A DNA stretch of 64,000 nt from Cytophaga sp. FL35 (lineage in GTDB: Bacteria; Bacteroidota; Bacteroidia; Flavobacteriales; Flavobacteriaceae): assembly GCF_014349235.1 (NCBI RefSeq), contig NZ_JACSOH010000013.1, positions 1 to 64,000 on the forward strand, written 5' to 3'. Of this stretch, positions 1 to 64,000 are shown piece after piece. A program made the translations under genes and the position numbers. The notes beneath the pieces are model-generated. The model saw only the letters and a list, made by a program, of their open reading frames with translations. It made no database searches and was not told where the DNA came from. Within the stretch, counting starts at the first letter, position 1, and every line of letters starts with the position of its first letter.

Positions 1-76
1 CTAGGCAAGCGTCCGCACAATAATTGCAATGGTTGATACAACTTCCCAATGCATGTATCAATTTTTCATTTCTCAT
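1..76 (-). CDS. Four-helix-bundle copper-binding protein (DUF326-like), N-terminal fragment
   Basis: The first 25 codons of a gene read leftwards from an ATG at 76 and leave the window. The visible peptide has the Cys pattern CINHCNYCADAC, with Cys at residues 13, 17, 20 and 24. That spacing and the MRNEKLIHALG start resemble the small Cys-rich four-helix-bundle copper-binding proteins (DUF326/Csp-like) of Bacteroidota, which hold Cu(I) through thiols lining the bundle. No promoter of the TAnnTTTG type is seen upstream. The call rests on 25 residues only. A ferredoxin-like or other Cys-rich protein cannot be excluded. Confidence 0.6.
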   Translation of the reverse strand, partial: MRNEKLIHALGSCINHCNYCADACL

Positions 77-399
77 ACTACTTTATTTAAGTTAAAAATC
101 CGTTAGAATGTATAAAATTGAACTTGGCCTGTATGTTCTCAAAAACATTATTTTTGAACCAATAGCACAATCGTCCACATAAAGGAAATGTCATATTAGA
201 ATTACAGTGTTGTAAAAATTGATGGCCAAAAGAGTGGTGTAATTTAATAAGAGGATTGCTAAGACAACTTATACAGCCTATTAATTATCTGGTACGATTT
301 CTATATCTGTAATTTCAAAAAAAAGCGCATATATTGAGCATCCCCATCTTCCGGCAGACTTTTTCGAAATGGGTTCCCGTCTATACCCATTTGATTGCA
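77..399. other. AT-rich stretch without a recognisable gene
   Basis: Between the Cys-rich protein and the transposase remnant I see no convincing reading frame, RNA gene or terminator. Its right end may hold further decayed transposase sequence, but no motif is strong enough to say so. Confidence 0.5.
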
Positions 400-886
400 A
401 ATACAATCTGCGACTCCGAATATTTTGATCGTCTAATAAGCAAAAAGTTGTATAAAGTTAAGCATTTATTCGCCCGGTATTCTCCAGTAGTATACTGTCC
501 AGTTGACGGGAGGAAATCACCAGCTTGAAAGAAGGCGATAAGGATGAACGATATTAGGAACAAGCTTATTATCCTTTTAGATAGGGAATCAAAATATGCC
601 AGTTACAAGTTTACCTAATATCCAAAAAGAATATAATGGTACAGTGGTACATTTAATGAGCAGTAAAGTGAATTGCTGGGACAATGCCGTAGCAGAATCT
701 TTCTTCAAAAGCTTGAAGGTTGAATGGGTGTAAAATCGAAACTATAGCTTTAGGTCCCAAGCGAAATTATCGAAATTTAGGTGGATGGAGACTTGGTACA
801 ACTGAAAAAAGGATATACTCTCATTGCATTATAAAACCATAGAGAAATTTGAAAACGAGAAGTATAACCGAAAATTAACCGCATGA
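400..886 (+). pseudogene. Degraded IS3-family transposase (OrfB, DDE integrase) remnant
   Basis: Pieces of an IS3-type OrfB lie in order but in different frames. Around 460-526 a segment ending in VDGRKSPA resembles the stretch after the first catalytic block. At 562-615 LLDRESKYASYKFT matches the family motif HSDRGSQYAS. At 656-730 NCWDNAVAESFFKSLKVEW matches the highly conserved block holding the last catalytic Glu. At 734-886 comes the C-terminal part ending in YNRKLTA. The first segment stops at a TGA (526-528), the 580 and 656 blocks are in different frames, and in-frame stops follow at 731 and about 806. The element is therefore inactive. The left boundary is approximate, and no partner OrfA is recognised. 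Confidence 0.8.
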
Positions 887-930
887 CTTTTATCTAAATG
901 TCTACCTTTTTGGTGAAAGTCCACTACAGG

Positions 931-951
931 ATGTTGTACCTATGTTGTACC
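931..951. repeat. Tandem direct repeat ATGTTGTACC beside the tRNA-Met 3' end
   Basis: ATGTTGTACC occurs at 931-940 and again at 942-951, one base apart. It lies between the transposase remnant and the tRNA-Met terminator, on the 3' side of the tRNA. Short direct repeats here are compatible with recombinase binding or with an old insertion boundary. Function is inferred only from position. Confidence 0.45.
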
Positions 952-954
952 CAA

Positions 955-990
955 CAAAAAGACCCAAGAGTAAATCTCGGGTCTTTCTTT
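955..990 (-). terminator. Rho-independent terminator of tRNA-Met
   Basis: AAAGACCC (958-965) pairs with GGGTCTTT (979-986), and GAG (968-970) with CTC (976-978), leaving a 5-base loop and a two-base bulge. On the minus strand the hairpin is followed by a run of five T, directly after the tRNA. Confidence 0.75.
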
Positions 991-999
991 AAATACTAG

Positions 1000-1073
1000 T
1001 AGCGAGAGAGGGACTTGAACCCTCGGCCTCCGGGTTATGAATCCGACGCTCTAACCAGCTGAGCTACCTCGCC
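1000..1073 (-). tRNA. tRNA-Met (anticodon CAU)
   Basis: The minus strand folds as a 74-nt cloverleaf: acceptor GGCGAGG/TCTCGCT (with G-U pairs at both ends), D stem GCTC/GAGC, anticodon loop TTCATAA, T stem GAGGG/CCCTC with loop TTCAAGT, discriminator A. CCA is not encoded. The anticodon stem has an A-C opposition next to the loop. CAU reads Met, but a tRNA-Ile with modified C34 would look the same in sequence. The absence of a C1-A72 type mismatch argues against the initiator. Confidence 0.9.
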
Positions 1074-1159
1074 ATAACTAATAAAATAAAGCTTAAAAAA
1101 CTCACTATTCCTGAGAAACAAATAGAATTTTATCGCTCTATCATTTTCTAAAACGGCTG

Positions 1160-1190
1160 CAAATATAATGGTAATATTCGGGTTCTTCAA
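1160..1190 (-). promoter_or_regulatory. Bacteroidota-type promoter for tRNA-Met
   Basis: Read on the minus strand: TTG at 1190-1188, 20 bases, then TATATTTG at 1167-1160. This matches the TTG/TAnnTTTG pattern of Bacteroidota sigma-ABfr promoters. It lies about 85 bases upstream of the tRNA. Confidence 0.65.
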
Positions 1191-1274
1191 CATTCAATGC
1201 ATAAAAAATATTCTTAGAGTTTTATTTTTTTATCATAAGGAAATATATATATTGCCCATACTTAAAAATAAAGA

Positions 1275-1658
1275 ATGGAGGATAAGTTAAAATTTGAACT
1301 TGAATTTGTAATACAGGCTTCCCCACAATTACTGTATCAATATATATCAACGCCCTCAGGTTTGTCTGAGTGGTTCGCGGACAATGTAAATTCTAGAGGA
1401 GAGATTTTCAATTTTATTTGGGATGGTGCCGAAGAAGAAGCCAAATTACTTAAACGTAAAAGTGAGGAATTTGTAAAGTTTACCTGGGTAGACAACGAAG
1501 ATGATTCCTTTTTTGAAATGAAAATAATAGTGGACGAGATTACCAAAGATGTTTCACTTTTTATTACAGATTTTGCAGAAGAAGATGAGGTAGAGGAAGC
1601 TAAAATGTTGTGGAGAAATCAAGTAGGTGACCTTAAACAGGTATTAGGGTCTAAGTAG
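1275..1658 (+). CDS. START-like domain protein (SRPBCC fold)
   Basis: A 127-residue acidic cytosolic protein. The N-terminal half (LKFELEFVIQASPQLLYQYIS, then GLSEWFADNV) is characteristic of the START-like/AHSA1 group of the SRPBCC superfamily, whose helix-grip fold encloses a hydrophobic cavity. In Bacteroidota this short form is conserved as a single-domain protein of unknown ligand, often beside a class IV aminotransferase gene as here. The C-terminal part is a long acidic stretch ending in an amphipathic helix. A terminator at 1687-1715 follows, so it is probably its own transcript. Family is fairly certain; ligand and role are unknown. Confidence 0.8.
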   Translation: MEDKLKFELEFVIQASPQLLYQYISTPSGLSEWFADNVNSRGEIFNFIWDGAEEEAKLLKRKSEEFVKFTWVDNEDDSFFEMKIIVDEITKDVSLFITDFAEEDEVEEAKMLWRNQVGDLKQVLGSK

Positions 1659-1686
1659 GCTCCTTTACTACATTAACCTTATATTT

Positions 1687-1715
1687 GGGCCTTAAATTTT
1701 TTTAAGGCTTTTTTT
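1687..1715 (+). terminator. Rho-independent terminator abutting the next start codon
   Basis: GCCTTAAA (1689-1696), loop of four T, TTTAAGGC (1701-1708), then seven T running to 1715. The next gene's ATG begins at 1716, so terminator and translation start touch. Confidence 0.75.
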
Positions 1716-2558
1716 ATGGTCAATTTTAACGGAAGATTACTGCAGGGAGAACTTTTTTTGAATCATGAAAACAGAGGCCTTCGCTATGGAGATTCCCTTT
1801 TTGAAAGTTTTAGGTGCATAAACGGTAAACTTATTTTTTGGGAAGACCACTATCTAAGACTCATGGCTTCCATGCGAATTCTACGTATGGAAATTCCTAT
1901 GGATTTTACCATGGAGTTTTTGGAAGAAAAGGTTCTTGAAACCATCAAGGGGAAGGATTTAAAGAACGTGCCTGCCCGTGTGCGGTTTACGGTCTACAGA
2001 AATAACGGTGGACTCTACCTTCCAACAACCAATGATATTTCATACATCATAGAAGCAAAGGCTTGGAATCAACCCTTTTTTGTATTAAATGAGGAAGCCT
2101 ATGAGGTGGAATTGTACAAAGACTTTTATGTGAATCCAGATATGCTTTCCAATTTAAAAACCAATAACAAGGTTCTTCATGTGGTTGGAAGCATTTATGC
2201 AGAGGAGAACGGATATGACAACTGTCTATTGGTCAATAATCAAAAGCAGGTAGTAGAAGCTTTAAATGGTAATCTATTCGTTGTAAAAGGGAATGAAATA
2301 AAGACACCACCTCTAGAAAACGGATGCTTAAACGGAATTTTGAGAAAAAAGTTGATAGAAATATTGAAAAAGGATGTCGATATCAACTTGGTAGAAGAGG
2401 CCGTGTCACCTTTTGAACTGCAAAAGGCAGATGAATTGTGGATTACCAATAGTATAATAGGGATTCAACCGGTGACCAAATACAGAAAAAAAACCTATGA
2501 AAATAAAGTGGCGAAAAGCCTTTTAGGAAAATTAAATGCCTTGGCCCGTCTAAGTTAG
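1716..2558 (+). CDS. Class IV aminotransferase (PLP-dependent; BCAT/ADC-lyase type)
   Basis: A 280-residue fold-type IV PLP enzyme. The N-terminal part has the family's RGLRYGDSLFESFR segment (residues 20-33) and HYLRLMASM. The Schiff-base lysine is most likely K152 in the LKTNNK stretch. E181 in VVEALNGNLF corresponds to the conserved Glu that contacts the pyridine nitrogen. The family includes branched-chain aminotransferase (IlvE), D-amino acid aminotransferase and 4-amino-4-deoxychorismate lyase (PabC). The sequence does not show which reaction applies. PabC-like activity is plausible because the protein is short and lacks BCAT-specific segments. The start codon follows the preceding gene's terminator directly, so any native promoter must lie further upstream or inside the hairpin region. 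It converges with yqgE, four bases separating the stops. Confidence 0.8.
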   Translation: MVNFNGRLLQGELFLNHENRGLRYGDSLFESFRCINGKLIFWEDHYLRLMASMRILRMEIPMDFTMEFLEEKVLETIKGKDLKNVPARVRFTVYRNNGGLYLPTTNDISYIIEAKAWNQPFFVLNEEAYEVELYKDFYVNPDMLSNLKTNNKVLHVVGSIYAEENGYDNCLLVNNQKQVVEALNGNLFVVKGNEIKTPPLENGCLNGILRKKLIEILKKDVDINLVEEAVSPFELQKADELWITNSIIGIQPVTKYRKKTYENKVAKSLLGKLNALARLS

Positions 2559-2562
2559 GATA

Positions 2563-3123
2563 TTAATTTAGACTTGGGTTTTCCGGGGAGTTGGACCACA
2601 GCAGATAATTTCCTCCCAGCTCTAGCATTTTTTCTTTCCAAAAAGCATCCGCAGCCTTATTGATAATATCGCTTTCATAGTCGTTCTGGACCACAATCCA
2701 TGATTTGGAAGTGAGCTCTCTATCTAATTGAAGAGAAGACCAACCAGAATATCCTAGAAAAAACCGAATGTCATTTTCTGAAATGACCTGTTTGTTGATC
2801 AAATCGATGATTTTTTCAAAATCACCTCCCCAATAGATTCCATCGGAAATTTCAATACTATTTTCAATTAAATGGGGCACCCTATGTATAAAATAGAGGT
2901 TGTCTTGCTCTACGGGACCGCCATTATAGACTTGAAAAGGAATGGAAATCTCATTTATCAAATCATTGATAAAATACTCCAAAGGTTTGTTTAGAATGAA
3001 GCCAACGGAGCCTTCTTCATTATGTTCAGCCAATAAAACAACAGACCGGTTAAAGGAGACATCACCTGTAAGGGCCGGTTCTGCAATAAGTAGCTTGCCT
3101 TTATGTGGTTTAAATTCGGTCAT
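2563..3123 (-). CDS. YqgE/AlgH family protein (DUF179)
   Basis: A 186-residue cytosolic protein. The start GKLLIAEPALTGDVSFNRSV and the block EGSVGFILNKPLE are the hallmark sequences of the YqgE/AlgH family, and the length is typical. In pseudomonads AlgH influences alginate and other regulation; the biochemical role is still unsettled, so I assign the family only. It is transcribed toward the aminotransferase gene. The HU gene lies upstream on the same strand, separated by a strong hairpin terminator, so it is likely transcribed on its own. Confidence 0.88.
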   Translation of the reverse strand: MTEFKPHKGKLLIAEPALTGDVSFNRSVVLLAEHNEEGSVGFILNKPLEYFINDLINEISIPFQVYNGGPVEQDNLYFIHRVPHLIENSIEISDGIYWGGDFEKIIDLINKQVISENDIRFFLGYSGWSSLQLDRELTSKSWIVVQNDYESDIINKAADAFWKEKMLELGGNYLLWSNSPENPSLN

Positions 3124-3191
3124 AAGCTGGCATTCTAGGTCATATATTATCTAAAATAAGATATTTCTTATAAAAATCCACATATGGGCAT

Positions 3192-3221
3192 AAAAAAAGC
3201 GCTTCAATCGAAGCGCTTTTA
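3192..3221 (-). terminator. Terminator after the HU gene
   Basis: AGCGCTTC (3198-3205), loop AATC, GAAGCGCT (3210-3217), flanked by an A-run on one side and a T-run on the other. It would work in both directions and ends the minus-strand HU transcript. Confidence 0.8.
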
Positions 3222-3242
3222 TATTATAACTTGTAAGACTAA

Positions 3243-3515
3243 TTAGTTTACAGAGTTTGCCAAGTCAGATCCAGCTTTGAACTTAACAACATTCTTAGCC
3301 GCGATTTTAATAGTTTTACCTGTAGATGGGTTTCTACCTTCTCTAGCGTTTCTTTTAGAAACTGACCAAGAACCGAATCCTACCAATGATACACGATCAC
3401 CTTTTTTAAGAGAACCCTCAACGTTACCCAAGAAAGATTCCAATGCTTTTTTAGCTGCCGCTTTTGTGATGCCGGCATCTGCTGCCATAGCATCAATCAA
3501 TTCTGTTTTGTTCAT
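3243..3515 (-). CDS. hup: HU/IHF family nucleoid DNA-binding protein
   Basis: A 90-residue protein covering the whole HU fold: N-terminal helices MNKTELIDAMAADAG, then VSLVGFGSWSVSKRNAREGRNPSTGK, which forms the beta arms. The RNPSTGK segment with the family's conserved Pro sits at the tip that intercalates DNA. HU dimers bend and compact DNA. The gene has its own well-formed promoter (3561-3590) and terminator, in line with strong independent expression. Sequence does not separate HU-alpha, HU-beta or a homodimer, but the single gene here would suit a homodimer. Confidence 0.95.
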   Translation of the reverse strand: MNKTELIDAMAADAGITKAAAKKALESFLGNVEGSLKKGDRVSLVGFGSWSVSKRNAREGRNPSTGKTIKIAAKNVVKFKAGSDLANSVN

Positions 3516-3560
3516 AATGTAATTAAATTAATTGTTGTTATAATAATTTAAATCGTCTAA

Positions 3561-3590
3561 CAAATTTATACGGATTTGCCTGCAACGCAA
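3561..3590 (-). promoter_or_regulatory. Promoter of the HU gene
   Basis: Minus strand: TTG (3590-3588), 19 bases, TAAATTTG (3568-3561). This is a close match to the Bacteroidota consensus. Predicted transcription start is about 40 bases before the HU ATG. Confidence 0.7.
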
Positions 3591-3692
3591 GTAAAATGGG
3601 GGTAAATCGGGGTTTTTGTTGATAACTCAGGGGGTTTGTTAATAAAGTAGGGCTTTTTTTACCTTCTCTCGCAGGCCAATAACCACGGGGCT

Positions 3693-4640
3693 TTACAACA
3701 TTCGTGCATTTTTCTCCAATTGAAGGCCGTTTAGGATGTCTTTGGTACTCATTCTTCTTTTGCCAGGTAATTGCATCTCCAATATATTAAGAAAACCATC
3801 TTTTACAGCCACCTTTATTTCCTTTTTTGAGCTCACAATAGTCCCCACATCTAGTTGATGATCTTCTTTTTCACGTTCGGAAACATAGATTTTTACAATT
3901 AAATCTTCCGCTCCATTCGTCATTTTTGTCCAAGCAGCAGGGTAGGGGCTCAAACCCCTAATATGGTTATGAATATCTTCAAGGGAATTGTTCCAATCAA
4001 TTTTACAAGTGTCCTTATGAATTTTAAATGCCTCTTTAAACTTTGTTTTTTGCGGTTGTTGAGTGGTGATAATGGGGCCCTTTTCTATTTCTTTTACTGT
4101 CTTAAGTACAAGGTCGGCTCCAAGGTTCATCAATTTGTCATGTAAAACACCGGCGTTGTCATTGGGTTCGATGGCGGTCTTTTCTTGAAGGATTATTTCA
4201 CCGGTGTCTATCTTTTCATCAATAAAGAATGTAGTTACGCCTGTTTCCGTTTCCCCATTCATTATAGCCCAGTTTATAGGAGCTGCACCTCTATAGTCCG
4301 GCAATAGGGATGCATGTAGGTTGAAAGTGCCAAACTCAGGCATGGACCATACAGCTTTTGGTAGCATTCTAAAGGCTACCACTATTTGTAGGTTTGCATT
4401 GAGACTTTTTAACTCGGTTAAAAAATCTTCATTTTTAAGATTGGTTGGTTGCAGCACTTGTAACCCAGCTTCCAACGCATATTTTTTAACATCGCTCATC
4501 TGTACTTTTCTGCCTCTGCCTGCTGGTCTGTCCGGTGCTGTTATAACACCCACAACATTATACTTGGCTTTAACCAAAGTTTTGAGTGTGGTTGCAGCAA
4601 ATTCTGGAGTGCCCATAAAAACTATTCGTACGTCTTTCAT
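3693..4640 (-). CDS. fmt: Methionyl-tRNA formyltransferase
   Basis: A 315-residue enzyme that formylates initiator Met-tRNA using 10-formyl-tetrahydrofolate. The N-terminal Rossmann-like domain begins RIVFMGTPEFA. The hydrolase-type catalytic triad is visible as N107 and H109 (in FNLHASLLPDYRGAAPINWA) and D145 (in DEKIDTGEI). The SLLPxYRGAAPINWA block is diagnostic for Fmt rather than other formyltransferases. The C-terminal domain (about 205-315) is the oligonucleotide-binding-like tRNA-binding part. Length is normal. It lies 20 bases downstream of recQ on the same strand and is probably last in an AAA-recQ-fmt operon. No terminator is obvious after its stop. Confidence 0.95.
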   Translation of the reverse strand: MKDVRIVFMGTPEFAATTLKTLVKAKYNVVGVITAPDRPAGRGRKVQMSDVKKYALEAGLQVLQPTNLKNEDFLTELKSLNANLQIVVAFRMLPKAVWSMPEFGTFNLHASLLPDYRGAAPINWAIMNGETETGVTTFFIDEKIDTGEIILQEKTAIEPNDNAGVLHDKLMNLGADLVLKTVKEIEKGPIITTQQPQKTKFKEAFKIHKDTCKIDWNNSLEDIHNHIRGLSPYPAAWTKMTNGAEDLIVKIYVSEREKEDHQLDVGTIVSSKKEIKVAVKDGFLNILEMQLPGKRRMSTKDILNGLQLEKNARML

Positions 4641-4660
4641 ACTCTTAATTTTGGCTACGC

Positions 4661-6556
4661 TTACCGTAGCTCATATTCATTTTTTGTGTTGATTTTTATT
4701 TTTTCCTGCTCGAGAAGGCTCCTTAAAGCTTTTAGTAAAATAGGTTCTTCTATGTTTAAGTGTTCACTCAGAATACGTGAACTCTTAGCACCGGCATCTA
4801 GCAAGTGTGTAATAGATTCTTGGACCTTTATAATTGAAACGTTGCTCCCATACTTTTCTAGGCAAACATCACATCTTTTACAATCATCCGATAGTCTTTC
4901 TCCAAAATAGGTCAGTAATTGTTTACTACGGCATATGCTGGTCGTATGAACGTATTTCATCATTGCTCTTAGCTTTTCAGCTTTTTTATGATTGAGTTCT
5001 TTTACCTTATACGCAAAAACATTGATGGTGCGGTCATCTTCCCTTGGTACCAAAAATGTAAGGTCTAAATCATTGTGCTTACTTACGTAAGCAATGATTT
5101 CATCCCTTTCCAGTTGCTCTAAAATAGAAAGAATCTGTGCTTCTGGAAGTCCGGTTTTCTGGGCAACTAGATGGGTGTTAATCTTTGTTTCAAAATCAAA
5201 TATACCTCCGTAAGTCCTAAGAATTGTTTTAACGGCTAATTCAGCTCTCGGATAGACCTCTAAATAATCGAATATTTTCTCTTTGCGCGCTATAAATTGT
5301 ACGCTAGTAAGTTTCGAAAATGATTCCGATAAGGAAATGACCGAATACTGATCCAATACTTTTAGTGAGTTATAGGCCAAATACGGATTTAGTTTATAAA
5401 TGGACACAAACTCATTAAAGTTAAATTGAAAACTTTCATTATGTCCTTCCCCAAAGGAAATCTGAAAATAATTATTGAGTTTGTTATACAATTTTTTTAA
5501 GAATGAGGTATCTGGTAGTGAACCTAAAAACTGCTTCTTCAATAAACTTTCATCCTCTTCATTTGTAAGTAGAATTGCTTGGGCAGATCGGCCGTTTCTA
5601 CCGGCCCTACCTGCTTCTTGAAAATAATTTTCAAGACTATCCGGAATTTGATAATGCACTACTAGGCCAACATCTGGTTTATCTACCCCCATACCAAAGG
5701 CGTTAGTGGCTACCATAATCAAAACATCATTATTGAGCCATTGTTGAAGTTTGTCCTGTTTATCCTTTTTGGTCAATCCCCCATGAAAAAAAGTGGCGCT
5801 TATTTGATTGGAATTCAAATAATGTGCAAGTTTTACCGTCATCTTCCTGGAGCTGGTATACACAATGCCACTGCTCTTGTTGCGACCGCAAAGTTGTTTT
5901 AGTTGGTAAAGTTTATCTTCCGTAATTTTTACTTTAAATGCAATGTTCTCCCTTAAAAAGGAATCCTTTACATTTAAAGGCTCTTTTAAGTTTAGATGGG
6001 TAATTATGTCTTTGGCAACCTCCCTAGTGGCCGTCGCCGTCAAGGCCATTATAGGTGTTGTTGGAAGAAGGACCCTTAATTGTCCACAATCCAAATAAGC
6101 CGGTCTAAAATCATGTCCCCATTGAGATATGCAATGCGCTTCATCAATGGCAATGAGATTCACGTTCATCTGTTGGATGCGCTCTATTACCAAATCTTGT
6201 TGCAATCTTTCCGGAGATAGGTAAAGAAACTTATAGCCGCCATAGAGGCAGTTGTCCAATTGTTGTACAAGTTCTTCAAAAGATATTCCCCCTGTTAGGG
6301 CAATAGCTTTAATTCCACGGTTTTTTAAATTGGTAACTTGGTCATGTATCAAGGCTACCAAAGGGGAGACAACAATACAAATTCCTTCTTGGGACATGGC
6401 AGGAACTTGAAAACAAATAGATTTTCCTCCTCCGGTAGGAAGGAGGGCCAAGACATCCTCACCGTTAAGGGCGGCCTGAATTATCTTTTTCTGGGAGCCT
6501 CTAAAACCTGAAAAGCCCCAATACCGTTGTAATGTATCTCTGGGGTCTGTTATCAT
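4661..6556 (-). CDS. recQ: ATP-dependent DNA helicase RecQ
   Basis: A 3'-5' superfamily 2 helicase of about 631 residues. Visible motifs: LLPTGGGKSICFQ (Walker A, near residue 40), IDEAHCISQWGHDFRP (DEAH box and aromatic loop, near 138-150), and motif VI in FQEAGRAGRNGR. A zinc-binding Cys set follows (SICRSKQLL ... DDCKRCDVCL). A winged-helix-like tail is present; no clear HRDC domain is seen, giving the shorter Bacteroidota form. I choose the ATG at 6556: its A is the last base of the upstream gene's TGA stop. A TTG one codon earlier is also possible. Translational coupling to the upstream AAA gene is likely. Role: repair and processing of recombination intermediates. Confidence 0.95.
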   Translation of the reverse strand: MITDPRDTLQRYWGFSGFRGSQKKIIQAALNGEDVLALLPTGGGKSICFQVPAMSQEGICIVVSPLVALIHDQVTNLKNRGIKAIALTGGISFEELVQQLDNCLYGGYKFLYLSPERLQQDLVIERIQQMNVNLIAIDEAHCISQWGHDFRPAYLDCGQLRVLLPTTPIMALTATATREVAKDIITHLNLKEPLNVKDSFLRENIAFKVKITEDKLYQLKQLCGRNKSSGIVYTSSRKMTVKLAHYLNSNQISATFFHGGLTKKDKQDKLQQWLNNDVLIMVATNAFGMGVDKPDVGLVVHYQIPDSLENYFQEAGRAGRNGRSAQAILLTNEEDESLLKKQFLGSLPDTSFLKKLYNKLNNYFQISFGEGHNESFQFNFNEFVSIYKLNPYLAYNSLKVLDQYSVISLSESFSKLTSVQFIARKEKIFDYLEVYPRAELAVKTILRTYGGIFDFETKINTHLVAQKTGLPEAQILSILEQLERDEIIAYVSKHNDLDLTFLVPREDDRTINVFAYKVKELNHKKAEKLRAMMKYVHTTSICRSKQLLTYFGERLSDDCKRCDVCLEKYGSNVSIIKVQESITHLLDAGAKSSRILSEHLNIEEPILLKALRSLLEQEKIKINTKNEYELR

Positions 6557-7119
6557 CAAATCAAGTTAAGGTGGTCTAGGATAAAATCTGTGCGCTTTTC
6601 TACAGAATCCTTGGGAATCAAAGTAACATCATATCCAAATTTTATATAAGTACTCTGCAGGCTTTCAAATATCCTTAAGGACTCCTCATAGGTCTCAAAC
6701 CGTTCATTGTCAACGGCGTAAATTTCTTCCCACGGGGGCATAATTAAAATGTGATCATACCTATAATCATAATTGGGTTGGGCAAAATCCTGATCATAAC
6801 TTTGATCGAAACAATGCATGTAGGCGTGAACATCTGGTATGCCCCTATCAAAAAAAACTACATTCGTATTTTTTTTGAGTGCATTTTGGTATTGGCCCAC
6901 GCGCCCATCTAACAAGGCCTTATTAAATTTTTCCGGGTCTTTGACAGAGACTATAGGGTTGGTTATAAATTCATCTTCATTGCCCTCTTTTTTTTCTGCC
7001 GATGTCATACTTCGTATCAACTCATGAACGCAGAAATAACCTTTTTTTTCCAAAAGGTCTATGACGGAAGTCTTTCCGGTGCTAGGGCCGCCTGTAATTA
7101 CTACTTTTAATGGATTCAA
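6556..7119 (-). CDS. AAA-domain nucleotide-binding protein (AAA_28/NadR-like)
   Basis: A P-loop protein of about 187 residues. VVITGGPSTGKTSVIDLL is a clear Walker A near the N-terminus, and VVFFDRGIPDVHAY resembles the kinase-like Walker B/DR region of the AAA_28 group (NadR kinase, Ttd14-like). Substrate is unknown. An in-frame ATG exists at 7158, but I prefer the TTG at 7119. It places the start just before the P-loop strand as in other members, and a TACTTTTG promoter element (7139-7146) lies inside the longer version. It overlaps the recQ start by one base, so the two are probably co-transcribed. Confidence 0.75.
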   Translation of the reverse strand: MNPLKVVITGGPSTGKTSVIDLLEKKGYFCVHELIRSMTSAEKKEGNEDEFITNPIVSVKDPEKFNKALLDGRVGQYQNALKKNTNVVFFDRGIPDVHAYMHCFDQSYDQDFAQPNYDYRYDHILIMPPWEEIYAVDNERFETYEESLRIFESLQSTYIKFGYDVTLIPKDSVEKRTDFILDHLNLI

Positions 7120-7138
7120 TAGAAAAGCGTTAGTACCG

Positions 7139-7146
7139 CAAAAGTA
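7139..7146 (-). promoter_or_regulatory. Possible -7 element of the AAA-recQ-fmt operon
   Basis: Minus-strand TACTTTTG fits TAnnTTTG. No TTG is seen at the right upstream distance. Transcription from it would start about 13 bases before the TTG start at 7119. Confidence 0.4.
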
Positions 7147-7185
7147 ATCAATCCCCAACTATTTTAAAATGCTAGGGGGAAGGAC

Positions 7186-7193
7186 TACCTTTG
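7186..7193 (+). promoter_or_regulatory. Possible -7 element of the DUF493 gene
   Basis: TACCTTTG, a full match to TAnnTTTG, lies 13 bases before the DUF493 ATG. The transcript would have a very short leader. A -33 TTG at standard distance is not apparent. Confidence 0.5.
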
Positions 7194-7206
7194 TAAAAAC
7201 ATTTGT

Positions 7207-7494
7207 ATGGACCAGAATAAATCTGAAGAGTTTTACGCTAGGTTATTAGACCAATTAAAGGAAAGTACCACATGGCCCTCTAATTACCTTTATAAATTCA
7301 TTGTGCTGAGCGATCCGGAGAAAATTGACCAAATCCAAAAAATTTTTGATAATACGGGAGCTGTTATCGAATCTAAAAAATCTAAAAAGGGGAAGTATAC
7401 GAGCGTTTCCGTAACTGTGAATCTCAAAAGTCCGGAGGAGGTAATCGCAAAATATAAGGAAGTAGGCCAAGTAGAGGGTGTTATTTCGCTGTAA
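7207..7494 (+). CDS. DUF493 family protein (YbeD-like)
   Basis: A 95-residue cytosolic protein whose second half (YKFIVLSDPEKIDQIQKIFDN ... TSVSVTVNLKSPEEVIAKYKEVGQVEGVISL) matches the small ACT-like ferredoxin fold of the DUF493/YbeD family. E. coli YbeD is structurally like the regulatory domain of 3-phosphoglycerate dehydrogenase, but its role is unknown. It is the first of three plus-strand genes (DUF493, DUF4290, murA). The 81-base gap to the next gene has no terminator, so read-through is possible. Confidence 0.85.
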   Translation: MDQNKSEEFYARLLDQLKESTTWPSNYLYKFIVLSDPEKIDQIQKIFDNTGAVIESKKSKKGKYTSVSVTVNLKSPEEVIAKYKEVGQVEGVISL

Positions 7495-7575
7495 ATAGCT
7501 TTTGACCTATAATTTTCTTAATTTGCAGGCGTTATTAGTTTACTTCCACTTATTTTTAAGCAAAATAGTTTTAGT

Positions 7576-8223
7576 TTGAATCCACCAGTAGAGACCCTAG
7601 AATATAATACGGAGCGTTCAAAGCTCATAATACCGGAATACGGTCGTCATTTTCAAAAAATGGTAGACTATGCCGTATCTATAGAAGACGAAGAGGAGCG
7701 CAATAGAATTGCACAGGCAATTATTAGCGTTATGGGCAATATCCAACCCCATTTGCGCGATGTGCCCGATTTTCAGCATAAACTTTGGGACCAGCTTTTT
7801 ATTATGTCCGATTTTAAACTGGATGTAAAATCTCCCTTTCCCATTACCAGTCAGGAAACATTACAAAAACGTCCTGATCCTTTGGAGTATCCTCAAAATC
7901 ATCCAAAGTACCGGTTTTACGGTAATAATATCAAAAGGATGATCGATGTGGCCGTAAAATGGGAAAAAGGGGATATGAGAGATGGCTTGGAATATACCAT
8001 TGCCAATCATATGAAAAAATGCTATCTCAACTGGAACAAGGATACAGTGGATGATAAGGCAATTTTTGATCACCTATATGAATTGAGCGATGGACAAATA
8101 GACCTTTCTGGGGAGAACCTTACGGATAGCGGGCAATTTTTGAAAAATAAAGTGTCCAAATCCAATCGTAGTTCCAGTAAAAAAAATTCAAGAAACAATA
8201 ATCGCGGTAAAAAGCGATACTAA
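7576..8223 (+). CDS. DUF4290 domain protein
   Basis: A 215-residue cytosolic protein with the DUF4290 signature VETLEYNTERSKLIIPEYGRH near its start and LKWDQL-like and YPKYRFYGNNIKRMID blocks later. The last 25 residues are a Ser/Asn/Lys/Arg-rich basic tail (KSNRSSSKKNSRNNNRGKK), possibly nucleic-acid binding. The reading frame opens at TTG (7576), which matches where homologues start, and no better ATG lies nearby. The family is confined to Bacteroidota and usually sits next to murA, as here (15 bases). Function unknown. Confidence 0.85.
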   Translation: MNPPVETLEYNTERSKLIIPEYGRHFQKMVDYAVSIEDEEERNRIAQAIISVMGNIQPHLRDVPDFQHKLWDQLFIMSDFKLDVKSPFPITSQETLQKRPDPLEYPQNHPKYRFYGNNIKRMIDVAVKWEKGDMRDGLEYTIANHMKKCYLNWNKDTVDDKAIFDHLYELSDGQIDLSGENLTDSGQFLKNKVSKSNRSSSKKNSRNNNRGKKRY

Positions 8224-8238
8224 TATCCAACATCTTAC

Positions 8239-9546
8239 ATGGGCACCTTTAAAATTGAAGGCGGCCACCGGTTATCTGGTGAAATTACGCCGCAAGGGGC
8301 TAAAAATGAGGCTCTGCAAATACTTTGTGCTGTACTTTTAACAGCAGAAGAAGTTACCATCCATAACATACCCAACATTGTAGACGTTAACAAGCTCATT
8401 TCTATATTAGAGGATTTGGGCGTAAAAATCCAGAAGAAAAGCAAAGGTTCCTACACCTTTAAAGCGGATGATGTTAATCTAGATTATTTACAATCCGAAC
8501 AATTTAAACAAGATGGGCGCGGACTTCGTGGATCCATTATGTTGGTTGGACCGTTATTGGCAAGGTTCGGTAAGGGTTACATTCCCAAACCCGGTGGCGA
8601 TAAGATCGGTCGCAGAAGATTGGATACCCACTTTGAAGGTTTTATCAATCTAGGGGCCAAATTCAGATACAATAAGGAGGAGTATTTTTACGGGGTAGAG
8701 GCCGATAAACTTCAGGGAACCTATATGCTTTTAGACGAGGCATCCGTAACTGGTACAGCCAATATTCTTATGGCAGCTGTTTTGGCAGAAGGAAAGACAA
8801 CAATTTACAATGCCGCTTGTGAGCCTTACTTACAGCAACTTTGCAAAATGTTGAACCGTATGGGCGCCAAGATTTCAGGAGTTGGTTCAAACTTATTGGA
8901 GATTGAAGGAGTAAAAGAACTGGGAGGTACGGATCACACCATGCTTCCGGATATGATTGAAATTGGTAGCTGGATAGGTTTGGCTGCCATGACCCGAAGC
9001 GAGTTGACTATCAAAAATGTAAGTTGGGACGACTTAGGACAAATTCCTACCGTATTTAGAAAACTGGGTATTCAACTTGAGCGAAAAGGAGATGATATTT
9101 ACATTCCTGAACATAAGGACGGGTATGAAATACAGAATTATATAGATGGTTCCATTTTGACCATTGCAGATGCTCCTTGGCCTGGTTTAACTCCAGATTT
9201 ATTAAGTATCATATTGGTTGTGGCCACTCAGGCAAAAGGGGAAGTGCTAATTCATCAGAAAATGTTTGAAAGCCGTCTTTTCTTTGTGGATAAGTTATTG
9301 GATATGGGTGCTAAAATCATCCTTTGTGATCCGCATAGGGCTACCGTCATTGGTCACAATTTCAAATCCACCTTGAAGGCTACAACCATGACATCGCCCG
9401 ATATTAGGGCAGGGGTTTCATTGCTTATTGCCGCATTATCTGCGAAAGGTACTTCAACCATTCACAATATAGAGCAAATAGATAGAGGGTATGAAGACAT
9501 AGACACCCGTTTACAGGCCATTGGCGCCAAAATTACCAGGGTTTAA
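8239..9546 (+). CDS. murA: UDP-N-acetylglucosamine 1-carboxyvinyltransferase with Asp at the catalytic Cys site
   Basis: A 435-residue enzyme transferring enolpyruvate from PEP to UDP-GlcNAc, the first committed step of peptidoglycan synthesis. Visible features are the KNEA motif with K22/N23 and RGSIMLVGPLLARFGKG in the first alpha-beta domain. The active-site loop reads KPGGDKIGRRRLD: the residue equivalent to E. coli Cys115 is D121. Asp at this site still supports catalysis in MurA of other bacteria and prevents covalent inactivation by fosfomycin, so intrinsic resistance is predicted. Length is normal and no second copy is in the window. It follows DUF4290 closely and is probably co-transcribed. 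Confidence 0.95.
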   Translation: MGTFKIEGGHRLSGEITPQGAKNEALQILCAVLLTAEEVTIHNIPNIVDVNKLISILEDLGVKIQKKSKGSYTFKADDVNLDYLQSEQFKQDGRGLRGSIMLVGPLLARFGKGYIPKPGGDKIGRRRLDTHFEGFINLGAKFRYNKEEYFYGVEADKLQGTYMLLDEASVTGTANILMAAVLAEGKTTIYNAACEPYLQQLCKMLNRMGAKISGVGSNLLEIEGVKELGGTDHTMLPDMIEIGSWIGLAAMTRSELTIKNVSWDDLGQIPTVFRKLGIQLERKGDDIYIPEHKDGYEIQNYIDGSILTIADAPWPGLTPDLLSIILVVATQAKGEVLIHQKMFESRLFFVDKLLDMGAKIILCDPHRATVIGHNFKSTLKATTMTSPDIRAGVSLLIAALSAKGTSTIHNIEQIDRGYEDIDTRLQAIGAKITRV

Positions 9547-9548
9547 GT

Positions 9549-9962
9549 TTACCAAGGAAACCACAGAAGGTTCCATATGAATACAAGGGTCCACACCACG
9601 GTGCGGACCCAATTTTTTTGTATTAGCCTTTGAATGAGTTTAGGGGTATAATTGTCTTCTGAAATTCTTTTATGTGCGGGAGCAAAAAAACTAAAAGTAA
9701 ATGCCCATACGAAAAGGATCAACAATAGGTTAACCAAAGAATACCAAGAAAATCCTTTTGTAATTTCAACAAGTATTAAACCTAATTGTCCGAACATTAG
9801 GGGAATGACCACTAATGCAATTCGATGCACATAAATGGGATGCCATTGATTCAAATCCGGCTTAGCGTAATTTTTAAAACTTGGATAAATGATAAGTTGC
9901 ACCATCCATATAAGAACCACCAACCCAAAGTCAAAAAGCAGTTGACAAATCTTTAAGGTCAT
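9549..9962 (-). CDS. Four-helix membrane protein of unknown function
   Basis: A 137-residue protein with four hydrophobic segments (about residues 7-26, 47-65, 76-94 and 118-136) joined by short loops. A HPIYVHRIALVVIP motif lies in the second segment. It resembles small DUF-type inner-membrane proteins of Flavobacteria, but I do not recognise a named family. The ATG at 9962 is preferred to the GTG one codon upstream. It is convergent with murA, with two bases between stops and no terminator in the gap. An imperfect 24-base palindrome near 9587-9611 falls inside codons for the last helix and is probably incidental. Confidence 0.7.
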   Translation of the reverse strand: MTLKICQLLFDFGLVVLIWMVQLIIYPSFKNYAKPDLNQWHPIYVHRIALVVIPLMFGQLGLILVEITKGFSWYSLVNLLLILFVWAFTFSFFAPAHKRISEDNYTPKLIQRLIQKNWVRTVVWTLVFIWNLLWFPW

Positions 9963-10260
9963 CACAGTTTAATTTAAAAGGTCAAGTGTTTAATGAATTG
10001 GTTCAGCTTGTAGAATAATAGATTTGTTGGAGGACTATGTCTAAAAGGAAACAAGTTTAATTTCCAAACTAAAATAGTAGATTTTGAATTCAAAAGATTT
10101 TTTTCGCTAATAGGAACAGCAGTTCAAATTAAGAAAGAAAGTATTAGAATCCAATCATGTACATAGGGCATTAGGTCTGTTTAGGCAATATATTTAGGTG
10201 GTTAACAGTTATTAAGTAAGTCTTTGTTTCAAAACAAGACCTAAACCAAACTTAACCGAT
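9963..10260. other. Intergenic region between two divergent genes
   Basis: About 300 AT-rich bases holding the upstream regions of the membrane-protein gene (left) and the DUF6340 gene (right). I see no full TAnnTTTG element, RNA gene or long inverted repeat. Confidence 0.5.
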
Positions 10261-11310
10261 ATGAGCGCTTTCCGTATTTTACTCACGACTGCTTTTCTGA
10301 CCATGATTTTTACCAGCTGTAGTTCTACCAGTACGCTGACCATGGGGGTTTTAGAACCTGCACGAATTAACGTACCCAATGATGTTGTTAAAGTGGGTCT
10401 AATCAACAGGAGTTTACCTTCTGAGAGTAACAAGACCGTTGATAAAATTGATAAAATCCTCTCTCTGGAAGGACTCAACCTTGACAAAGAGGGAGCGGAG
10501 GCAGCAGTTTCAGGGTTGTATGATGAACTAACGGCCATTAATAGATTCGAATCCGTTAAGGTTTTAAATGATATTGAGGTTCAAAAGAAAGGATTAGGGG
10601 TTTTTCCTGCAGCGTTAAGTTGGCAAGATGTTGAGAAGATTTGCGAAGAAAATGGGGTGGATGCGCTTTTATCCCTGGAAATGTACGATACCGATACTAA
10701 GGTGAATTTTGAAACCAAAATGATAAACATTCCCAATAATCTGGGAATAAAGGCGAATGTACCCGGACACAAGGTGACCTTGTTTACTACGATAAAAAAC
10801 GGATGGCGTGTTTACAATCCCAACCACAAAATTGTCTTGGATGAAATTGTCGAAAATCACCAAGTGGTCAGTCATGGCGAGGGAATCAATCCCATGAAGG
10901 CCGTGGAAGCTATAATAGGAAGAAAGGAAGCAGTATTACAGACAAGTACAAATTTAGGTAGCGCGTACGCCTCAGATTTAAGGCCTTTGAGCAGAAGGGT
11001 GACCAGGGAGTATTTTGTTAAGGGAACCGATAATTTTAAAATCGCCCAAAGAAGAGCACAAACTGGCGATTGGGATGGTGCAGCAGACTTATGGGAGCGT
11101 GAAGTTCAAAATCCTGATATGAAAATAGCTGGGCGGGCTTGTTACAATATGGCCATTATCAACGAAATTAATGGAGACCTGAACAAGGCCATGGAGTGGG
11201 CCTCAAGGTCGTATGCTGATTATGAAATTAGCAACGCTCTTAGGTATGTGAATATCTTAAAACATCGAATGTCAGAGCAGCGAATACTCGACAAGCAATT
11301 GGCAAGATAA
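10261..11310 (+). CDS. DUF6340 family lipoprotein with TPR-like C-terminus
   Basis: A 349-residue lipoprotein: a hydrophobic N-terminus ends at FTSCSSTSTL, so the mature N-terminal Cys is about residue 20. The following LEPARINVPNDVVKVGLINRS block is typical of DUF6340 proteins of Bacteroidota. These have a central region for an outer-membrane-associated fold (GVDALLSLEMYDTD) and a C-terminal pair of helical repeats (IAQRRAQTGDWDGAADLWER ... CYNMAIINEINGDLNKAMEW) resembling TPRs. Function is unknown; a periplasmic or outer-membrane assembly role is only a guess. It is convergent with the photolyase gene, two bases apart. Confidence 0.8.
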   Translation: MSAFRILLTTAFLTMIFTSCSSTSTLTMGVLEPARINVPNDVVKVGLINRSLPSESNKTVDKIDKILSLEGLNLDKEGAEAAVSGLYDELTAINRFESVKVLNDIEVQKKGLGVFPAALSWQDVEKICEENGVDALLSLEMYDTDTKVNFETKMINIPNNLGIKANVPGHKVTLFTTIKNGWRVYNPNHKIVLDEIVENHQVVSHGEGINPMKAVEAIIGRKEAVLQTSTNLGSAYASDLRPLSRRVTREYFVKGTDNFKIAQRRAQTGDWDGAADLWEREVQNPDMKIAGRACYNMAIINEINGDLNKAMEWASRSYADYEISNALRYVNILKHRMSEQRILDKQLAR

Positions 11311-11312
11311 AT

Positions 11313-12623
11313 TTAGCTCACGGCTTCCTTATAGACTTTCAAGCAGCGTTCCCGAGCCTCTTTATGATCGACCATTTTATCGGGATAAGAATCCGAATCA
11401 TGCTCTGGAACCCACTCTGAAATATATTTTTTATCCTTATCAAATTTATCGACCTGGGTCATAGGATTAAAAATTCTGAAATAAGGGGCAGCATCCACAC
11501 CGCTACCCGCGGCCCATTGCCAATTACCTACGTTACTGCTCATTTCATAATCCAGTAATTTTTCAGCAAAATAAGCTTCGCCCCAGCGCCAGTCAATAAG
11601 CAAATGTTTACATAGAAAACTGGCGACCAACATACGAACGCGATTATGCATGTATCCGGTTTCATTAAGTTCGCGCATTCCGGCATCCACCAATTTAAAT
11701 CCCGTTTCACCCTTTTTCCATTTTTCAAATTCCTCTTCATTGTTCCTCCAATCTATTCGGTCGTACTTTTTCTTAAAAGCCTCGTTGACCGTTTTCGGAT
11801 AATGGTAAAGGATTTGCATAAAAAATTCCCTCCAAATAAGTTCGCTCCAAAAAACTTCGTTCTTTTCGGCAATAGCTTTTTTGACCATTTTACGAACGGA
11901 AACGGTACCAAAGCGCAAATGAGGACCTAAACGTGAAGTACCTTGGTCTTTGGCAGGAAAGTTTCTTGTTTTCTCGTAATTCTGGATGAGGGTAGGGGTC
12001 ACCGTAAAATCGGGAACTTTAACGGATGAGGTTTTAAAACCGATATCGCTTAAAGATAAGTTGGGTAGTCGGCTATTTTTAACAAGGTTATCTAAATATT
12101 GACTTGTGTAATGAATGTTCAAGTGTTCATCAGCTTTAAAATGCTCCTTCCACTTATTTTTATAAGGAGTGTAAACTATATAGGGGTCACCATCATCTTT
12201 TACCACCTCGTCTTTTTCAAAGATAACTTGGTCTTTAAAGGTTTTAAACTCAATATCGCTATCATTCAGTAGCTTCTTGATTTCATCATCCCGTTCACTC
12301 GCATAAGGTTCATAATCGTGGTTGGTATACACGCAATCAATTTGGTAGTCAGAAACGAGTTCTTTGAAAATTTGCTTTGGAGTACCATGATACATTGCGA
12401 TTGAACTTCCGTATGCTTCTTGAAGTTCTTTCCTCATATTCTGAAGCGTTTCATGAATAAACGTTACCCGAGCATCGTCTTCTGGTAATTTGTCCAGTAT
12501 TTCAGAATCGAAAATAAAAATAGGCATTACTGGATAATCTCCTTTTAATGCCGCCAAAAAGCCTACGTTATCATCTAAGCGTAAATCCCTTCGAAACCAA
12601 AAAACTGAAATCTTATCAGACAT
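11313..12623 (-). CDS. phr: Cryptochrome/photolyase family protein (class I CPD photolyase type)
   Basis: A 436-residue flavoprotein. The N-terminal photolyase domain starts VFWFRRDLRLDDN. The FAD-binding domain shows GTSRLGPHLRFGTVSVR (about 230-246), WSELIWREFFMQI, DAGMRELNETGYMHNR and NVGNWQWAAGSGVDAAPYFR, the last two being the strongest family blocks around the flavin and lesion pocket. All are intact and length is normal, which favours a working light-driven pyrimidine-dimer repair enzyme over a cryptochrome without repair activity. It is the last gene of an SRPBCC-SDR-photolyase operon on the minus strand, 21 bases after the SDR gene. In many Bacteroidota these three travel together. 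Confidence 0.92.
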   Translation of the reverse strand: MSDKISVFWFRRDLRLDDNVGFLAALKGDYPVMPIFIFDSEILDKLPEDDARVTFIHETLQNMRKELQEAYGSSIAMYHGTPKQIFKELVSDYQIDCVYTNHDYEPYASERDDEIKKLLNDSDIEFKTFKDQVIFEKDEVVKDDGDPYIVYTPYKNKWKEHFKADEHLNIHYTSQYLDNLVKNSRLPNLSLSDIGFKTSSVKVPDFTVTPTLIQNYEKTRNFPAKDQGTSRLGPHLRFGTVSVRKMVKKAIAEKNEVFWSELIWREFFMQILYHYPKTVNEAFKKKYDRIDWRNNEEEFEKWKKGETGFKLVDAGMRELNETGYMHNRVRMLVASFLCKHLLIDWRWGEAYFAEKLLDYEMSSNVGNWQWAAGSGVDAAPYFRIFNPMTQVDKFDKDKKYISEWVPEHDSDSYPDKMVDHKEARERCLKVYKEAVS

Positions 12624-12644
12624 AAAATTTAATATTTCCTTTCT

Positions 12645-13337
12645 TTAATTAATATTCAATGTAGATAGGCCACCATCTAAATGTAAAACCTGTCCCGTTA
12701 TCCAACTGCTATCATCCAGTAAAAGGAATTTAGCCATTTTTGCTATTTCATCTGGGTTGCCTACCTTTTTCAGTGGATGCCGCTCCGCCATTTGCTCTTG
12801 TTTTTTCTCGTTGCTCAATAGTTTACTTGCCAATGGGGTATCTACCAATGAAGGAGCGATTACGTTTACCCTTAGTTTTGGAGCATATTCCGCCGCCAAT
12901 GATTTTGCAAAGCCTTCTATTGCTCCTTTTGCGGCAGCAATACTCGTGTGGTATGGCATACCCGTTCCTACAGCGACGGTACTAAAGAAAACTAGGGAAC
13001 TGTTCTGGGTAAATAGGGCCATAAGTTCTTTAAGAACTTTTACAAGACCAATAAAATTTAAGTTTAACTCTTCCTCAAATGCGTTGACTCCTAACATTTT
13101 AAAAGGTTTTAGATTTATACTACCAGGACAGTAGACAAATCCGTTAATTTCATTTGGTAAGGACGTAGTATCCAAGGTGTCTTTGGTAACGTCAAAAGGA
13201 ATGTGGGTTACATTTAATGATTCCAGCTTATCAATAGTACGCGAAGCGACATAAACGTTGTGATGTTCCGAAAGTATTTTTGCCAATGAAAATCCAATTC
13301 CATGAGAACCTCCTATCAATACAATATTTTTTTTCAT
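12645..13337 (-). CDS. Atypical short-chain dehydrogenase/reductase, catalytic Tyr absent
   Basis: A 230-residue Rossmann-fold protein. GGSHGIG (residues 9-15) is the NAD(P)-binding glycine motif, the conserved Ser is S119 (FFSTVAVG), and NVIAPSLVDTPL is the usual later block. The active-site motif is normally Tyr-x3-Lys; here Lys is K137 in YHTSIAAAKGA and the residue four before it is Ile133. The nearest Tyr is Y129, eight before the Lys. The enzyme therefore lacks the standard proton donor. This may be a family trait of photolyase-linked SDRs. Twelve bases follow the SRPBCC gene and 21 precede the photolyase gene, so co-transcription is very likely. Substrate unknown. Confidence 0.88.
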   Translation of the reverse strand: MKKNIVLIGGSHGIGFSLAKILSEHHNVYVASRTIDKLESLNVTHIPFDVTKDTLDTTSLPNEINGFVYCPGSINLKPFKMLGVNAFEEELNLNFIGLVKVLKELMALFTQNSSLVFFSTVAVGTGMPYHTSIAAAKGAIEGFAKSLAAEYAPKLRVNVIAPSLVDTPLASKLLSNEKKQEQMAERHPLKKVGNPDEIAKMAKFLLLDDSSWITGQVLHLDGGLSTLNIN

Positions 13338-13349
13338 GTGTTTATTGAT

Positions 13350-13847
13350 TTAAATCGCTTTCATGTAAAATTCTCGATTACCGTTGGGCATAGTACCAAA
13401 AAGCTCAATAAGTTTTTGTTCTCTAAAGGAAAATATTTGTCTCAATTGCTTCTTGACCAATAAAGGATGGGCTAACTGCCCTAAAATGCCCATTGGAAGC
13501 TTATAATCAATAATATCCTCCATTTCAACTCCCCCTTCTATCTCTTTTATGAAGTGCTTATGGTGCCATAATGCATAGGGGCCAAAACGTTGTTCATCTA
13601 CGAAATATTCACCCTCCTTGACATGGGTAATTTCTGTTACCCAACGTGTATTGACCACAGGAAAAGGTGAAACTTTGTACTGAATAATTTGACCCGGGAA
13701 CATAGGCCTGTCTGCTCCAGATAGTATGTGAAATCCCATATGATCAGGGGTAATTACCTTTAAATTTTTGGGGTCTGATAGAAATTCCCATGCTTGATCT
13801 TTTGAAATAGGTAGGTCTTGTTTAGAATATAGTTGATATAGTTTCAT
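13350..13847 (-). CDS. SRPBCC family ligand-binding protein
   Basis: A 165-residue single-domain protein. The pattern YSKQDLPISKDQAWEFLSDPKNLKVITP at the start and VEMEDIIDYKLPMGILGQLAHPLLVKKQLRQIFSFRE at the end is characteristic of SRPBCC proteins annotated as cell-division inhibitors or cyclase-like proteins. These bind hydrophobic small molecules in a helix-grip cavity. The ligand is unknown. It leads the operon with the SDR and photolyase genes, and a TATCTTTG element (13861-13868) sits 13 bases before the ATG, so the leader is very short. The context suggests a light- or oxidative-stress-related role, which is inference. Confidence 0.82.
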   Translation of the reverse strand: MKLYQLYSKQDLPISKDQAWEFLSDPKNLKVITPDHMGFHILSGADRPMFPGQIIQYKVSPFPVVNTRWVTEITHVKEGEYFVDEQRFGPYALWHHKHFIKEIEGGVEMEDIIDYKLPMGILGQLAHPLLVKKQLRQIFSFREQKLIELFGTMPNGNREFYMKAI

Positions 13848-13860
13848 TACTACTTTTGTT

Positions 13861-13868
13861 CAAAGATA
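13861..13868 (-). promoter_or_regulatory. -7 element of the SRPBCC-SDR-photolyase operon
   Basis: Minus-strand TATCTTTG, a full match to TAnnTTTG, just upstream of the first gene. The same octamer stands before the LacI and PIG-L genes. No clear -33 TTG is at the standard distance. Confidence 0.5.
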
Positions 13869-13971
13869 TATTCATTTTGTTTAATAATAAATTAAAATAG
13901 TTAAACAACTAGTTTTTTCATGGATTGAGTTCTATTTCTGTCGAATTTGTACATTCATCACCCGAAATGCT

Positions 13972-15144
13972 ATGAAACACTTTTTCCACTTTTTTATAGT
14001 ACCATTGGTACATTTTGCATCCTACGCTCAAGTGAATATAGAGGTTATAGGAGACCTCCCTGAGGAGATATGGGAAACATCTGGGCTTGTTTATGATTTC
14101 GGTAGGTTAGTAACGCACAATGATTCCAGCAACGAACCTATATTATATGAATTGGATACGGTAAACTTGACTGTAAAAAGACGAGTGGAAATTACCAATG
14201 CAGAAAATGTTGATTGGGAAGACGTAGCTCAAGATGACGATTACTTTTACATAGGTGATATTGGTAATAATAGAGGGGTACGAAGAGATTTAAGTATTCT
14301 AAAAATTTTAAAGAAGGATTTTTTTTCGTTGGATAAAATAGAGGCTGAAAGGATACAATTTACGTATGAGGACCAATTGGATTTTGAAGATAGCGGAAAC
14401 TCTGACTGGGATGCAGAAGCCTTGTTTGTTTACCAAAATGAAATTATTATCCTCACTAAACAATGGAAGACAAATGGAACTGTAGCCTATTCGTTGCCTA
14501 AAACTAGCGGGACCCATACAGCCCAAAAACTGGATGGTTATCAAATAAACGGATTGGTTACCGGGGCCACTCTTCAAAATGAAATTTTAATTTTAGTAGG
14601 ATACTCCAATTTGTTAAATCCATTTATTGCCAAAATTACTGGACTTGAAAAAGGAAGCATTTTTGGAGGTCAAATAGAACAGGAACGGTTGCAAATTGGA
14701 ATATCTCAAGTAGAAGCTGTCACTTTTGCTCGGGAAACTGAATTATTCATTAGTAGTGAGAATTATGAGAATAGTAATTTATCGCTCAACTTCAAATCTC
14801 GGCTATATAAGGTAAGGTTTGTTGACAATAGTTCAGATGATTCTCCGGATGTTGAAAACCCTCCTCAGGAAACTCCCAAGGATTCTACAAATATTCCATT
14901 GCAGGAGCACATTAGAATAAAGAATAGTCCAACGGACTCTGTTCTTACCATTGAGTCGGACATTGAGTTTGGAACAATAGAGTACCTACATATTTTTGAT
15001 GTTACAGGCAGAAGTATAAAAGAAATTCTTTTACCGGATGCCAACCCTTACTACGTAGACGTTTCTGATTTTCCAGTTGGGGTATACTTTATGACGATTA
15101 AAGGCGGTAAGAAGTTGATTTCCAAATCATTTGTGGTTGATTGA
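13972..15144 (+). CDS. Secreted protein with T9SS C-terminal sorting domain
   Basis: A 390-residue exported protein. A Sec signal peptide ends near SYAQVNIEV (residues 1-20). The central part (about 20-290) has repeating blade-like segments (YELDTVNLTVKRRVEITNAENVDWEDVAQDDDYFYIGDIGNN, AEALFVYQNEIIILTKQW) suggestive of a beta-propeller, with acidic loops that could bind calcium. A Pro/Asp/Ser-rich linker (about 290-310) leads to a C-terminal domain with VTGRSIKEI and FPVGVYFMTIKGGKKLISKSFVV. This is the type A sorting signal of the type IX secretion system, which carries cargo to the cell surface. No enzymatic motif is recognised. It diverges from the photolyase operon. Confidence 0.8.
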   Translation: MKHFFHFFIVPLVHFASYAQVNIEVIGDLPEEIWETSGLVYDFGRLVTHNDSSNEPILYELDTVNLTVKRRVEITNAENVDWEDVAQDDDYFYIGDIGNNRGVRRDLSILKILKKDFFSLDKIEAERIQFTYEDQLDFEDSGNSDWDAEALFVYQNEIIILTKQWKTNGTVAYSLPKTSGTHTAQKLDGYQINGLVTGATLQNEILILVGYSNLLNPFIAKITGLEKGSIFGGQIEQERLQIGISQVEAVTFARETELFISSENYENSNLSLNFKSRLYKVRFVDNSSDDSPDVENPPQETPKDSTNIPLQEHIRIKNSPTDSVLTIESDIEFGTIEYLHIFDVTGRSIKEILLPDANPYYVDVSDFPVGVYFMTIKGGKKLISKSFVVD

Positions 15145-15193
15145 GCACCTTTAATTTAAGTATTTATTAACAAACTCAATTTTAGTTTATAAC

Positions 15194-15201
15194 TAGTTTT
15201 G
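15194..15201 (+). promoter_or_regulatory. Possible -7 element of the DUF2911 gene
   Basis: TAGTTTTG, a full match to TAnnTTTG, lies 22 bases before the DUF2911 ATG. The -33 position has only TTTA-like sequence. Confidence 0.45.
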
Positions 15202-15223
15202 AGAAACTATAAAATCAATTCAA

Positions 15224-16072
15224 ATGAAAAAATTATTCCTTTTAACCTTTGCTTTTTTACTTTCAATGGTAGCGGAAGCGCAAATAGCCACACCTGCCCC
15301 AAGTCCTTTCTCCAAATTGGAGCAAAAAGTAGGTTTAACAGATGTTACAGTTGAGTATTCAAGACCTTCTATGCGTGGTAGAAAAATCTTTGGTGAATTA
15401 GAATCTTATGGGGAAATATGGCGCACAGGTGCGAATGCCAGAACCAAGATAACATTTAGTGATGACATTAAGGTTGCGGGGCAAACCTTAGCCGCAGGTT
15501 CCTATGCCTTATATACCAAACCCGGTCAACAGTCTTGGGAAATTTATTTCTACACCGAAGCCGATGGCGGAGGATACCCACAGGAATGGGATGATTCCAA
15601 AGTAGCGGCTAAAACAACCGTAGATGCTTACCAATTACCTGTAGATATTGAAACTTTTACCATCACTTTAGATGATTTAACGAATAGTTCTGCCTTATTG
15701 GGATTAATGTGGGAGCGTACTTATGTAGGTATACCCTTGGAGTTTCCAACAGACGAAAAGGTATCTAAAAGCATAGAAAGTGTTATGTCCGGAAGCCCTA
15801 CCGCCAATGACTATTTTGGTGCGGCAGTTTATTATTCTTCAGAAGACAAGGACATAGCCCAAGCCGATAAATGGATGGACAAGGCCATGGAAATGACTGA
15901 TGAGCCTGCCTTTTGGCAATTACGCCAGCAATCCTTGATCAAAGCAAAGGCCGGAGATAAAAAAGCAGCAATTAAAGCCGCGAAAGCGTCTTTGGCAAAA
16001 GCGAAGGAAGCGGGTAATGATGATTATATCAAAATGAATACCGATTCTCTAAAAGAATGGGGAGCTAAGTAA
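15224..16072 (+). CDS. DUF2911 domain protein, exported
   Basis: A 282-residue exported protein with a signal peptide cleaved near VAEAQIATP. The block VTVEYSRPSMRGRKIFG ... GEIWRTGANARTKITFSDDIKVAG, then LAAGSYALYTKPG, is the DUF2911 signature, and that domain fills residues 25-165. The rest is an alpha-helical region with a TPR-like half (AAVYYSSEDKDIAQADKWMDKAME) and a Lys/Ala-rich repeat of AAIKAAKASLAKAKEAG. The function of DUF2911 is not known. The gene has a candidate promoter at 15194 and a bidirectional terminator just beyond, so it is monocistronic. Confidence 0.88.
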   Translation: MKKLFLLTFAFLLSMVAEAQIATPAPSPFSKLEQKVGLTDVTVEYSRPSMRGRKIFGELESYGEIWRTGANARTKITFSDDIKVAGQTLAAGSYALYTKPGQQSWEIYFYTEADGGGYPQEWDDSKVAAKTTVDAYQLPVDIETFTITLDDLTNSSALLGLMWERTYVGIPLEFPTDEKVSKSIESVMSGSPTANDYFGAAVYYSSEDKDIAQADKWMDKAMEMTDEPAFWQLRQQSLIKAKAGDKKAAIKAAKASLAKAKEAGNDDYIKMNTDSLKEWGAK

Positions 16073-16088
16073 CTTAAATACTTGAAAA

Positions 16089-16120
16089 ATAAAAATGCCC
16101 CATAATAGGGGCATTTTTTA
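16089..16120. terminator. Bidirectional terminator between DUF2911 and DUF5107 genes
   Basis: AAAATGCCCC (16092-16101), loop ATAATA, GGGGCATTTT (16108-16117). A-run and T-run flank it, so it ends both converging transcripts. Its T-run contains the stop codon of the minus-strand DUF5107 gene (16118-16120). Confidence 0.8.
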
Positions 16121-19100
16121 TTGTTCAAAAGCGTATTTGATTACATCTAAAATATCGGATGGGATATTATCAGGACTAACAATCGCATTAGGATTACCAA
16201 ATATTTCTAACCCTACCCTGGTTTGAACTTGTTTTTCTGAATAATTGGCTATTATATTTTTAAATTCTTCTAACTGTTGATGTTCATTTAACTCTTTAAA
16301 AGCCAATAGACCAAATATGTGATTAATGGTGTTTCGGTCAGCATGTCCTACCGAGTAGGTTGAAATGGAATTATAAAGTTCCTTTGCCTGAACGGAATCA
16401 CCTGTTTTCTGATAAGCTTTCGCTAATAAAAAATTTTGAGCTCTTTCATCTGGTTGGAATGGTTTACCCACTCCGATGTTTTCAGGCCACTCTTTCGCTT
16501 TTCTCAATATGCCGATAGCTTCATTAATTTTTTTCTTTTCTAACAGGTTCACGGCCAAGGATAAATGGGCACGCTCATAAATCGTTCTGCTTTCGCTAGC
16601 ATGTTCATATGGTAATACCTTTATTACATTCAGTAACTTAAGCACTTCATTATACTTTTCCTTTACCAATAAGCTTTTTGCATAAGCCAAGCCAATGTTG
16701 TAATTATTTTTAAAGCTTTTATAGGCTTTTTTTGAAAGGGAATAGGCTTGATCGTACGATTTGTTGTTCAAGCAAAAAAAGATGTACTCTTCCCAAATTT
16801 TCCAGTCGGACTTATTTAAGCTTAAGGCTTTTTCAAAATCTTGATTGATTAAATCTACATTTCTTTCAGAAAGCATTTTAGCTCTAAATCGGTAAAAAAC
16901 ATCAGAAGTTGGTAGCATTTTTAGATTTTCAAGTATGCTATCAGCTTCCTTTTGTCTTCCTACCGCGTATAGGTTTTGTGTTAGGTAATATTGGTATTTC
17001 CAATGGTCATTCTCGGTAGTTGCCCAATTTAATACGTCAAGTGTTTCTGGACGAAAGGGGTGTACGAAGTCAACAGGTTCTTTACTGATTTCATCCAAAG
17101 TGTTAGATGATTTTTCTAGTTCCTTATCGGCGTTGATAAAGGCAAGCCATAATTTGTTTTTTACGGCTACAGAACTGTAGCTTAAAAGCTTGGTAGCTTC
17201 CTTGGTCAATCCAACACCTAGGTAATCTAGTGCGAGGCCAAGTATAATATCATCCCCTAATTCCGCATCGAAATTAAGTTCTAGACTAGAATCTTTTTGA
17301 AAATGGCTTTCGGCTTGTACAAAAGGATCCAGAGGAAACAATTCTTTATATTTTGAAAGCTTATCTTGATATGTTTCTGAATCCTCACTTAATCGAGACA
17401 CCATTATCTGCACTTTTCTTGCATTCAGATTATAGGTGTTAAAATCCAATGCCTTTTTGGAATACAATGCTGCTTTTTTTAAGTTTTGATTTAATAGGTA
17501 TAGTTCTGCCATTTGGGCAAAAGCAACGGACCTAAATTTCATATCCCGCGCCGCCCAACCGAAAGATTCTAGGGCGTTTACTAAATTGTTCTTCTTCCTG
17601 TAAGCAAGACCAGCTAGGTAATTCGCCTTTGTATGATAGGTGTCAAGTGACAAGACCTTGTTTAAAAGTTTCAATGATTTATCGTAGTTGGCCTTTCTTA
17701 TTTCAATATCGGCGAGATTTGTCAAAGCTCTCATATGAGAAGGATTCATTGCCAAGACTTCATTAAATTTTTGTTCGGCCAGAGCAAAATCCCGAAATTC
17801 AAGGGCTTCTTCTCCTTCAAACAGCACTAGGTCGTTTCCGGTAAGAACAACATCTTCTTTAGGAGCAAAAGGTCTTTTTAGCTCTAATTTTTTAGAATCT
17901 AAACTGTAATTGAGGTCAGCTCCTTCAACAATTATTTCAATCTCATCGTTTTCATCCAAATCAAGGGGTTTTTGGTAAATTTCCATAGGCTTTAATACCA
18001 ACATCTCACTATAAAGCTGAGTTCCGTTTTTAAAAACTTTTAGCTTATGATTCAATGGTTGAAGGGCATTAAGTCCTATTACTATTTGTCCGTTTTCTTT
18101 GGTTACATTTAAAACACCATAGGGTGAGGCATCTACCATACCTTTAATTTTTTTAAACGGAAACCAAATTTCACTCCAGCTATCCATTGAATAGGGATCA
18201 AAGCCAACTTGACTTATGGGATTGGTCTCGCCAGGCGAATATTGATTGAACAACCTGCCTGCTTGAAATTCAATGTATTGGCCTTTCTTGTCAGTTAAAA
18301 GGTCTTCCCAAATGCCCCCGGATCTTGAAAGCGCCCATAACCATAATTTTTGTCCTGGCATTTCTTCATAGGGTGCCCATTGTCCAAAGCCAAAATCCGT
18401 ATCGTGATAATATCCGCCGAAAAAATTTTGATAGGTCCCAACAATATGATAGGATTTAGAAGATCCAAAATTATTGTTTTTGTAAAAAGACAAATCTCTT
18501 CCTTTGTCGTCAATCGGCCATGAATGTGCTTTTCCTCCGTGCTCTAAATGGGCGGTACCGGGAATAAAAAATTGAAGGTCATCGGAAGCTTTTGCTGCGC
18601 CCGTCATCCAATTATAGTAAGATTGGGATAAAGGGGAAGCATTGTACCAGTTTACATTGGTCTCAAAATAAGCTTTGTCTTCTTCCAATCGTATTTCAAC
18701 TTGCCAAATTGTATTGGAAGGTAAATCTGTCGTACCTACAAAACAACTTACACTACCGTCGTCATTTCTTCTGGTGAGATAATTGACAGGGGTTGCCGTA
18801 CCGGGATGATGACCAATAATTCCAAAGTTAAATTCAATTCCACCAGAGGTCCAAGGGCCTCGCATAGCTATATTTCGGAACTTCACCACGTCATTTTGAT
18901 AAAGAAATTCTTCTCCAGTACTTTTTTCAATGGCTCCCCAGACTTTACCACCAATTTCAGGTAGTACCAACACTTTTATATAATCGTTTTCTAAGGTAAC
19001 AACCTTCCAGTCTTTCTTTGATGATTGATGCTCGTATTCTTCAAATTTAAAGTAGGGATATATCTTGGGGTTCTCACTTAAAATTGGTACCGGATTAGGT

Positions 19101-19225
19101 TTACCGTAATCATAGGTTTCCAATGGGATGGTTTCTTCCCTAATGGTAACATTTTGAGCTCCGGTTTTTAAGAATAATAAATTTAGGCCTAGAAAAAATA
19201 ATAGTTGTTTGGTGGTAAGATGCAT
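16118..19225 (-). CDS. DUF5107 protein with C-terminal TPR array
   Basis: A 1035-residue exported protein with a signal peptide ending near KTGAQNVTI. Residues about 25-440 form the DUF5107 domain: GGKVWGAIEKSTGEEFLYQND, RGPWTSGGIEFNFGIIGHHPG and MTGAAKASDDLQFFIPGT. The fold appears related to the galactose-mutarotase-like beta-sandwich used by several carbohydrate-active enzymes. Residues about 480-1000 carry many TPR-like repeats (FALAEQKFNEVLAMNPSH, YDKSLKLLNKVLSLDTYH). Catalytic residues cannot be assigned. It begins eight bases after the FG-GAP lipoprotein gene, so the two share a transcript. Probable role: periplasmic or surface handling of a carbohydrate-like substrate in the SusCD locus (inference). 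Length is in the family's usual range. Confidence 0.82.
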   Translation of the reverse strand: MHLTTKQLLFFLGLNLLFLKTGAQNVTIREETIPLETYDYGKPNPVPILSENPKIYPYFKFEEYEHQSSKKDWKVVTLENDYIKVLVLPEIGGKVWGAIEKSTGEEFLYQNDVVKFRNIAMRGPWTSGGIEFNFGIIGHHPGTATPVNYLTRRNDDGSVSCFVGTTDLPSNTIWQVEIRLEEDKAYFETNVNWYNASPLSQSYYNWMTGAAKASDDLQFFIPGTAHLEHGGKAHSWPIDDKGRDLSFYKNNNFGSSKSYHIVGTYQNFFGGYYHDTDFGFGQWAPYEEMPGQKLWLWALSRSGGIWEDLLTDKKGQYIEFQAGRLFNQYSPGETNPISQVGFDPYSMDSWSEIWFPFKKIKGMVDASPYGVLNVTKENGQIVIGLNALQPLNHKLKVFKNGTQLYSEMLVLKPMEIYQKPLDLDENDEIEIIVEGADLNYSLDSKKLELKRPFAPKEDVVLTGNDLVLFEGEEALEFRDFALAEQKFNEVLAMNPSHMRALTNLADIEIRKANYDKSLKLLNKVLSLDTYHTKANYLAGLAYRKKNNLVNALESFGWAARDMKFRSVAFAQMAELYLLNQNLKKAALYSKKALDFNTYNLNARKVQIMVSRLSEDSETYQDKLSKYKELFPLDPFVQAESHFQKDSSLELNFDAELGDDIILGLALDYLGVGLTKEATKLLSYSSVAVKNKLWLAFINADKELEKSSNTLDEISKEPVDFVHPFRPETLDVLNWATTENDHWKYQYYLTQNLYAVGRQKEADSILENLKMLPTSDVFYRFRAKMLSERNVDLINQDFEKALSLNKSDWKIWEEYIFFCLNNKSYDQAYSLSKKAYKSFKNNYNIGLAYAKSLLVKEKYNEVLKLLNVIKVLPYEHASESRTIYERAHLSLAVNLLEKKKINEAIGILRKAKEWPENIGVGKPFQPDERAQNFLLAKAYQKTGDSVQAKELYNSISTYSVGHADRNTINHIFGLLAFKELNEHQQLEEFKNIIANYSEKQVQTRVGLEIFGNPNAIVSPDNIPSDILDVIKYAFEQ

Positions 19226-19233
19226 AATTATTT

Positions 19234-22200
19234 TTAGTTAGAATGGTAATGGTAGGTTGATACATTATTATTGTTTCTAGCTATTAATAGAAAATTTTGG
19301 TTGTTAGTGCTCTTTATGGAGTTTAGTGCCCTGACCTCCCCATTTATGTTGAGACCGCTAATATCATTGGTAACAGATTCAAAATTACCCTTGCCGTCGC
19401 CATAGAACAGCGCTCCTTTATTGGCATCGTACCTACCGTACTTAACGCGAGTTCCAAAAAAGTTACCGGCCAAAAGGGCATCTAGATGGCCATCATTGTT
19501 AAAATCTTCTATTTGAACGGCATATACAGGAGCAAATTGAGCAGGTAAGGGGAGTGGAACAATTTTAAATTTACCATTGCCTAGATTCTCAATGTAAGAG
19601 CTAGCAAAATTGTAGGCATTTAGAATCGTAGCATCAGATAGCTCTTCACTAGAGAAAATATCCGTTATTTTCTGGTCCGCATAATCTGAATAATTCACAT
19701 ATCTGTTTTTGAGGCCGCTTAGCTGGCCTACCAAATCATCTTTTGAAAATATCGGATAACTCTCTCCCATATTATATGAGGTAAGAATAGGGTCAAGAGA
19801 TCCATTGGAGTCAAAATCTTTTGAATAAAGTTGAACAGGCTTCTCCAAAGAGGCCTTTAATTGAGAGTTTAGACCAAAGTTACCTACTATAAAATCCTCA
19901 TCCCCATCATTATCAAAATCTCCTCTTTCTATAGTATTGTACCAGCCTTCTGTATTCTCTAAACCAGAGTGCTCAGTTTCATCGACAAATTCACCATTGA
20001 CATTCATCAGTACTTTTATGGGCATAAATTCTCCAACAATGATTAAATCTTGCGTACCATCTTTATTTAAATCTGACCATTTGGCATCGGTAACCATACC
20101 AATTGATTGTAAACCTATTGCAAATTTTGTGGTAACATCAGTAAACTGACCTTTTCCGTTATTTTCAAGTAGAAAACTATTTGGGGTCGTAGGATACTTT
20201 CCTGGTACGGAACGGCTGCCTATGAACAAATCAATATCTCCATCACCATCATAATCGGAGGCTTTTACGCAAGATCCATTAGCAAAAATTTTGGGCAGGC
20301 CATTATCACTAATTCTAAACCTTCCCTGACCATTATTAAGGAATAACCGGTCTTGTAAGTGAACTGATTCTATTTCGTTTTCATGCCCACCACTTACCAC
20401 ATATAAATCTTTATCCCCGTCATTATCGGCGTCAAAAAAAAGCGCATCTATATCTTCAAATCCATCATCGCTTTCAATGGAAACTCCTGAAAAAGACCCA
20501 TTCTTATTTTGCAGGAAGAGTTTACCTAGTTGCCCCTTTGCTCCACCGATATAAAAGTCCTCCAGCCCGTCTGAATTGACATCAGCTACGGTTAAAGCCG
20601 GCCCCTCGGTAGATAATTTATGGGGAAGTAATTGCTCTCTTTTAAAATCGATGTAGTTGTTTTCAGAATGCAGAAAAGTAATTATGCTATCGGCATCAAT
20701 ATTGGTGAATAGGGTTTTGCTCTCGCGCTTTTCGGCTGTGAAGGAATCATTTGCTTCCTTTTGATCAATTAAAATCTTTTGATTGATGTCTACGTTTTGA
20801 ATTTTTTGGTTTTGGTTGTTAGGCCAAAGCACGGTAACACTTTTTATCTGTGTTTCTTTTCCCAAACCAAACAATAAATTATAATCTACAGAAGACTGAA
20901 ATCCTCTTGTAGGCATCAATTCTTGGGTAAGAGTTTTATTCTTCGTTTGGACAGTTACCTTGGCCCCGATTCCATAGGAATTATTCCCTATACCTTTTAA
21001 AGAGACCTTAAGGAAGTTATTCTTTGCTAAAAGTTCACCATTGTTTCTGTAAATAAAGGCTCTTTCATCCGTATTGTTAACGATAAGGTCTAGGTCTCCG
21101 TCGTTGTCTAAATCAGCGTATGCAGCACCGTTGGACAGGGTTTTTTGATCAAGTCCCCAATCTTTGTTCACCTTGGTGAAGGTTAAATTACCATTGTTTT
21201 GAAAGGTGTAATTTTCTTCGATTGTCGATGGTATATTTTTTATGAGGTCTAGTATAGCCGTTTGTTCACCAGTTCGATTTTCTTTCAATTTTTCTTGTAC
21301 GGCAAAGTTCATAAAATCCATGTTGGTGTAGTCTCTTTTATAGCCGTTGGTAACGTAAATATCTTTATAACCATCATTGTTTAAATCCGCAAAAAGAGAA
21401 GCCCAACTCCAATCTGTGCTGGAGACTCCTGACAGTTGTCCTATTTCAGAAAAAGACTCTCCGTTATTATTTAATTGTAACATGTTGCGCATGGTCTGAT
21501 TGTAGAAACCAGAATTGACCAATAGTTGATATTTATCATAATTGTCAGGGCCGGAAACCATTTTTATTCTTTGATTGCTCTCAGGAAGCATATCCAAAGT
21601 CATAATTTCAGGAAAGCCATCATTATTAATATCGGCGATGTCAGAACCCATGGAGAATAATGACGAGTGACCTATATAACGCTCTAAATCTTCTGTAAAA
21701 GTTCCATCTTGATTATTTATGTACAGATAATCTTGCTCATTGTAATCATTGGAAACATAAATATCTGGCCAATTATCATTATTGATATCAGAAATGGCAA
21801 CACCTAGTCCAAAACCTAAGACATTAGTTATTAGACCTGCTTCTAGGCTTACATCTACATAAGCGCCATTGTCGTTTCTGTACAACTTATCCGAGGACGC
21901 ATCATTTTTCTTACTTTTTAAGCGAGCGGTTATTTGGCTAAAACCGGCATATTCTTGTGTGGAGTGGTTAAGAATGAATAAATCAAGATCCCCATCTTTA
22001 TCATAATCGAAAAACGCAGCTTGTGTGGAATATCCGCTGTCGTCAATACCATATTCTTTTGCTTTCTCTGAAAAGGTTAAGTCCCCATTATTGATAAACA
22101 ACAGGTTTTTTCTTTTTTTGGGGGATTGTGCAGCTGAGCGACAGACATAAATGTCCAGTAGTCCATCTGAATTCACATCTGCCATTGTAGTACCAGTGTT

Positions 22201-22530
22201 CCATAGACCTTCAGCAAATACTCCGGCCTCCTTTGATATTTCTTCAAATTCGAAATTACCTTTGTTGATATAAAGATGGCTTCCTACCATGTTGCCAGTA
22301 AAATATAAATCAGCTAGTCCGTCATTATTTAGGTCACCTACAGAAATACCCCCGCCATTATAAAAATAGCCATAGGTTAATACATTGAATTCCTCAGTTT
22401 CTTGTGTCGTGTTTTTAAAATTTATCCCAGTCTGACTTGAACTAAGTAAAGAGAAAAGCTTGTTATTTGGATCTGAAGAACAAGAAAAGAATGCTGTGAA
22501 TACTAGAAAGAAAACCAATACCTTTTTCAT
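19234..22530 (-). CDS. FG-GAP/VCBS repeat lipoprotein with ASPIC/UnbV domain
   Basis: A 1098-residue lipoprotein (FFSCSSDPN, mature Cys near residue 17). It is built of repeated calcium-binding FG-GAP motifs of the form DxNxDGxxDxY: GDLNNDGLADLYFTGN, ADVNSDGLLDIYV, FDYDKDGDLDLFI, ADLDNDGDLDLIVNN, and again in the C-terminal third. A central ASPIC/UnbV domain lies around residues 510-590 (FLKVSLKGIGNNSYGIGAKV ... LWPNNQNQKI). The layout is CRTAC1-like: two beta-propellers joined by ASPIC. These proteins are surface-exposed and often lie in Sus loci; none has a clear enzymatic role. It follows susD after a terminator (22568-22597) and leads into DUF5107, suggesting lower expression than susCD. 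Confidence 0.85.
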   Translation of the reverse strand: MKKVLVFFLVFTAFFSCSSDPNNKLFSLLSSSQTGINFKNTTQETEEFNVLTYGYFYNGGGISVGDLNNDGLADLYFTGNMVGSHLYINKGNFEFEEISKEAGVFAEGLWNTGTTMADVNSDGLLDIYVCRSAAQSPKKRKNLLFINNGDLTFSEKAKEYGIDDSGYSTQAAFFDYDKDGDLDLFILNHSTQEYAGFSQITARLKSKKNDASSDKLYRNDNGAYVDVSLEAGLITNVLGFGLGVAISDINNDNWPDIYVSNDYNEQDYLYINNQDGTFTEDLERYIGHSSLFSMGSDIADINNDGFPEIMTLDMLPESNQRIKMVSGPDNYDKYQLLVNSGFYNQTMRNMLQLNNNGESFSEIGQLSGVSSTDWSWASLFADLNNDGYKDIYVTNGYKRDYTNMDFMNFAVQEKLKENRTGEQTAILDLIKNIPSTIEENYTFQNNGNLTFTKVNKDWGLDQKTLSNGAAYADLDNDGDLDLIVNNTDERAFIYRNNGELLAKNNFLKVSLKGIGNNSYGIGAKVTVQTKNKTLTQELMPTRGFQSSVDYNLLFGLGKETQIKSVTVLWPNNQNQKIQNVDINQKILIDQKEANDSFTAEKRESKTLFTNIDADSIITFLHSENNYIDFKREQLLPHKLSTEGPALTVADVNSDGLEDFYIGGAKGQLGKLFLQNKNGSFSGVSIESDDGFEDIDALFFDADNDGDKDLYVVSGGHENEIESVHLQDRLFLNNGQGRFRISDNGLPKIFANGSCVKASDYDGDGDIDLFIGSRSVPGKYPTTPNSFLLENNGKGQFTDVTTKFAIGLQSIGMVTDAKWSDLNKDGTQDLIIVGEFMPIKVLMNVNGEFVDETEHSGLENTEGWYNTIERGDFDNDGDEDFIVGNFGLNSQLKASLEKPVQLYSKDFDSNGSLDPILTSYNMGESYPIFSKDDLVGQLSGLKNRYVNYSDYADQKITDIFSSEELSDATILNAYNFASSYIENLGNGKFKIVPLPLPAQFAPVYAVQIEDFNNDGHLDALLAGNFFGTRVKYGRYDANKGALFYGDGKGNFESVTNDISGLNINGEVRALNSIKSTNNQNFLLIARNNNNVSTYHYHSN

Positions 22531-22567
22531 ACTGCTTAAGAACTTAAATCATAAAATTTGGTAAAAA

Positions 22568-22597
22568 TAAAAAAGACCGCTTAATGCGGCCTTTTTT
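22568..22597 (-). terminator. Intra-operon terminator between susD and the FG-GAP gene
   Basis: Minus strand: AAAAAAGGCCGC, loop ATTAA, GCGGTCTTTTTT, with one A-C opposition. It has a strong T-run. It lies 13 bases after the susD stop and 38 before the FG-GAP start, so it may let only part of the susCD transcript continue. Confidence 0.65.
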
Positions 22598-22609
22598 GTT
22601 TATTTCAAT

Positions 22610-24226
22610 CTAGTTTTTAGCGTCCCACCATAGTTTGGTTGTTCCGTTATCAGGCCCCCCTAGTTTATTGGGGTCATTAATGGCATCTTCAACAGCTGCT
22701 GTGTTATTATTTCTTTCAACATCTGTATACGGCATTCTTCTAGGTATTTCATCAACGCCAATGTTTGTATTTAAAGAATTTACCCTATTGTATAAAGTAG
22801 GATAACCCGTTCTTCTTCTTTCTGCGTAGGCTTCTTCACTATCAGGGTATAGGGCAATCCATTTTTGAGTAATTATTTGCTCCAATTGGTATTCGACGTC
22901 GGCAGTTGCATCGTAAGCGACGGGTACTGACGAAACGGCTGAAATATCTGAACTAATACCCAAAGGTACATTCGTGCTGGTAACATAATCATTACCCATG
23001 AGGTCGGTACCGTCCAAACCATATTCCATATGTGAGGCCATTACACCTTGGTTGTAGAATTCTTCGGCACTTCCGCCCATGTTCCATCCTTCTAAGGCAC
23101 CTTCTGCTAGTAAAAAGTTTACTTCGGCCAACCTGATTAAAGGGTAATTGGGTCCAACAGCATTTGCCTCTGTGTAAGCAGGGGCCATATCCGAATTATT
23201 TAGGTTTAGATTGGGATCTTGCTTTGTTGCTTTTAATTGACCATTCTGCAATCCTTCATAATTGAAAGTTAACCCTGCGGGGTCGTCTGAAGCATCAGGT
23301 TGAACAGCTTCCGCAAAGAATGATGAAACTCTTGGGTCTCTATACCCCTTAAGTATACTTTCCATGTCACCACTCATTCTAAACTCGCCCCATTGTGTAA
23401 TAGTATTATAGCTATTTCTATAGTTTGCTACATCATCAGAAACTATAAATGCATTTTGGCTAATATCTGTCATTACACCTTGCGCAACTGCTTTTTCAGC
23501 CTCCGCCTGCGCTAATGACGGGTCGACATATTTTACCCTCATTGCCAACCGTAAACGTAAGGAGTTTGCAAAAGTCCTCCATTTATCTAGATCGCCTTGA
23601 AAAACCATGTCTTGGTTAGAATTTAAAAAGAACTTAGTCTGTCCAGCGTTTGACGCAAGTACACTTGTTGCTTCGTCCAATACTTCAAAAAAGTCTGAAT
23701 ATATGTCTTGTTGCGAGTCGAATAAAAGGGGAGTAGTCTCTAAATCACCAAAATTGCTGTAGTTTATTGGACCCCAAAGGTCGGTGACTCTGTGGTAAAA
23801 ATATACCTTCCAAATTTTGAAAATGGCGTTTTCTACTTCTAACCCGTTTTCTTCAGTAAAGTCTAATACAAATTTTAGTTCTGGGGCTACATCACTCATT
23901 TGAGAAACATATGCTCCGTTCAACCACCTTCCAACGAGAGTAAATTGATCACTATCAAAGTTGGCCGCCGTGGTGGCAAAATAATTTGCATAAACATCGG
24001 TAAACAATGAATGGCCTAACTGAAAGGGGCCTAAAAAGTCATTGCCGTAATATACCGTACCAAACATAGCTCTTCGAGCTACTAGGGCAACTTCTGACTC
24101 ATCTAGTTGATCTTCAGAAAGGTTTTTGGGGTCTGTATTGGTTTCTATAAAATCGTCGGTACACCCTATAAGTAAACAGACTAAAAACGCAACTGAGGTT
24201 ATTCTATATATAATTTTCATGTTCAT
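22610..24226 (-). CDS. SusD/RagB-family outer-membrane lipoprotein
   Basis: A 538-residue surface lipoprotein: signal peptide with LLIGCTDDF (mature Cys near residue 22). The typical SusD start FIETNTDPKNL, alpha-helical TPR-like segments and late blocks (IRLAEVNFLLAEGAL, EQIITQKWIALYPDSEEAYAERRRTGYP) identify the SusD/RagB family, probably the SusD-like_2 branch. SusD proteins cap the SusC channel and capture the substrate. It lies four bases downstream of its SusC partner. A terminator follows the stop. The substrate cannot be read from the sequence. Confidence 0.95.
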   Translation of the reverse strand: MNMKIIYRITSVAFLVCLLIGCTDDFIETNTDPKNLSEDQLDESEVALVARRAMFGTVYYGNDFLGPFQLGHSLFTDVYANYFATTAANFDSDQFTLVGRWLNGAYVSQMSDVAPELKFVLDFTEENGLEVENAIFKIWKVYFYHRVTDLWGPINYSNFGDLETTPLLFDSQQDIYSDFFEVLDEATSVLASNAGQTKFFLNSNQDMVFQGDLDKWRTFANSLRLRLAMRVKYVDPSLAQAEAEKAVAQGVMTDISQNAFIVSDDVANYRNSYNTITQWGEFRMSGDMESILKGYRDPRVSSFFAEAVQPDASDDPAGLTFNYEGLQNGQLKATKQDPNLNLNNSDMAPAYTEANAVGPNYPLIRLAEVNFLLAEGALEGWNMGGSAEEFYNQGVMASHMEYGLDGTDLMGNDYVTSTNVPLGISSDISAVSSVPVAYDATADVEYQLEQIITQKWIALYPDSEEAYAERRRTGYPTLYNRVNSLNTNIGVDEIPRRMPYTDVERNNNTAAVEDAINDPNKLGGPDNGTTKLWWDAKN

Positions 24227-24230
24227 TTTT

Positions 24231-27200
24231 TTAAAATCCGAAATTCAATGATAATCCAAGTGATCTGCTAGTCGGAATGGCAAAAGCTTGACTACCTTCT
24301 TGGCTTTTATCTGTACTAATTACAGATTCTGGATCAAAACTCTCTGCCTTATTGCTGATAAAAAATAGATTTCTGCCAACAAGAGAAACTCTAGCAGATT
24401 TGAAAAAGGTTTTGTCAAGAACATCTTGCGATAATGAGTAGCCCAAAATAAGCTCACGAAGGCGGATATTGGAAGCATCTTTAACGAAAGCTTCGCCTAC
24501 CGGTGTATTACGGCCCCCAATGGTGCCCCAGAATTCTTCTGCCCCTATTTGAATGTTGTTTGCGCTTCCAGTTTCTGTAACGGCTGTTTCGTGGGAGAAA
24601 ATGTTTTCGCCGAATACTAAAGAACCGTCTCTTCCTTGTACAGTAGATTCCAAAAGACCACTATCGGCTAAAATAGCTCCTGTATAATCAATTACCGAAC
24701 CTCCTTGTCTTATATCTATCAAGAAGCTTAAATTAAAATTTTTATAAGTGAAGCTATTCGAAATACCACCCAACCAATCAGGATTAAAGTTTGCTACCTG
24801 TACATCTAGACCGGGGGTTATCATGGGTGCTCCATTGGCATCTACGATTACATTGCCAGCATCATCTCTTAAAAACCCACGGGAATATATATCGCCAAAA
24901 GGTCTACCTTCAACTAATTTATAAGCCCTAACGAAATCGGCGTTACCAACTTGTAGTTCGTCGAAACCGTCAATAATCTTCATTACTTCACTATCATTTT
25001 TAGTAAAGTTCAAGTTTAGATCCCAGCTGAAATCTTCACTTCTTACGATATCTATTCCTGCAGTAATTTCGACCCCTGTATTCTGAATATCACCGCCATT
25101 TCTAAATACATTGGTTCTTCCTCTTCCAATTTCAACAGGTGTTTGGAATAATTGGTCGAAAGTATTTGATTTATACCAAGTAAAACCAATATTCAAACGA
25201 CTATTAAAGAAACGTGCGTCCAGTCCTAAATCAGTAGATTGTGTAGTTTCTGGTTGCAGGTTTGAATTTGCTAAGGTCTCTGAAATATCTATACTAGAAC
25301 CTACTAGACTTGCTAAACTAAATAATCGGTATGGGTCTGTATCAGTACCTACTTCAGCCCAAGAAGCTCTAAGCTTTAAGAAATCAAACCATTCAGGTAA
25401 GCTAACTAAATCGCTGACAACGGCAGATAAACCAACGGAAGGATAAAAGTAAGACCAGTTATCTGAAGGTAAAGTTGAACTCCAATCATTTCTGGCAGAG
25501 AAATTTAAGAAAACAGCGTTGTCATAGGACAATTCTCCAAATCCGTAAACAGAATTTACTAGTTTTCTATTGAAGCCATCATAGTCATTCTCTCCTGAAA
25601 CAGCATCTAAAGTGTTAAGATTAGAGAGAGCAAACAAATTCTCTTTCTTGAATGAAGACCCAGAAGCACCAAGGGCGTCGAATTGATTTACCCGCATGTT
25701 GGCACCAGCGTTTAAATCTAATCCGAATTTCTCTGATAAGTCTTTGTTAAAATTAATCAAGACATCACTGTTCCACTCAAAAGTACTTTCGTTATATTTT
25801 CTATAACTTCCTTGTGGGGCAACAGTGTAAGTGTCGTAATAACGCATAGTTTCTTCCTTGAAACCTGTTTGATCTAGCGCTGAACGACCCATAATATATA
25901 AATCTGGCGTAATTTGATATTTCAAAGATAAAAGTCCTAAAATACGTTGTTCAAGTCTAGGTCTAAGAACTCGGTTTACCGTCCAATAGGGGTTACCGGC
26001 ACCGTTAAAGTTGGGTGCATAGAAGTGTTGTCGTAGGGCACCTTCATCATTTATAAATTCAAAACTTTTTAAATCTTCGGTACGAATATTTCTTGGCATA
26101 ATATAGGAATACCGTAAGGGGTTGTCAAAGCCCTCTCCAGAAAATAGAACGTTTCTGAAATCTCTTCGAATGTAGTTGATTTTTGAATCAACGGTTAATT
26201 TACCAATAGTTGAGGTGTTTCTTAGACTAAGATTATGGGATTCTAAATCATTGGATTTAATAATTCCACTAGCATCCGTATAAGTATAGGAAATAAAAGT
26301 GTTCGAGTTTTCTTTAGATACATTAATTGACATATTGGTGTTTAATGTGGTCCCTGTTCTAAAAAAATCCTTTACGTTATTGGGTTGCGCTTCGTAGGCA
26401 TATGTTTGCCCGTTTAGAGAGTAATTAGGGTCATTAGACCAATGGGCAACTTGACTACCATCAAAACGAGGCCCCCATGAAGTAGTAGCGTTTGGAGAAT
26501 ATACTCCACCGGACCCCTGGCCATATTCATTTTGATAATCAGTAAGTAAAATTGCGTCTTCAACCGTGGTTGTAAAGTTTAAGCTAGCGGTAACCCCTTC
26601 ATCAAGGCCCTTACCGGATTTCGTAGTTACGATAATTGCCCCATTGGCTGCTCGGCTACCGTAAAGAGCTGCAGCATTCGCACCTTTCAATACTGAAATA
26701 TCTTCAATATCGTCAGGACTAATATTGGAAATATCTCCGTTTAGAATGGCGCCGTCAACTACATAAATCGGAGCGCTGTTCCCTGTTATTGAACGGTTAC
26801 CCCTTAACAACACTCTTGAGGATGATCCAACACCAGAGCTACCTCTGGTAATGGAAATACCAGCAACTTTACCGCTTAAACCATCAAGAACGTTTGTTGA
26901 CCTTGCTTGCGTCAATTCTTCTGTTGATACATCCTGTGTGGCATACGAAAGAGATTTCTTTTGCTTGGTAATACCAAGAGCCGTAACGACTACCTCGTCC
27001 AATTGGCTGGCATCTTCTTCCATTGAAATATCTATGGATGAATTTGCACCAACAGTTACATTTTTACTTTTCATTCCTAAGTAGGAGAAAACTAAGATAT
27101 CTCCTTCAGAAGCTTCAATGGTGTAATTTCCATCAAAATCTGTTTGTGTTCCAGTTGTGGTTCCCTGTACCAAAACATTTACGCCTGGCAACGGAAAACC

Positions 27201-27302
27201 ATCACTGGTAGCGGTGACTGTACCGCTAACTGTTTTACTTTGTGCTATTGCTGGGAGGCTACCTAAAAAGAGCACAAAACAAATAATGAGTCTTTTAATC
27301 AT
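24231..27302 (-). CDS. SusC/RagA-family TonB-dependent outer-membrane transporter
   Basis: A 1023-residue transporter. After a signal peptide (LPAIAQSKTVSG) comes a carboxypeptidase-regulatory-like domain (VSGTVTATSDGFPLPGVNVLVQG ... FDGNYTIEA, 24-110), the plug domain with DEVVVTALGI and PIYVVDGAILNGDISNISPDDIEDI and the SusC signature LKGANAAALYGSRAANGAIIVTTK, then the 22-strand barrel ending in aromatic LGLSLNFGF. It lacks the STN domain that signals to anti-sigma factors, so regulation is more likely by the neighbouring LacI protein. The gene begins 172 bases after the LacI stop, and a palindrome (27398-27411) lies in that gap. Substrate unknown. Confidence 0.96.
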   Translation of the reverse strand: MIKRLIICFVLFLGSLPAIAQSKTVSGTVTATSDGFPLPGVNVLVQGTTTGTQTDFDGNYTIEASEGDILVFSYLGMKSKNVTVGANSSIDISMEEDASQLDEVVVTALGITKQKKSLSYATQDVSTEELTQARSTNVLDGLSGKVAGISITRGSSGVGSSSRVLLRGNRSITGNSAPIYVVDGAILNGDISNISPDDIEDISVLKGANAAALYGSRAANGAIIVTTKSGKGLDEGVTASLNFTTTVEDAILLTDYQNEYGQGSGGVYSPNATTSWGPRFDGSQVAHWSNDPNYSLNGQTYAYEAQPNNVKDFFRTGTTLNTNMSINVSKENSNTFISYTYTDASGIIKSNDLESHNLSLRNTSTIGKLTVDSKINYIRRDFRNVLFSGEGFDNPLRYSYIMPRNIRTEDLKSFEFINDEGALRQHFYAPNFNGAGNPYWTVNRVLRPRLEQRILGLLSLKYQITPDLYIMGRSALDQTGFKEETMRYYDTYTVAPQGSYRKYNESTFEWNSDVLINFNKDLSEKFGLDLNAGANMRVNQFDALGASGSSFKKENLFALSNLNTLDAVSGENDYDGFNRKLVNSVYGFGELSYDNAVFLNFSARNDWSSTLPSDNWSYFYPSVGLSAVVSDLVSLPEWFDFLKLRASWAEVGTDTDPYRLFSLASLVGSSIDISETLANSNLQPETTQSTDLGLDARFFNSRLNIGFTWYKSNTFDQLFQTPVEIGRGRTNVFRNGGDIQNTGVEITAGIDIVRSEDFSWDLNLNFTKNDSEVMKIIDGFDELQVGNADFVRAYKLVEGRPFGDIYSRGFLRDDAGNVIVDANGAPMITPGLDVQVANFNPDWLGGISNSFTYKNFNLSFLIDIRQGGSVIDYTGAILADSGLLESTVQGRDGSLVFGENIFSHETAVTETGSANNIQIGAEEFWGTIGGRNTPVGEAFVKDASNIRLRELILGYSLSQDVLDKTFFKSARVSLVGRNLFFISNKAESFDPESVISTDKSQEGSQAFAIPTSRSLGLSLNFGF

Positions 27303-27397
27303 AATGTTTGTTTTAGCATGAAGTTAGTTTAACAATTTATTAAGGTTGGGACAATTTAGATTAATTTTTTTAGGTTACAAGCGTATTTCGAGGAAAA

Positions 27398-27411
27398 TGT
27401 GTTCGAACACA
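27398..27411. promoter_or_regulatory. 14-bp palindrome upstream of susC, possible operator
   Basis: TGTGTTCGAACACA is a perfect palindrome with central CG, the shape of LacI-family operators. It lies 96 bases before the susC ATG and 64 after the lacI-type stop. It differs in half-site from the operator at 28548-28567, so either another regulator binds or the LacI protein tolerates both. No experimental evidence. Confidence 0.5.
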
Positions 27412-27474
27412 ATAATTTGCAAAAAACTACTTGATTATCTGGCAGATTGCTAAGGAAGTTTTCTTATTAATATA

Positions 27475-28521
27475 TTATTCTAAATAGTATCCCACGTTCT
27501 CTGAGGTGATTATGTCAATAGGTAAAAGCATTCTAGACGGAACATCTTTGCCAAACAAAAAGTGTTCGGCAAAATAATTGATGCTCAAATACGCTTGTCT
27601 TTTAGGCTTTTGATGAATCAAAAATTCAATTTTACCCTGCTTTAGATAAGAGATATTTTCATCAAGTAAATCATAGCCTATAATCACTATTTGTTCAAAA
27701 CCTTTGATTTTCGCTGTTACATCCGCAATTCTATGCCCTTTAGAATTGGTCACGAAAATGGCTTTTAGATCTTCATTCTTCCTTAAGAAAATTGAAACTT
27801 GTTCCTCAAACTCTTCTTCCTCTTCTGTATTAAAGGTTTCACATAGTATTTGATGGGAAGAATTACTTTTCTCCTTAAAAAAGGATTTGAAACCATCCTC
27901 CTTCAATTCCATATGGGCTTCCTTATTGATATGGACTACGGCAATTTTACTGTCTTTTTTTACAACCTTTTCTACCAGGCCGGCTGCTACCTTACCACTT
28001 TGAACCAAGTCCTGTCCTACAAAAATTTCACCATTAAGGGTATTGATATAGTTATTAAAAAGGGCCGCCCATATTTTAACTTCTCTACATTCCCTTAAAA
28101 TACTGATGGATTCTTCTTGAAAAAGAGGGGCCATAAGAATTACATCTGGCTTGGACGCTAGTATTTCCTTTGATTTGGTTATAAAGGATTCTACATAATG
28201 AGGATGGTACAAAAATTGGTCTACTATAACCCCAAACGGTTTAAATTCCTTAATTGCTTCCTTAATTCCCAACTCCGCCGGTTTCCAATAAGGGTCAATT
28301 TTCCAATCTGGCATTAGAACGCAAATTCTGTAGAGTTTGTTTCTTTTGAGATTACGTGCAATAGGGTTGGGTTGATAATCTATTTCACTTAAAACTTTTT
28401 TTACCTTATCATGGGCCTTTTGAGATACTTTGCCTCTTTTGTGAAGAACCCGGTCTACGGTTCCTTTGGAGACACCGGCTAGGCGAGCGATGTCTTTAAT
28501 GGTGTGTTGTTTTTTGGACAT
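27475..28521 (-). CDS. LacI-family transcriptional regulator
   Basis: A 348-residue regulator. The N-terminal helix-turn-helix (HTIKDIARLAGVSKGTVDRVLHKRGKVS, residues 6-33) and hinge helix (YQPNPIARNLKRN) bind DNA. The rest is a periplasmic-binding-protein-like sensor (residues 65-348; KPDVILMAPLFQEES, EGFEQIVIIGYDLLDEN) that would hold a sugar-like effector. The gene's own upstream region has a TATCTTTG promoter element and, just after the predicted start of transcription, a perfect 20-bp palindrome that suits autorepression. It sits between the symporter and susC genes, pointing to control of this locus. Effector unknown. Confidence 0.93.
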   Translation of the reverse strand: MSKKQHTIKDIARLAGVSKGTVDRVLHKRGKVSQKAHDKVKKVLSEIDYQPNPIARNLKRNKLYRICVLMPDWKIDPYWKPAELGIKEAIKEFKPFGVIVDQFLYHPHYVESFITKSKEILASKPDVILMAPLFQEESISILRECREVKIWAALFNNYINTLNGEIFVGQDLVQSGKVAAGLVEKVVKKDSKIAVVHINKEAHMELKEDGFKSFFKEKSNSSHQILCETFNTEEEEEFEEQVSIFLRKNEDLKAIFVTNSKGHRIADVTAKIKGFEQIVIIGYDLLDENISYLKQGKIEFLIHQKPKRQAYLSINYFAEHFLFGKDVPSRMLLPIDIITSENVGYYLE

Positions 28522-28547
28522 TGAGGAAGGAAGTGGTTAGCTAATTT

Positions 28548-28567
28548 TTGCTAAAACGTTTTAGCAA
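28548..28567. promoter_or_regulatory. Perfect 20-bp palindromic operator of the LacI gene
   Basis: TTGCTAAAACGTTTTAGCAA equals its own reverse complement and has the central CG usual for LacI-family sites. It lies 10 bases downstream of the -7 element (28577-28584) and 26 upstream of the start codon, a position where bound repressor blocks elongation or start. A shorter palindrome TTAGCTAA (28537-28544) lies beside it. Confidence 0.75.
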
Positions 28568-28576
28568 TTGTCTTCT

Positions 28577-28584
28577 CAAAGATA
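28577..28584 (-). promoter_or_regulatory. -7 element of the LacI gene promoter
   Basis: Minus-strand TATCTTTG, full match to TAnnTTTG. Predicted transcription start near 28570 places the operator at about +4 to +23. Confidence 0.5.
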
Positions 28585-28672
28585 ATTTTTTTGTTAATAA
28601 ATGCTAATTATTGCTATTGTAACAAAACTTATTTAACAAATCGTCAAAATTATAGGAAGACTAGAATTGATT

Positions 28673-30406
28673 TTAATTGTTGATAGGTGGTTTTTTTAGA
28701 AATCTATCAAAAAGCTCAAAAGCCATAGCAATGGCAATTACCAAGGCGGAGCCAATGAAATTAAGCCATAAATATCCTAGTTTTTCCTCCCCAGAAGGAT
28801 AGATGAAAATTAAGCTGTAAAAGAGAACGAATACTATCAATTGAGTTAGTATGGCAGCGAAAAACACGGCATTTCCTTTTACAAACTTAAAGAAGAATGC
28901 TAGTAGAAAAATACCTAGTACATTCCCATAAAATATGGATCCTATTATATTTACCAATTGAATCAGGTTATCAAAAAGATTGGCGAAACTCGCTATCACA
29001 ATGGCCAATATTCCCCATATTAACGTAAATATTTTGGTAGACTTTACGTACTCCTGCTCGCTTAGTTCCTTTTTGTTGTTTCGCTTATAGAGGTCAAGTG
29101 CAGTAATGGTTCCCAATGCATTTAATTCGGAAGCTGTAGAAGACATGGCCGCAGAAAGAATTACTGCGAGTAGCAAACCTATAAGGCCCTTTGGTAAATT
29201 ATTTAGTATAAAATGTATAAAGACGTAGTCTTTGTCATTGGTTTCTATAGTTTTATCAGCCTCTGAAATTAGAGCTTTTGCGGCAGCTCTATTGGTACTA
29301 TCCTTTACATTCAGGTTAATAATCTGTTGTTTGGCATCTTCAACAGCGGCATACTCTTTAAGTTCCAAGGCTGTGGAAAATTTGTTCAAAGCAATTTTTT
29401 TGGCTTCTTCCAATTCTAACTGACCTTCTTGAAGTATCTCGTAATCTTTTGATTGACCGGATTGCATGACCGCAGCAGTTGCAGCAGGGTTAAAATTTAG
29501 AGGAGAAGGGTTGTATTGATAAAAAACAAAAACCATGACCCCTACTAGAAGAATAAAAAATTGCATTGGTATCTTAAAAATACCGTTAAAAACCAATCCT
29601 AATTGACTTTCCCTAATGGACTTTCCCGATAGGTAACGCTGAACTTGGCTCTGATCCGTACCAAAGTAGGCCAAAGCTAAAAATAATCCTCCCGTAATCC
29701 CGCTCCAAAAGGTATATCTACTTTTAGGATCAAAACTGAAATCTATAATATCCAATTTATCTGTTGCACCGGCAATTTTCATTGCCTTGGTTAAATTGAT
29801 ATCTGCAGGTAGATGCCCTAAAATAAAAAAGAAGGTGATGAACATTCCGGTCATGATGATGAACATTTGCTGTTTCTGTGTTACACTTACAGCTTTTGTT
29901 CCTCCGGAAACGGTGTAAATAATGACAAGTATTCCAATAATTATATTGAGCGTTCTTAAATCCCAACCTAATACTGCGCTTAGTATAATGGCCGGAGCGT
30001 AAATAGTAATACCCGCGGCCAGCCCCCTTTGAATTAAAAAGAGAATAGCAGCAAGGGACCGTGTTTTTAAATCGAACCTATTTTCTAAAAATTCATAGGC
30101 GGTATACACCTTTAGATTGTGATATATAGGAACAAAGACCAGGCAAATAATAATCATTGCCAAGGGTAGCCCTAAATAGAACTGAACAAACCCCATGCCC
30201 GAATGAAATGCTTGGCCGGGTGTTGATAAAAAAGTAATGGCGCTAGCCTGGGTTGCCATGACCGATAAGCCTATAGTCCACCATTTGGCATCTTTGCCTC
30301 CTCCTACATAATCACTAACATTGTTGCTTCCTCTTGTTTTCCATACTCCATACGCAACAATAAAAAGAAGTGTCCCAGATAATATGATCCAATCAAGTAT
30401 TCCCAT
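28673..30406 (-). CDS. Sodium:solute symporter (SSS family) with a soluble insertion
   Basis: A 577-residue inner-membrane transporter of the SSS family (sugars, sialic acid, proline and others with Na+). Motifs: NNVSDYVGGGKDAKWWTIGLSVMATQASAITFLSTPGQAF, YTVSGGTKAVSVTQKQQ and SAAMSSTASELNALGTI, the last near the Na+ site. It has about 12-13 hydrophobic segments. Residues about 299-392 form a hydrophilic, Lys/Ala/Glu-rich stretch (YNPSPLNFNPAATAAVM ... LELEEAKKIALNKF) between membrane helices, an insertion relative to the usual topology. It begins two bases after the stop of the small membrane protein gene and is probably last in the PIG-L operon. Substrate unknown; the neighbours favour a sugar-like compound. 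Confidence 0.92.
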   Translation of the reverse strand: MGILDWIILSGTLLFIVAYGVWKTRGSNNVSDYVGGGKDAKWWTIGLSVMATQASAITFLSTPGQAFHSGMGFVQFYLGLPLAMIIICLVFVPIYHNLKVYTAYEFLENRFDLKTRSLAAILFLIQRGLAAGITIYAPAIILSAVLGWDLRTLNIIIGILVIIYTVSGGTKAVSVTQKQQMFIIMTGMFITFFFILGHLPADINLTKAMKIAGATDKLDIIDFSFDPKSRYTFWSGITGGLFLALAYFGTDQSQVQRYLSGKSIRESQLGLVFNGIFKIPMQFFILLVGVMVFVFYQYNPSPLNFNPAATAAVMQSGQSKDYEILQEGQLELEEAKKIALNKFSTALELKEYAAVEDAKQQIINLNVKDSTNRAAAKALISEADKTIETNDKDYVFIHFILNNLPKGLIGLLLAVILSAAMSSTASELNALGTITALDLYKRNNKKELSEQEYVKSTKIFTLIWGILAIVIASFANLFDNLIQLVNIIGSIFYGNVLGIFLLAFFFKFVKGNAVFFAAILTQLIVFVLFYSLIFIYPSGEEKLGYLWLNFIGSALVIAIAMAFELFDRFLKKPPINN

Positions 30407-30407
30407 G

Positions 30408-30509
30408 TTACTTAAAGGATATCATTATGAAACAGAATACCAATACGTAAATAACATTGAGTATGAGTACAATGGAGTATTCCTTCTTCCAATTAGAATT
30501 GTCTAACAT
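30408..30509 (-). CDS. Predicted 33-residue single-span membrane protein
   Basis: An unlisted reading frame of 33 codons plus stop fits exactly between the PIG-L stop (30512) and the symporter start (30406), with two bases and one base spacing. It starts ATG at 30509. The peptide begins MLDNSNWKKEYSI, then has a hydrophobic run of about 18 residues (IVLILNVIYVLVFCFIMI), ending SFK. The basic WKKEY before the helix predicts an inside N-terminus. The tight packing and fitting transmembrane helix make a real gene likely: possibly a small accessory subunit of the adjacent sodium symporter, similar in placement to small membrane partners of other transporters. No named family recognised. Confidence 0.65.
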   Translation of the reverse strand: MLDNSNWKKEYSIVLILNVIYVLVFCFIMISFK

Positions 30510-30511
30510 TC

Positions 30512-33040
30512 TTATCCTTTTACTTTTTGATGATTGGGAGCATTTTTGCCAAGTGAAATTAAATTGGCGAACAATTTATATGCCCCTGGTACCCCGGCAG
30601 GTAATTCCCTAAAAAAGCTTAATCCGGTATAAATATAATTTCCTTTACCGTATGGTGCTATAAGGAGACTTCCTTTCTTAGAAGTTTCCCCTTTATCATT
30701 CATTGAAAGGATGGGTGTAAACTCCTTGGACCATTCATTAGGAAAATATAAGCCCCTTTCTTGAACCCAACCGTCAAAATCAGAAGAAGAAATTTTATTG
30801 GGGGAATTAATTACCGGATGGTTCTTCTCAAGAATGGTTACTTCCGAATTTTCATCCGTAACTCTATCCCTGGAAATGGAAAGAGGGTAGGGGGAAATGT
30901 TATCAAATTGTTTGCTCCATCTACCTGCAGTATTATACTGGACAATTAAGTTACCGCCATTCTCCACATAATCAAAAAGGTGTTTTTGTTTAAAGTTGAG
31001 TTCATTTACCACATTATAGGCCCTAATTCCCACTACCACGGCATCATATTTATCCAGTGAGCCTGCGGAAATCATGCTAGGAGTGATTGTATGCACAATG
31101 TATCCTATTTGTTTTAGACTCTCAGGAACCTTATCCCCGGCACCTACAATATATCCAATGTGTTGACCACTTTTGTGAATATTTAACCGTACCACCTTAA
31201 CGTCTGAGGGCAGTAAAATGGATTGCTTTGGAATGTGGTCATAATCAATGGTCACCAATTCCTTTGAAATCGTTTCTCCATTAATACGGAGGCTGGGAGT
31301 GAGTATACCTTCGTTCTCGTCATTTGGCGGAGTAACTTCAAAAAATACGGTTTGAGAATCCCCCTTTTTCAAAATTTTAAAATCTACCTCCTTTGTTTTA
31401 ATTTCCCAACCCGAGGAAGCATTTAAATTTAACTGTCCGCTAACGTTGTTCTCATGCGCCGTTACGGTCAACGGAATTTCCTTTGTATTCCCATCGGCAA
31501 AAATGATCACCTTATCATTAATGCTTGCGGTAGCTTTTGGCAGAATATCAAAAGGTTCAAAAATCTCACCTTTGTCCGGTTGGGCATATCTGAATTTAAC
31601 TGGTTTTTCAAAAGTTACTGAGGTACCATTTATATCCATTTCAAATTGAACATGTAATGCAGCCGGAGTCTCCGGTAATCCTATTAACAAAGGATCATCT
31701 ACACGATACATGCCTAGGCTTCCCTTTTCTTTTAACCAATAAGGGCTTGTGTACGCAGTATTTTGAGGAAGGATTAAGGAAGTTTCATAGGTTTTCTTAT
31801 CATTGAAACCTAGTTTTTCCATAGGTTTTAAAGTAGTATTGGTGGGTTGTATTCTTATATTTTTTAATAAGAAGTTTGATTCGCTACGGTTCACTATTTC
31901 CATTCCAATTTCGACGGTGGAACCAGGATTACTGGAGGTGGCGTTTGCTGTCGCCTCCATATAAAGTCCGCTAACTTGTATTATAAGGTCTCTTAGTTCT
32001 TTTGATTTTACTCCTTTCCAATGTTCGTCCTTCACATTTTGAAGTAAACTATAGGCCTTTACCAAATCTGAAATATGTGCGGCTGGATTCTTAAAATTAA
32101 AATTTGATTCAACGGCGTAGAGAATATCCCCGATTGCTGCGCCACCTTCAATCCTTGACCATGATGTGTCTATACCATCAAAAACATCATTGTTTTTTGG
32201 GAGGTCTCCCTTTAAAAGCTCAATAAAGTCTCCTTCACTCCCTCTATTGGTGAGGGTGCCAAAGCCTTGGCATAGGTGCTGACTTCGGGACAAGGCTGCA
32301 ATTTCGTTGTTGGATTTACCTAAAACAGGGTAATATGCTCCAATATCCAAGTGTAGCAAATTGGTTTTATCCGCTTTTTCAAATTTTTCTTGGCTACCAT
32401 AAAACCACCATGAGGTATTAAAAAAAAGTCTTTTCGGTTGCCATACCTCCGTATTTTTCAACTGGTTGGGGTAGAAATTTGGATCATTGGTAAGGTCAAA
32501 AGCCTCAAAGCTTAACATTGCAGAAGCCGTATGGTGCCCGTGCGTAGTACCTGGACTTCTATGGTCAAATCTATTGATAATAACGTCCGGTTTAAATTTC
32601 CTAATGGCCCAAACCATATCTCCCAAAACTTCCTCTTTGTTCCATATTTCCAAGGTTTCATCTGGGTGTTTGGAAAAACCAAAATCATTGGCTCTGGAAA
32701 ATAATTGCTCCCCGCCATCCACACGCCTTGCGGCTAGTAATTCTTGAGTTCTTAAAACTCCTAATAATTCACGTAGCTCAGGACCAATTAGGTTTTGTCC
32801 GCCATCACCCCTAGTCAAGGAAAGATAGGCCGTACGCGCTTTTATTTCGTTGGAGAGGTAGGAAATTAAACGGGTATTCTCGTCATCTGGATGGGCGGCC
32901 ACATATAAAGCGGAACCCAAAAAATTCAACTTTTGTAATGAATGGTATATTTCTGCTGAGGAATATTGTACAGGTGCTTGTGCTGTGGCGATATTTCGGA
33001 TAAATAACAATCCGACAAGAAACACCAAAAGATGACGCAT
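30512..33040 (-). CDS. PIG-L/LmbE-family deacetylase, large multidomain form
   Basis: An exported protein of about 842 residues. I place the start at the ATG at 33040 (MRHLLVFLVG..., signal peptide ending near ATAQAPVQ). The ORF's first ATG, at 33088, coincides with the predicted transcription start. The N-terminal domain is PIG-L: LYVAAHPDDENTRLI with Zn ligands His-x-x-Asp/Asp, LSLTRGDGGQNL, and THGHHTASA. This family removes N-acetyl groups from sugar amides such as GlcNAc-linked compounds. Beyond about residue 300 come beta-sandwich-like segments and a C-terminal glutamine-amidotransferase-like domain (VVGIRAYNVVNE ... HLFDYVENGGNLIVQYN). It begins the operon with the small membrane protein and symporter. 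The substrate is unknown; a deacetylated product could be the symporter's cargo. Confidence 0.85.
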   Translation of the reverse strand: MRHLLVFLVGLLFIRNIATAQAPVQYSSAEIYHSLQKLNFLGSALYVAAHPDDENTRLISYLSNEIKARTAYLSLTRGDGGQNLIGPELRELLGVLRTQELLAARRVDGGEQLFSRANDFGFSKHPDETLEIWNKEEVLGDMVWAIRKFKPDVIINRFDHRSPGTTHGHHTASAMLSFEAFDLTNDPNFYPNQLKNTEVWQPKRLFFNTSWWFYGSQEKFEKADKTNLLHLDIGAYYPVLGKSNNEIAALSRSQHLCQGFGTLTNRGSEGDFIELLKGDLPKNNDVFDGIDTSWSRIEGGAAIGDILYAVESNFNFKNPAAHISDLVKAYSLLQNVKDEHWKGVKSKELRDLIIQVSGLYMEATANATSSNPGSTVEIGMEIVNRSESNFLLKNIRIQPTNTTLKPMEKLGFNDKKTYETSLILPQNTAYTSPYWLKEKGSLGMYRVDDPLLIGLPETPAALHVQFEMDINGTSVTFEKPVKFRYAQPDKGEIFEPFDILPKATASINDKVIIFADGNTKEIPLTVTAHENNVSGQLNLNASSGWEIKTKEVDFKILKKGDSQTVFFEVTPPNDENEGILTPSLRINGETISKELVTIDYDHIPKQSILLPSDVKVVRLNIHKSGQHIGYIVGAGDKVPESLKQIGYIVHTITPSMISAGSLDKYDAVVVGIRAYNVVNELNFKQKHLFDYVENGGNLIVQYNTAGRWSKQFDNISPYPLSISRDRVTDENSEVTILEKNHPVINSPNKISSSDFDGWVQERGLYFPNEWSKEFTPILSMNDKGETSKKGSLLIAPYGKGNYIYTGLSFFRELPAGVPGAYKLFANLISLGKNAPNHQKVKG

Positions 33041-33093
33041 AATGTTGGTTTTTGAGGGTCTATTTGGACTCTTGGGCAAAGAAGCCACTCTTT

Positions 33094-33101
33094 CAAAGAT
33101 A
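33094..33101 (-). promoter_or_regulatory. -7 element of the PIG-L/symporter operon
   Basis: Minus-strand TATCTTTG, identical to the -7 octamer of the LacI promoter (28577). Predicted start near 33088, 48 bases before the chosen ATG. No -33 TTG at standard distance. Confidence 0.5.
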
Positions 33102-33182
33102 GAAAGTTTAAAGGGCTGGGCAGGCTTTTTAGAACTTCTTTAACATAAACGAATCGGCACAAATTACCAATCTCCTAAAGTA

Positions 33183-33728
33183 TTAAGTTTCCTCGCTGCC
33201 ATCCGGGGTTTCCTCAGATTCATAAACTAGGGTTACCGCTTTTTGCATCAATAAATTGTTGGGATATACCAATAATTCACCATTTTCTTTTCTTAGACTT
33301 ATATGAAAGGCCTTAATATCCTCGATAAGATAGGGTTCTTCCGCTTCAATATCCTTATCTAAAATTTTCACCCGATCACCAATCTTAAAAGGAAATGAAA
33401 AGAATAGAATAACGCCCGCCGTTACGTTGCTTAAAATGGACCAACTGGCAAATAGGGCTACGCCAATTACCGCAAAGATGGAGGAGAATACCAATCCTAC
33501 CTCCTGAAAGTTAATTCCCCAAATGAATGCAATAATTCCTACACTAATTAAAAAGAAAAGAAAGGAAACGTATTTGGTTATCAGTATGGTACGTGCTTCT
33601 ACAATGTTACTGATAGAGCCAATCTTTCTTATGGTCTTATCCAATAAATATTTTAAGAAAAAAATGACCGCCAAGGTAATGACGGTTGCCAATATCTGAT
33701 TTTTGTAACTCCCAAAAAATTCCTCCAT
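33183..33728 (-). CDS. Small-conductance mechanosensitive channel (MscS family), short form
   Basis: A 181-residue protein with three hydrophobic segments (about 10-30, 45-65, 70-90), then the MscS pore/beta region VIGVALFASWSILSNVTAGVILFFSFPFKIGDRVKI. GVALFASWSILSNVTAG is the pore-lining TM3 with its Gly/Ala spacing, and PFKIGDRV is the beta-domain entry. It lacks the C-terminal cytoplasmic chamber found in E. coli MscS, as in many short family members. It probably protects against osmotic downshock. It is followed by the intergenic region of the PIG-L operon and lies three bases after the lipoprotein gene, implying co-transcription. Confidence 0.88.
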   Translation of the reverse strand: MEEFFGSYKNQILATVITLAVIFFLKYLLDKTIRKIGSISNIVEARTILITKYVSFLFFLISVGIIAFIWGINFQEVGLVFSSIFAVIGVALFASWSILSNVTAGVILFFSFPFKIGDRVKILDKDIEAEEPYLIEDIKAFHISLRKENGELLVYPNNLLMQKAVTLVYESEETPDGSEET

Positions 33729-33731
33729 AAA

Positions 33732-34673
33732 CTACAGTCCTAAACTATCGCGCAAAGATAAATCCTTATTTCCGTTTTGTTGCCAATAAGGGGTTTTTAA
33801 AGTTTCCATTTTGGTGGCTGTGGAAGTCATCTGTTTTGCATTGGGGCCAAACCCACTTTTGGAGGTTTCTGTCCACCCTTGAATGCTATAAGGGAAGTTC
33901 TTTTCAAATGTTATTTCAAGGGTTCTCTCCAATTCCGGATAACTGATGGAATAGGTCCTGGTTTCCGTATCTTCATTAAAACTGGCCGTTGCAGCGTAGG
34001 CTTTTAATTCTTTATGGGATAACCTAATGTATTCCAAGGAGGGAATTATTTGTAATTCTCCTTGCGGTAAATCTTCTGGAGCTATTCTTATTTTGTTCCA
34101 TATTTCATTTTCTAGGATGGTCTTTTCCAAGTTGAAATTTTGGTCGGCTTCTTTCTCAAAATAGGAGTGGGACATTACCTCAAAGGCATCCCTATTATTT
34201 ATTTGGGCGTAGACCTGTCCGCACCATTCTTGTGAAGAAAAGGATACCTTAATTGCATGGTCGTTATTGTAAACGGGGTAAAATGAGCTACTCATAATGG
34301 AGTAGGGGTAAATACCCGTTAAATAGTTCTTGGTAGTGTTTAATTTGAGGACAGGTATATTGGTAGAGTTTTGTTGGTCTGCCTTTACTTGTTTATCATA
34401 TAAAAAGGGTTCAGTAACATAAATAAGAACGGCTTTCCCATCCCTTGTTTCTCCGTATCGCGCTTGTTGAAGACTGTAGGAAGTTATTTCAGCATCACCA
34501 GCGTACCAATATTCTTTGAACTCGGAACTTAAATTCTTCTTGGCAGGTTTCTCTTTTTGCGTTTTCGGTACTTGATCTTCTGTTTCTTTTGGCTTTTCGT
34601 TACAGCTTTCAAGAATACAGATTAGCGAACATAATAACAAGGTGGATAGTTCTAGTTTTAGCCAAGTTTTCAT
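33732..34673 (-). CDS. Conserved flavobacterial lipoprotein, unknown function
   Basis: A 313-residue lipoprotein (LICILESCNEKPKET, mature Cys near residue 24), with a Lys/Glu/Pro-rich linker and a globular part containing WYAGDAEITSYSLQQARYGETRDGKAVLIYVTEPF and SSQEWCGQVYAQINNRD. Proteins like this are sometimes labelled septum formation inhibitor because of their position beside maf, but no Maf-like motif is present. No catalytic motif is recognised. It lies 66 bases downstream of maf and three upstream of the MscS gene, so the three are likely one transcript. Location: outer or inner membrane, facing the periplasm. Confidence 0.78.
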   Translation of the reverse strand: MKTWLKLELSTLLLCSLICILESCNEKPKETEDQVPKTQKEKPAKKNLSSEFKEYWYAGDAEITSYSLQQARYGETRDGKAVLIYVTEPFLYDKQVKADQQNSTNIPVLKLNTTKNYLTGIYPYSIMSSSFYPVYNNDHAIKVSFSSQEWCGQVYAQINNRDAFEVMSHSYFEKEADQNFNLEKTILENEIWNKIRIAPEDLPQGELQIIPSLEYIRLSHKELKAYAATASFNEDTETRTYSISYPELERTLEITFEKNFPYSIQGWTETSKSGFGPNAKQMTSTATKMETLKTPYWQQNGNKDLSLRDSLGL

Positions 34674-34739
34674 GGGTAAGTTCTTTTCTTTTTAATAAAA
34701 CCCTTTAATGGACCTTACACTCAAAAATAGCGAAAAACT

Positions 34740-35327
34740 TTATTTTACCATTGCCAAAAGGGTACTATAAACCAGTTGGGTTGGCAACCCAACTACATTA
34801 GGATAGGAGCCATTTATTTCTTCTATTCCAATGAGGCCAATCCACTCTTGAATGCCGTAAGCACCTGCCTTATCATAGGGCTTAAAGTTATCTATATAAT
34901 ACGCAATTTCCTTTTTGGACAGCTTTTTAAACTTAACCCGCGTTGTCTGGCTTACCGTTTTTTGGTCTTCCGTTGTACTAAAACAGACAGAGGTAATTAC
35001 TTCATGCCAATCATTGGATAACGCTTCAAGCATTTTGGTGGCTTCGGACGCATCTTTAGCCTTGGCCAAAGAGGTATTTTGGTGCCAGACAACAGTATCG
35101 GAAGTAATCAGAATTTCGTTAGGGTTTAAAGTGTCAATAAGTGCTGTAGCTTTTAATTCCGCTAGATAAGCAGAGATTTCCTCGGCCTCTAATTCCAAAG
35201 GATAAACCTCTTCAACACTTTTAAGTCTAATTTCAAAATGAAGCCCTAGGTCCTTTAAAAATTGCTGTCTTCTTGGAGAACCGGAACCTAATACAATTTT
35301 GTAGTCCTTTAATTTATTAAGTAGCAT
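34740..35327 (-). CDS. maf: Maf family nucleoside triphosphate pyrophosphatase
   Basis: A 195-residue cytosolic enzyme. SGSPRR (residues 15-20) is the N-terminal Maf motif, ITSDTVVW (about 73-80) carries the metal-binding Asp, and DKAGAYGIQEW (about 150-160) is the dTTP/UTP-type signature. Maf proteins hydrolyse dTTP, UTP or modified nucleotides to the monophosphate and PPi, clearing them from the pool. Length and motifs are complete. It lies three bases after the KdsC-like gene on the same strand and leads to the lipoprotein and MscS genes. Confidence 0.93.
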   Translation of the reverse strand: MLLNKLKDYKIVLGSGSPRRQQFLKDLGLHFEIRLKSVEEVYPLELEAEEISAYLAELKATALIDTLNPNEILITSDTVVWHQNTSLAKAKDASEATKMLEALSNDWHEVITSVCFSTTEDQKTVSQTTRVKFKKLSKKEIAYYIDNFKPYDKAGAYGIQEWIGLIGIEEINGSYPNVVGLPTQLVYSTLLAMVK

Positions 35328-35330
35328 TTA

Positions 35331-35858
35331 TTAGTCGTTTGCTGCACTATAGTTAGACATCCAGTCACCTCTAACTTTAAGTACCTGTTCTATAACATCC
35401 CTAACACACCCTTCGCCACCGTTTTTATGCGAAACATAATGGCTAATAGCTTTAACTTCAGGGACCGCATTTTGAGGGCAGGTAGCAAGGGCCACGGTTT
35501 GCATGGGAGGAATATCCGGTATATCGTCTCCCATATAGAGCATAGTTTCGGGCTGTACTTCGTATATATCCATGTATTCCTCAAGAGCGTCCATTTTGTG
35601 GTGTGCACCTAAATAAATATCGGTTACTCCAAGCTCCCTTAGTCTGCTACGTACCCCTTCATTGGTACCTCCAGATATTATACAGATACGATACCCCTTT
35701 TGTAGCGCGGTTTTAAGGGCATAACCATCTTTTACGCTCATTTTACGGAGCATTTCGCCATCAGTTGTAATAATGAGGGTACTATCTGTAAAAACTCCGT
35801 CTACATCAAAAACAAAAGTGTCAATATTCTTAAGGTACTCTTTATAGCTCTTTTCCAT
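35331..35858 (-). CDS. kdsC: KdsC-type HAD phosphatase (KDO-8-P phosphatase family)
   Basis: A HAD-family phosphatase of about 175 residues. I place the start at the ATG at 35858 (MEKSYKEYLKNID): the longer frame's 42 extra N-terminal residues are basic, lack homology and overlap the previous gene heavily. Motif I is FDVDGVFTDS (D18/D20), motif II SGGTNEG, motif III MGDDIPDIPPM (about 108). This C0 HAD group makes 3-deoxy-D-manno-octulosonate from its 8-phosphate for lipopolysaccharide synthesis. The shortened C-terminus GGEGCVRDVIEQVL matches KdsC. It overlaps the DUF2520 gene by 17 bases. Other C0 phosphatases are possible but less likely. Confidence 0.85.
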   Translation of the reverse strand: MEKSYKEYLKNIDTFVFDVDGVFTDSTLIITTDGEMLRKMSVKDGYALKTALQKGYRICIISGGTNEGVRSRLRELGVTDIYLGAHHKMDALEEYMDIYEVQPETMLYMGDDIPDIPPMQTVALATCPQNAVPEVKAISHYVSHKNGGEGCVRDVIEQVLKVRGDWMSNYSAAND

Positions 35859-36606
35859 AGGTTTTTTGAATCGATTCGCTAAGTTCAGTATATATTTTTT
35901 TCTGATTTTCTTCTGACAACTGGGCCAGATGTTCTTGTATGGTAGTTTGGTCTCCTCTCCTTGCTGGTCCCGTTTGCGCCTCAAAAGGGGTCATATCTTC
36001 CAGCTTCATCATCGTTTCTTTAAGTAGGGGTTTTAAAATGTTGAAATCCAGGTTGTTTTGTTTTACGATTTCATGTCCCAGATGCAAAAGGTGATTGGTG
36101 AAATTATTTACAAAAATAGCGCTTAAGTGCAATGTCTTTCTTTGGGCGGATGTTATTTCCCTGACATCCTTGGAAATTTCAAATGCGAGCGTTTTTAAGA
36201 ACTCAACATCATTCTTATGTTTGGCTTCTATACAAATGGGAATTTCTCTAAAACTAATATTTCGATGCTTACTAAATGTTTGAAGGGGATAAAAAACACC
36301 GTAACGTGAAAGCTGATGTAGAACATTTATAGAGGTAGCGCCCGAAGTATGTACCACTAACCCTTTTAGGCCGCAGAGGAAGTTTGCGATTTCAGCAATA
36401 GCGGAATCGGACACGCAAATAATGTGAACATCGCAATCCTTGATTTTTGAAAAATCGGTATTAATTAGTTTCGGGGTAACGAAATCTTCCAGTTGTTTAT
36501 AATCTCTGGCAGTTACCTGTAGTACCTTTACTTTAGGGGATAGCGATAAAGCTCTATACAGGTGATATGCTACATTTCCAGCGCCAATGATATTCACGGT
36601 CATCAT
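35842..36606 (-). CDS. Rossmann-like DUF2520 protein
   Basis: A cytosolic protein of about 254 residues. It starts VNIIGAGNVAYHLYRALS (GxGxxA dinucleotide motif), and its later half (TLHLSAIFVNNFTNHLLHLGHEI, then DMTPFEAQTGPARRGD) is the DUF2520 C-terminal domain seen in F420/ketopantoate-reductase-like proteins. The ATG pair at 36606/36603 is the best start; the longer frame lacks homology. The substrate is unknown; such proteins may be NADP-dependent oxidoreductases. First gene of the DUF2520-kdsC-maf-lipoprotein-mscS group, overlapping kdsC by 17 bases. Confidence 0.85.
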   Translation of the reverse strand: MMTVNIIGAGNVAYHLYRALSLSPKVKVLQVTARDYKQLEDFVTPKLINTDFSKIKDCDVHIICVSDSAIAEIANFLCGLKGLVVHTSGATSINVLHQLSRYGVFYPLQTFSKHRNISFREIPICIEAKHKNDVEFLKTLAFEISKDVREITSAQRKTLHLSAIFVNNFTNHLLHLGHEIVKQNNLDFNILKPLLKETMMKLEDMTPFEAQTGPARRGDQTTIQEHLAQLSEENQKKIYTELSESIQKTYGKEL

Positions 36607-36800
36607 AGGGCGAAAATACGCAGATATTTCCGGTTTCAACAAAAGGATGATTGGGCTTTGAGGGCAATTGCTTCAAATAGGTGTTTATATAGATGCAATC
36701 ATTGATTCTGAATCTTATATCTATATTTCATTAAGATTTAGAAATTGCTTTTAAAAAACAATTAACAAATACTGGACCTTATAAAGACCATCTCAACGCA

Positions 36801-36828
36801 TTGAAATGATAAAAAGGGCGTATTTTTG
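36801..36828 (+). promoter_or_regulatory. Promoter of ccsBA
   Basis: TTG (36801-36803), 17 bases, TATTTTTG (36821-36828), 33 bases before the CcsBA ATG at 36861. A full TAnnTTTG match with slightly short spacing. Confidence 0.55.
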
Positions 36829-36860
36829 CATGCTAAAAACCAATTTTAGCCTCTTTTACA

Positions 36861-39800
36861 ATGCAAAAGCTCAAAAGTTTACTGTTTTCTACACGCTTAA
36901 TGTCCATATTGTTTCTGGTTTTTGCGGTGGCAATGGCCTTTGGTACTTTTATTGAAAGCAAATACAGCACGGAAACAGCACGGATTTGGATATATAATGC
37001 ATGGTGGTTTGAAGTGATCATGGTTTTCTTTGTGATCAATTTCGTTGGTAACATAAAAAGGTACCGATTGCTTCGTCTTGAGAAATGGCCTGTCTTACTG
37101 CTGCACCTGAGTTGGATTTTGATTATAGTTGGCGCATTCGTAACAAGATATATAAGTTTTGAAGGAATGATGCCTATTCGGGAAGGCCAGTCAGAAAAGG
37201 TTTTTTATTCGGATAAAACGTATTTGACTGCTTTGGTTGACGGACAGATTGATGGGCAACCTAGAAGAAAAACGCTTCAAGAGGATTTAATTGTTACAGC
37301 AGAGGATATTAAGTCCAATCTTCCGTGGGACTCAGATTTTAATGGTCAGCCGTTTACCATATCCTATGTAGATTTTATCGATGGGGCAGAAGAGGGCTTG
37401 ATTCCCAATGAATCAGGAAATGAATACCTGAAAATTGTGGAAGCTGGCGATGGGCAACGTCATGAGCACTTTCTTGAAAATGGGGAAGTGTCCAATATCC
37501 ACAACGTACTTTTTTCATTGAATAAGGAGACGGAGGGAGCTATCAATATTTTCTATAAAGACGGAGAATACGGTATTAAATCACCCTTTGAAGGTAACTT
37601 TATGCGCATGGCCGACCAGTTTCAGGGCGCAGTGGCTCAAGATAGCCTTCAGACCTTACAATTACGCTCTTTGTACAACATGGCAGGTATGCAATTTGTA
37701 ATACCTGAACCTATTGTTAAGGGTGAATACGGTGTAGTGAAGGTTCCCAAAGAAAAAATGACCGAGGCAACATTAGATGCTTTGGTCGTGGAAATTTCCT
37801 CCAAAGGTGAAACAGTGCAAAAGAAATTATTGGGAGGTAAGGGAACGGCAGATTTTTCACAAAAGATTACGGTAGGCGGATTGGACTTTATGTTGAGCTA
37901 TGGTTCTAAAGTGTATGAACTTCCTTTTAGTATTAAGCTCAATGATTTCATTGCTGAAAAATATCCCGGTACGGAAAAAGGGTATTCTAGTTTTATGAGT
38001 AAAGTTACGGTACAAGACGAAAGACCTTTCGACTACGATATCTTTATGAACAATATATTAGATCATCATGGCTATCGTTTTTTTCAATCCAGTTTTCACC
38101 CAGATGAAAAAGGAACCATTTTATCTGTAAACCATGATCAATGGGGTACGTGGATTACGTATCTGGGTTATTTTTTATTGTATGCCGGACTTATGGGAAT
38201 TATGTTTTTTGGAAAGACCCGATTCAAGGATTTAGGAAGGTCTTTGGTAAAATTGGAATCCAAGAAAAAGAAAGTGGTTACGGCTTTATTTATTGCATTT
38301 TCACTAGGTCTGGGAGCGCAGGAGCATACTGTAGATGATGGTCATGATCATAACCAAGTAACTCCTACACAGTTGCAAATAGACTCATTGATCAATACTA
38401 CCATTGTTTCAAAAGAACATGCGGAAAAGTTTGGCAAGCTAGTGGTTCAGGATGATGCGGGCCGTATGAAGCCCATTCATACATTTTCTTCAGAATTGTT
38501 GAGAAAGCTAAGCCTTAAAGATAAGTTCAAAGATATGAATGCCGATCAAGTATTCTTATCGATGATGTTAAATCCACCGGCTTGGTATAATGCTGAATTT
38601 TTAGCCATTGACAAAAAGGGAAAAAATGATAGTATTCGCCACGTAATTGGGGTGCCAGAAGGACAGAAATATGCGAAGGCTACCGATTTTTTTGATCAAA
38701 GAGGGAACTACAAATTGGAACCTTATTTAAGGGATGCCACGGCAACGAATATTCCGGATAAATTTGAGCAGGATTTTAAGGATGCCAATATCAGGTTAAG
38801 TTTGTTAGACCAGGCATTGAGCGGAAGAATTGTAAAAATATTTCCTTTGCTGAACGATGAAAACAACAAATGGATTTCAGCAGTGGAATACCGAGGAGGT
38901 CAATACCAAGTGGGAGATAGTCTTTACGGTAATTTCATCAAAAATTCCCTTCCCTACTATTTAATGACCCTACGAAAGGCGATTGATACGGAAGATTATT
39001 CGGGTGCCGATAAGTTACTGGAGGCATTTAAGCAAAATCAAAAAAATCATGGAAGCGAGGTATTGCCCTCGGATACTAAGATTGAAACGGAAGTAGTCTA
39101 CAATAAACTCGGTATTTTTAACCAGTTGTGGAGATTATATCCCTTAATTGGTCTGCTGTTCTTTTTTGTACTGATATTTCAAATTTTTAAGGATAGGTCC
39201 ATATGGCGAGCCGCCGTGTATTTTTTTAAAGGAACTATTTTCATTCTGTTTTTATGGCATACCGCCGGTTTGATTTTGCGTTGGTATATTTCCGGTCACG
39301 CCCCTTGGACCAATGCTTATGAAAGTATTCTCTATGTTTCATGGGCTACAATGGGTATGGGTTTATTGTTCGCTCGAAAAAGTGATATGACCTTGGCGGC
39401 TTCCGCCTTTGTAACGGGTATGCTATTATGGATTGCCCATCAGAACTGGGTGGATCCGGCAATTGGCAATTTGGTACCCGTTTTAGACAGCTATTGGTTG
39501 ATGATTCATGTAGCCGTGATTGTTGCCAGTTACGGACCACTCTTTGTAGGAGCTATTCTGGGATTTGTGAGTTTATTGTTAATGATTCTTACTACCAAAA
39601 AGAACAAAAAACGAATGGATCATAGTATTAAGGAGTTGACAATTATAAATGAGTTGGCATTGACCGTTGGTTTGGTAATGCTCACTATTGGTAACTTTTT
39701 GGGTGGACAGTGGGCCAATGAGAGTTGGGGGCGTTATTGGGGCTGGGATCCCAAGGAAACTTGGGCCCTGATTTCAATAATGGTATACGCCTTTGTTATA

Positions 39801-40040
39801 CATATGAGGCTAGTGCCTGGTTTAAGAGGTAAATGGACCTTCAATTTTTTAAGTCTCATTTCTATCGGTAGTATCATGATGACCTATTTTGGGGTTAATT
39901 ATTATTTGGTGGGTCTTCACAGTTATGGGCAAAGTGGATCAGCCGCCATAACCCCTGATTATGTGTGGTATATTGCCTTGGGAGCCCTGTTGATTGGAGC
40001 CTTAAGCTTTTGGCGATACAAGGTGAACTATCTCAAATAA
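36861..40040 (+). CDS. ccsBA: CcsBA cytochrome c biogenesis fusion (ResB-CcsA)
   Basis: A 1059-residue inner-membrane protein joining the two system II cytochrome c synthetase subunits. The N-terminal ResB-like half (residues 1 to about 470) has several hydrophobic segments and a large periplasmic domain. A second periplasmic region follows (about 480-760; HTFSSELLRKLSLKDK is a conserved stretch). The C-terminal CcsA half contains GGQWANESWGRYWGWDPKETWAL, the WWD heme-handling motif, and flanking His residues for heme export. It exports heme and attaches it to CxxCH cytochromes. Its own promoter lies at 36801-36828. Bacteroidota commonly have this fused form. Confidence 0.93.
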   Translation: MQKLKSLLFSTRLMSILFLVFAVAMAFGTFIESKYSTETARIWIYNAWWFEVIMVFFVINFVGNIKRYRLLRLEKWPVLLLHLSWILIIVGAFVTRYISFEGMMPIREGQSEKVFYSDKTYLTALVDGQIDGQPRRKTLQEDLIVTAEDIKSNLPWDSDFNGQPFTISYVDFIDGAEEGLIPNESGNEYLKIVEAGDGQRHEHFLENGEVSNIHNVLFSLNKETEGAINIFYKDGEYGIKSPFEGNFMRMADQFQGAVAQDSLQTLQLRSLYNMAGMQFVIPEPIVKGEYGVVKVPKEKMTEATLDALVVEISSKGETVQKKLLGGKGTADFSQKITVGGLDFMLSYGSKVYELPFSIKLNDFIAEKYPGTEKGYSSFMSKVTVQDERPFDYDIFMNNILDHHGYRFFQSSFHPDEKGTILSVNHDQWGTWITYLGYFLLYAGLMGIMFFGKTRFKDLGRSLVKLESKKKKVVTALFIAFSLGLGAQEHTVDDGHDHNQVTPTQLQIDSLINTTIVSKEHAEKFGKLVVQDDAGRMKPIHTFSSELLRKLSLKDKFKDMNADQVFLSMMLNPPAWYNAEFLAIDKKGKNDSIRHVIGVPEGQKYAKATDFFDQRGNYKLEPYLRDATATNIPDKFEQDFKDANIRLSLLDQALSGRIVKIFPLLNDENNKWISAVEYRGGQYQVGDSLYGNFIKNSLPYYLMTLRKAIDTEDYSGADKLLEAFKQNQKNHGSEVLPSDTKIETEVVYNKLGIFNQLWRLYPLIGLLFFFVLIFQIFKDRSIWRAAVYFFKGTIFILFLWHTAGLILRWYISGHAPWTNAYESILYVSWATMGMGLLFARKSDMTLAASAFVTGMLLWIAHQNWVDPAIGNLVPVLDSYWLMIHVAVIVASYGPLFVGAILGFVSLLLMILTTKKNKKRMDHSIKELTIINELALTVGLVMLTIGNFLGGQWANESWGRYWGWDPKETWALISIMVYAFVIHMRLVPGLRGKWTFNFLSLISIGSIMMTYFGVNYYLVGLHSYGQSGSAAITPDYVWYIALGALLIGALSFWRYKVNYLK

Positions 40041-40143
40041 ACCATTTGTTATTGACAATTAAATAAATTTATCGGCCTTCATATTAGAAGATAGTTGGTT
40101 TTAAGTCTAAATTTTATAGATTTATCACTTTCCAACGCAACTT

Positions 40144-40710
40144 ATGAAGATTAAAAGTGATTCAGAACTAATAAAAGGGCTTCAAAATGAAGACGTTTCT
40201 TCTTTCAAGGCTATTTATGACAAGTATTTTGATGCGCTTTACCGGTATGCTTTTAATATTCTTAAGAACAGAACCGTCTGCGAAGACATGGTGCAAGAAA
40301 TTTTTATTTCTCTTTGGACCAAAAGAGGTGAAGCAACTATTACACAATTAAAATCTTATCTGTTTCAAGCCATAAAATATCAGATATTCAATCACTTCAG
40401 AAACAAAAAATTTACCCTAGAAGATTTGACCCGTTTGAATATTGTTGACCTCTCTATGAATATATCTAGAGACATCGAATTCGATGAACTTGAAAAACTA
40501 GTACGCAGTACGGTCGTTCGTCTACCGAAACGATGCAGACATATTTTTATCCTCAGCCGTTACCAACACAAATCGAACAAAGAGATTGCCGAAGAACTTG
40601 AGATTTCGGTACAGGCGGTAAAAAACCAAATTTCGAAGGCGCTTTCTTTTTTAAGGGCTAATCTACAATATGAAGAAATTATGGTCTTGGTAATGCTATT
40701 CTATAAATAA
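40144..40710 (+). CDS. ECF-family RNA polymerase sigma factor (FecI-like)
   Basis: A 188-residue ECF sigma factor. Region 2 (YDKYFDALYRYAFNILKNRTVCEDMVQEIFISLW, residues 25-60) recognises the -10; region 4 (LPKRCRHIFILSRYQHKSNKEIAEELEISVQAVKNQISKALSFLR, 125-170) has the helix-turn-helix. No SnoaL-type extension. It lies directly upstream of a FecR anti-sigma gene and a SusC with STN domain, the standard signal-transducing trio in Bacteroidota: substrate binding at SusC releases the sigma factor from FecR. It would switch on the genes to 51.3 kb. No clear autoregulated promoter can be picked out. Confidence 0.93.
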   Translation: MKIKSDSELIKGLQNEDVSSFKAIYDKYFDALYRYAFNILKNRTVCEDMVQEIFISLWTKRGEATITQLKSYLFQAIKYQIFNHFRNKKFTLEDLTRLNIVDLSMNISRDIEFDELEKLVRSTVVRLPKRCRHIFILSRYQHKSNKEIAEELEISVQAVKNQISKALSFLRANLQYEEIMVLVMLFYK

Positions 40711-40755
40711 ACGGCGCTTTCTACACTCTGCAATCAACAATCTTTTGTTTTTCGG

Positions 40756-40825
40756 ATCCTATTTTCAATGAAGAGGTACATACTGAAAAACATAAAATTT
40801 TGACCTTTTGATAAAAAAATAGGAT
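40756..40825 (+). promoter_or_regulatory. Long imperfect hairpin in the fecR leader
   Basis: ATCCTATTTT (40756-40765) pairs with AAAATAGGAT (40816-40825), and inside that AAGAGGT (40771-40777) can pair with ACCTTTT (40803-40809), with one G-U. The apical loop is about 25 bases. It has no T-run after the stem, so it is not a simple terminator. It sits between the sigma and fecR genes and may be an mRNA structure or a binding site. Confidence 0.4.
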
Positions 40826-40892
40826 TTCAACGTGTACCATCGTATTAATTTGGGTACTTAATTGTAGACCCCCTATTTTAATTCAAACGGGA

Positions 40893-41996
40893 ATGAATAA
40901 AAAGGAAGCCAAAAACCTCTTTAGTAAATACTTAAAAAACGAATGTACTTCGGAAGAAATTCAGTTGTTGCATAAGTTTTTAGAGTCGTATCAAAATGAT
41001 AACCATTTAGATGATAACGAGTTTCAGAAAAACCGAATTTGGAACAATATTGAGCAAAAAGTATTGCCCGATACAGGCAGAAATAAATTTCCTTTTAGAC
41101 AAATATTACGCTATGCAGCAGTATTTATTGGGCTTTTTGGCTTAGTGTTCGCCATGGGCCTGTACACGAATGAAAGCAAAAATCAAATTGAAATTAACGA
41201 AGATGCCATCATCGTCAAAACTTCTGGTAATCGACAGTTGATTATCGATCAAGATGAAAATCGATTAATTAGGGGTACCAACGGTAAAATTCTGGGTAGG
41301 CAATCGAAAGACCTACTAGTCTATGAGACGAATTCTGCAAAAGAATTGGTTTACAATGAGATAATGATTCCCAATGGGAGAAACTTTAAGCTCAAACTAT
41401 CTGACGGAACCTTCGTACATCTTAATGCAGGCTCTAGTTTAAAATATCCGGTCAGTTTCGTAATAGGAAAAGAACGAAGGGTATTTCTAAAAGGAGAAGC
41501 TTATTTTGAAGTAACCAAGGATTCCGATCATCCATTTACAGTAGTTGCTAATCAAATGGATGTAAATGTTTTAGGTACTCATTTTAACGTAAGCAGTTAT
41601 GATGATGAGACTACCTATGCAGTTTTGGTAGAAGGTTCTGTGCAAGTCACCAAAACAACTGAAAACGATTCGGAAACTTCACGAATTCTAGTGCCAGGGC
41701 AGATGGCTTCATTGTTAGAGGATGGGCTTGAATTGAAAAATGTTAGTGTTGAGGACTATCTCAATTGGCGAAACGGAGACCTTTCATTTCATAATGAGAG
41801 TTTTACTTCCATTGTCAAGAAAATAGAGCGGCATTATAACGTTGATGTACGAAACGAATATACCGAATTGGACAATCAACGTTTCAGGGGAATTTTCAAA
41901 AGTGAGACCATTGCTGATCTTTTGGATACTTTCAAAGAGAGTGCTGAATTCGATTATCAAATAGAAAACAACCAAATAATAATTAAAAAACCCTAA
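40893..41996 (+). CDS. FecR-family anti-sigma factor
   Basis: A 367-residue inner-membrane signal transducer. The cytoplasmic N-terminus (residues 1-70) would hold the sigma factor, one transmembrane helix spans about 72-92 (YAAVFIGLFGLVFAMGLYT), and the FecR domain occupies about 150-250 (MIPNGRNFKLKLSDGTFVHLNAGSSLKYPVSF, GEAYFEVTKDSDHPFTVV). The C-terminal DUF4974 domain (about 295-365) contacts the STN of the SusC receptor. The DUF4974 extension is the Bacteroidota form. It lies 182 bases after the sigma gene and 106 before susC. Regulates the locus by substrate-dependent proteolysis or release of the sigma factor (known for the family). Confidence 0.93.
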   Translation: MNKKEAKNLFSKYLKNECTSEEIQLLHKFLESYQNDNHLDDNEFQKNRIWNNIEQKVLPDTGRNKFPFRQILRYAAVFIGLFGLVFAMGLYTNESKNQIEINEDAIIVKTSGNRQLIIDQDENRLIRGTNGKILGRQSKDLLVYETNSAKELVYNEIMIPNGRNFKLKLSDGTFVHLNAGSSLKYPVSFVIGKERRVFLKGEAYFEVTKDSDHPFTVVANQMDVNVLGTHFNVSSYDDETTYAVLVEGSVQVTKTTENDSETSRILVPGQMASLLEDGLELKNVSVEDYLNWRNGDLSFHNESFTSIVKKIERHYNVDVRNEYTELDNQRFRGIFKSETIADLLDTFKESAEFDYQIENNQIIIKKP

Positions 41997-42024
41997 ATAA
42001 AATTTATGAAGTGACCAAAAAACA

Positions 42025-42054
42025 AAATGGGAAACGCGGCCACGTTCCCCATTT
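42025..42054 (+). promoter_or_regulatory. Intergenic hairpin between fecR and susC
   Basis: AAATGGGAAACG (42025-42036), loop CGGCCA, CGTTCCCCATTT (42043-42054): 11 of 12 positions pair, with one A-C opposition. No T-run follows, so it may stabilise mRNA or separate transcripts rather than terminate. Confidence 0.45.
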
Positions 42055-42102
42055 AAAAATCGATTTCAATTCTACTTAAACAATCAAAACCATTTTAAAA
42101 TT

Positions 42103-45100
42103 ATGGAAAAAAAACAATTGTTTTTCATTCTGCTGGAAAACATTCTTAACAAAAACCGTACCGTGAAAATTTCAATACTGCTGTTTGCGTTTGCGCTGTT
42201 CAATATGCATGCAAATACGTATTCACAGAACAAAAAGGTATCATTTACAGCAAATAACGAGTCCATTGAAAATGTGCTGAAAAAAATCGAAGCTCAAAGT
42301 AAGTTTAGATTTTTTTATAAGATGGGGCAGCTAAATGTGGACCGAAAAGTGACACTCAACGTTGAAAAGAAAACGATAAAAGACGTTTTGGGCTTGTTGT
42401 TCAATGATGGTGTCAGCTACTCATTGCTTAAAAATCAGATTGTACTTAAGCCAAAAATTTTACCTGACACACCCATAGACAAAATAGATAATCGAGTTCG
42501 AATGAATCAAAATGCAATTACCGGAATTGTTACCGATGCCGATGGGTTGCCGCTGGCCGGTGCCAATGTGGTTGAAAAAGGTACCACCAATGGGGTTACC
42601 ACTGACTTTGATGGTAATTTTAGTATTCAGTTAGATTCCGATAATGCCATACTAGTAGTTTCTTATATTGGTTTTGCAACAAAGGAAGTACCTACAGAAG
42701 GAAATTCTTCGCTCAATATTGTGTTGGAAGAAAGCGCTGCTGGTTTAGATGAAGTGGTAGTGGTTGGTTTCGGTACCCAGAAAAAGATAAACGTTATCGG
42801 TTCTGTATCACAGGTTTCCAATGAAGATATTGAAAACAGACCTGTAACTCAAGTGTCGCAGGCCATTACAGGTCAAATGCCAGGGGTTACTGTTATACAA
42901 CGTTCCGGTAGGCCTGGTCAAAGCGGAGGAAATATTAGCGTTCGTGGGGTAGGGTCTTTTGGTGCTACGCCAGATGCCTTGGTACTCATTGATGGTATTG
43001 CCGGTAGCATGAACGACATCAATCCTGATGACATCAAATCGATTTCAGTTTTAAAGGATGCTTCATCTGCAGCCATTTATGGGGCACGGTCCGCAAATGG
43101 GGTTATTTTAATTACCACCAAAAATGGTAGTGACGGTAAGTTTTCTGTCAATTACAACAGTTATGTTGGTTTCAATAGAGCCACCGAATTGCCAGATTTT
43201 GTGGACTCTTGGGAATACGCTGAAATGTATAATATAGCTTCTGGAAGCAATAGTTTTTCTGCCGAAGATATTGAGAACTATCGCTCTCAGTCTGACCTTG
43301 ATAACTATCCGAACACTAGATTTTTGGAAGATTTATTTTCTAAAACAGGTATGCAAACATCACACACATTAACGCTCAACGGAGGAAACGATAGAAATAA
43401 ATACTATGTCTCCGCAGGTGTATTGGACCAAGAGGGTATTGTACCAGGCAACGATTTCAGTAGGTATAACTTTAGGATGAACCTACAAAACAAGTTGGGT
43501 GAAAAATTCGAGCTGAACACAAGAATGTTTGGTGCAATAGAAGAAAGAAACGAGCCTCAGGCTACTGCTAATAAGGGTAGTGCCAATAATAGCTTTGAAG
43601 AACAATTGATTCAGAATGCGGTGAGGTATCCTGCGGTATATTTGGGGCAGGCCTCCAATGGTGATTTTGGCATTGGTCCTGAGAGCGGGGGAACCCCAAC
43701 ATCTTGGTTGGCATCCGAATCGTATTTGGTCAATCCAAGAACCAGAGCGGGCGTGAACGTTAAATTAAACTATAGGCCTAATGATGACCTTACTTTTGCC
43801 TTAATCGGAGGGTATAATTTCTCACTTTTAGAACAGCGTTCTTATTTGGCATCTCAACGTTTGAACGAAGATGTGTTATTGGCTCAGTCTCAGTTGAACC
43901 AATTTAGCAATAAAGAAATATTTAAAACACTTCAGTTTACAGGTGAATATGCAAAGCAATTTGGTATTCATGACGTAAGTCTCTTAGCGGGATATTCTTT
44001 TGAAAACCAAGAATTATCATTTTTTAATGGTTATCGACAAGATTACCCTAGTAACGATTATACGGTTCTTGACTTAGGAAGTGCCGAAAACCAACAATCG
44101 GGAGGCTATGACGCTGAATGGGCCTTACAATCTTTTTTCTCAAGGTTGAAATATAGTTTGAATCAAAAGTACTTATTTGAAGCAACCTTAAGATACGATG
44201 GTTCATCACGTTTCCCCAAAAGCAATAAATATGCGGTCTTTCCGGCAGCAGCCGTTGGGTGGAGAGTTTCGCAGGAATCTTTCTTGAACGAGGTTTCTTG
44301 GTTGAATAATTTAAAAGTAAAGGCTTCATGGGGTATTTTAGGTAACCAAAATATTGGTAACTATCCTTATCAGACAGTTTTGGCCTCAGGTCGCGATTAC
44401 TCTCTTGGAGGAGGTCTTGCCACCGGTGCGGCTTATGCTACCTATCGAGATGAAAATATCAAGTGGGAATCTACTGAAACCACTGACGTTGGTATTGAAT
44501 CTGGATTTTTCGGTAACAAGCTTACTTTTAATGCCACTTACTTTAAGAGAAATACCACCGATGTACTGTTTAAACCATCTTCAAGTGTTTCAACTGTATT
44601 GGGAGTTGGCATCAGTGAAACGAATACCGGCGCAGTACAGAATACGGGTTGGGAGTTTGATTTGGGACATCAAAATGATTTAGGGGATTTCGGTTATTCC
44701 GTAAATGCTAATTTTTCCATTATTCAAAATGAAGTGGTAACCCTAGGTCTTGGTAATGTGGAACAGCCCAATGGTTTTGTAGGCAATGGGTCCGATTTAT
44801 TTATCGGTTATCCAATGCAAATGTATTATGGTTACAAAACTGATGGTGTTTTTTTGAATGACGCTGAAGTAGCTGATTGGCCCGATATGGCTGCCGTGAA
44901 CCCGACTGCTCAAGCAGGGGACATTCGCTATAAAGATATCAGTGGTCCGGACGGGGTGCCTGATGGTCAGGTAGATCCTACCTACGATCGTACGTATTTG
45001 GGCAGTAGAATTCCTAAATACACCTACGGGGCGAACATCAATCTCAATTATAAAAATTTCGATTTTTCAATCTTTCTTCAAGGAGTTGGTGGCGTAAAAG

Positions 45101-45498
45101 GTCGTTTAGACAATTACGCCGGGTATGCTTTCTTTAACTTAGGTAATATTCAAAGATGGCAAATGGAGGGTCGTTTTGACGCCAATAATCCAACACGCTA
45201 CCCTGATTATCCTAGATTGGAAGTAATTACCAATAGCGGAACGGCCAACACCGAAACTTCTGATTTTTGGGTGATAGATGCCGGATACCTACGAATTAAA
45301 AATGCGCAATTTGGTTATAAGGTGCCTAAAAGTGCCGCCGACGCCATCGGGATAGATAACTTAAGGTTTTATGTGGGAGCAGAAAACCTGCATTCATTTA
45401 ATTCTTATAGAGAGGGATGGGATCCCGAGATAAACTCGGGTGGAGCTTACTATCCCATTTTAACAACGTATACCTTAGGTATGAATTTAAAATTCTAA
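42103..45498 (+). CDS. SusC-family TonB-dependent transporter with STN signalling domain
   Basis: An 1131-residue outer-membrane transporter. An N-terminal STN (secretin/TonB short) domain, residues about 50-120 (KKVSFTANNESIENVLKKIEAQSKFRFFYKMGQ ... GVSYSLLKNQIVLKPK), signals to FecR. A carboxypeptidase-regulatory-like domain follows (ITGIVTDADGLPLAGANVVEKGTTNG, 135-220), then the plug (DEVVVVGFGTQKK; SVLKDASSAAIYGARSANGVILITTKNG) and barrel ending in YTLGMNLKF. The STN sets it apart from the other SusC in the window. The start at 42103 gives a short N-terminal extension before the hydrophobic stretch; a later Met is possible. SusD follows after four bases. Substrate unknown, probably phosphate- and sulfate-bearing (inference from neighbours). 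Confidence 0.96.
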   Translation: MEKKQLFFILLENILNKNRTVKISILLFAFALFNMHANTYSQNKKVSFTANNESIENVLKKIEAQSKFRFFYKMGQLNVDRKVTLNVEKKTIKDVLGLLFNDGVSYSLLKNQIVLKPKILPDTPIDKIDNRVRMNQNAITGIVTDADGLPLAGANVVEKGTTNGVTTDFDGNFSIQLDSDNAILVVSYIGFATKEVPTEGNSSLNIVLEESAAGLDEVVVVGFGTQKKINVIGSVSQVSNEDIENRPVTQVSQAITGQMPGVTVIQRSGRPGQSGGNISVRGVGSFGATPDALVLIDGIAGSMNDINPDDIKSISVLKDASSAAIYGARSANGVILITTKNGSDGKFSVNYNSYVGFNRATELPDFVDSWEYAEMYNIASGSNSFSAEDIENYRSQSDLDNYPNTRFLEDLFSKTGMQTSHTLTLNGGNDRNKYYVSAGVLDQEGIVPGNDFSRYNFRMNLQNKLGEKFELNTRMFGAIEERNEPQATANKGSANNSFEEQLIQNAVRYPAVYLGQASNGDFGIGPESGGTPTSWLASESYLVNPRTRAGVNVKLNYRPNDDLTFALIGGYNFSLLEQRSYLASQRLNEDVLLAQSQLNQFSNKEIFKTLQFTGEYAKQFGIHDVSLLAGYSFENQELSFFNGYRQDYPSNDYTVLDLGSAENQQSGGYDAEWALQSFFSRLKYSLNQKYLFEATLRYDGSSRFPKSNKYAVFPAAAVGWRVSQESFLNEVSWLNNLKVKASWGILGNQNIGNYPYQTVLASGRDYSLGGGLATGAAYATYRDENIKWESTETTDVGIESGFFGNKLTFNATYFKRNTTDVLFKPSSSVSTVLGVGISETNTGAVQNTGWEFDLGHQNDLGDFGYSVNANFSIIQNEVVTLGLGNVEQPNGFVGNGSDLFIGYPMQMYYGYKTDGVFLNDAEVADWPDMAAVNPTAQAGDIRYKDISGPDGVPDGQVDPTYDRTYLGSRIPKYTYGANINLNYKNFDFSIFLQGVGGVKGRLDNYAGYAFFNLGNIQRWQMEGRFDANNPTRYPDYPRLEVITNSGTANTETSDFWVIDAGYLRIKNAQFGYKVPKSAADAIGIDNLRFYVGAENLHSFNSYREGWDPEINSGGAYYPILTTYTLGMNLKF

Positions 45499-45502
45499 GA
45501 AA

Positions 45503-47173
45503 ATGAACGCTACATATATAAAATACATCCATAAAATTAATTTTAAGAGAGGTTTATTTCTCTTGTTGATATTATCTGTTTTGGTAATATCCTGTGAAAA
45601 GGAATTGGAGCAATTTCCGAGTAACGCTTTTGCAAAGGATAATTTTTGGACATCAGAATCCAATGCCAATATAGCACTAACCGGTGCTTACCGAGGGGCA
45701 GTTGAATATGGTACTCAGGTGGTGCCATCTGATTGGTGGACCTATTGTGGTATTGTTTTTATGGAATTTGCGACCGATAATGCCTACGATCGCCGGGGAG
45801 ACAATTCCACCCAGAACCGGTTGACCAATGGTACGCTTTTACCGAATAACAATGTGGTCAAAGGATATTGGGAAGGTTCTTACCAGCGAATTGCGATTTG
45901 TAACGATTTTTTGGAGAATGTTGTTGAAGTACCCATGGCTCAGGGCAAAATAGACAGAATGGCCGCTGAGGTTTCTTTCTTAAGGGCCACCCAATATTTT
46001 TACATTTCTCAATTCTGGGGAAGTGCGCCTCTTATAACATCAACGCTAACCCCCGATGAAGCAAACAACGTAGATAAAGCTTCAAAACAAGAATTGGTAA
46101 GTTTTGTTGAAAGTGAATTATTGGCAGCTGTTGAAGATCTACCTTCTTATGGGCAGCTTTCGGGTGCCGAGGCCGGAAGGGCAAGCAAACAAGCAGCGCT
46201 CGCTTTTTTAGGGCGCCTTTACTTGGGTGAACAACGCTTTGCTGATGCTTCCGGTGTTTACAAGCAGATTATTGATTTAGGGGAGAATATTATCGACCCT
46301 GACTATGCCAATTTGTTTACTCCGGTCAACGAAAATAGTGCTGAGAATATTTTCAGTAGTCAGTATTTTGGGGGGCAAGCAGGCAACGCTCTTCCACAGC
46401 ATGCTTATCCGGCTGTGGCTTCTGGCTGGCACATTGTGAACCCTTTGGGTAGTTTGGCAGATGCCTACGGTTTTGATGATGGCACTCCATTGTCTTATGA
46501 TGACCCACGTTTTGACTATGATGATATGGGAGCCAACAGAGATCCACGATTCAGATATAATTTCATTTGGGATGGTTCGGAATTCAGTGGCCGTATTTAT
46601 GACTGCCACCCTGATAATACCGAATCTGTTGACCAACTGACGTATTCCAAACAAGCCACTAGAACGGGGTACGGACTAAGAAAGTTTTTTGATGAGTCGT
46701 TCAGTGGCAATTTAAGAAGCGACTACGGGGGTAACATTCCAATTATCAGATATGCTGAAGTTCTTTTAAGCTATTTAGAGGCTGAACTAGAAGCTGGTAA
46801 TCCAATAACACAGGCTTTGTTGGATGAGACTATCAACCAGGTCAGAGGCCGTGAGTCTGTAGGGCTCCCTCCAATTACGGAAACCGATCCAGCGCTTTTA
46901 CGACCTATTTTACGAAACGAAAGACGTATTGAACTGGCACTTGAAGGCCAAAGGCTCTGGGATATTTTCAGATGGGGTATTGGTGAAGAGGTATTGGTAG
47001 GCGACTTTTGGGGCGCACCATTTCCAGATTCAGAGTTATATCCAACCACTTCCAAGAAAATTGATCCACAGGCACGTTGGTACGTAACCACGAAAAATTT
47101 TAGACAAGGAGTCGATGATGTTTGGCCAATTCCAGAATCGGAAGTAAATGTGAATCCTAAATTGGGCAATTAA
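45503..47173 (+). CDS. SusD/RagB-family outer-membrane lipoprotein (ECF locus)
   Basis: A 556-residue lipoprotein: hydrophobic segment with LVISCEKELEQFPS (mature Cys near residue 31; the start could be a few residues later). Typical SusD sequences follow: FPSNAFAKDNFWTSESNANIALTGAYRGAV, MAAEVSFLRATQYFYISQFWG, IIRYAEVLLSYLEAELEAGNP and RRIELALEGQRLWDIFRWGIGEE near the C-terminus. It binds the substrate for the SusC next to it, four bases upstream. The following PhoD-like gene begins three bases after its stop. It belongs to the larger SusD branch (PF07980-like), distinct from the first SusD. Confidence 0.95.
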   Translation: MNATYIKYIHKINFKRGLFLLLILSVLVISCEKELEQFPSNAFAKDNFWTSESNANIALTGAYRGAVEYGTQVVPSDWWTYCGIVFMEFATDNAYDRRGDNSTQNRLTNGTLLPNNNVVKGYWEGSYQRIAICNDFLENVVEVPMAQGKIDRMAAEVSFLRATQYFYISQFWGSAPLITSTLTPDEANNVDKASKQELVSFVESELLAAVEDLPSYGQLSGAEAGRASKQAALAFLGRLYLGEQRFADASGVYKQIIDLGENIIDPDYANLFTPVNENSAENIFSSQYFGGQAGNALPQHAYPAVASGWHIVNPLGSLADAYGFDDGTPLSYDDPRFDYDDMGANRDPRFRYNFIWDGSEFSGRIYDCHPDNTESVDQLTYSKQATRTGYGLRKFFDESFSGNLRSDYGGNIPIIRYAEVLLSYLEAELEAGNPITQALLDETINQVRGRESVGLPPITETDPALLRPILRNERRIELALEGQRLWDIFRWGIGEEVLVGDFWGAPFPDSELYPTTSKKIDPQARWYVTTKNFRQGVDDVWPIPESEVNVNPKLGN

Positions 47174-47176
47174 CAA

Positions 47177-49699
47177 ATGACGATTAAAAGGAGAAAATTT
47201 GTTCAAAACTTAGGACTTGCCGTACCCGTACTGGCAAGTCCTTTAAATTGCATTTTCGCTAATAGGCCTGTATTGTACCCCGCTCAATCCTTAAAGGAGA
47301 ACCATTTTGAAATGGATTTCAGTAAATTGAATGAAAGGGTATGGATTGGCAAGTCGTTTTGGGCCGTTCCTATGGAAGATTGGGAAATCAAAAACAAGCG
47401 TCTTGAATATTCCGGAGTAGAAAAAAAATCCAGATTACACCTTTTGACCTACACCCTGAACGGTAATTCAGGAAGTTTTCAGATTTCGGGAAACCTTGGA
47501 TTTTTAAAAAACAATAAAGGTAAGGGTGCTGTTGGTTTTGCTGTTGGAATAAAAGATTTTACCGACCCCGATAGTGTGAAAGCGGCTTGCTATTTTGGCA
47601 AGGGCATTTCAATGGGAGTCGATTTGGAAAAAGGACTCTATATCGATACGGAGTTTAAAGAACTTCCTTCTGATTTTATATGGGAGGAATTCGCTCTACA
47701 ATTAACTACGGAAACCAAAGGGAAGGAGTCAACTTTAACACTAACAGCTGAAGACAAAGAGGGTCGCACAGAAGTGTTGAAACATACCTTACAGGCTACT
47801 TTAGAAGGTTTGATGGCCTTAGAGAACAGAGGTACTGAGAAAAGTGAAAGTACCATTTGGTGGCGTGATATGCAGACTTCGGGAAGTAAACTCGAACATC
47901 ATCCAGAAAATAGTTTCGGCCCTATTCTTTGGTCCATGTACACCTTGTCAAAAAGTACTTTGAAATTGACCGCACAGCTTCCGCCCGTGGGGGAAAAAGA
48001 CTCCGATAAAGTGGAGCTCCAATTTCTTAAGAATGGGCGTTGGGCCAAGGTAGATACCGTCGCAATGGACCCCGTAGCATTTACAGCGATTTTTACCATC
48101 AAAGACTGGAGTCTTAATCAAAATGTGAACTATCGTATAAAATATGATCTCGATAAAGAAAAACATCTGTATGAGGGTGTTATTCGAGAAGAGCCCAAAG
48201 ATAGGCAGCTTATTTTTGGCGGACTTACCTGTCAGCATGCCATGGGCTTCCCATATAGGCCTCTGGTAGAAAATCTAGCGAAGTCAAACCCTGATATGTT
48301 GTATTTCTCTGGAGACCAATTATATGAAGGAAATGGAGGTTATCCCATAAAAAGAGAACCTGAAGATAAGGCCATTCTAAATTATCTTGGTAAATGGTAT
48401 ATGTTCGGGTGGGCTTTTGGCGATGTATTAAAAAATCGGCCTAGCATCTGTACCCCAGATGATCATGATGTATACCAAGGTAACCTTTGGGGAGATGGTG
48501 GAAAAAGGGTGTCTATAGAACAATGGAACAGCAGTAGGGACGCACAAAGTGGTTTGGTACAAACCACCAATTTCGTCAACGTCGTAAACAAAACCCAATG
48601 CGGCCACATGCCAAAGGCCTATGATTCAAAACCGCTTTCATCAGGTATGAGTACGTGGTATACCGAATTGGTTTATGGCAGGGTCAGTTTTGCTATTGTC
48701 AGTGATCGTTTATTTAAATCGGGCCCCGAGGCGGTACGTCCGGGTTTGGGACGAGTAGACCATTTAACGTCACCTGCCAACCAAGAGGAGTTAGAGAATG
48801 ATCAACTAAGTTTTTTAGGTCAACGACAGCTTGATTTTTTAAATAATTGGGTCGGCAATTGGGAGGGGGCCCATATGAAAGTGCTGCTCAGCCAGACCTT
48901 ATTTTCAAACGTAGGAACCCACCACGGACCTAATAAGCAATTTCTCTTCGGGGACTTGGATTCCGGTGGATGGCCCAAGTCTAAAAGAGATAAGGTCATA
49001 GAAATAATAAGAAAGGCGTGCGCCTTACACATAAATGGAGATCAACACCTGCCATTTATAGTGCAATACAGTGTAAACGAACCTCGTGATGGAGGATGGA
49101 CGTTCTGTACACCGGCCATTTCTACCGGTTACCCGAGATGGGGGCAACCAGATTCTGTAAACGTACCATTTACGGATAGACCAAAACACGGACTACCCAA
49201 TACGGGTTGCTATAGAGATGGTTTTGGTAACAATAATTATATCTACGCTGTGGGCAACCCGACCGATGATTTTGATGAGGAGTTCGACCGCTACAAAAGG
49301 GCGCAGAAAAAGGCATCCGGCTACGGTTTGGTAACTTTCGATACCCATGAACGCACCATAAAGATGGAAGCTATTCGGTTTTTGGCCGATTTGAATTCCG
49401 ATTCCGAAGAAAACATGTATCCCGGTTGGCCATTGACCATTCAACAATTTGATAATGACGGTCGGCGGGCTTTTGGGTATTTGCCCAGGATAAAAACTTC
49501 TAAAAGCAATCAATTGCTTAAAATTGTACGGGAGGACAACCAAGAGTTGGTTTCTGCCATGCGTATCAAAGGCAAAAGTCATCAACCTAAAGTGTATGCT
49601 TTAGGAAAATATACCTTAATTCTTGGTGAGGGCAAAGAGGAAATGCAATTGAAAGGGATTGAAATAACCATTGATCCCGGTGTGGAAATTACTATTTAG
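47177..49699 (+). CDS. PhoD-like metallophosphatase, Tat-type signal
   Basis: An 840-residue exported enzyme. The N-terminus KRRKFVQNLGLAVPVLASPL carries a twin-arginine motif, so it may be exported folded. A long N-terminal beta-rich region (35-340) of unknown fold precedes the catalytic part, where SGDQLYE (378-384), TPDDHDVYQ (426-434) and HINGDQHLP (near 615) supply the metal-binding residues of the PhoD metallophosphatase group. Family enzymes act on phosphodiesters or monoesters with Ca or Fe. The large N-terminal extension distinguishes it from Bacillus PhoD. It starts three bases after susD and precedes the sulfatase gene, suggesting a substrate carrying phosphate and sulfate esters. 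Exact substrate unknown. Confidence 0.82.
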   Translation: MTIKRRKFVQNLGLAVPVLASPLNCIFANRPVLYPAQSLKENHFEMDFSKLNERVWIGKSFWAVPMEDWEIKNKRLEYSGVEKKSRLHLLTYTLNGNSGSFQISGNLGFLKNNKGKGAVGFAVGIKDFTDPDSVKAACYFGKGISMGVDLEKGLYIDTEFKELPSDFIWEEFALQLTTETKGKESTLTLTAEDKEGRTEVLKHTLQATLEGLMALENRGTEKSESTIWWRDMQTSGSKLEHHPENSFGPILWSMYTLSKSTLKLTAQLPPVGEKDSDKVELQFLKNGRWAKVDTVAMDPVAFTAIFTIKDWSLNQNVNYRIKYDLDKEKHLYEGVIREEPKDRQLIFGGLTCQHAMGFPYRPLVENLAKSNPDMLYFSGDQLYEGNGGYPIKREPEDKAILNYLGKWYMFGWAFGDVLKNRPSICTPDDHDVYQGNLWGDGGKRVSIEQWNSSRDAQSGLVQTTNFVNVVNKTQCGHMPKAYDSKPLSSGMSTWYTELVYGRVSFAIVSDRLFKSGPEAVRPGLGRVDHLTSPANQEELENDQLSFLGQRQLDFLNNWVGNWEGAHMKVLLSQTLFSNVGTHHGPNKQFLFGDLDSGGWPKSKRDKVIEIIRKACALHINGDQHLPFIVQYSVNEPRDGGWTFCTPAISTGYPRWGQPDSVNVPFTDRPKHGLPNTGCYRDGFGNNNYIYAVGNPTDDFDEEFDRYKRAQKKASGYGLVTFDTHERTIKMEAIRFLADLNSDSEENMYPGWPLTIQQFDNDGRRAFGYLPRIKTSKSNQLLKIVREDNQELVSAMRIKGKSHQPKVYALGKYTLILGEGKEEMQLKGIEITIDPGVEITI

Positions 49700-49747
49700 T
49701 ACGGATGTATGAACTTAAAATTGTAATTAATTAACAGCAAACCATAA

Positions 49748-51310
49748 ATGACTAACTTAAAGAATCATTTTTTAAAAGCTGTCCTATTGGCTTTAGTGCT
49801 AACGGGATGTAAATCTGAAGAAAAGAAACCGGTTGCCGAAGCGGAAAGCCAACCAAAACCCAACATCGTCTTTATTTATATGGACGATTTAGGCTACGGA
49901 GACATGAGTGCCTATGGGGCAACCGAAATTTCTACCCCCAATATGGATGCCTTGGCAGAAGGAGGAATCAAGTTTACCAAGGGCTATGCTACTTCTGCTA
50001 CCTGTACACCGAGCCGTTATGCTATTCTTACGGGGAGGTATCCTTGGCGCAATGAAGATGCCAAAATATTACCGGGTACGGCACCATTAATAATTGATAC
50101 AGAACAATTGACGGTACCTAAAATGCTTAAAGCCGAAGGCTACGCCACGGGTATTGTGGGAAAATGGCATTTGGGGCTTGGTAATGGGAATGTTGATTGG
50201 AACCAAAGGGTTTCTCCGGGACCCAATGAAGTCGGCTTTGATTATTCTTACATTCTGGCTGCAACGCAAGACCGTGTGCCTACAGTGTATATTAAAGACG
50301 GCCATGTAGATGGCTTGGATCCTAATGATCCTATTTCGGTAGATTATAAAAATAATTTTGAAGGGGAACCCACTGGTTTGGACAATCCTGAGTTGACCAC
50401 TATGAAATGGCATCACGGCCATAATAACAGTATCGTTAACGGCATTCCTAGAATTGGTTTTATGAAAGGTGGCGAGGCTGCCAAGTGGAGCGATATTGAT
50501 ATGGCAGATCATTTCTTGACCAAGGCCCAAGAGTATGTTAGTACACATAAGAAGGAACCTTTCTTCCTTTATTATGCTTTACAGCAACCACATGTACCCA
50601 GAACCCCGCATCCTCGTTTTGAAGGTAAATCGGGCATGGGGCCAAGAGGAGATGTCATTTTGGAAGCCGATTGGGTGATTGGTGAGTTTATGAAAACTCT
50701 TGAAAAAGAGGGTATTCTAGAAAATACCTTAATTGTATTTTCCAGTGATAACGGGCCTGTAGTCAACGATGGTTATTACGATGATGCCGAAGAAAAATTA
50801 GGCGACCATACCCCAGCAGGGGTTTTACGAGGTGGCAAGTACAGCCTTTTTGAAGCCGGCACACGGGTACCTTTTATGACCTATTGGAAAGGAAAAATCC
50901 AGCCAGGTGTTTCCGATGCCATGGTTTGTCAAGTAGACTTATTGACTTCATTGGCCAAGTTAGTGGGTAGTGATCAGAAGGGTGAAGACAGTAAAGACAT
51001 TCTTTCTGCATTTATGGGCGAAAGCAAACAAGGCAGAAATGAACTGGTAATCGAAGCTACTTCAAGAACCGCCTTTAGGCAAGGGGACTGGGCCATGATT
51101 CCCCCTTACAAAGGTGCCGCTATCAATAAACAGGTTAATATTGAATTGGGTAACAATAGTGAATACCAACTGTACAACCTGAAAGATGATTTGGCACAAC
51201 AGAACAATTTAGCTGCTACCCAACCTGAAAAATTGCAACAAATGATTAAGGATTTTGAAGCAATTAGGGGCAAAGGTGTTACCGATGTGCAAGAGCTTGA
51301 GCTAAAGTAA
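49748..51310 (+). CDS. S1-family arylsulfatase lipoprotein
   Basis: A 520-residue lipoprotein: lipobox LALVLTGCKSEEK (mature Cys 21). The sulfatase active site is intact: CTPSR (residues 86-90), where the Cys is converted to formylglycine, and metal-binding D46/D47 in YMDDLGYGDMSAYG. IVGKWHLGLG and VFSSDNGPVVNDG are the other conserved family blocks. It hydrolyses sulfate esters outside or in the periplasm. An anaerobic or aerobic formylglycine-generating enzyme is needed elsewhere in the genome. It is the last gene of the ECF locus (49 bases after the PhoD-like gene), with a terminator beyond. Substrate is not deducible. Confidence 0.93.
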   Translation: MTNLKNHFLKAVLLALVLTGCKSEEKKPVAEAESQPKPNIVFIYMDDLGYGDMSAYGATEISTPNMDALAEGGIKFTKGYATSATCTPSRYAILTGRYPWRNEDAKILPGTAPLIIDTEQLTVPKMLKAEGYATGIVGKWHLGLGNGNVDWNQRVSPGPNEVGFDYSYILAATQDRVPTVYIKDGHVDGLDPNDPISVDYKNNFEGEPTGLDNPELTTMKWHHGHNNSIVNGIPRIGFMKGGEAAKWSDIDMADHFLTKAQEYVSTHKKEPFFLYYALQQPHVPRTPHPRFEGKSGMGPRGDVILEADWVIGEFMKTLEKEGILENTLIVFSSDNGPVVNDGYYDDAEEKLGDHTPAGVLRGGKYSLFEAGTRVPFMTYWKGKIQPGVSDAMVCQVDLLTSLAKLVGSDQKGEDSKDILSAFMGESKQGRNELVIEATSRTAFRQGDWAMIPPYKGAAINKQVNIELGNNSEYQLYNLKDDLAQQNNLAATQPEKLQQMIKDFEAIRGKGVTDVQELELK

Positions 51311-51328
51311 AATAGTAGTTGAAAGAGC

Positions 51329-51366
51329 GACGCCCTGAACAATATTTGTTTAGGGCGTTTTTTTAT
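51329..51366. terminator. Bidirectional terminator after the sulfatase gene
   Basis: ACGCCCTGAACA (51330-51341) pairs with TGTTTAGGGCGT (51347-51358) around a short loop, with one G-U-like mismatch, followed by a T-run. It ends the sulfatase transcript and the converging metalloprotease transcript (stop at 51363). Confidence 0.7.
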
Positions 51367-52184
51367 TTCCCACCGTTGGCCTGCAAGTCGGCCAGACACT
51401 GACTGTCAAATTCAGGAATACTTCCGCCACTTAGCATGTTGATGAGCCCTTCACCTGTTTCTGCCGTCCAGTACATCAAACAGTTATCATTTGTACAATG
51501 TCTGCCGTGTTCTTCGTCTTGGTGAGGGTTTTGCATAGGGGTACCTGCATTGACCATTCCCAATAAATGTCCGAATTCGTGATTCAACACTGTGCTTTCC
51601 AAAACCTCAAGGCTAGGGCCAAAAGTTTGACCACTAAAACTTTGTACGGTTTCTTCAAAAATTACGAAAGAAGTGTTTCTATAAGCAATTCCTAAAACGG
51701 AACCATTTTCTGTGTTTTCGGCATATTCCCCATCTAAAAAAATACCGAATACGGCCAATGATTTATCTTTATTATATAGTGTTCTAATGGAATCTTCCAG
51801 CGCCCGTATTTCTTGGGTAGTGTAGGTTTCCTTTTCTTGGGACGCCATTGGTTTCATTTCAATGGATATGCCTTGGCTTTTGTGCAGACGACTGTTCAAG
51901 AAATTTTCGAAGTTTTCGATGGTTGCGTTTTCGGGTTTGAACCCTTCCACATAAAAAAGTTCCAGCTTTAATTCAGTATACTTGGTATCACTCAATAAAT
52001 CATTGGCAGAATCTCCCACCGATTTTTTATTAGCTGAGGTGTCAACTGTTTCCGTTTCGCCTTCTTCGTTGACAATTTCTTTCAGCTCTTCGTTTCTACT
52101 GTCTTCCTTGGAGCATCCTAACCAAAAGCCAAAAGCGAATGCTACTAAAAAAACACGTGCTTTTAGTCCAATAAACTTTTTCAT
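51363..52184 (-). CDS. Lipoprotein with HExxH zinc-protease motif
   Basis: A 273-residue lipoprotein (FGFWLGCSKEDS, mature Cys 24). After an acidic Asp/Glu/Asn-rich linker, the domain from about 65 holds HEFGHLLGM (202-210), the HExxHxxG metzincin motif, with candidate third ligands at H221 or H226. The CLMY stretch (235-238) may be the Met turn. C230, C235 and a late Cys may form disulfides. It resembles small membrane metalloproteases of Flavobacteria. Substrate unknown. A promoter is not apparent. It converges with the sulfatase gene across a terminator and diverges from the MATE gene. Confidence 0.75.
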   Translation of the reverse strand: MKKFIGLKARVFLVAFAFGFWLGCSKEDSRNEELKEIVNEEGETETVDTSANKKSVGDSANDLLSDTKYTELKLELFYVEGFKPENATIENFENFLNSRLHKSQGISIEMKPMASQEKETYTTQEIRALEDSIRTLYNKDKSLAVFGIFLDGEYAENTENGSVLGIAYRNTSFVIFEETVQSFSGQTFGPSLEVLESTVLNHEFGHLLGMVNAGTPMQNPHQDEEHGRHCTNDNCLMYWTAETGEGLINMLSGGSIPEFDSQCLADLQANGGK

Positions 52185-52406
52185 ATATGAAGATTTGGTA
52201 TTAGTTGCAACGTACTTTTTGGTCTTTTTAGTGTGAATTTGAAGAATTTATGTTCACTTGAATGTAAATTTTTACCATCTTTGTGGCATCATGAAGTTAT
52301 AAGAATTATGAAATCCATAAATGTCACCGGGAAGTACTCGGATTTTAGTTGGTAACCTTTACCGGCTTCTTGGCATATTCTTCATACCCAATCATAATTC
52401 AACATC

Positions 52407-53813
52407 ATGAGAAATCAGAACATTTCATTAAAAAAGTTATATCAATATTTCATTCTTTCCATTACTGGTAAAGATTTGGATTTTACGACAGGCAGTATCC
52501 GAAAAGCAATTTTTATGCTCTCCATTCCCATGATATTGGAGATGATGATGGAGTCTATCTTTGCCATTGTAGATATCGCCTACGTAAGTAAAGTTAGTGT
52601 CAATGCCGTTGCAACCATTGGTTTGACAGAGAGTGTCGTTACTTTGGTTTATGCCGTTGCAATTGGCCTGAGTATGGCTGCAACCGCGATAGTGGCGCGT
52701 AGAATTGGAGAAAAAAATGTACATGGAGCTCGAGAATCGGCTGTACAGGCCATACTTTTAGGTGTTTTAGTTTCCATTATTGTTGGCGTTTTGGGAATCT
52801 TTTATTCCAAAGAAACACTTGCCTTAATGGGGGCGGAGGCAGATTTGATAGAAGAGGGGTACGGATATACCCAATGGTTATTGGGAGGAAACCTAACGAT
52901 ACTGTTGCTTTTTTTAATCAATGCCATTTTTAGAGGTGCTGGTGATGCTTCGATTGCCATGTGGGCCTTGGTTCTGTCAAACGGACTCAATATTATTTTA
53001 GATCCTATTTTTATTTTTGGATGGGGGCCGATTCCGGAGTATGGAGTTACAGGCGCGGCAATTGCAACCAACATTGGTAGGGGCAGTGCCGTTCTCTTTC
53101 AATTGTCGGTTCTTTTTTGGGGTTGGAGCCGTATTAAAATCGGTCTAAGGGATATTTCGCTTCGTTTAGGGGTTATGTTTAATTTAATAAAAGTCTCCCT
53201 AGGAGGAATAGCCCAATTTCTAATCGGGACTTCCAGTTGGGTGTTTCTAATGCGGATTATGTCAGAATTTGGTAGTGAAGTACTAGCAGGCTATACCATA
53301 GCTATTAGGGTGATGCTGTTTACTTTAATGCCTTCTTGGGGTATGAGCAACGCCGCTGCTACCTTGGTAGGACAGAATTTAGGGGCGGACCAACCTGAGA
53401 GAGCAGAACGCTCCGTTTGGATTACGGGTAAGTACAATGCCTATTTTATGGGGGCGGTGTCCCTTGTTTATATTTTATTCGCTTACGACATCACCGCATG
53501 GTTCAATGAGAATCCTGTTGTGGTAGAAAATGGCGGTCTGTGCCTGCAGATAATGGCGGCAGGCTATATTTTTTATGCCTACGGAATGGTGGTTACCCAA
53601 GCATTTAACGGTTCTGGTGACACCCGAACACCTACAAAAATCAATCTGGTAGCATTCTGGCTGTTTCAGTTGCCATTGGCTTATCTCACTGCAATTACGT
53701 TTGAAATAGGAGCGTTGGGCGTTTTTATAGCCATAACAACGGCCGAGGTGCTTTTGGCCATAATATCTATCATCTGGTTCCGAAAAGGCAATTGGAAAAA
53801 AGTTCAGGTATAA
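52407..53813 (+). CDS. MATE family multidrug/toxin efflux transporter
   Basis: A 468-residue inner-membrane antiporter with about 12 hydrophobic helices in two similar halves. Conserved family pieces include IRKAIFMLSIPMILEMMMESIFAIVDIAYVSKVS at the start, LMGAEADLIEEGYGYTQWLLGG and GMSNAAATLVGQNLGADQPERAERSVW. It exports drugs or dyes with Na+ or H+. The leader (52262-52406) holds a 15-codon reading frame (MKSINVTGKYSDFSW) and an inverted stretch around GGTAACCTTTACC, but no strong attenuator. The following bshB1 gene has its own promoter candidate, so they are probably separate. Confidence 0.9.
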   Translation: MRNQNISLKKLYQYFILSITGKDLDFTTGSIRKAIFMLSIPMILEMMMESIFAIVDIAYVSKVSVNAVATIGLTESVVTLVYAVAIGLSMAATAIVARRIGEKNVHGARESAVQAILLGVLVSIIVGVLGIFYSKETLALMGAEADLIEEGYGYTQWLLGGNLTILLLFLINAIFRGAGDASIAMWALVLSNGLNIILDPIFIFGWGPIPEYGVTGAAIATNIGRGSAVLFQLSVLFWGWSRIKIGLRDISLRLGVMFNLIKVSLGGIAQFLIGTSSWVFLMRIMSEFGSEVLAGYTIAIRVMLFTLMPSWGMSNAAATLVGQNLGADQPERAERSVWITGKYNAYFMGAVSLVYILFAYDITAWFNENPVVVENGGLCLQIMAAGYIFYAYGMVVTQAFNGSGDTRTPTKINLVAFWLFQLPLAYLTAITFEIGALGVFIAITTAEVLLAIISIIWFRKGNWKKVQV

Positions 53814-53819
53814 TTTTAA

Positions 53820-53827
53820 TAAATTTG
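53820..53827 (+). promoter_or_regulatory. -7 element of bshB1
   Basis: TAAATTTG, full match to TAnnTTTG, with TTG 25 bases upstream (long spacing). About 95 bases before the bshB1 ATG. Confidence 0.45.
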
Positions 53828-53921
53828 TACTTCTGAAAATTTAATCTTTTGGAGGCTCTTTTAAGGAGTGTGATTTTGAACCAATCTTGATATCTTACTC
53901 AAGATAAATAGCAAGAAATTA

Positions 53922-54644
53922 ATGAAATTAGATATTTTGGCCTTTGGCGCGCATCCTGATGATGTAGAACTGGGTGCGGGTGCTACCATTGCAAAAGAAA
54001 TTGCCAACGGTAAAAAAGTTGGTATTGTAGATTTGACCAGAGGGGAATTAGGTACAAGGGGCAGTGCAGAAATTAGAGATATAGAGGCCAAGAAAAGTGC
54101 CGAAATTTTAGGTGTTTCTGTGAGGGATAACTTGGCCTTTGCCGATGGATTCTTTAAAAATGACAAGGAGCATCAACTGGAAATTATCAAAAAAATAAGA
54201 CAGTACCGACCTGATATAGTACTTTGTAATTCCGTCAGAGACCGCCATATAGATCATGGCCGAGGAAGCAATTTGGTGAGCGATGCCTGTTTTTTAAGTG
54301 GATTGATAAAAATTGAGACCCAGCTTGAGGGTGAAAACGAACTACAAAAACCTTGGAGACCTAAAGTTGTATATCATTTTATACAATGGCAAAACATTGA
54401 ACCCGATTTTGTAGTGAATGTTTCTGGCTTTATCGATGTGAAAATGAAGGCTATTTTGGCTTATAGTTCACAATTTCACGACCCCAATAGCAAGGAGCCG
54501 GAAACACCCATCAGTAGTAAAAACTTTATAGATAGTGTTGACTATCGCGCTCGTGATTTAGGTAGGTTGATAAATACCGAACACGCAGAAGGGTTTACAG
54601 TAGAACGTGTAGTGGCAATTGATAAGCTTAACGACCTTATCTAG
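53922..54644 (+). CDS. bshB1: Bacillithiol biosynthesis deacetylase BshB1
   Basis: A 240-residue PIG-L-family enzyme that deacetylates GlcNAc-malate on the way to bacillithiol. FGAHPDDVELGAG (8-20) supplies the zinc ligands His-x-x-Asp/Asp, and CNSVRDRHIDHGRGSNL (near 108) the second His pair. The block LTRGELGTRGSAEIR, with length and lack of a signal peptide, matches the BshB1 branch rather than the large PIG-L protein at 30.5-33.0 kb. Bacillithiol is the major low-molecular-weight thiol in many Flavobacteria. Its stop overlaps the stop of the convergent histidine kinase gene by four bases. No bshA or bshC is in the window. Confidence 0.92.
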   Translation: MKLDILAFGAHPDDVELGAGATIAKEIANGKKVGIVDLTRGELGTRGSAEIRDIEAKKSAEILGVSVRDNLAFADGFFKNDKEHQLEIIKKIRQYRPDIVLCNSVRDRHIDHGRGSNLVSDACFLSGLIKIETQLEGENELQKPWRPKVVYHFIQWQNIEPDFVVNVSGFIDVKMKAILAYSSQFHDPNSKEPETPISSKNFIDSVDYRARDLGRLINTEHAEGFTVERVVAIDKLNDLI

Positions 54645-56692
54645 GCGGTTTTCTTGTAAGTGGTTTTGGATTTGGGTACTGTGAAATGAAAGGTACTTCC
54701 TTTTCTTTCCTTACTGTTCACCCAAATTTTTCCATTGTTCTCCTCTACCATTTCCTTGCAAAGACTTAGTCCTAGTCCAGTACCTTTTTCATTATTGGTA
54801 CCGTAGGTAGTTACATTGCTATTTTTACTGAACAGCTTATTAATCACTTCTTGACTCATTCCTACACCTGTGTCCCTGATGGATATTTGCCATTGGTCGT
54901 TTTTTTCCATGCTAGAGATAGTAACCATTCCGTTTTCTGGAGTAAACTTGAGAGCGTTACTTATTAAGTTTCTTATAACAATGTCTATTTGATTGGCATC
55001 TGTCCAAGCAGTTGTATTGGGGTTCAAATGGCTAATTAATCGTATGGATTTATTGTCTGCCGTCTCCGATAATAAATGAAGATTTTCGTTTACTATGGTC
55101 TGCAGGTCCACAGAAGTGGGTTTTGTAATTAGTCCGTTCATTTGGCTCTGGCCCCAAGATAAGAGGTTGTTCAATGTAAAGGAAATATGGTCAATATCAT
55201 GTCTGAGTTTTGGTATGAATCCCATGAACTCTGCTTGGCCAATATCTCCATCCTTAAGATATTTCAATAGACTTTGAAATGCACCGATTGGGCCTCTTAA
55301 ATCATGTCCAATGATAGAAAATAGCCGGTCTTTGGTTTCATTTATTTTCCTAAGTTCCAGCTCCCTTTTTTCCAAGTCCTTGGTTTTGTTCTGTAATTCT
55401 TGGTACAGACTTCTTTGAATTCGTTCACCTCTACGCATTAGTAGAGTAACCGCTAAAAAGATGACCAAAATGGCCAAAGATAGATAAACGTACGTTTGTT
55501 GTGAGGCTAACTCTTTTTTGTTTTTTTCAATTAATTCTATTTTTTGCCTTTCATGCTCCATTTTAGTCTTTAGCATGTTTAAGCTGGCCTTATTCTCGTT
55601 TCTTGAAAGTGTGTCTAGAAGGGTTTGGTAAATTTCATGATATTTTAAGGCCTCTTCAAAATTGTTTTTCTTTTTATGGAGCTTATATAAGGTAAGAGCA
55701 CACTTTTTCTTTCCCTCCATAAATTTTATCTGATGCGATATGGCATTTGCCTTCAAGGCATACTTTTCACTTAGGGAGTCATTTTCAAGCCCAAGATAAG
55801 CCTCTGCCATTCCATTGTAGAGATCTATTTTTCCTCTTTCATCATCAAGGTTTTGATGTAGCATTTCACTTTGATTGTACCAGTGAAGTGCCCATTTATA
55901 TTTATTTTCCTTTAAATATATTTTGCCTTTGATTTCATAGGCATAGGCCAACCAATCCATAACCTTATGTTCCTCAAATGCCTTAATGCTGCTGTTGACA
56001 TTAAACATGGCATGGTCTAAATTGTTAATATCCGCATACAAAGAAGCAATATTGCTCATACTTTCTGCCGATACTACATCATCACCAATGCGTTCATTGA
56101 TTTTTAATACCTCTTCGTAAAATTCCAAAGCTTGATCGTAATCTTTTTGGCTAATATAAAGATGGGCAACATTTTCGCTCATGGCGGATAGCTGAATATC
56201 TGAATTGGTTTCTTTGGCTAAATCTATTCCCGCAAGGTAAAATTTCAAGGAATTGGTATAATCCCCCTTATAGGAGTATTCAACGGCTAAACTATTTTGA
56301 GCCTCCAATAGTAATGCACTATTGAGCGAAAGTTGGCTGGTTTCTAAAGCTTTTTGAAAATACTCAATAGCCTTATTATGTTGGCCCTTGTCCGAGTGGT
56401 AGTCCCCTAAACCTAGGAGTGCGTTACTTTCCCCGGACTTATAATTACTTTCTTTACTTAATTTTAAGGCTTGATTAGCTAATAGAAGTAAGCTATCTGA
56501 TTTGTAGAAACGTTGAGCATTGGCCAAATTGTTTAGCAAATTGATATAAATAGTATCCGTTTTGGAAAAATTAGGCTTGAGTTTAAGTTCGCTTAATTTG
56601 TCTTCTAAACTATCTATGGAATTATTCTGTGCCGTAACCAATACACCAAAAAGCAAGAATACCGCACAAATAAATCCCTTTAATCTGTGCAT
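54641..56692 (-). CDS. TPR-domain sensor histidine kinase
   Basis: A sensor kinase of about 683 residues. The ATG at 56692 (MHRLKGFICAVFLLFG) gives a clean signal peptide; the longer ORF start adds 13 residues. The extracytoplasmic half (30-375) has six or more TPR repeats (ALLGLGDYHSDKGQHNKAIEYFQKALE). One transmembrane helix follows (about 392-412), then a coiled coil and HisKA with the phospho-acceptor in FSIIGHDLRGPIGAF (His about 463). The ATPase domain has NLISNALKF (N box), DTGVGM (G1) and GTGLGLSL (G2). No response regulator gene lies nearby. It senses an unknown periplasmic or internal signal through the TPRs. Confidence 0.93.
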   Translation of the reverse strand: MHRLKGFICAVFLLFGVLVTAQNNSIDSLEDKLSELKLKPNFSKTDTIYINLLNNLANAQRFYKSDSLLLLANQALKLSKESNYKSGESNALLGLGDYHSDKGQHNKAIEYFQKALETSQLSLNSALLLEAQNSLAVEYSYKGDYTNSLKFYLAGIDLAKETNSDIQLSAMSENVAHLYISQKDYDQALEFYEEVLKINERIGDDVVSAESMSNIASLYADINNLDHAMFNVNSSIKAFEEHKVMDWLAYAYEIKGKIYLKENKYKWALHWYNQSEMLHQNLDDERGKIDLYNGMAEAYLGLENDSLSEKYALKANAISHQIKFMEGKKKCALTLYKLHKKKNNFEEALKYHEIYQTLLDTLSRNENKASLNMLKTKMEHERQKIELIEKNKKELASQQTYVYLSLAILVIFLAVTLLMRRGERIQRSLYQELQNKTKDLEKRELELRKINETKDRLFSIIGHDLRGPIGAFQSLLKYLKDGDIGQAEFMGFIPKLRHDIDHISFTLNNLLSWGQSQMNGLITKPTSVDLQTIVNENLHLLSETADNKSIRLISHLNPNTTAWTDANQIDIVIRNLISNALKFTPENGMVTISSMEKNDQWQISIRDTGVGMSQEVINKLFSKNSNVTTYGTNNEKGTGLGLSLCKEMVEENNGKIWVNSKERKGSTFHFTVPKSKTTYKKTA

Positions 56693-56944
56693 ATCTAAAT
56701 TGTTTTCTTTTTGCGTCTTTTGACGATACATGATTTGGCCTTAATTTCATCACTAAAGTAGTATTAGAAAGCACCTGATTTTAAATTTATGTTGTGAAAT
56801 GCCAAAAAATGTGTGTTTGGTCGAGTGAGAAGTGTATTTCATCGATAAAATTGATTGTCCTGTAAGACTAATGTAATCCAAATGAACATGTTAGATGTTA
56901 TAAAGGGAATAATGGCGATTACCTTAAAATAACATAGATTTTAT
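56693..56944. other. Upstream region of the histidine kinase gene, no gene
   Basis: About 250 AT-rich bases. No TAnnTTTG element for the kinase, no reading frame and no RNA gene were seen. The tRNA-His promoter begins at its right end. Confidence 0.5.
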
Positions 56945-56976
56945 TTTGAAAGATTGTTTAAAAAAAATTACCTTTG
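56945..56976 (+). promoter_or_regulatory. Strong promoter of tRNA-His
   Basis: TTTG (56945-56948), 20 bases, TACCTTTG (56969-56976), followed by a C-rich start region. This is a near-ideal Bacteroidota promoter, of the sort seen before stable-RNA genes. A second -7-like TATATTTG lies at 57031-57038, 19 bases before the tRNA. Confidence 0.7.
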
Positions 56977-57056
56977 CCACCGCTTGCAAATAATCCATGA
57001 CTTCTGATTTTTTATCACATGTCTTTAAGATATATTTGGAGCACTTGAGATTACAT

Positions 57057-57131
57057 GGTGGTTGTAGCTCAGCTGGTTAGAGCGCTTGATTGTGGTTCAA
57101 GAGGTCGCCGGTTCGAACCCGGTCTTCCACC
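57057..57131 (+). tRNA. tRNA-His (anticodon GUG)
   Basis: A 75-nt cloverleaf including the extra G-1 of tRNA-His: acceptor GTGGTTG with CTTCCAC plus C73 pairing with G-1, D stem GCTC/GAGC, anticodon arm CTTGA-TTGTGGT-TCAAG, T arm GCCGG-TTCGAAC-CCGGT. The anticodon is GUG. Acceptor positions 5-68 and 6-67 are U-U oppositions, which is unusual. The CCA end is not fully encoded. Confidence 0.9.
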
Positions 57132-57137
57132 CAGAAT

Positions 57138-57168
57138 AAAAGTCCTGTTATTCAACAGGACTTTTTTG
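57138..57168 (+). terminator. Terminator of tRNA-His
   Basis: AAGTCCTGTT (57140-57149), loop ATTC, AACAGGACTT (57154-57163), then T-run. Confidence 0.8.
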
Positions 57169-57180
57169 TTTTTATATGTT

Positions 57181-57215
57181 AAAAAAGCCCTCCCAAATTT
57201 TGGGAGGGCTTTTGA
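57181..57215. terminator. Bidirectional terminator, mainly for the M28 peptidase gene
   Basis: AAAAGCCCTCCCAA pairs with TTGGGAGGGCTTTT around a three-base loop: a 14-bp stem with A and T runs on the flanks. The M28 gene stops at 57231 on the minus strand. Confidence 0.85.
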
Positions 57216-57230
57216 TTGAAGTACTTACTT

Positions 57231-58799
57231 TTACTTGGTTGCTTTATCCACAACTACTCTTTGTTCCCTATTGGCTACTTCCCAAGCTGTGTGAAATATT
57301 AACCTTGTTCTATTTTCCAATAAATCATAATTGATTTTGTCCGGTGTGTCGCTTGGCCTATGGTAATCATCATGGGTGCCATTAAAATAGAAGATGATTG
57401 GGATATTGTTTTTGGCAAAATTGTAATGGTCGCTTCTATAGTAAAAACGATTGGGGTCGTTCTCATCATTAAAAGTATAATCCAATTCTATCTGGGTGTA
57501 TTTTTGGTTTACTTCTTCGGAAAGTTCGTGAAGTTCTGTACTCAATTTATCGGAACCAATTAGATAGATATAATTTCTTTCACCCACCCTTTTGGGATCT
57601 ATTCTTCCAATCATATCGATATTAAGGTTGGCCACGGTTTGTTCCAAGGGAAATAAAGGTTCTTCATCCGTATAAAACCTTGATCCCAACAATCCTTTTT
57701 CTTCACCGGTAACATGTAGGAAAACAATGGAACGTTTTGGACCATTACCCTCATCCGCAGCAGTTTTAAAAGCCTGGGCTATTTCAAGTAATGATACAGT
57801 GCCCGAGCCGTCATCATCTGCTCCATTATTAATCTCCCCATCCGGTGTGACCCCTATATGGTCCAAATGAGATGAAATAACTACATATTCATTAGGTTTT
57901 TCAGAACCTTTTAAAACTGCTACTACATTTTCAGAATCCACTAAATCATTGTTGCTGGCAACGTCTAGTACTAAGGGAATGGATAGTTGTCTCTGTTTGT
58001 TGTCCGAACCAATCTTGGGCAATAGCGCTTTGGCTAGACCCGTATTTATAAGGATAGTGAAGAAAGGTTCGGCCTCATTGCTTACCAAATCCATCCGCCC
58101 ACTTTCATTGCCTTTCATCCATTCATACCTACTTTTAAAGCGAGGGTAATTCAACGGATCATAATAAAGAACTCCTTTAGCTCCCTTACTTGTGGCCAGT
58201 TCCATACGTTTCCCCATGGATTCTGACATATTGCTCCATATAGATTTTTGAGAAGTACCTGTTACCAAATAATTTCCTTGGGAATCAATTGGTTCCCCAG
58301 ATTTGATGAGCACAATCTTTCCCTTGACATCTAGATTTTTATAATCTGAATAATTCTCGGTTTCAATACCAAAACCTGCATAAACCACATTATTGAACTC
58401 CCCTTGGGCTTTGGAAAAAGTCAGGAATTCTTCGCCTAAGGGAAATTCCTTTCCGTTAGCAGTAATGGTACCCACTGGTAATTGACTAACTTCTAAAGGT
58501 ACTTTTTGAAAATAATCGCCACCACCTTTAGCTGCTGGAATCCCTAACTTTTCATATCTCTCCTTAAGAAATTCAATGGCCTTTTTTTGCCCTTCCTTTC
58601 CAGTTTCGCGCCCTTCAAACTCATCGGAGGCATAGATATACAAATCTTCCTTTAGTTCTGCCTCGGTAATGGTTGTAGCGTATGCTTCAACATCTTTGGC
58701 AGCATTTGCCGTCTTGTTTTCCGTGGTACTTGAAATTGTCGTTTGAGAAGAGTTGCAGGCCAAAACGAGTCCGAAGGCCAGCGTAATCAATTTTTTCAT
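57231..58799 (-). CDS. M28-family metallopeptidase lipoprotein (aminopeptidase)
   Basis: A lipoprotein of about 522 residues. I start it at the ATG at 58799 (MKKLITLAFGLVLACNSSQ); the earlier ATG adds a 16-residue non-signal extension. The mature Cys is about residue 15. The M28 zinc-binding blocks are HLDHIGVTPDGEINNGADDDGSGTVSLLE (His and Asp ligands) and TGEEKGLLGSRFYTDEEPL (bridging/catalytic Glu), with DMIGRIDPKR and FYYRSDHYNFAKNNIPIIFYFNGTHDDYH later. A PA-like insertion (residues about 130-270) precedes them. It cleaves N-terminal residues from peptides in the periplasm or surface. A strong terminator follows and a -7 element precedes, so it is monocistronic. Confidence 0.92.
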   Translation of the reverse strand: MKKLITLAFGLVLACNSSQTTISSTTENKTANAAKDVEAYATTITEAELKEDLYIYASDEFEGRETGKEGQKKAIEFLKERYEKLGIPAAKGGGDYFQKVPLEVSQLPVGTITANGKEFPLGEEFLTFSKAQGEFNNVVYAGFGIETENYSDYKNLDVKGKIVLIKSGEPIDSQGNYLVTGTSQKSIWSNMSESMGKRMELATSKGAKGVLYYDPLNYPRFKSRYEWMKGNESGRMDLVSNEAEPFFTILINTGLAKALLPKIGSDNKQRQLSIPLVLDVASNNDLVDSENVVAVLKGSEKPNEYVVISSHLDHIGVTPDGEINNGADDDGSGTVSLLEIAQAFKTAADEGNGPKRSIVFLHVTGEEKGLLGSRFYTDEEPLFPLEQTVANLNIDMIGRIDPKRVGERNYIYLIGSDKLSTELHELSEEVNQKYTQIELDYTFNDENDPNRFYYRSDHYNFAKNNIPIIFYFNGTHDDYHRPSDTPDKINYDLLENRTRLIFHTAWEVANREQRVVVDKATK

Positions 58800-58904
58800 G
58801 GTGTAATATTTACCGTTAAATAGGGCAGGATTGGGTAATAATTCCATTAGATAGCCTACCTGTTTCTTAGTTTATCTATAAAATAAGAGCAAACTAAAAT
58901 TTCA

Positions 58905-58912
58905 CAAAAATA
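58905..58912 (-). promoter_or_regulatory. -7 element of the M28 peptidase gene
   Basis: Minus-strand TATTTTTG, about 106 bases before the chosen ATG at 58799. No TTG at the standard distance. Confidence 0.4.
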
Positions 58913-59024
58913 GGGAAATCCTTTAGATTTCATCGGTATATCGTTCAATTTAAATGTGGGCTCTTTAACAATTTTTGGTAACTTCAGCCTCGTTCAAAAA
59001 ATTCAACCTAATCCTTAAATTTTC

Positions 59025-60215
59025 ATGAAAGCTACTAAGTTATTAATCGCCACTTTTATCTCGGGAATCTGTCTTTTAAGCTGTAAGGAAACCAAAAAGG
59101 AACAATCAATTGAAACCCTAAAAGAAGAAATGGAAGAAAGTAAATTATCGCATGAATTAAACGTCAAAAATTTTGAAACGGTCATAGAGGGGGATTCCGT
59201 CAAGTTGTACACGTTAAAAAATAATAACGGAATGGAAGTGACCATTACCAACTATGGTCAAAGACTTATATCACTCCATGCACCCGACAAGAATGGAAAT
59301 TTTGAAGATGTGGTATTGGGCTTTCCGCATTTGGATAACTACAGGGCGAAAAAAAATTACTACGGTGCAACCATAGGGCGGTACGGTAACCGGATTGCCA
59401 AAGGTAAATTTACTATTGACGGTACTACCTACGACTTGGCCATCAACAATAATGAAAATCACCTACATGGAGGAATCAAAGGTTTTGAAAGTGTAGTTTG
59501 GAATGTAGATGAGGCAAAGGACGATTATATTGTTTTTTCCAGAACATCGCCTGATATGGAAGAGGGATATCCCGGTAACTTGAAAGTAAGCGTACGGTAC
59601 GATCTTACCAATGATAACGAATTAAAAATCTTTTATAAGGCCGAGACAGATAAACCAACCTTTATAAATCTTACCCATCATTCATTTTTTAATTTAAAGG
59701 GAGAGGGTAATGGAGATGTTACAGACCATATAATGATGATCAATGCTGATGGATTTACGCCTGTGAATAGCGGACTTATTCCCAACGGGGAAGTTGTAAA
59801 AGTTGAAGGAACCCCTTTTGACTTTACACAGCCGAAGCCCATTGGTAAGGATATTGAAGAGGAACATGAACAGTTGAAATTTGCCAACGGCTATGATCAT
59901 AATTTTGTGTTGAACGAGGAACCAAAAAATTCAGAAGGATTGGTTTTGGCTGCAAAAGTAGTGGAGCCGGAAAGTGGGCGTACCATGGAGGTTTATACAG
60001 ATGAACCCGGGGTTCAGTTTTATGGAGGAAACTTTTTAACCGGTGCCGATATTGGTAAAAGTGGAAAGCCCTACGTTTTTAGAGGTTCTTTTTGTTTGGA
60101 GACCCAACATTTTCCTGATTCACCTAATCAACCCAATTTTCCAAGTACTAGGCTAGACCCGGGTAGAACCTATACTTCTACCTGCGTGTATAAATTTGGG
60201 GTAGAATATATCTAG
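59025..60215 (+). CDS. galM: Aldose 1-epimerase (galactose mutarotase), lipoprotein form
   Basis: A 396-residue lipoprotein (LLSC at residue 20), followed by an acidic helix (20-50). The mutarotase fold carries GATIGRYGNRIAKG (115-128), NENHLHGGIKGF with H148, LTHHSFFNLKGEGNGDVTDH (near 215) and the late SFCLETQHFPDSPNQPNFPSTRL with the catalytic Glu. It interconverts the alpha and beta anomers of aldoses. As an exported form it may act on sugars released outside the cell. No sugar-degrading genes adjoin it except the M28 peptidase upstream (divergent). It lies 150 bases before the hydroxyproline operon, without a terminator I can see. Confidence 0.92.
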   Translation: MKATKLLIATFISGICLLSCKETKKEQSIETLKEEMEESKLSHELNVKNFETVIEGDSVKLYTLKNNNGMEVTITNYGQRLISLHAPDKNGNFEDVVLGFPHLDNYRAKKNYYGATIGRYGNRIAKGKFTIDGTTYDLAINNNENHLHGGIKGFESVVWNVDEAKDDYIVFSRTSPDMEEGYPGNLKVSVRYDLTNDNELKIFYKAETDKPTFINLTHHSFFNLKGEGNGDVTDHIMMINADGFTPVNSGLIPNGEVVKVEGTPFDFTQPKPIGKDIEEEHEQLKFANGYDHNFVLNEEPKNSEGLVLAAKVVEPESGRTMEVYTDEPGVQFYGGNFLTGADIGKSGKPYVFRGSFCLETQHFPDSPNQPNFPSTRLDPGRTYTSTCVYKFGVEYI

Positions 60216-60331
60216 TAAAGCAGCTTTTTAAGTGTTTTAAATTATTCGAAAACAAGATAATTTTCTACTAAGTTGGTAATATAGTATCAATTTAGGCTAA
60301 CTTTAGTAGAATTATCCTCTTTTGGATGGTC

Positions 60332-60339
60332 TAATTTTG
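60332..60339 (+). promoter_or_regulatory. -7 element of the hydroxyproline operon
   Basis: TAATTTTG, full match to TAnnTTTG, 26 bases before the DapA-family ATG. No TTG is at the standard -33 distance. Confidence 0.5.
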
Positions 60340-60365
60340 TGGAGTAATAAATAAAAATTAGCTGT

Positions 60366-61292
60366 ATGAAATTCGAATGGAAAGGCGTAATGCCTGCAAT
60401 TACCACCAAATTTACTGAGAAGGATACGTTGGATATGCCCATGTTCCTAAAAAATATCGAGGCTCAGATAGAAGCGGGCGTTAGCGGTATTGTGTTGGGA
60501 GGTTCGTTGGGAGAGGCCAGTACGCTTACCAGAGAAGAAAAAAAGGTGTTGATCAGGGAAACCTTAGGAGCAGCCGATGGTAAGATTCCTGTAGTGATGA
60601 CCATTGCAGAACAAACAACCGCTACTGCTATTGACGTTGCGAGGGAATCACAAGAGGCCGGCGCAAATGGTTTGATGGTGTTGCCACCAATGAGGTACAA
60701 ATCAACCGATTTGGAAACGGTCACTTATTTTAAGGATATTGCTTCCCAAACAGATTTGCCCATAATGATTTACAATAACCCTGTGGATTATAAAATTGAA
60801 GTTACGGTAAAAATGTTCCAAGAGCTCATGGAAATGGAGAATATTGGTGCGGTGAAGGAGTCTACAAGGGATATAATTAATATTGGAAGGTTGCGAAACC
60901 AATTTGGTAATGATTTGAAAATTTTAACCGGTGTAGATCCCTTGGCTTTGGAAAGTCTTTTGGCAGGAGCCGATGGATGGGTTGCAGGCTTGGTATGCGC
61001 TTTCCCAAGGGAAACGGTCGCCATTTATGAATTGGCCAAAGCAGGAAGAGCGCAAGAGGCCTTGGAAATTTACCGATGGTTCCTTCCTTTGTTGGAATTG
61101 GATATTAGCCCGCAATTGGTTCAGAATATAAAATTGGCCGAAGTTGCTACGGGTATAGGTACGGAGTACGTTAGAAAGCCCAGATTGCCATTGCAGGGAA
61201 ATGAAAGACAACGTGTCTTAAAGGTGATTGACGATAGTTTAAAAACACGTCCTGAATTACCGGATTATAAAAACTTAACCACTATGGCATAA
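60366..61292 (+). CDS. DapA-family lyase/deaminase, likely 1-pyrroline-4-hydroxy-2-carboxylate deaminase
   Basis: A 308-residue TIM-barrel enzyme of the dihydrodipicolinate synthase/N-acetylneuraminate lyase superfamily. The Schiff-base Lys is K164 (GAVKEST) and the catalytic Tyr is Y136 (MIYNNP). GGSLGEASTLT and PPMRYKSTD are substrate-loop regions. Its position just upstream of an alpha-ketoglutarate semialdehyde dehydrogenase and a hydroxyproline epimerase makes the deaminase step of 4-hydroxyproline breakdown most likely: 1-pyrroline-4-hydroxy-2-carboxylate to alpha-ketoglutarate semialdehyde and ammonia. Sequence alone does not exclude other aldolases or DHDPS. It is the first gene of the operon and has a -7 element. 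Confidence 0.85.
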   Translation: MKFEWKGVMPAITTKFTEKDTLDMPMFLKNIEAQIEAGVSGIVLGGSLGEASTLTREEKKVLIRETLGAADGKIPVVMTIAEQTTATAIDVARESQEAGANGLMVLPPMRYKSTDLETVTYFKDIASQTDLPIMIYNNPVDYKIEVTVKMFQELMEMENIGAVKESTRDIINIGRLRNQFGNDLKILTGVDPLALESLLAGADGWVAGLVCAFPRETVAIYELAKAGRAQEALEIYRWFLPLLELDISPQLVQNIKLAEVATGIGTEYVRKPRLPLQGNERQRVLKVIDDSLKTRPELPDYKNLTTMA

Positions 61293-61401
61293 AGCGACAG
61301 TAAAGTGTTATTTGACAAAATATTAATAGAGCCAGGTCTTGACAACTTAATGTTTTAATGGTAGCTTTCAATCTTTTACTTAGAACTACAAAACAAAGAA
61401 C

Positions 61402-62988
61402 ATGATCACCGGAAAAAACTATGTGGGAAATGAGCTTTCGGGCCAAGGAACATCTACTTATAAGACCTTTAATCCTGCGGAAAATATAGATACGGAGTGG
61501 GAGCTACTGGAGGCCACGGGAGAAGAGATTGATAATGCGGCCAAAAAAGCAAGCGATGCTTTTTTGGAATACAAAAATTTCTCAGGAACCAAAAAATCGG
61601 AGTTTTTAAAGGCAATTGCCAATGAAATAGAAGCATTGGGCGATGAGCTTATTGAAACCTATTGCAAGGAGTCCGGTTTACCTGCGGGAAGGGCCAAAGG
61701 GGAACGAGGTAGGACCATGGGGCAATTAAGGGCATTCGCTACACTTTTGGAAGAAGGTTCATGGGTTGAGGCAACGGTAGATACGGCCCAACCGGATAGG
61801 GAGCCCCTTCCAAAGGTAGATATTCGTAAAATGCTGGTTCCTTTAGGTCCTATAGCGGTTTTTGGTTCCAGTAATTTTCCGTTGGCATTTTCTACAGCAG
61901 GAGGTGATACGGCAAGCGCATTGGCCGCAGGTTGTCCTGTAATCGTTAAAAGCCACCCTATGCATGCAGCGACAGGGGAATTGGTAGCGAGCGCTATAAT
62001 TAAGGCAGCTCAGGCGACAGGAATGCCTGACGGTGTTTTTTCAAATTTGAACAGTAGTGGTATAGAGGTTGGTAAAAAACTGGTATTGCATCCCGCAATT
62101 AAGGGTGTAGGTTTTACCGGTAGTATCAAAGGGGGAATGGCACTTTACAATCTGGCCCAGCAACGAGATGAGCCTATTCCTGTTTTTGCGGAAATGGGGA
62201 GTGTTAACCCTGTGGTAGTACTTCCGTCCGCTTTGAAAGAAAATGGTAGTGATTGGGCCCAAAAGTATGCCGGTTCCATTACTTTGGGTGCTGGTCAATT
62301 TTGTACCAATCCAGGGCTAATTTTAGGGATAGAGGGCGAAGAGTTAAATCATTTTATCAAGGAGCTGGGTAATTCTATTGAAATATTGGACCCCACGTGC
62401 ATGCTCCATCCCAACATTCACAGAAATTACGAAAAAGGTAAGGAAGAACTTTCCAACCAAGGCGGTGTAGATGTGGTAGCAGAGTATTCTAAGGAAACCA
62501 ATCCTAATTTTGGGAAGCAAAAGGTCTTAACTATTGCCGGTTCCAATTTTTTGGATAATCCCAAGCTACATGAAGAAGTTTTTGGGCCGTTCAGTATTGT
62601 GGTAAGATGTACGGATGAAAAGGAACTTACTGCGGTAATCGGTCGTCTGAAAGGACAGTTGACCGGTACAATTTTGGGTAGTGCTTCGGAATTCGAAACC
62701 TTTTCCAGAACGATAGCAACGTTACAATCTAAAGTTGGCCGACTCATTTTTAACGGGGTGCCAACAGGAGTGGAGGTCTGTCCGTCAATGCATCATGGAG
62801 GACCCTTCCCGGCAACCAGTGACAGTAGGTTTACCTCTGTAGGTACTTCTGCCATTAAAAGATGGGTGCGGCCCGTATCCTTCCAAAATTGGCCGCAAGA
62901 TTATTTGCCGGAAGCTTTAAAAGACGATAATCCGCTAAAAATCATGAGAATTTTGAATGGAGAACATACCAATGCTGAAGTATCCTAA
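61402..62988 (+). CDS. Aldehyde dehydrogenase, likely alpha-ketoglutarate semialdehyde dehydrogenase
   Basis: A 528-residue NAD(P)-dependent aldehyde dehydrogenase. N158 (FGSSNFPLAFSTAGGDTASALAAGCP), E264 (VFAEMGSVNPVVV) and the nucleophile C301 (LGAGQFCTNPGLILG) are all in place. The long form and the FSTAGGDT segment match the KGSADH/2,5-dioxovalerate dehydrogenase branch. It would oxidise alpha-ketoglutarate semialdehyde to 2-oxoglutarate, the last step of hydroxyproline or pentose degradation. The operon neighbours favour the former. It starts 109 bases after the DapA-family gene and is followed by the epimerase after 22. Confidence 0.88.
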   Translation: MITGKNYVGNELSGQGTSTYKTFNPAENIDTEWELLEATGEEIDNAAKKASDAFLEYKNFSGTKKSEFLKAIANEIEALGDELIETYCKESGLPAGRAKGERGRTMGQLRAFATLLEEGSWVEATVDTAQPDREPLPKVDIRKMLVPLGPIAVFGSSNFPLAFSTAGGDTASALAAGCPVIVKSHPMHAATGELVASAIIKAAQATGMPDGVFSNLNSSGIEVGKKLVLHPAIKGVGFTGSIKGGMALYNLAQQRDEPIPVFAEMGSVNPVVVLPSALKENGSDWAQKYAGSITLGAGQFCTNPGLILGIEGEELNHFIKELGNSIEILDPTCMLHPNIHRNYEKGKEELSNQGGVDVVAEYSKETNPNFGKQKVLTIAGSNFLDNPKLHEEVFGPFSIVVRCTDEKELTAVIGRLKGQLTGTILGSASEFETFSRTIATLQSKVGRLIFNGVPTGVEVCPSMHHGGPFPATSDSRFTSVGTSAIKRWVRPVSFQNWPQDYLPEALKDDNPLKIMRILNGEHTNAEVS

Positions 62989-63010
62989 ATTTTAATATCA
63001 GGTTACGCCT

Positions 63011-64000
63011 ATGGCCAAATCTGTTTTTTCATGTATAGATGCCCATACTTGCGGTAACCCAGTGAGGGTAATTGCAAAGGGTGGCCCTGAGCTTATAGGG
63101 CGTAACATGAGCGAAAAAAGGCAGCACTTTTTGCGTGAATTTGATTGGATTCGTAAAGGGCTAATGTTCGAGCCTAGAGGTCATGACATGATGAGCGGTA
63201 GTATTTTCTATCCACCGAGCGATCCCAAAAATGATTTGGCCATCTTATTTGTAGAAACAAGTGGCTGCTTGCCCATGTGTGGGCACGGGACCATAGGTTC
63301 CATAACCATTGGTTTGGAAGAGGGCCTTATAAAACCCAAAATTCCAGGGGTTATTAAAATGGAAGCCCCGGCGGGATTGGTGGAAATTGAATACCAACAG
63401 ACCGAAAATAAAGTGGACTGGGTTCGATTGAAGAACGTAAAATCCTTTTTGGCTGCTACCAATCTGGAAATTGATTGCGATGCCTTGGGAAGCTTAATAT
63501 TTGATGTATCCTATGGTGGTAATTTTTACGCCATTGTAGATCCACAGGATAATTTTAAAGGTATTCAGCAATATTCCGCCAGTGAATTGATACGGTTTAG
63601 TCAAGAAATACGTGAAAAAATCAATCGAAAATACCCCGATATGTTCATTCATCCAGAAGACAAGACCATTAACGGGGTGAGTCATATGCTGTGGACGGGG
63701 ACAACCCTTTCCCCTGACGCCACGGCCCGTAATGCCGTTTTTTACGGAGATAAAGCCATTGATAGATCGCCCTGTGGTACCGGAACTTCCGCAAGAATGG
63801 CCCAATGGCATGCCAAAGGGCTTCTAAAAATGGGGGAAGAATTTGTTCATGAGAGTTTTATTGGCTCTCAATTTGTGGGTAGGGTAGAAGAGGAGACCAC
63901 CATAGCAGGCCAACCTGCCATCATCCCGAGTATACAGGGGTGGGCGAGAGTGTATGGCTATAATGAAATTAGTATTGATGATGATGACCCTTACGCATTT
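63011..64000 (+). CDS. 4-hydroxyproline 2-epimerase (proline racemase family), 3' end outside window
   Basis: The first 330 residues of a proline racemase superfamily protein; the family is about 333-345 residues, so only a few remain. The two catalytic Cys are present: C90 in PMCGHGTIG and C255 in DRSPCGTGTSA. It epimerises trans-4-hydroxy-L-proline to cis-4-hydroxy-D-proline, the first step of catabolism. Proline racemase or 3-hydroxyproline dehydratase (which lacks one Cys) are alternatives; both Cys being present argues against dehydratase. It completes the set except for a D-hydroxyproline oxidase, expected downstream. Co-transcribed with the dehydrogenase gene (22 bases). Confidence 0.9.
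   Translation, partial: MAKSVFSCIDAHTCGNPVRVIAKGGPELIGRNMSEKRQHFLREFDWIRKGLMFEPRGHDMMSGSIFYPPSDPKNDLAILFVETSGCLPMCGHGTIGSITIGLEEGLIKPKIPGVIKMEAPAGLVEIEYQQTENKVDWVRLKNVKSFLAATNLEIDCDALGSLIFDVSYGGNFYAIVDPQDNFKGIQQYSASELIRFSQEIREKINRKYPDMFIHPEDKTINGVSHMLWTGTTLSPDATARNAVFYGDKAIDRSPCGTGTSARMAQWHAKGLLKMGEEFVHESFIGSQFVGRVEEETTIAGQPAIIPSIQGWARVYGYNEISIDDDDPYAF

Follow-up and report, generated by a model that had tools for sequence, protein, structure and literature searches.

The small open reading frame (ORF) at 30408–30509 on the minus strand of the window (the whole 64,000-nucleotide stretch of DNA that was analysed) is a real gene under selection as a protein. It tracks one orthologue group of sodium:solute symporters (SSS), and neither PIG-L, its upstream neighbour, nor other SSS paralogues. 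Comparison of the sequences indicates that its product, a 33-residue membrane protein with one helix, probably serves the symporter encoded next to it as a single-pass subunit or stabiliser.

Location and neighbours of the small gene

The small ORF reads from ATG to TAA (30509 to 30408, stop codon included): MLDNSNWKKEYSIVLILNVIYVLVFCFIMISFK. The gene order on the minus strand is PIG-L (33088–30512), small ORF (30509–30408) and SSS (30406–28673). The 33-residue frame fills the gap between its neighbours exactly, as the initial annotation had stated, with spacers of 2 bases on the PIG-L side and 1 base on the SSS side. The upstream gene encodes a PIG-L family deacetylase (Pfam PIG-L, E 2e-13) and is the usual neighbour in this position. 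The listed start of its frame is a GTG at 33088. More likely, translation begins a few codons downstream, at an ATG that opens a signal-peptide-like stretch (MRHLLVFLVGLLFIRNIATAQA).

The downstream gene, which encodes the proposed partner, specifies a sodium:solute symporter (SSS/SLC5) of 577 residues (Pfam SSF, E 7.5e-47). The protein scores 255 bits against TIGR00813 (cut-off 184) and matches NIS, SiaT and SGLT among the PDB sequences. The best Foldseek match to the SSS model of a relative is 5nva (E 1.2e-18). Both the SSF domain and the SSS fold thus place the gene in the family, the fold being seen through the relative's model. Euzebyella saccharophila (L009) is a close relative of the window genome, and its SSS is 99% identical. 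A same-genus genome (G001) shows 93% identity across the 301-base stretch used as query.

Conservation of the reading frame and protein

We assembled 110 SSS loci, 80 named and 30 further ones; some genomes occur in both sets, and one locus (L089) is the window itself. The small ORF was found, open and directly before the orthologous SSS gene, in 110/110 loci, which yielded 98 distinct proteins. It encodes 33 residues in 68 loci and 37 in 20; the lengths range from 33 to 42, with one of 32. The SSS start follows at a distance of 1 base in 77 loci and of 0 bases in 18; the remaining 15 loci have values from −1 to 10. Residues W7, Y11, N18, Y21, F25, and M29 are invariant across the 53 of the 98 distinct proteins that make up alignment A1 (alignment A4 holds 51 sequences).

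The DNA bears the marks of a translated frame. Over 26 codons from the Trp codon, in 102 distinct DNA stretches, stop codons occur in the +1 frame of 102/102 and the +2 frame of 44/102, and in none in the real frame. The difference by codon position is 0.33 at the first, 0.14 at the second, and 0.53 at the third. Comparison with E. saccharophila shows 6 synonymous and 0 non-synonymous changes. The ratio pN/pS is 0.29 at 55–65% DNA identity and falls to 0.05 above 97%, synonymous change exceeding non-synonymous change in each bin (85 of the 5,151 pairs, below 55% identity, are omitted from the bins). The check on protein-level conservation therefore came out in favour of the gene, which is under purifying selection (pN/pS 0.05–0.29). 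The earlier view that such packing is rarely due to chance is borne out: the frame is open throughout the 110 loci and is selected as a protein.

Occurrence and linkage to the symporter

A profile of the small ORF matches 165/199 Flavobacteriaceae genomes, and the SSS itself is present in 177/199 (E up to 1e-100). Places were listed for 149 of the 165 matched genomes. In 147 of these the small ORF lies on the same strand as SSS and upstream of it, within 40 bases in 146 and at 379 bases in one (G128). Of the two exceptions, one has its listed SSS on a different contig, and the other lacks a listed SSS place. In a second set of 115 loci, the small ORF occupies the gap in 114, the exception again being G128. 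The occurrence of the same small ORF before SSS in other Flavobacteriaceae, which the initial annotation had put forward as a check, is thus found in 110/110 and 114/115 loci and in 147/149 listed genomes.

We deliberately chose 29 loci from genomes with a weak or no profile match or with a split SSS match. A profile match at E up to 0.01 is present in 24 of them. Three others match weakly (E 0.09–0.4), and a similar frame occupies the gap in each; L174 and L192 have no profile match at all. The profile was broadened by adding members from such loci. In a phylum sample of 395 genomes, the broadened profile matches 105 and the first profile 55. Sixty-six matched genomes lie outside Flavobacteriaceae; 12 of these were already known to have the ORF adjoining SSS. 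In 44 of the other 54, an SSS relative begins −1 to 97 bases after the ORF. In four the ORF lies 14.6–15.3 kb from SSS, and in one (G263) it precedes an apparent SSS remnant; the remaining five matches (G087, G340, G390, G490, and G539) appear to be chance. The ORF adjoins SSS in eleven family-level groups of the phylum, Flavobacteriaceae included.

Of the 16 distant loci inspected first, three (L214, L215, and L216) had no visible SSS. L215 (genome G273) turned out to be a copy separated from its SSS. L214 and L216 were rejected as chance places, better copies in G486 and G380 adjoining their SSS. At locus L439 (about 990–3900), the sequence after PIG-L and a homologue of the small ORF matches only residues 1–29 of SSS (E 8.8e-4); the symporter gene there is apparently decayed or broken.

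The linkage is specific to one symporter. Besides this SSS gene, the matches in the window genome include at least six more, and there is only one copy of the small ORF. In genomes with several SSS genes, the small ORF adjoins the best-matching one in 12/12.

The membrane helix and its conserved face

Residues 9–31 of the small protein (30417–30485, minus strand) are modelled as a helix, on the basis of AlphaFold models of a relative (L093), hydrophobicity, and periodicity. The window copy reaches a Kyte–Doolittle mean of 2.9 in its best 19-residue segment. The mean number of K and R residues is 2.99 at aligned positions 1–10 versus 0.40 at positions 30–33, and the N-terminal count is the higher in 258/260 sequences, with positions 1–10 extending upstream of the likely start codon in some rows. 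The positively charged N-terminus and hydrophobic helix noted at the outset hold family-wide. According to the positive-inside rule, the positively charged side of a membrane helix stays inside. The positive residues before the helix therefore suggest an N-in/C-out orientation.

Conservation along the helix is periodic. In 247 distinct sequences, the peak lies at 102 degrees per residue, near the pitch of an alpha-helix. The moment at 100 degrees is 9.98, and shuffles average 3.57 (p = 0.00035 for positions 7–29 and p = 0.0017 for positions 10–29). Conservation is confined to one helix face while the opposite face drifts, as expected for a helix that packs on a protein.

Structure models and residue couplings were calculated for the small protein together with SSS. 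AlphaFold was given two L093-led read-through alignments, in which the stop between the small ORF and SSS was read as glycine. Alignment A3 comprises 57 of 60 further read-through rows, the three with TGA being omitted. In the two models, the SSS part has mean pLDDT values of 87.1 and 83.5, and the helix appears at residues 9–31 with pLDDT values of approximately 56–69 and with no confident docking onto SSS. Mean-field couplings between the two proteins were obtained from 252 distinct pairs (Neff 99 at 80%), with three within-cluster and three random shuffles as controls. The pairs M29–I220 (the highest), M29–M209, and V22–A130 exceed the shuffle maximum of 1.48. In the residue table for M29–I220, M is paired with I, and T with V. 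Shared ancestry could explain this pairing, and we therefore treat it as a hint only; the inter-protein couplings hint weakly at a contact between the small protein and SSS. No natural fusion of the two was noticed in an unsystematic look. Since AlphaFold gives no confident placement and the strongest coupling could be explained by ancestry, we claim a probable partner and no binding site.

Proposed role and alternatives

The initial annotation had suggested that the small protein may be a subunit of the symporter or stabilise it. The linkage and the purifying selection support this proposal; the physical interaction and the function we infer from them. The order of a small membrane-protein gene before an SSS gene is known from yhdT–panF, yjcH–actP, and DUF4212–SSS, and was counted in favour of the subunit reading. 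In the mechanism we propose, the small ORF would encode a single-pass inner-membrane protein with its N-terminus inside and its C-terminus in the periplasm. It would be made beside the symporter from what is presumably the same message. The conserved face (W7, Y11, V14, N18, Y21, F25, and M29) would pack against the exterior of SSS, and the small subunit would stabilise or activate the transporter. More tentatively, we would suggest that the symporter imports an amino-sugar-like solute, because a PIG-L deacetylase gene usually lies upstream of the small ORF and because, in a single genus from a different family, genes of the PIG-L and glucosamine-6-phosphate-isomerase families are found beside SSS.

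A first alternative is that the small protein helps SSS only transiently, in insertion or assembly or as a regulator of turnover, and is not a lasting subunit. The same genomic and selection evidence would fit such a helper, as would the models with no confident docking and two genomes that keep SSS without the small ORF. In the latter (L174 and L192, genomes of approximately 1.7 Mb), the small ORF is absent and PIG-L abuts SSS with 4 and 0 bases between them. They are candidate natural losses; as SSS is kept, the small ORF is not strictly needed there. Homologous gaps without the ORF, which the initial annotation held would speak against the gene, were found only as these rare losses. A general helper would fit less well than a dedicated partner with the fact that the small ORF is linked exclusively to a single SSS group although the genome has several, and we consider a transient role unlikely.

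Less probable still is a cis-acting leader, in which translation of the small ORF couples or tunes translation of SSS and the peptide itself has no job in the membrane. The spacing of −1 to 10 bases in all 110 loci suits translational coupling, and such coupling may exist alongside a subunit role. However, amino acids are constrained along the whole helix face, and the protein is intact where the two genes have been pulled apart. In four genomes of one genus of family f38 (L434–L437), approximately 15 kb of opposite-strand genes lie between the small ORF and SSS. In L434, this insert spans about 938–16086, opposite in strand to the small ORF and SSS, and a WbqC-like gene precedes the small ORF. 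Nine proteins of this locus were scanned, including the upstream one; those of the insert are of the glucosamine-6-phosphate-isomerase family, PIG-L, ECF sigma, FecR, MFS, ROK, PcRGLX-like, and sodium:sulfate-symporter types. The separated small ORF is intact in 4/4 genomes, with 38 residues, the same core, and a C-terminal FNLP. Adding up the non-independent pairs of the four copies gives 29 synonymous and 21 non-synonymous changes. The changes are few, and selection has likely persisted in these genomes after separation from SSS. An intact small ORF despite a separation of approximately 15 kb speaks against a cis leader for SSS, as does the one genome (G128, locus L438) in which a 122-residue ORF (1189–1557) lies between the intact small ORF and SSS. 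A Pfam scan of this 122-residue ORF gave no match.

The small protein could also serve the PIG-L enzyme instead of the symporter, perhaps as its membrane anchor. PIG-L is the next gene upstream in 109/110 loci and lies upstream in 108/115 of the second set. This reading is nevertheless largely refuted and we regard it as very improbable, because a different gene is upstream, with the small ORF and SSS still together, in L182, L185, L187, and the three loci of f38 that were inspected. PIG-L is not needed for the linkage.

Finally, a chance open frame without a product, for which nothing speaks beyond the small size and the lack of a convincing library match, is refuted by the purifying selection and by conservation over many genera, and has next to no probability.

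Implications

SSS symporters are commonly regarded as single proteins. On balance, we favour the view that the SSS group found here in at least eleven family-level groups is a heterodimer with a single-helix subunit of approximately 33 residues that is absent from the libraries used. It would be a bacterial counterpart of SGLT–MAP17, either arisen independently or derived as a stripped-down form of a DUF4212-type two-helix protein. A subunit retained in much of a phylum could be the reason that such symporters may not work when produced by themselves, and the subunit reading, if true, would offer a simple bacterial model for activation of the SGLT–MAP17 type. The two genomes that have apparently lost the small ORF could reveal how SSS manages without it. 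The small protein also adds a family that the libraries have skipped, probably owing to its size.

Comparison with known small partners of symporters

Searches of Pfam and NCBIfam with the window protein gave no family, and the 53 aligned members gave no convincing match in the same libraries. Matches of single members to Synaptobrevin (2/53, best E 0.0035), Git3 (0.0052), CLC_0170 (0.0032), and others were rejected; given the hydrophobic helix, we take them as chance. Against the PDB sequences, the small-ORF profile gave 0 matches at E up to 1, and thus no relation to MAP17. A literature search, which returned mostly the beginnings of abstracts, yielded no description of the small ORF; one hit (PMC10434189), in the excerpt returned, concerned DUF4857 and the like and was a false match. 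In a 2021 review of prokaryotic SSS transporters (PMC7918813), a term search found subunit, accessory, yjcH, DUF, and MAP17 0 times.

The initial annotation had called small partners of SSS transporters little described. This needs correction, as the arrangement is known for DUF4212, DUF997 (YhdT), DUF485 (YjcH), and DUF3311, the gene of the last being given as co-regulated with that of a symporter (PMC9100948, in the excerpt available). In Escherichia coli, the DUF997 gene yhdT precedes panF, overlapping its start by 11 bases, and the DUF485 gene yjcH precedes actP, overlapping its start by 4; the gene order is that of the small ORF and SSS. YhdT and YjcH, both small proteins of the inner membrane, have 80 and 104 residues (from annotated coordinates) versus 33 in the window protein. 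In 60 genomes of the class, the window genome included, no DUF997 match passes the cut-off; the sole match lies below it and contains a stop.

DUF4212 genes, too, encode a small membrane protein directly before an SSS gene. The DUF4212 protein has approximately 80 residues and two hydrophobic stretches, whereas the small protein has 33 residues and one helix. The 53 members gave no match to Pfam DUF4212 (PF13937), DUF997, or DUF485 at E up to 10. In an hhalign comparison, W7 aligned with the conserved W of DUF4212 in the same register. Homology was rejected: column shuffles reach the score in 15/200 cases (all columns) and 46/200 (helix columns only), and we therefore retain only a likeness in how the two work, and no membership. 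The window genome also has a DUF4212 gene (L227 on contig C5, 1492–1752, minus strand), 47 bases before an SSS gene that starts at 1444 on the same strand. Two kinds of small SSS neighbour thus coexist in this genome.

A further likeness is to MAP17 (PDZK1IP1), which has a single membrane helix. MAP17 sits at the periphery of SGLT2, on M13, and is essential for SGLT2 (PMC9616851, as far as the excerpt goes). With human SGLT1 and SGLT2, it is a partner of an SLC5/SSS transporter, and we propose a similar relation here. The SSS described here shares the fold of chain A of SGLT2–MAP17, as judged from the relative's model. MAP17 is human and lacks an operon link, whereas the gene of the small protein adjoins that of its SSS. 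Membership in any of these families is not supported by sequence; in its anatomy, the small protein would work like MAP17 or like the DUF4212, DUF485, and DUF997 proteins.
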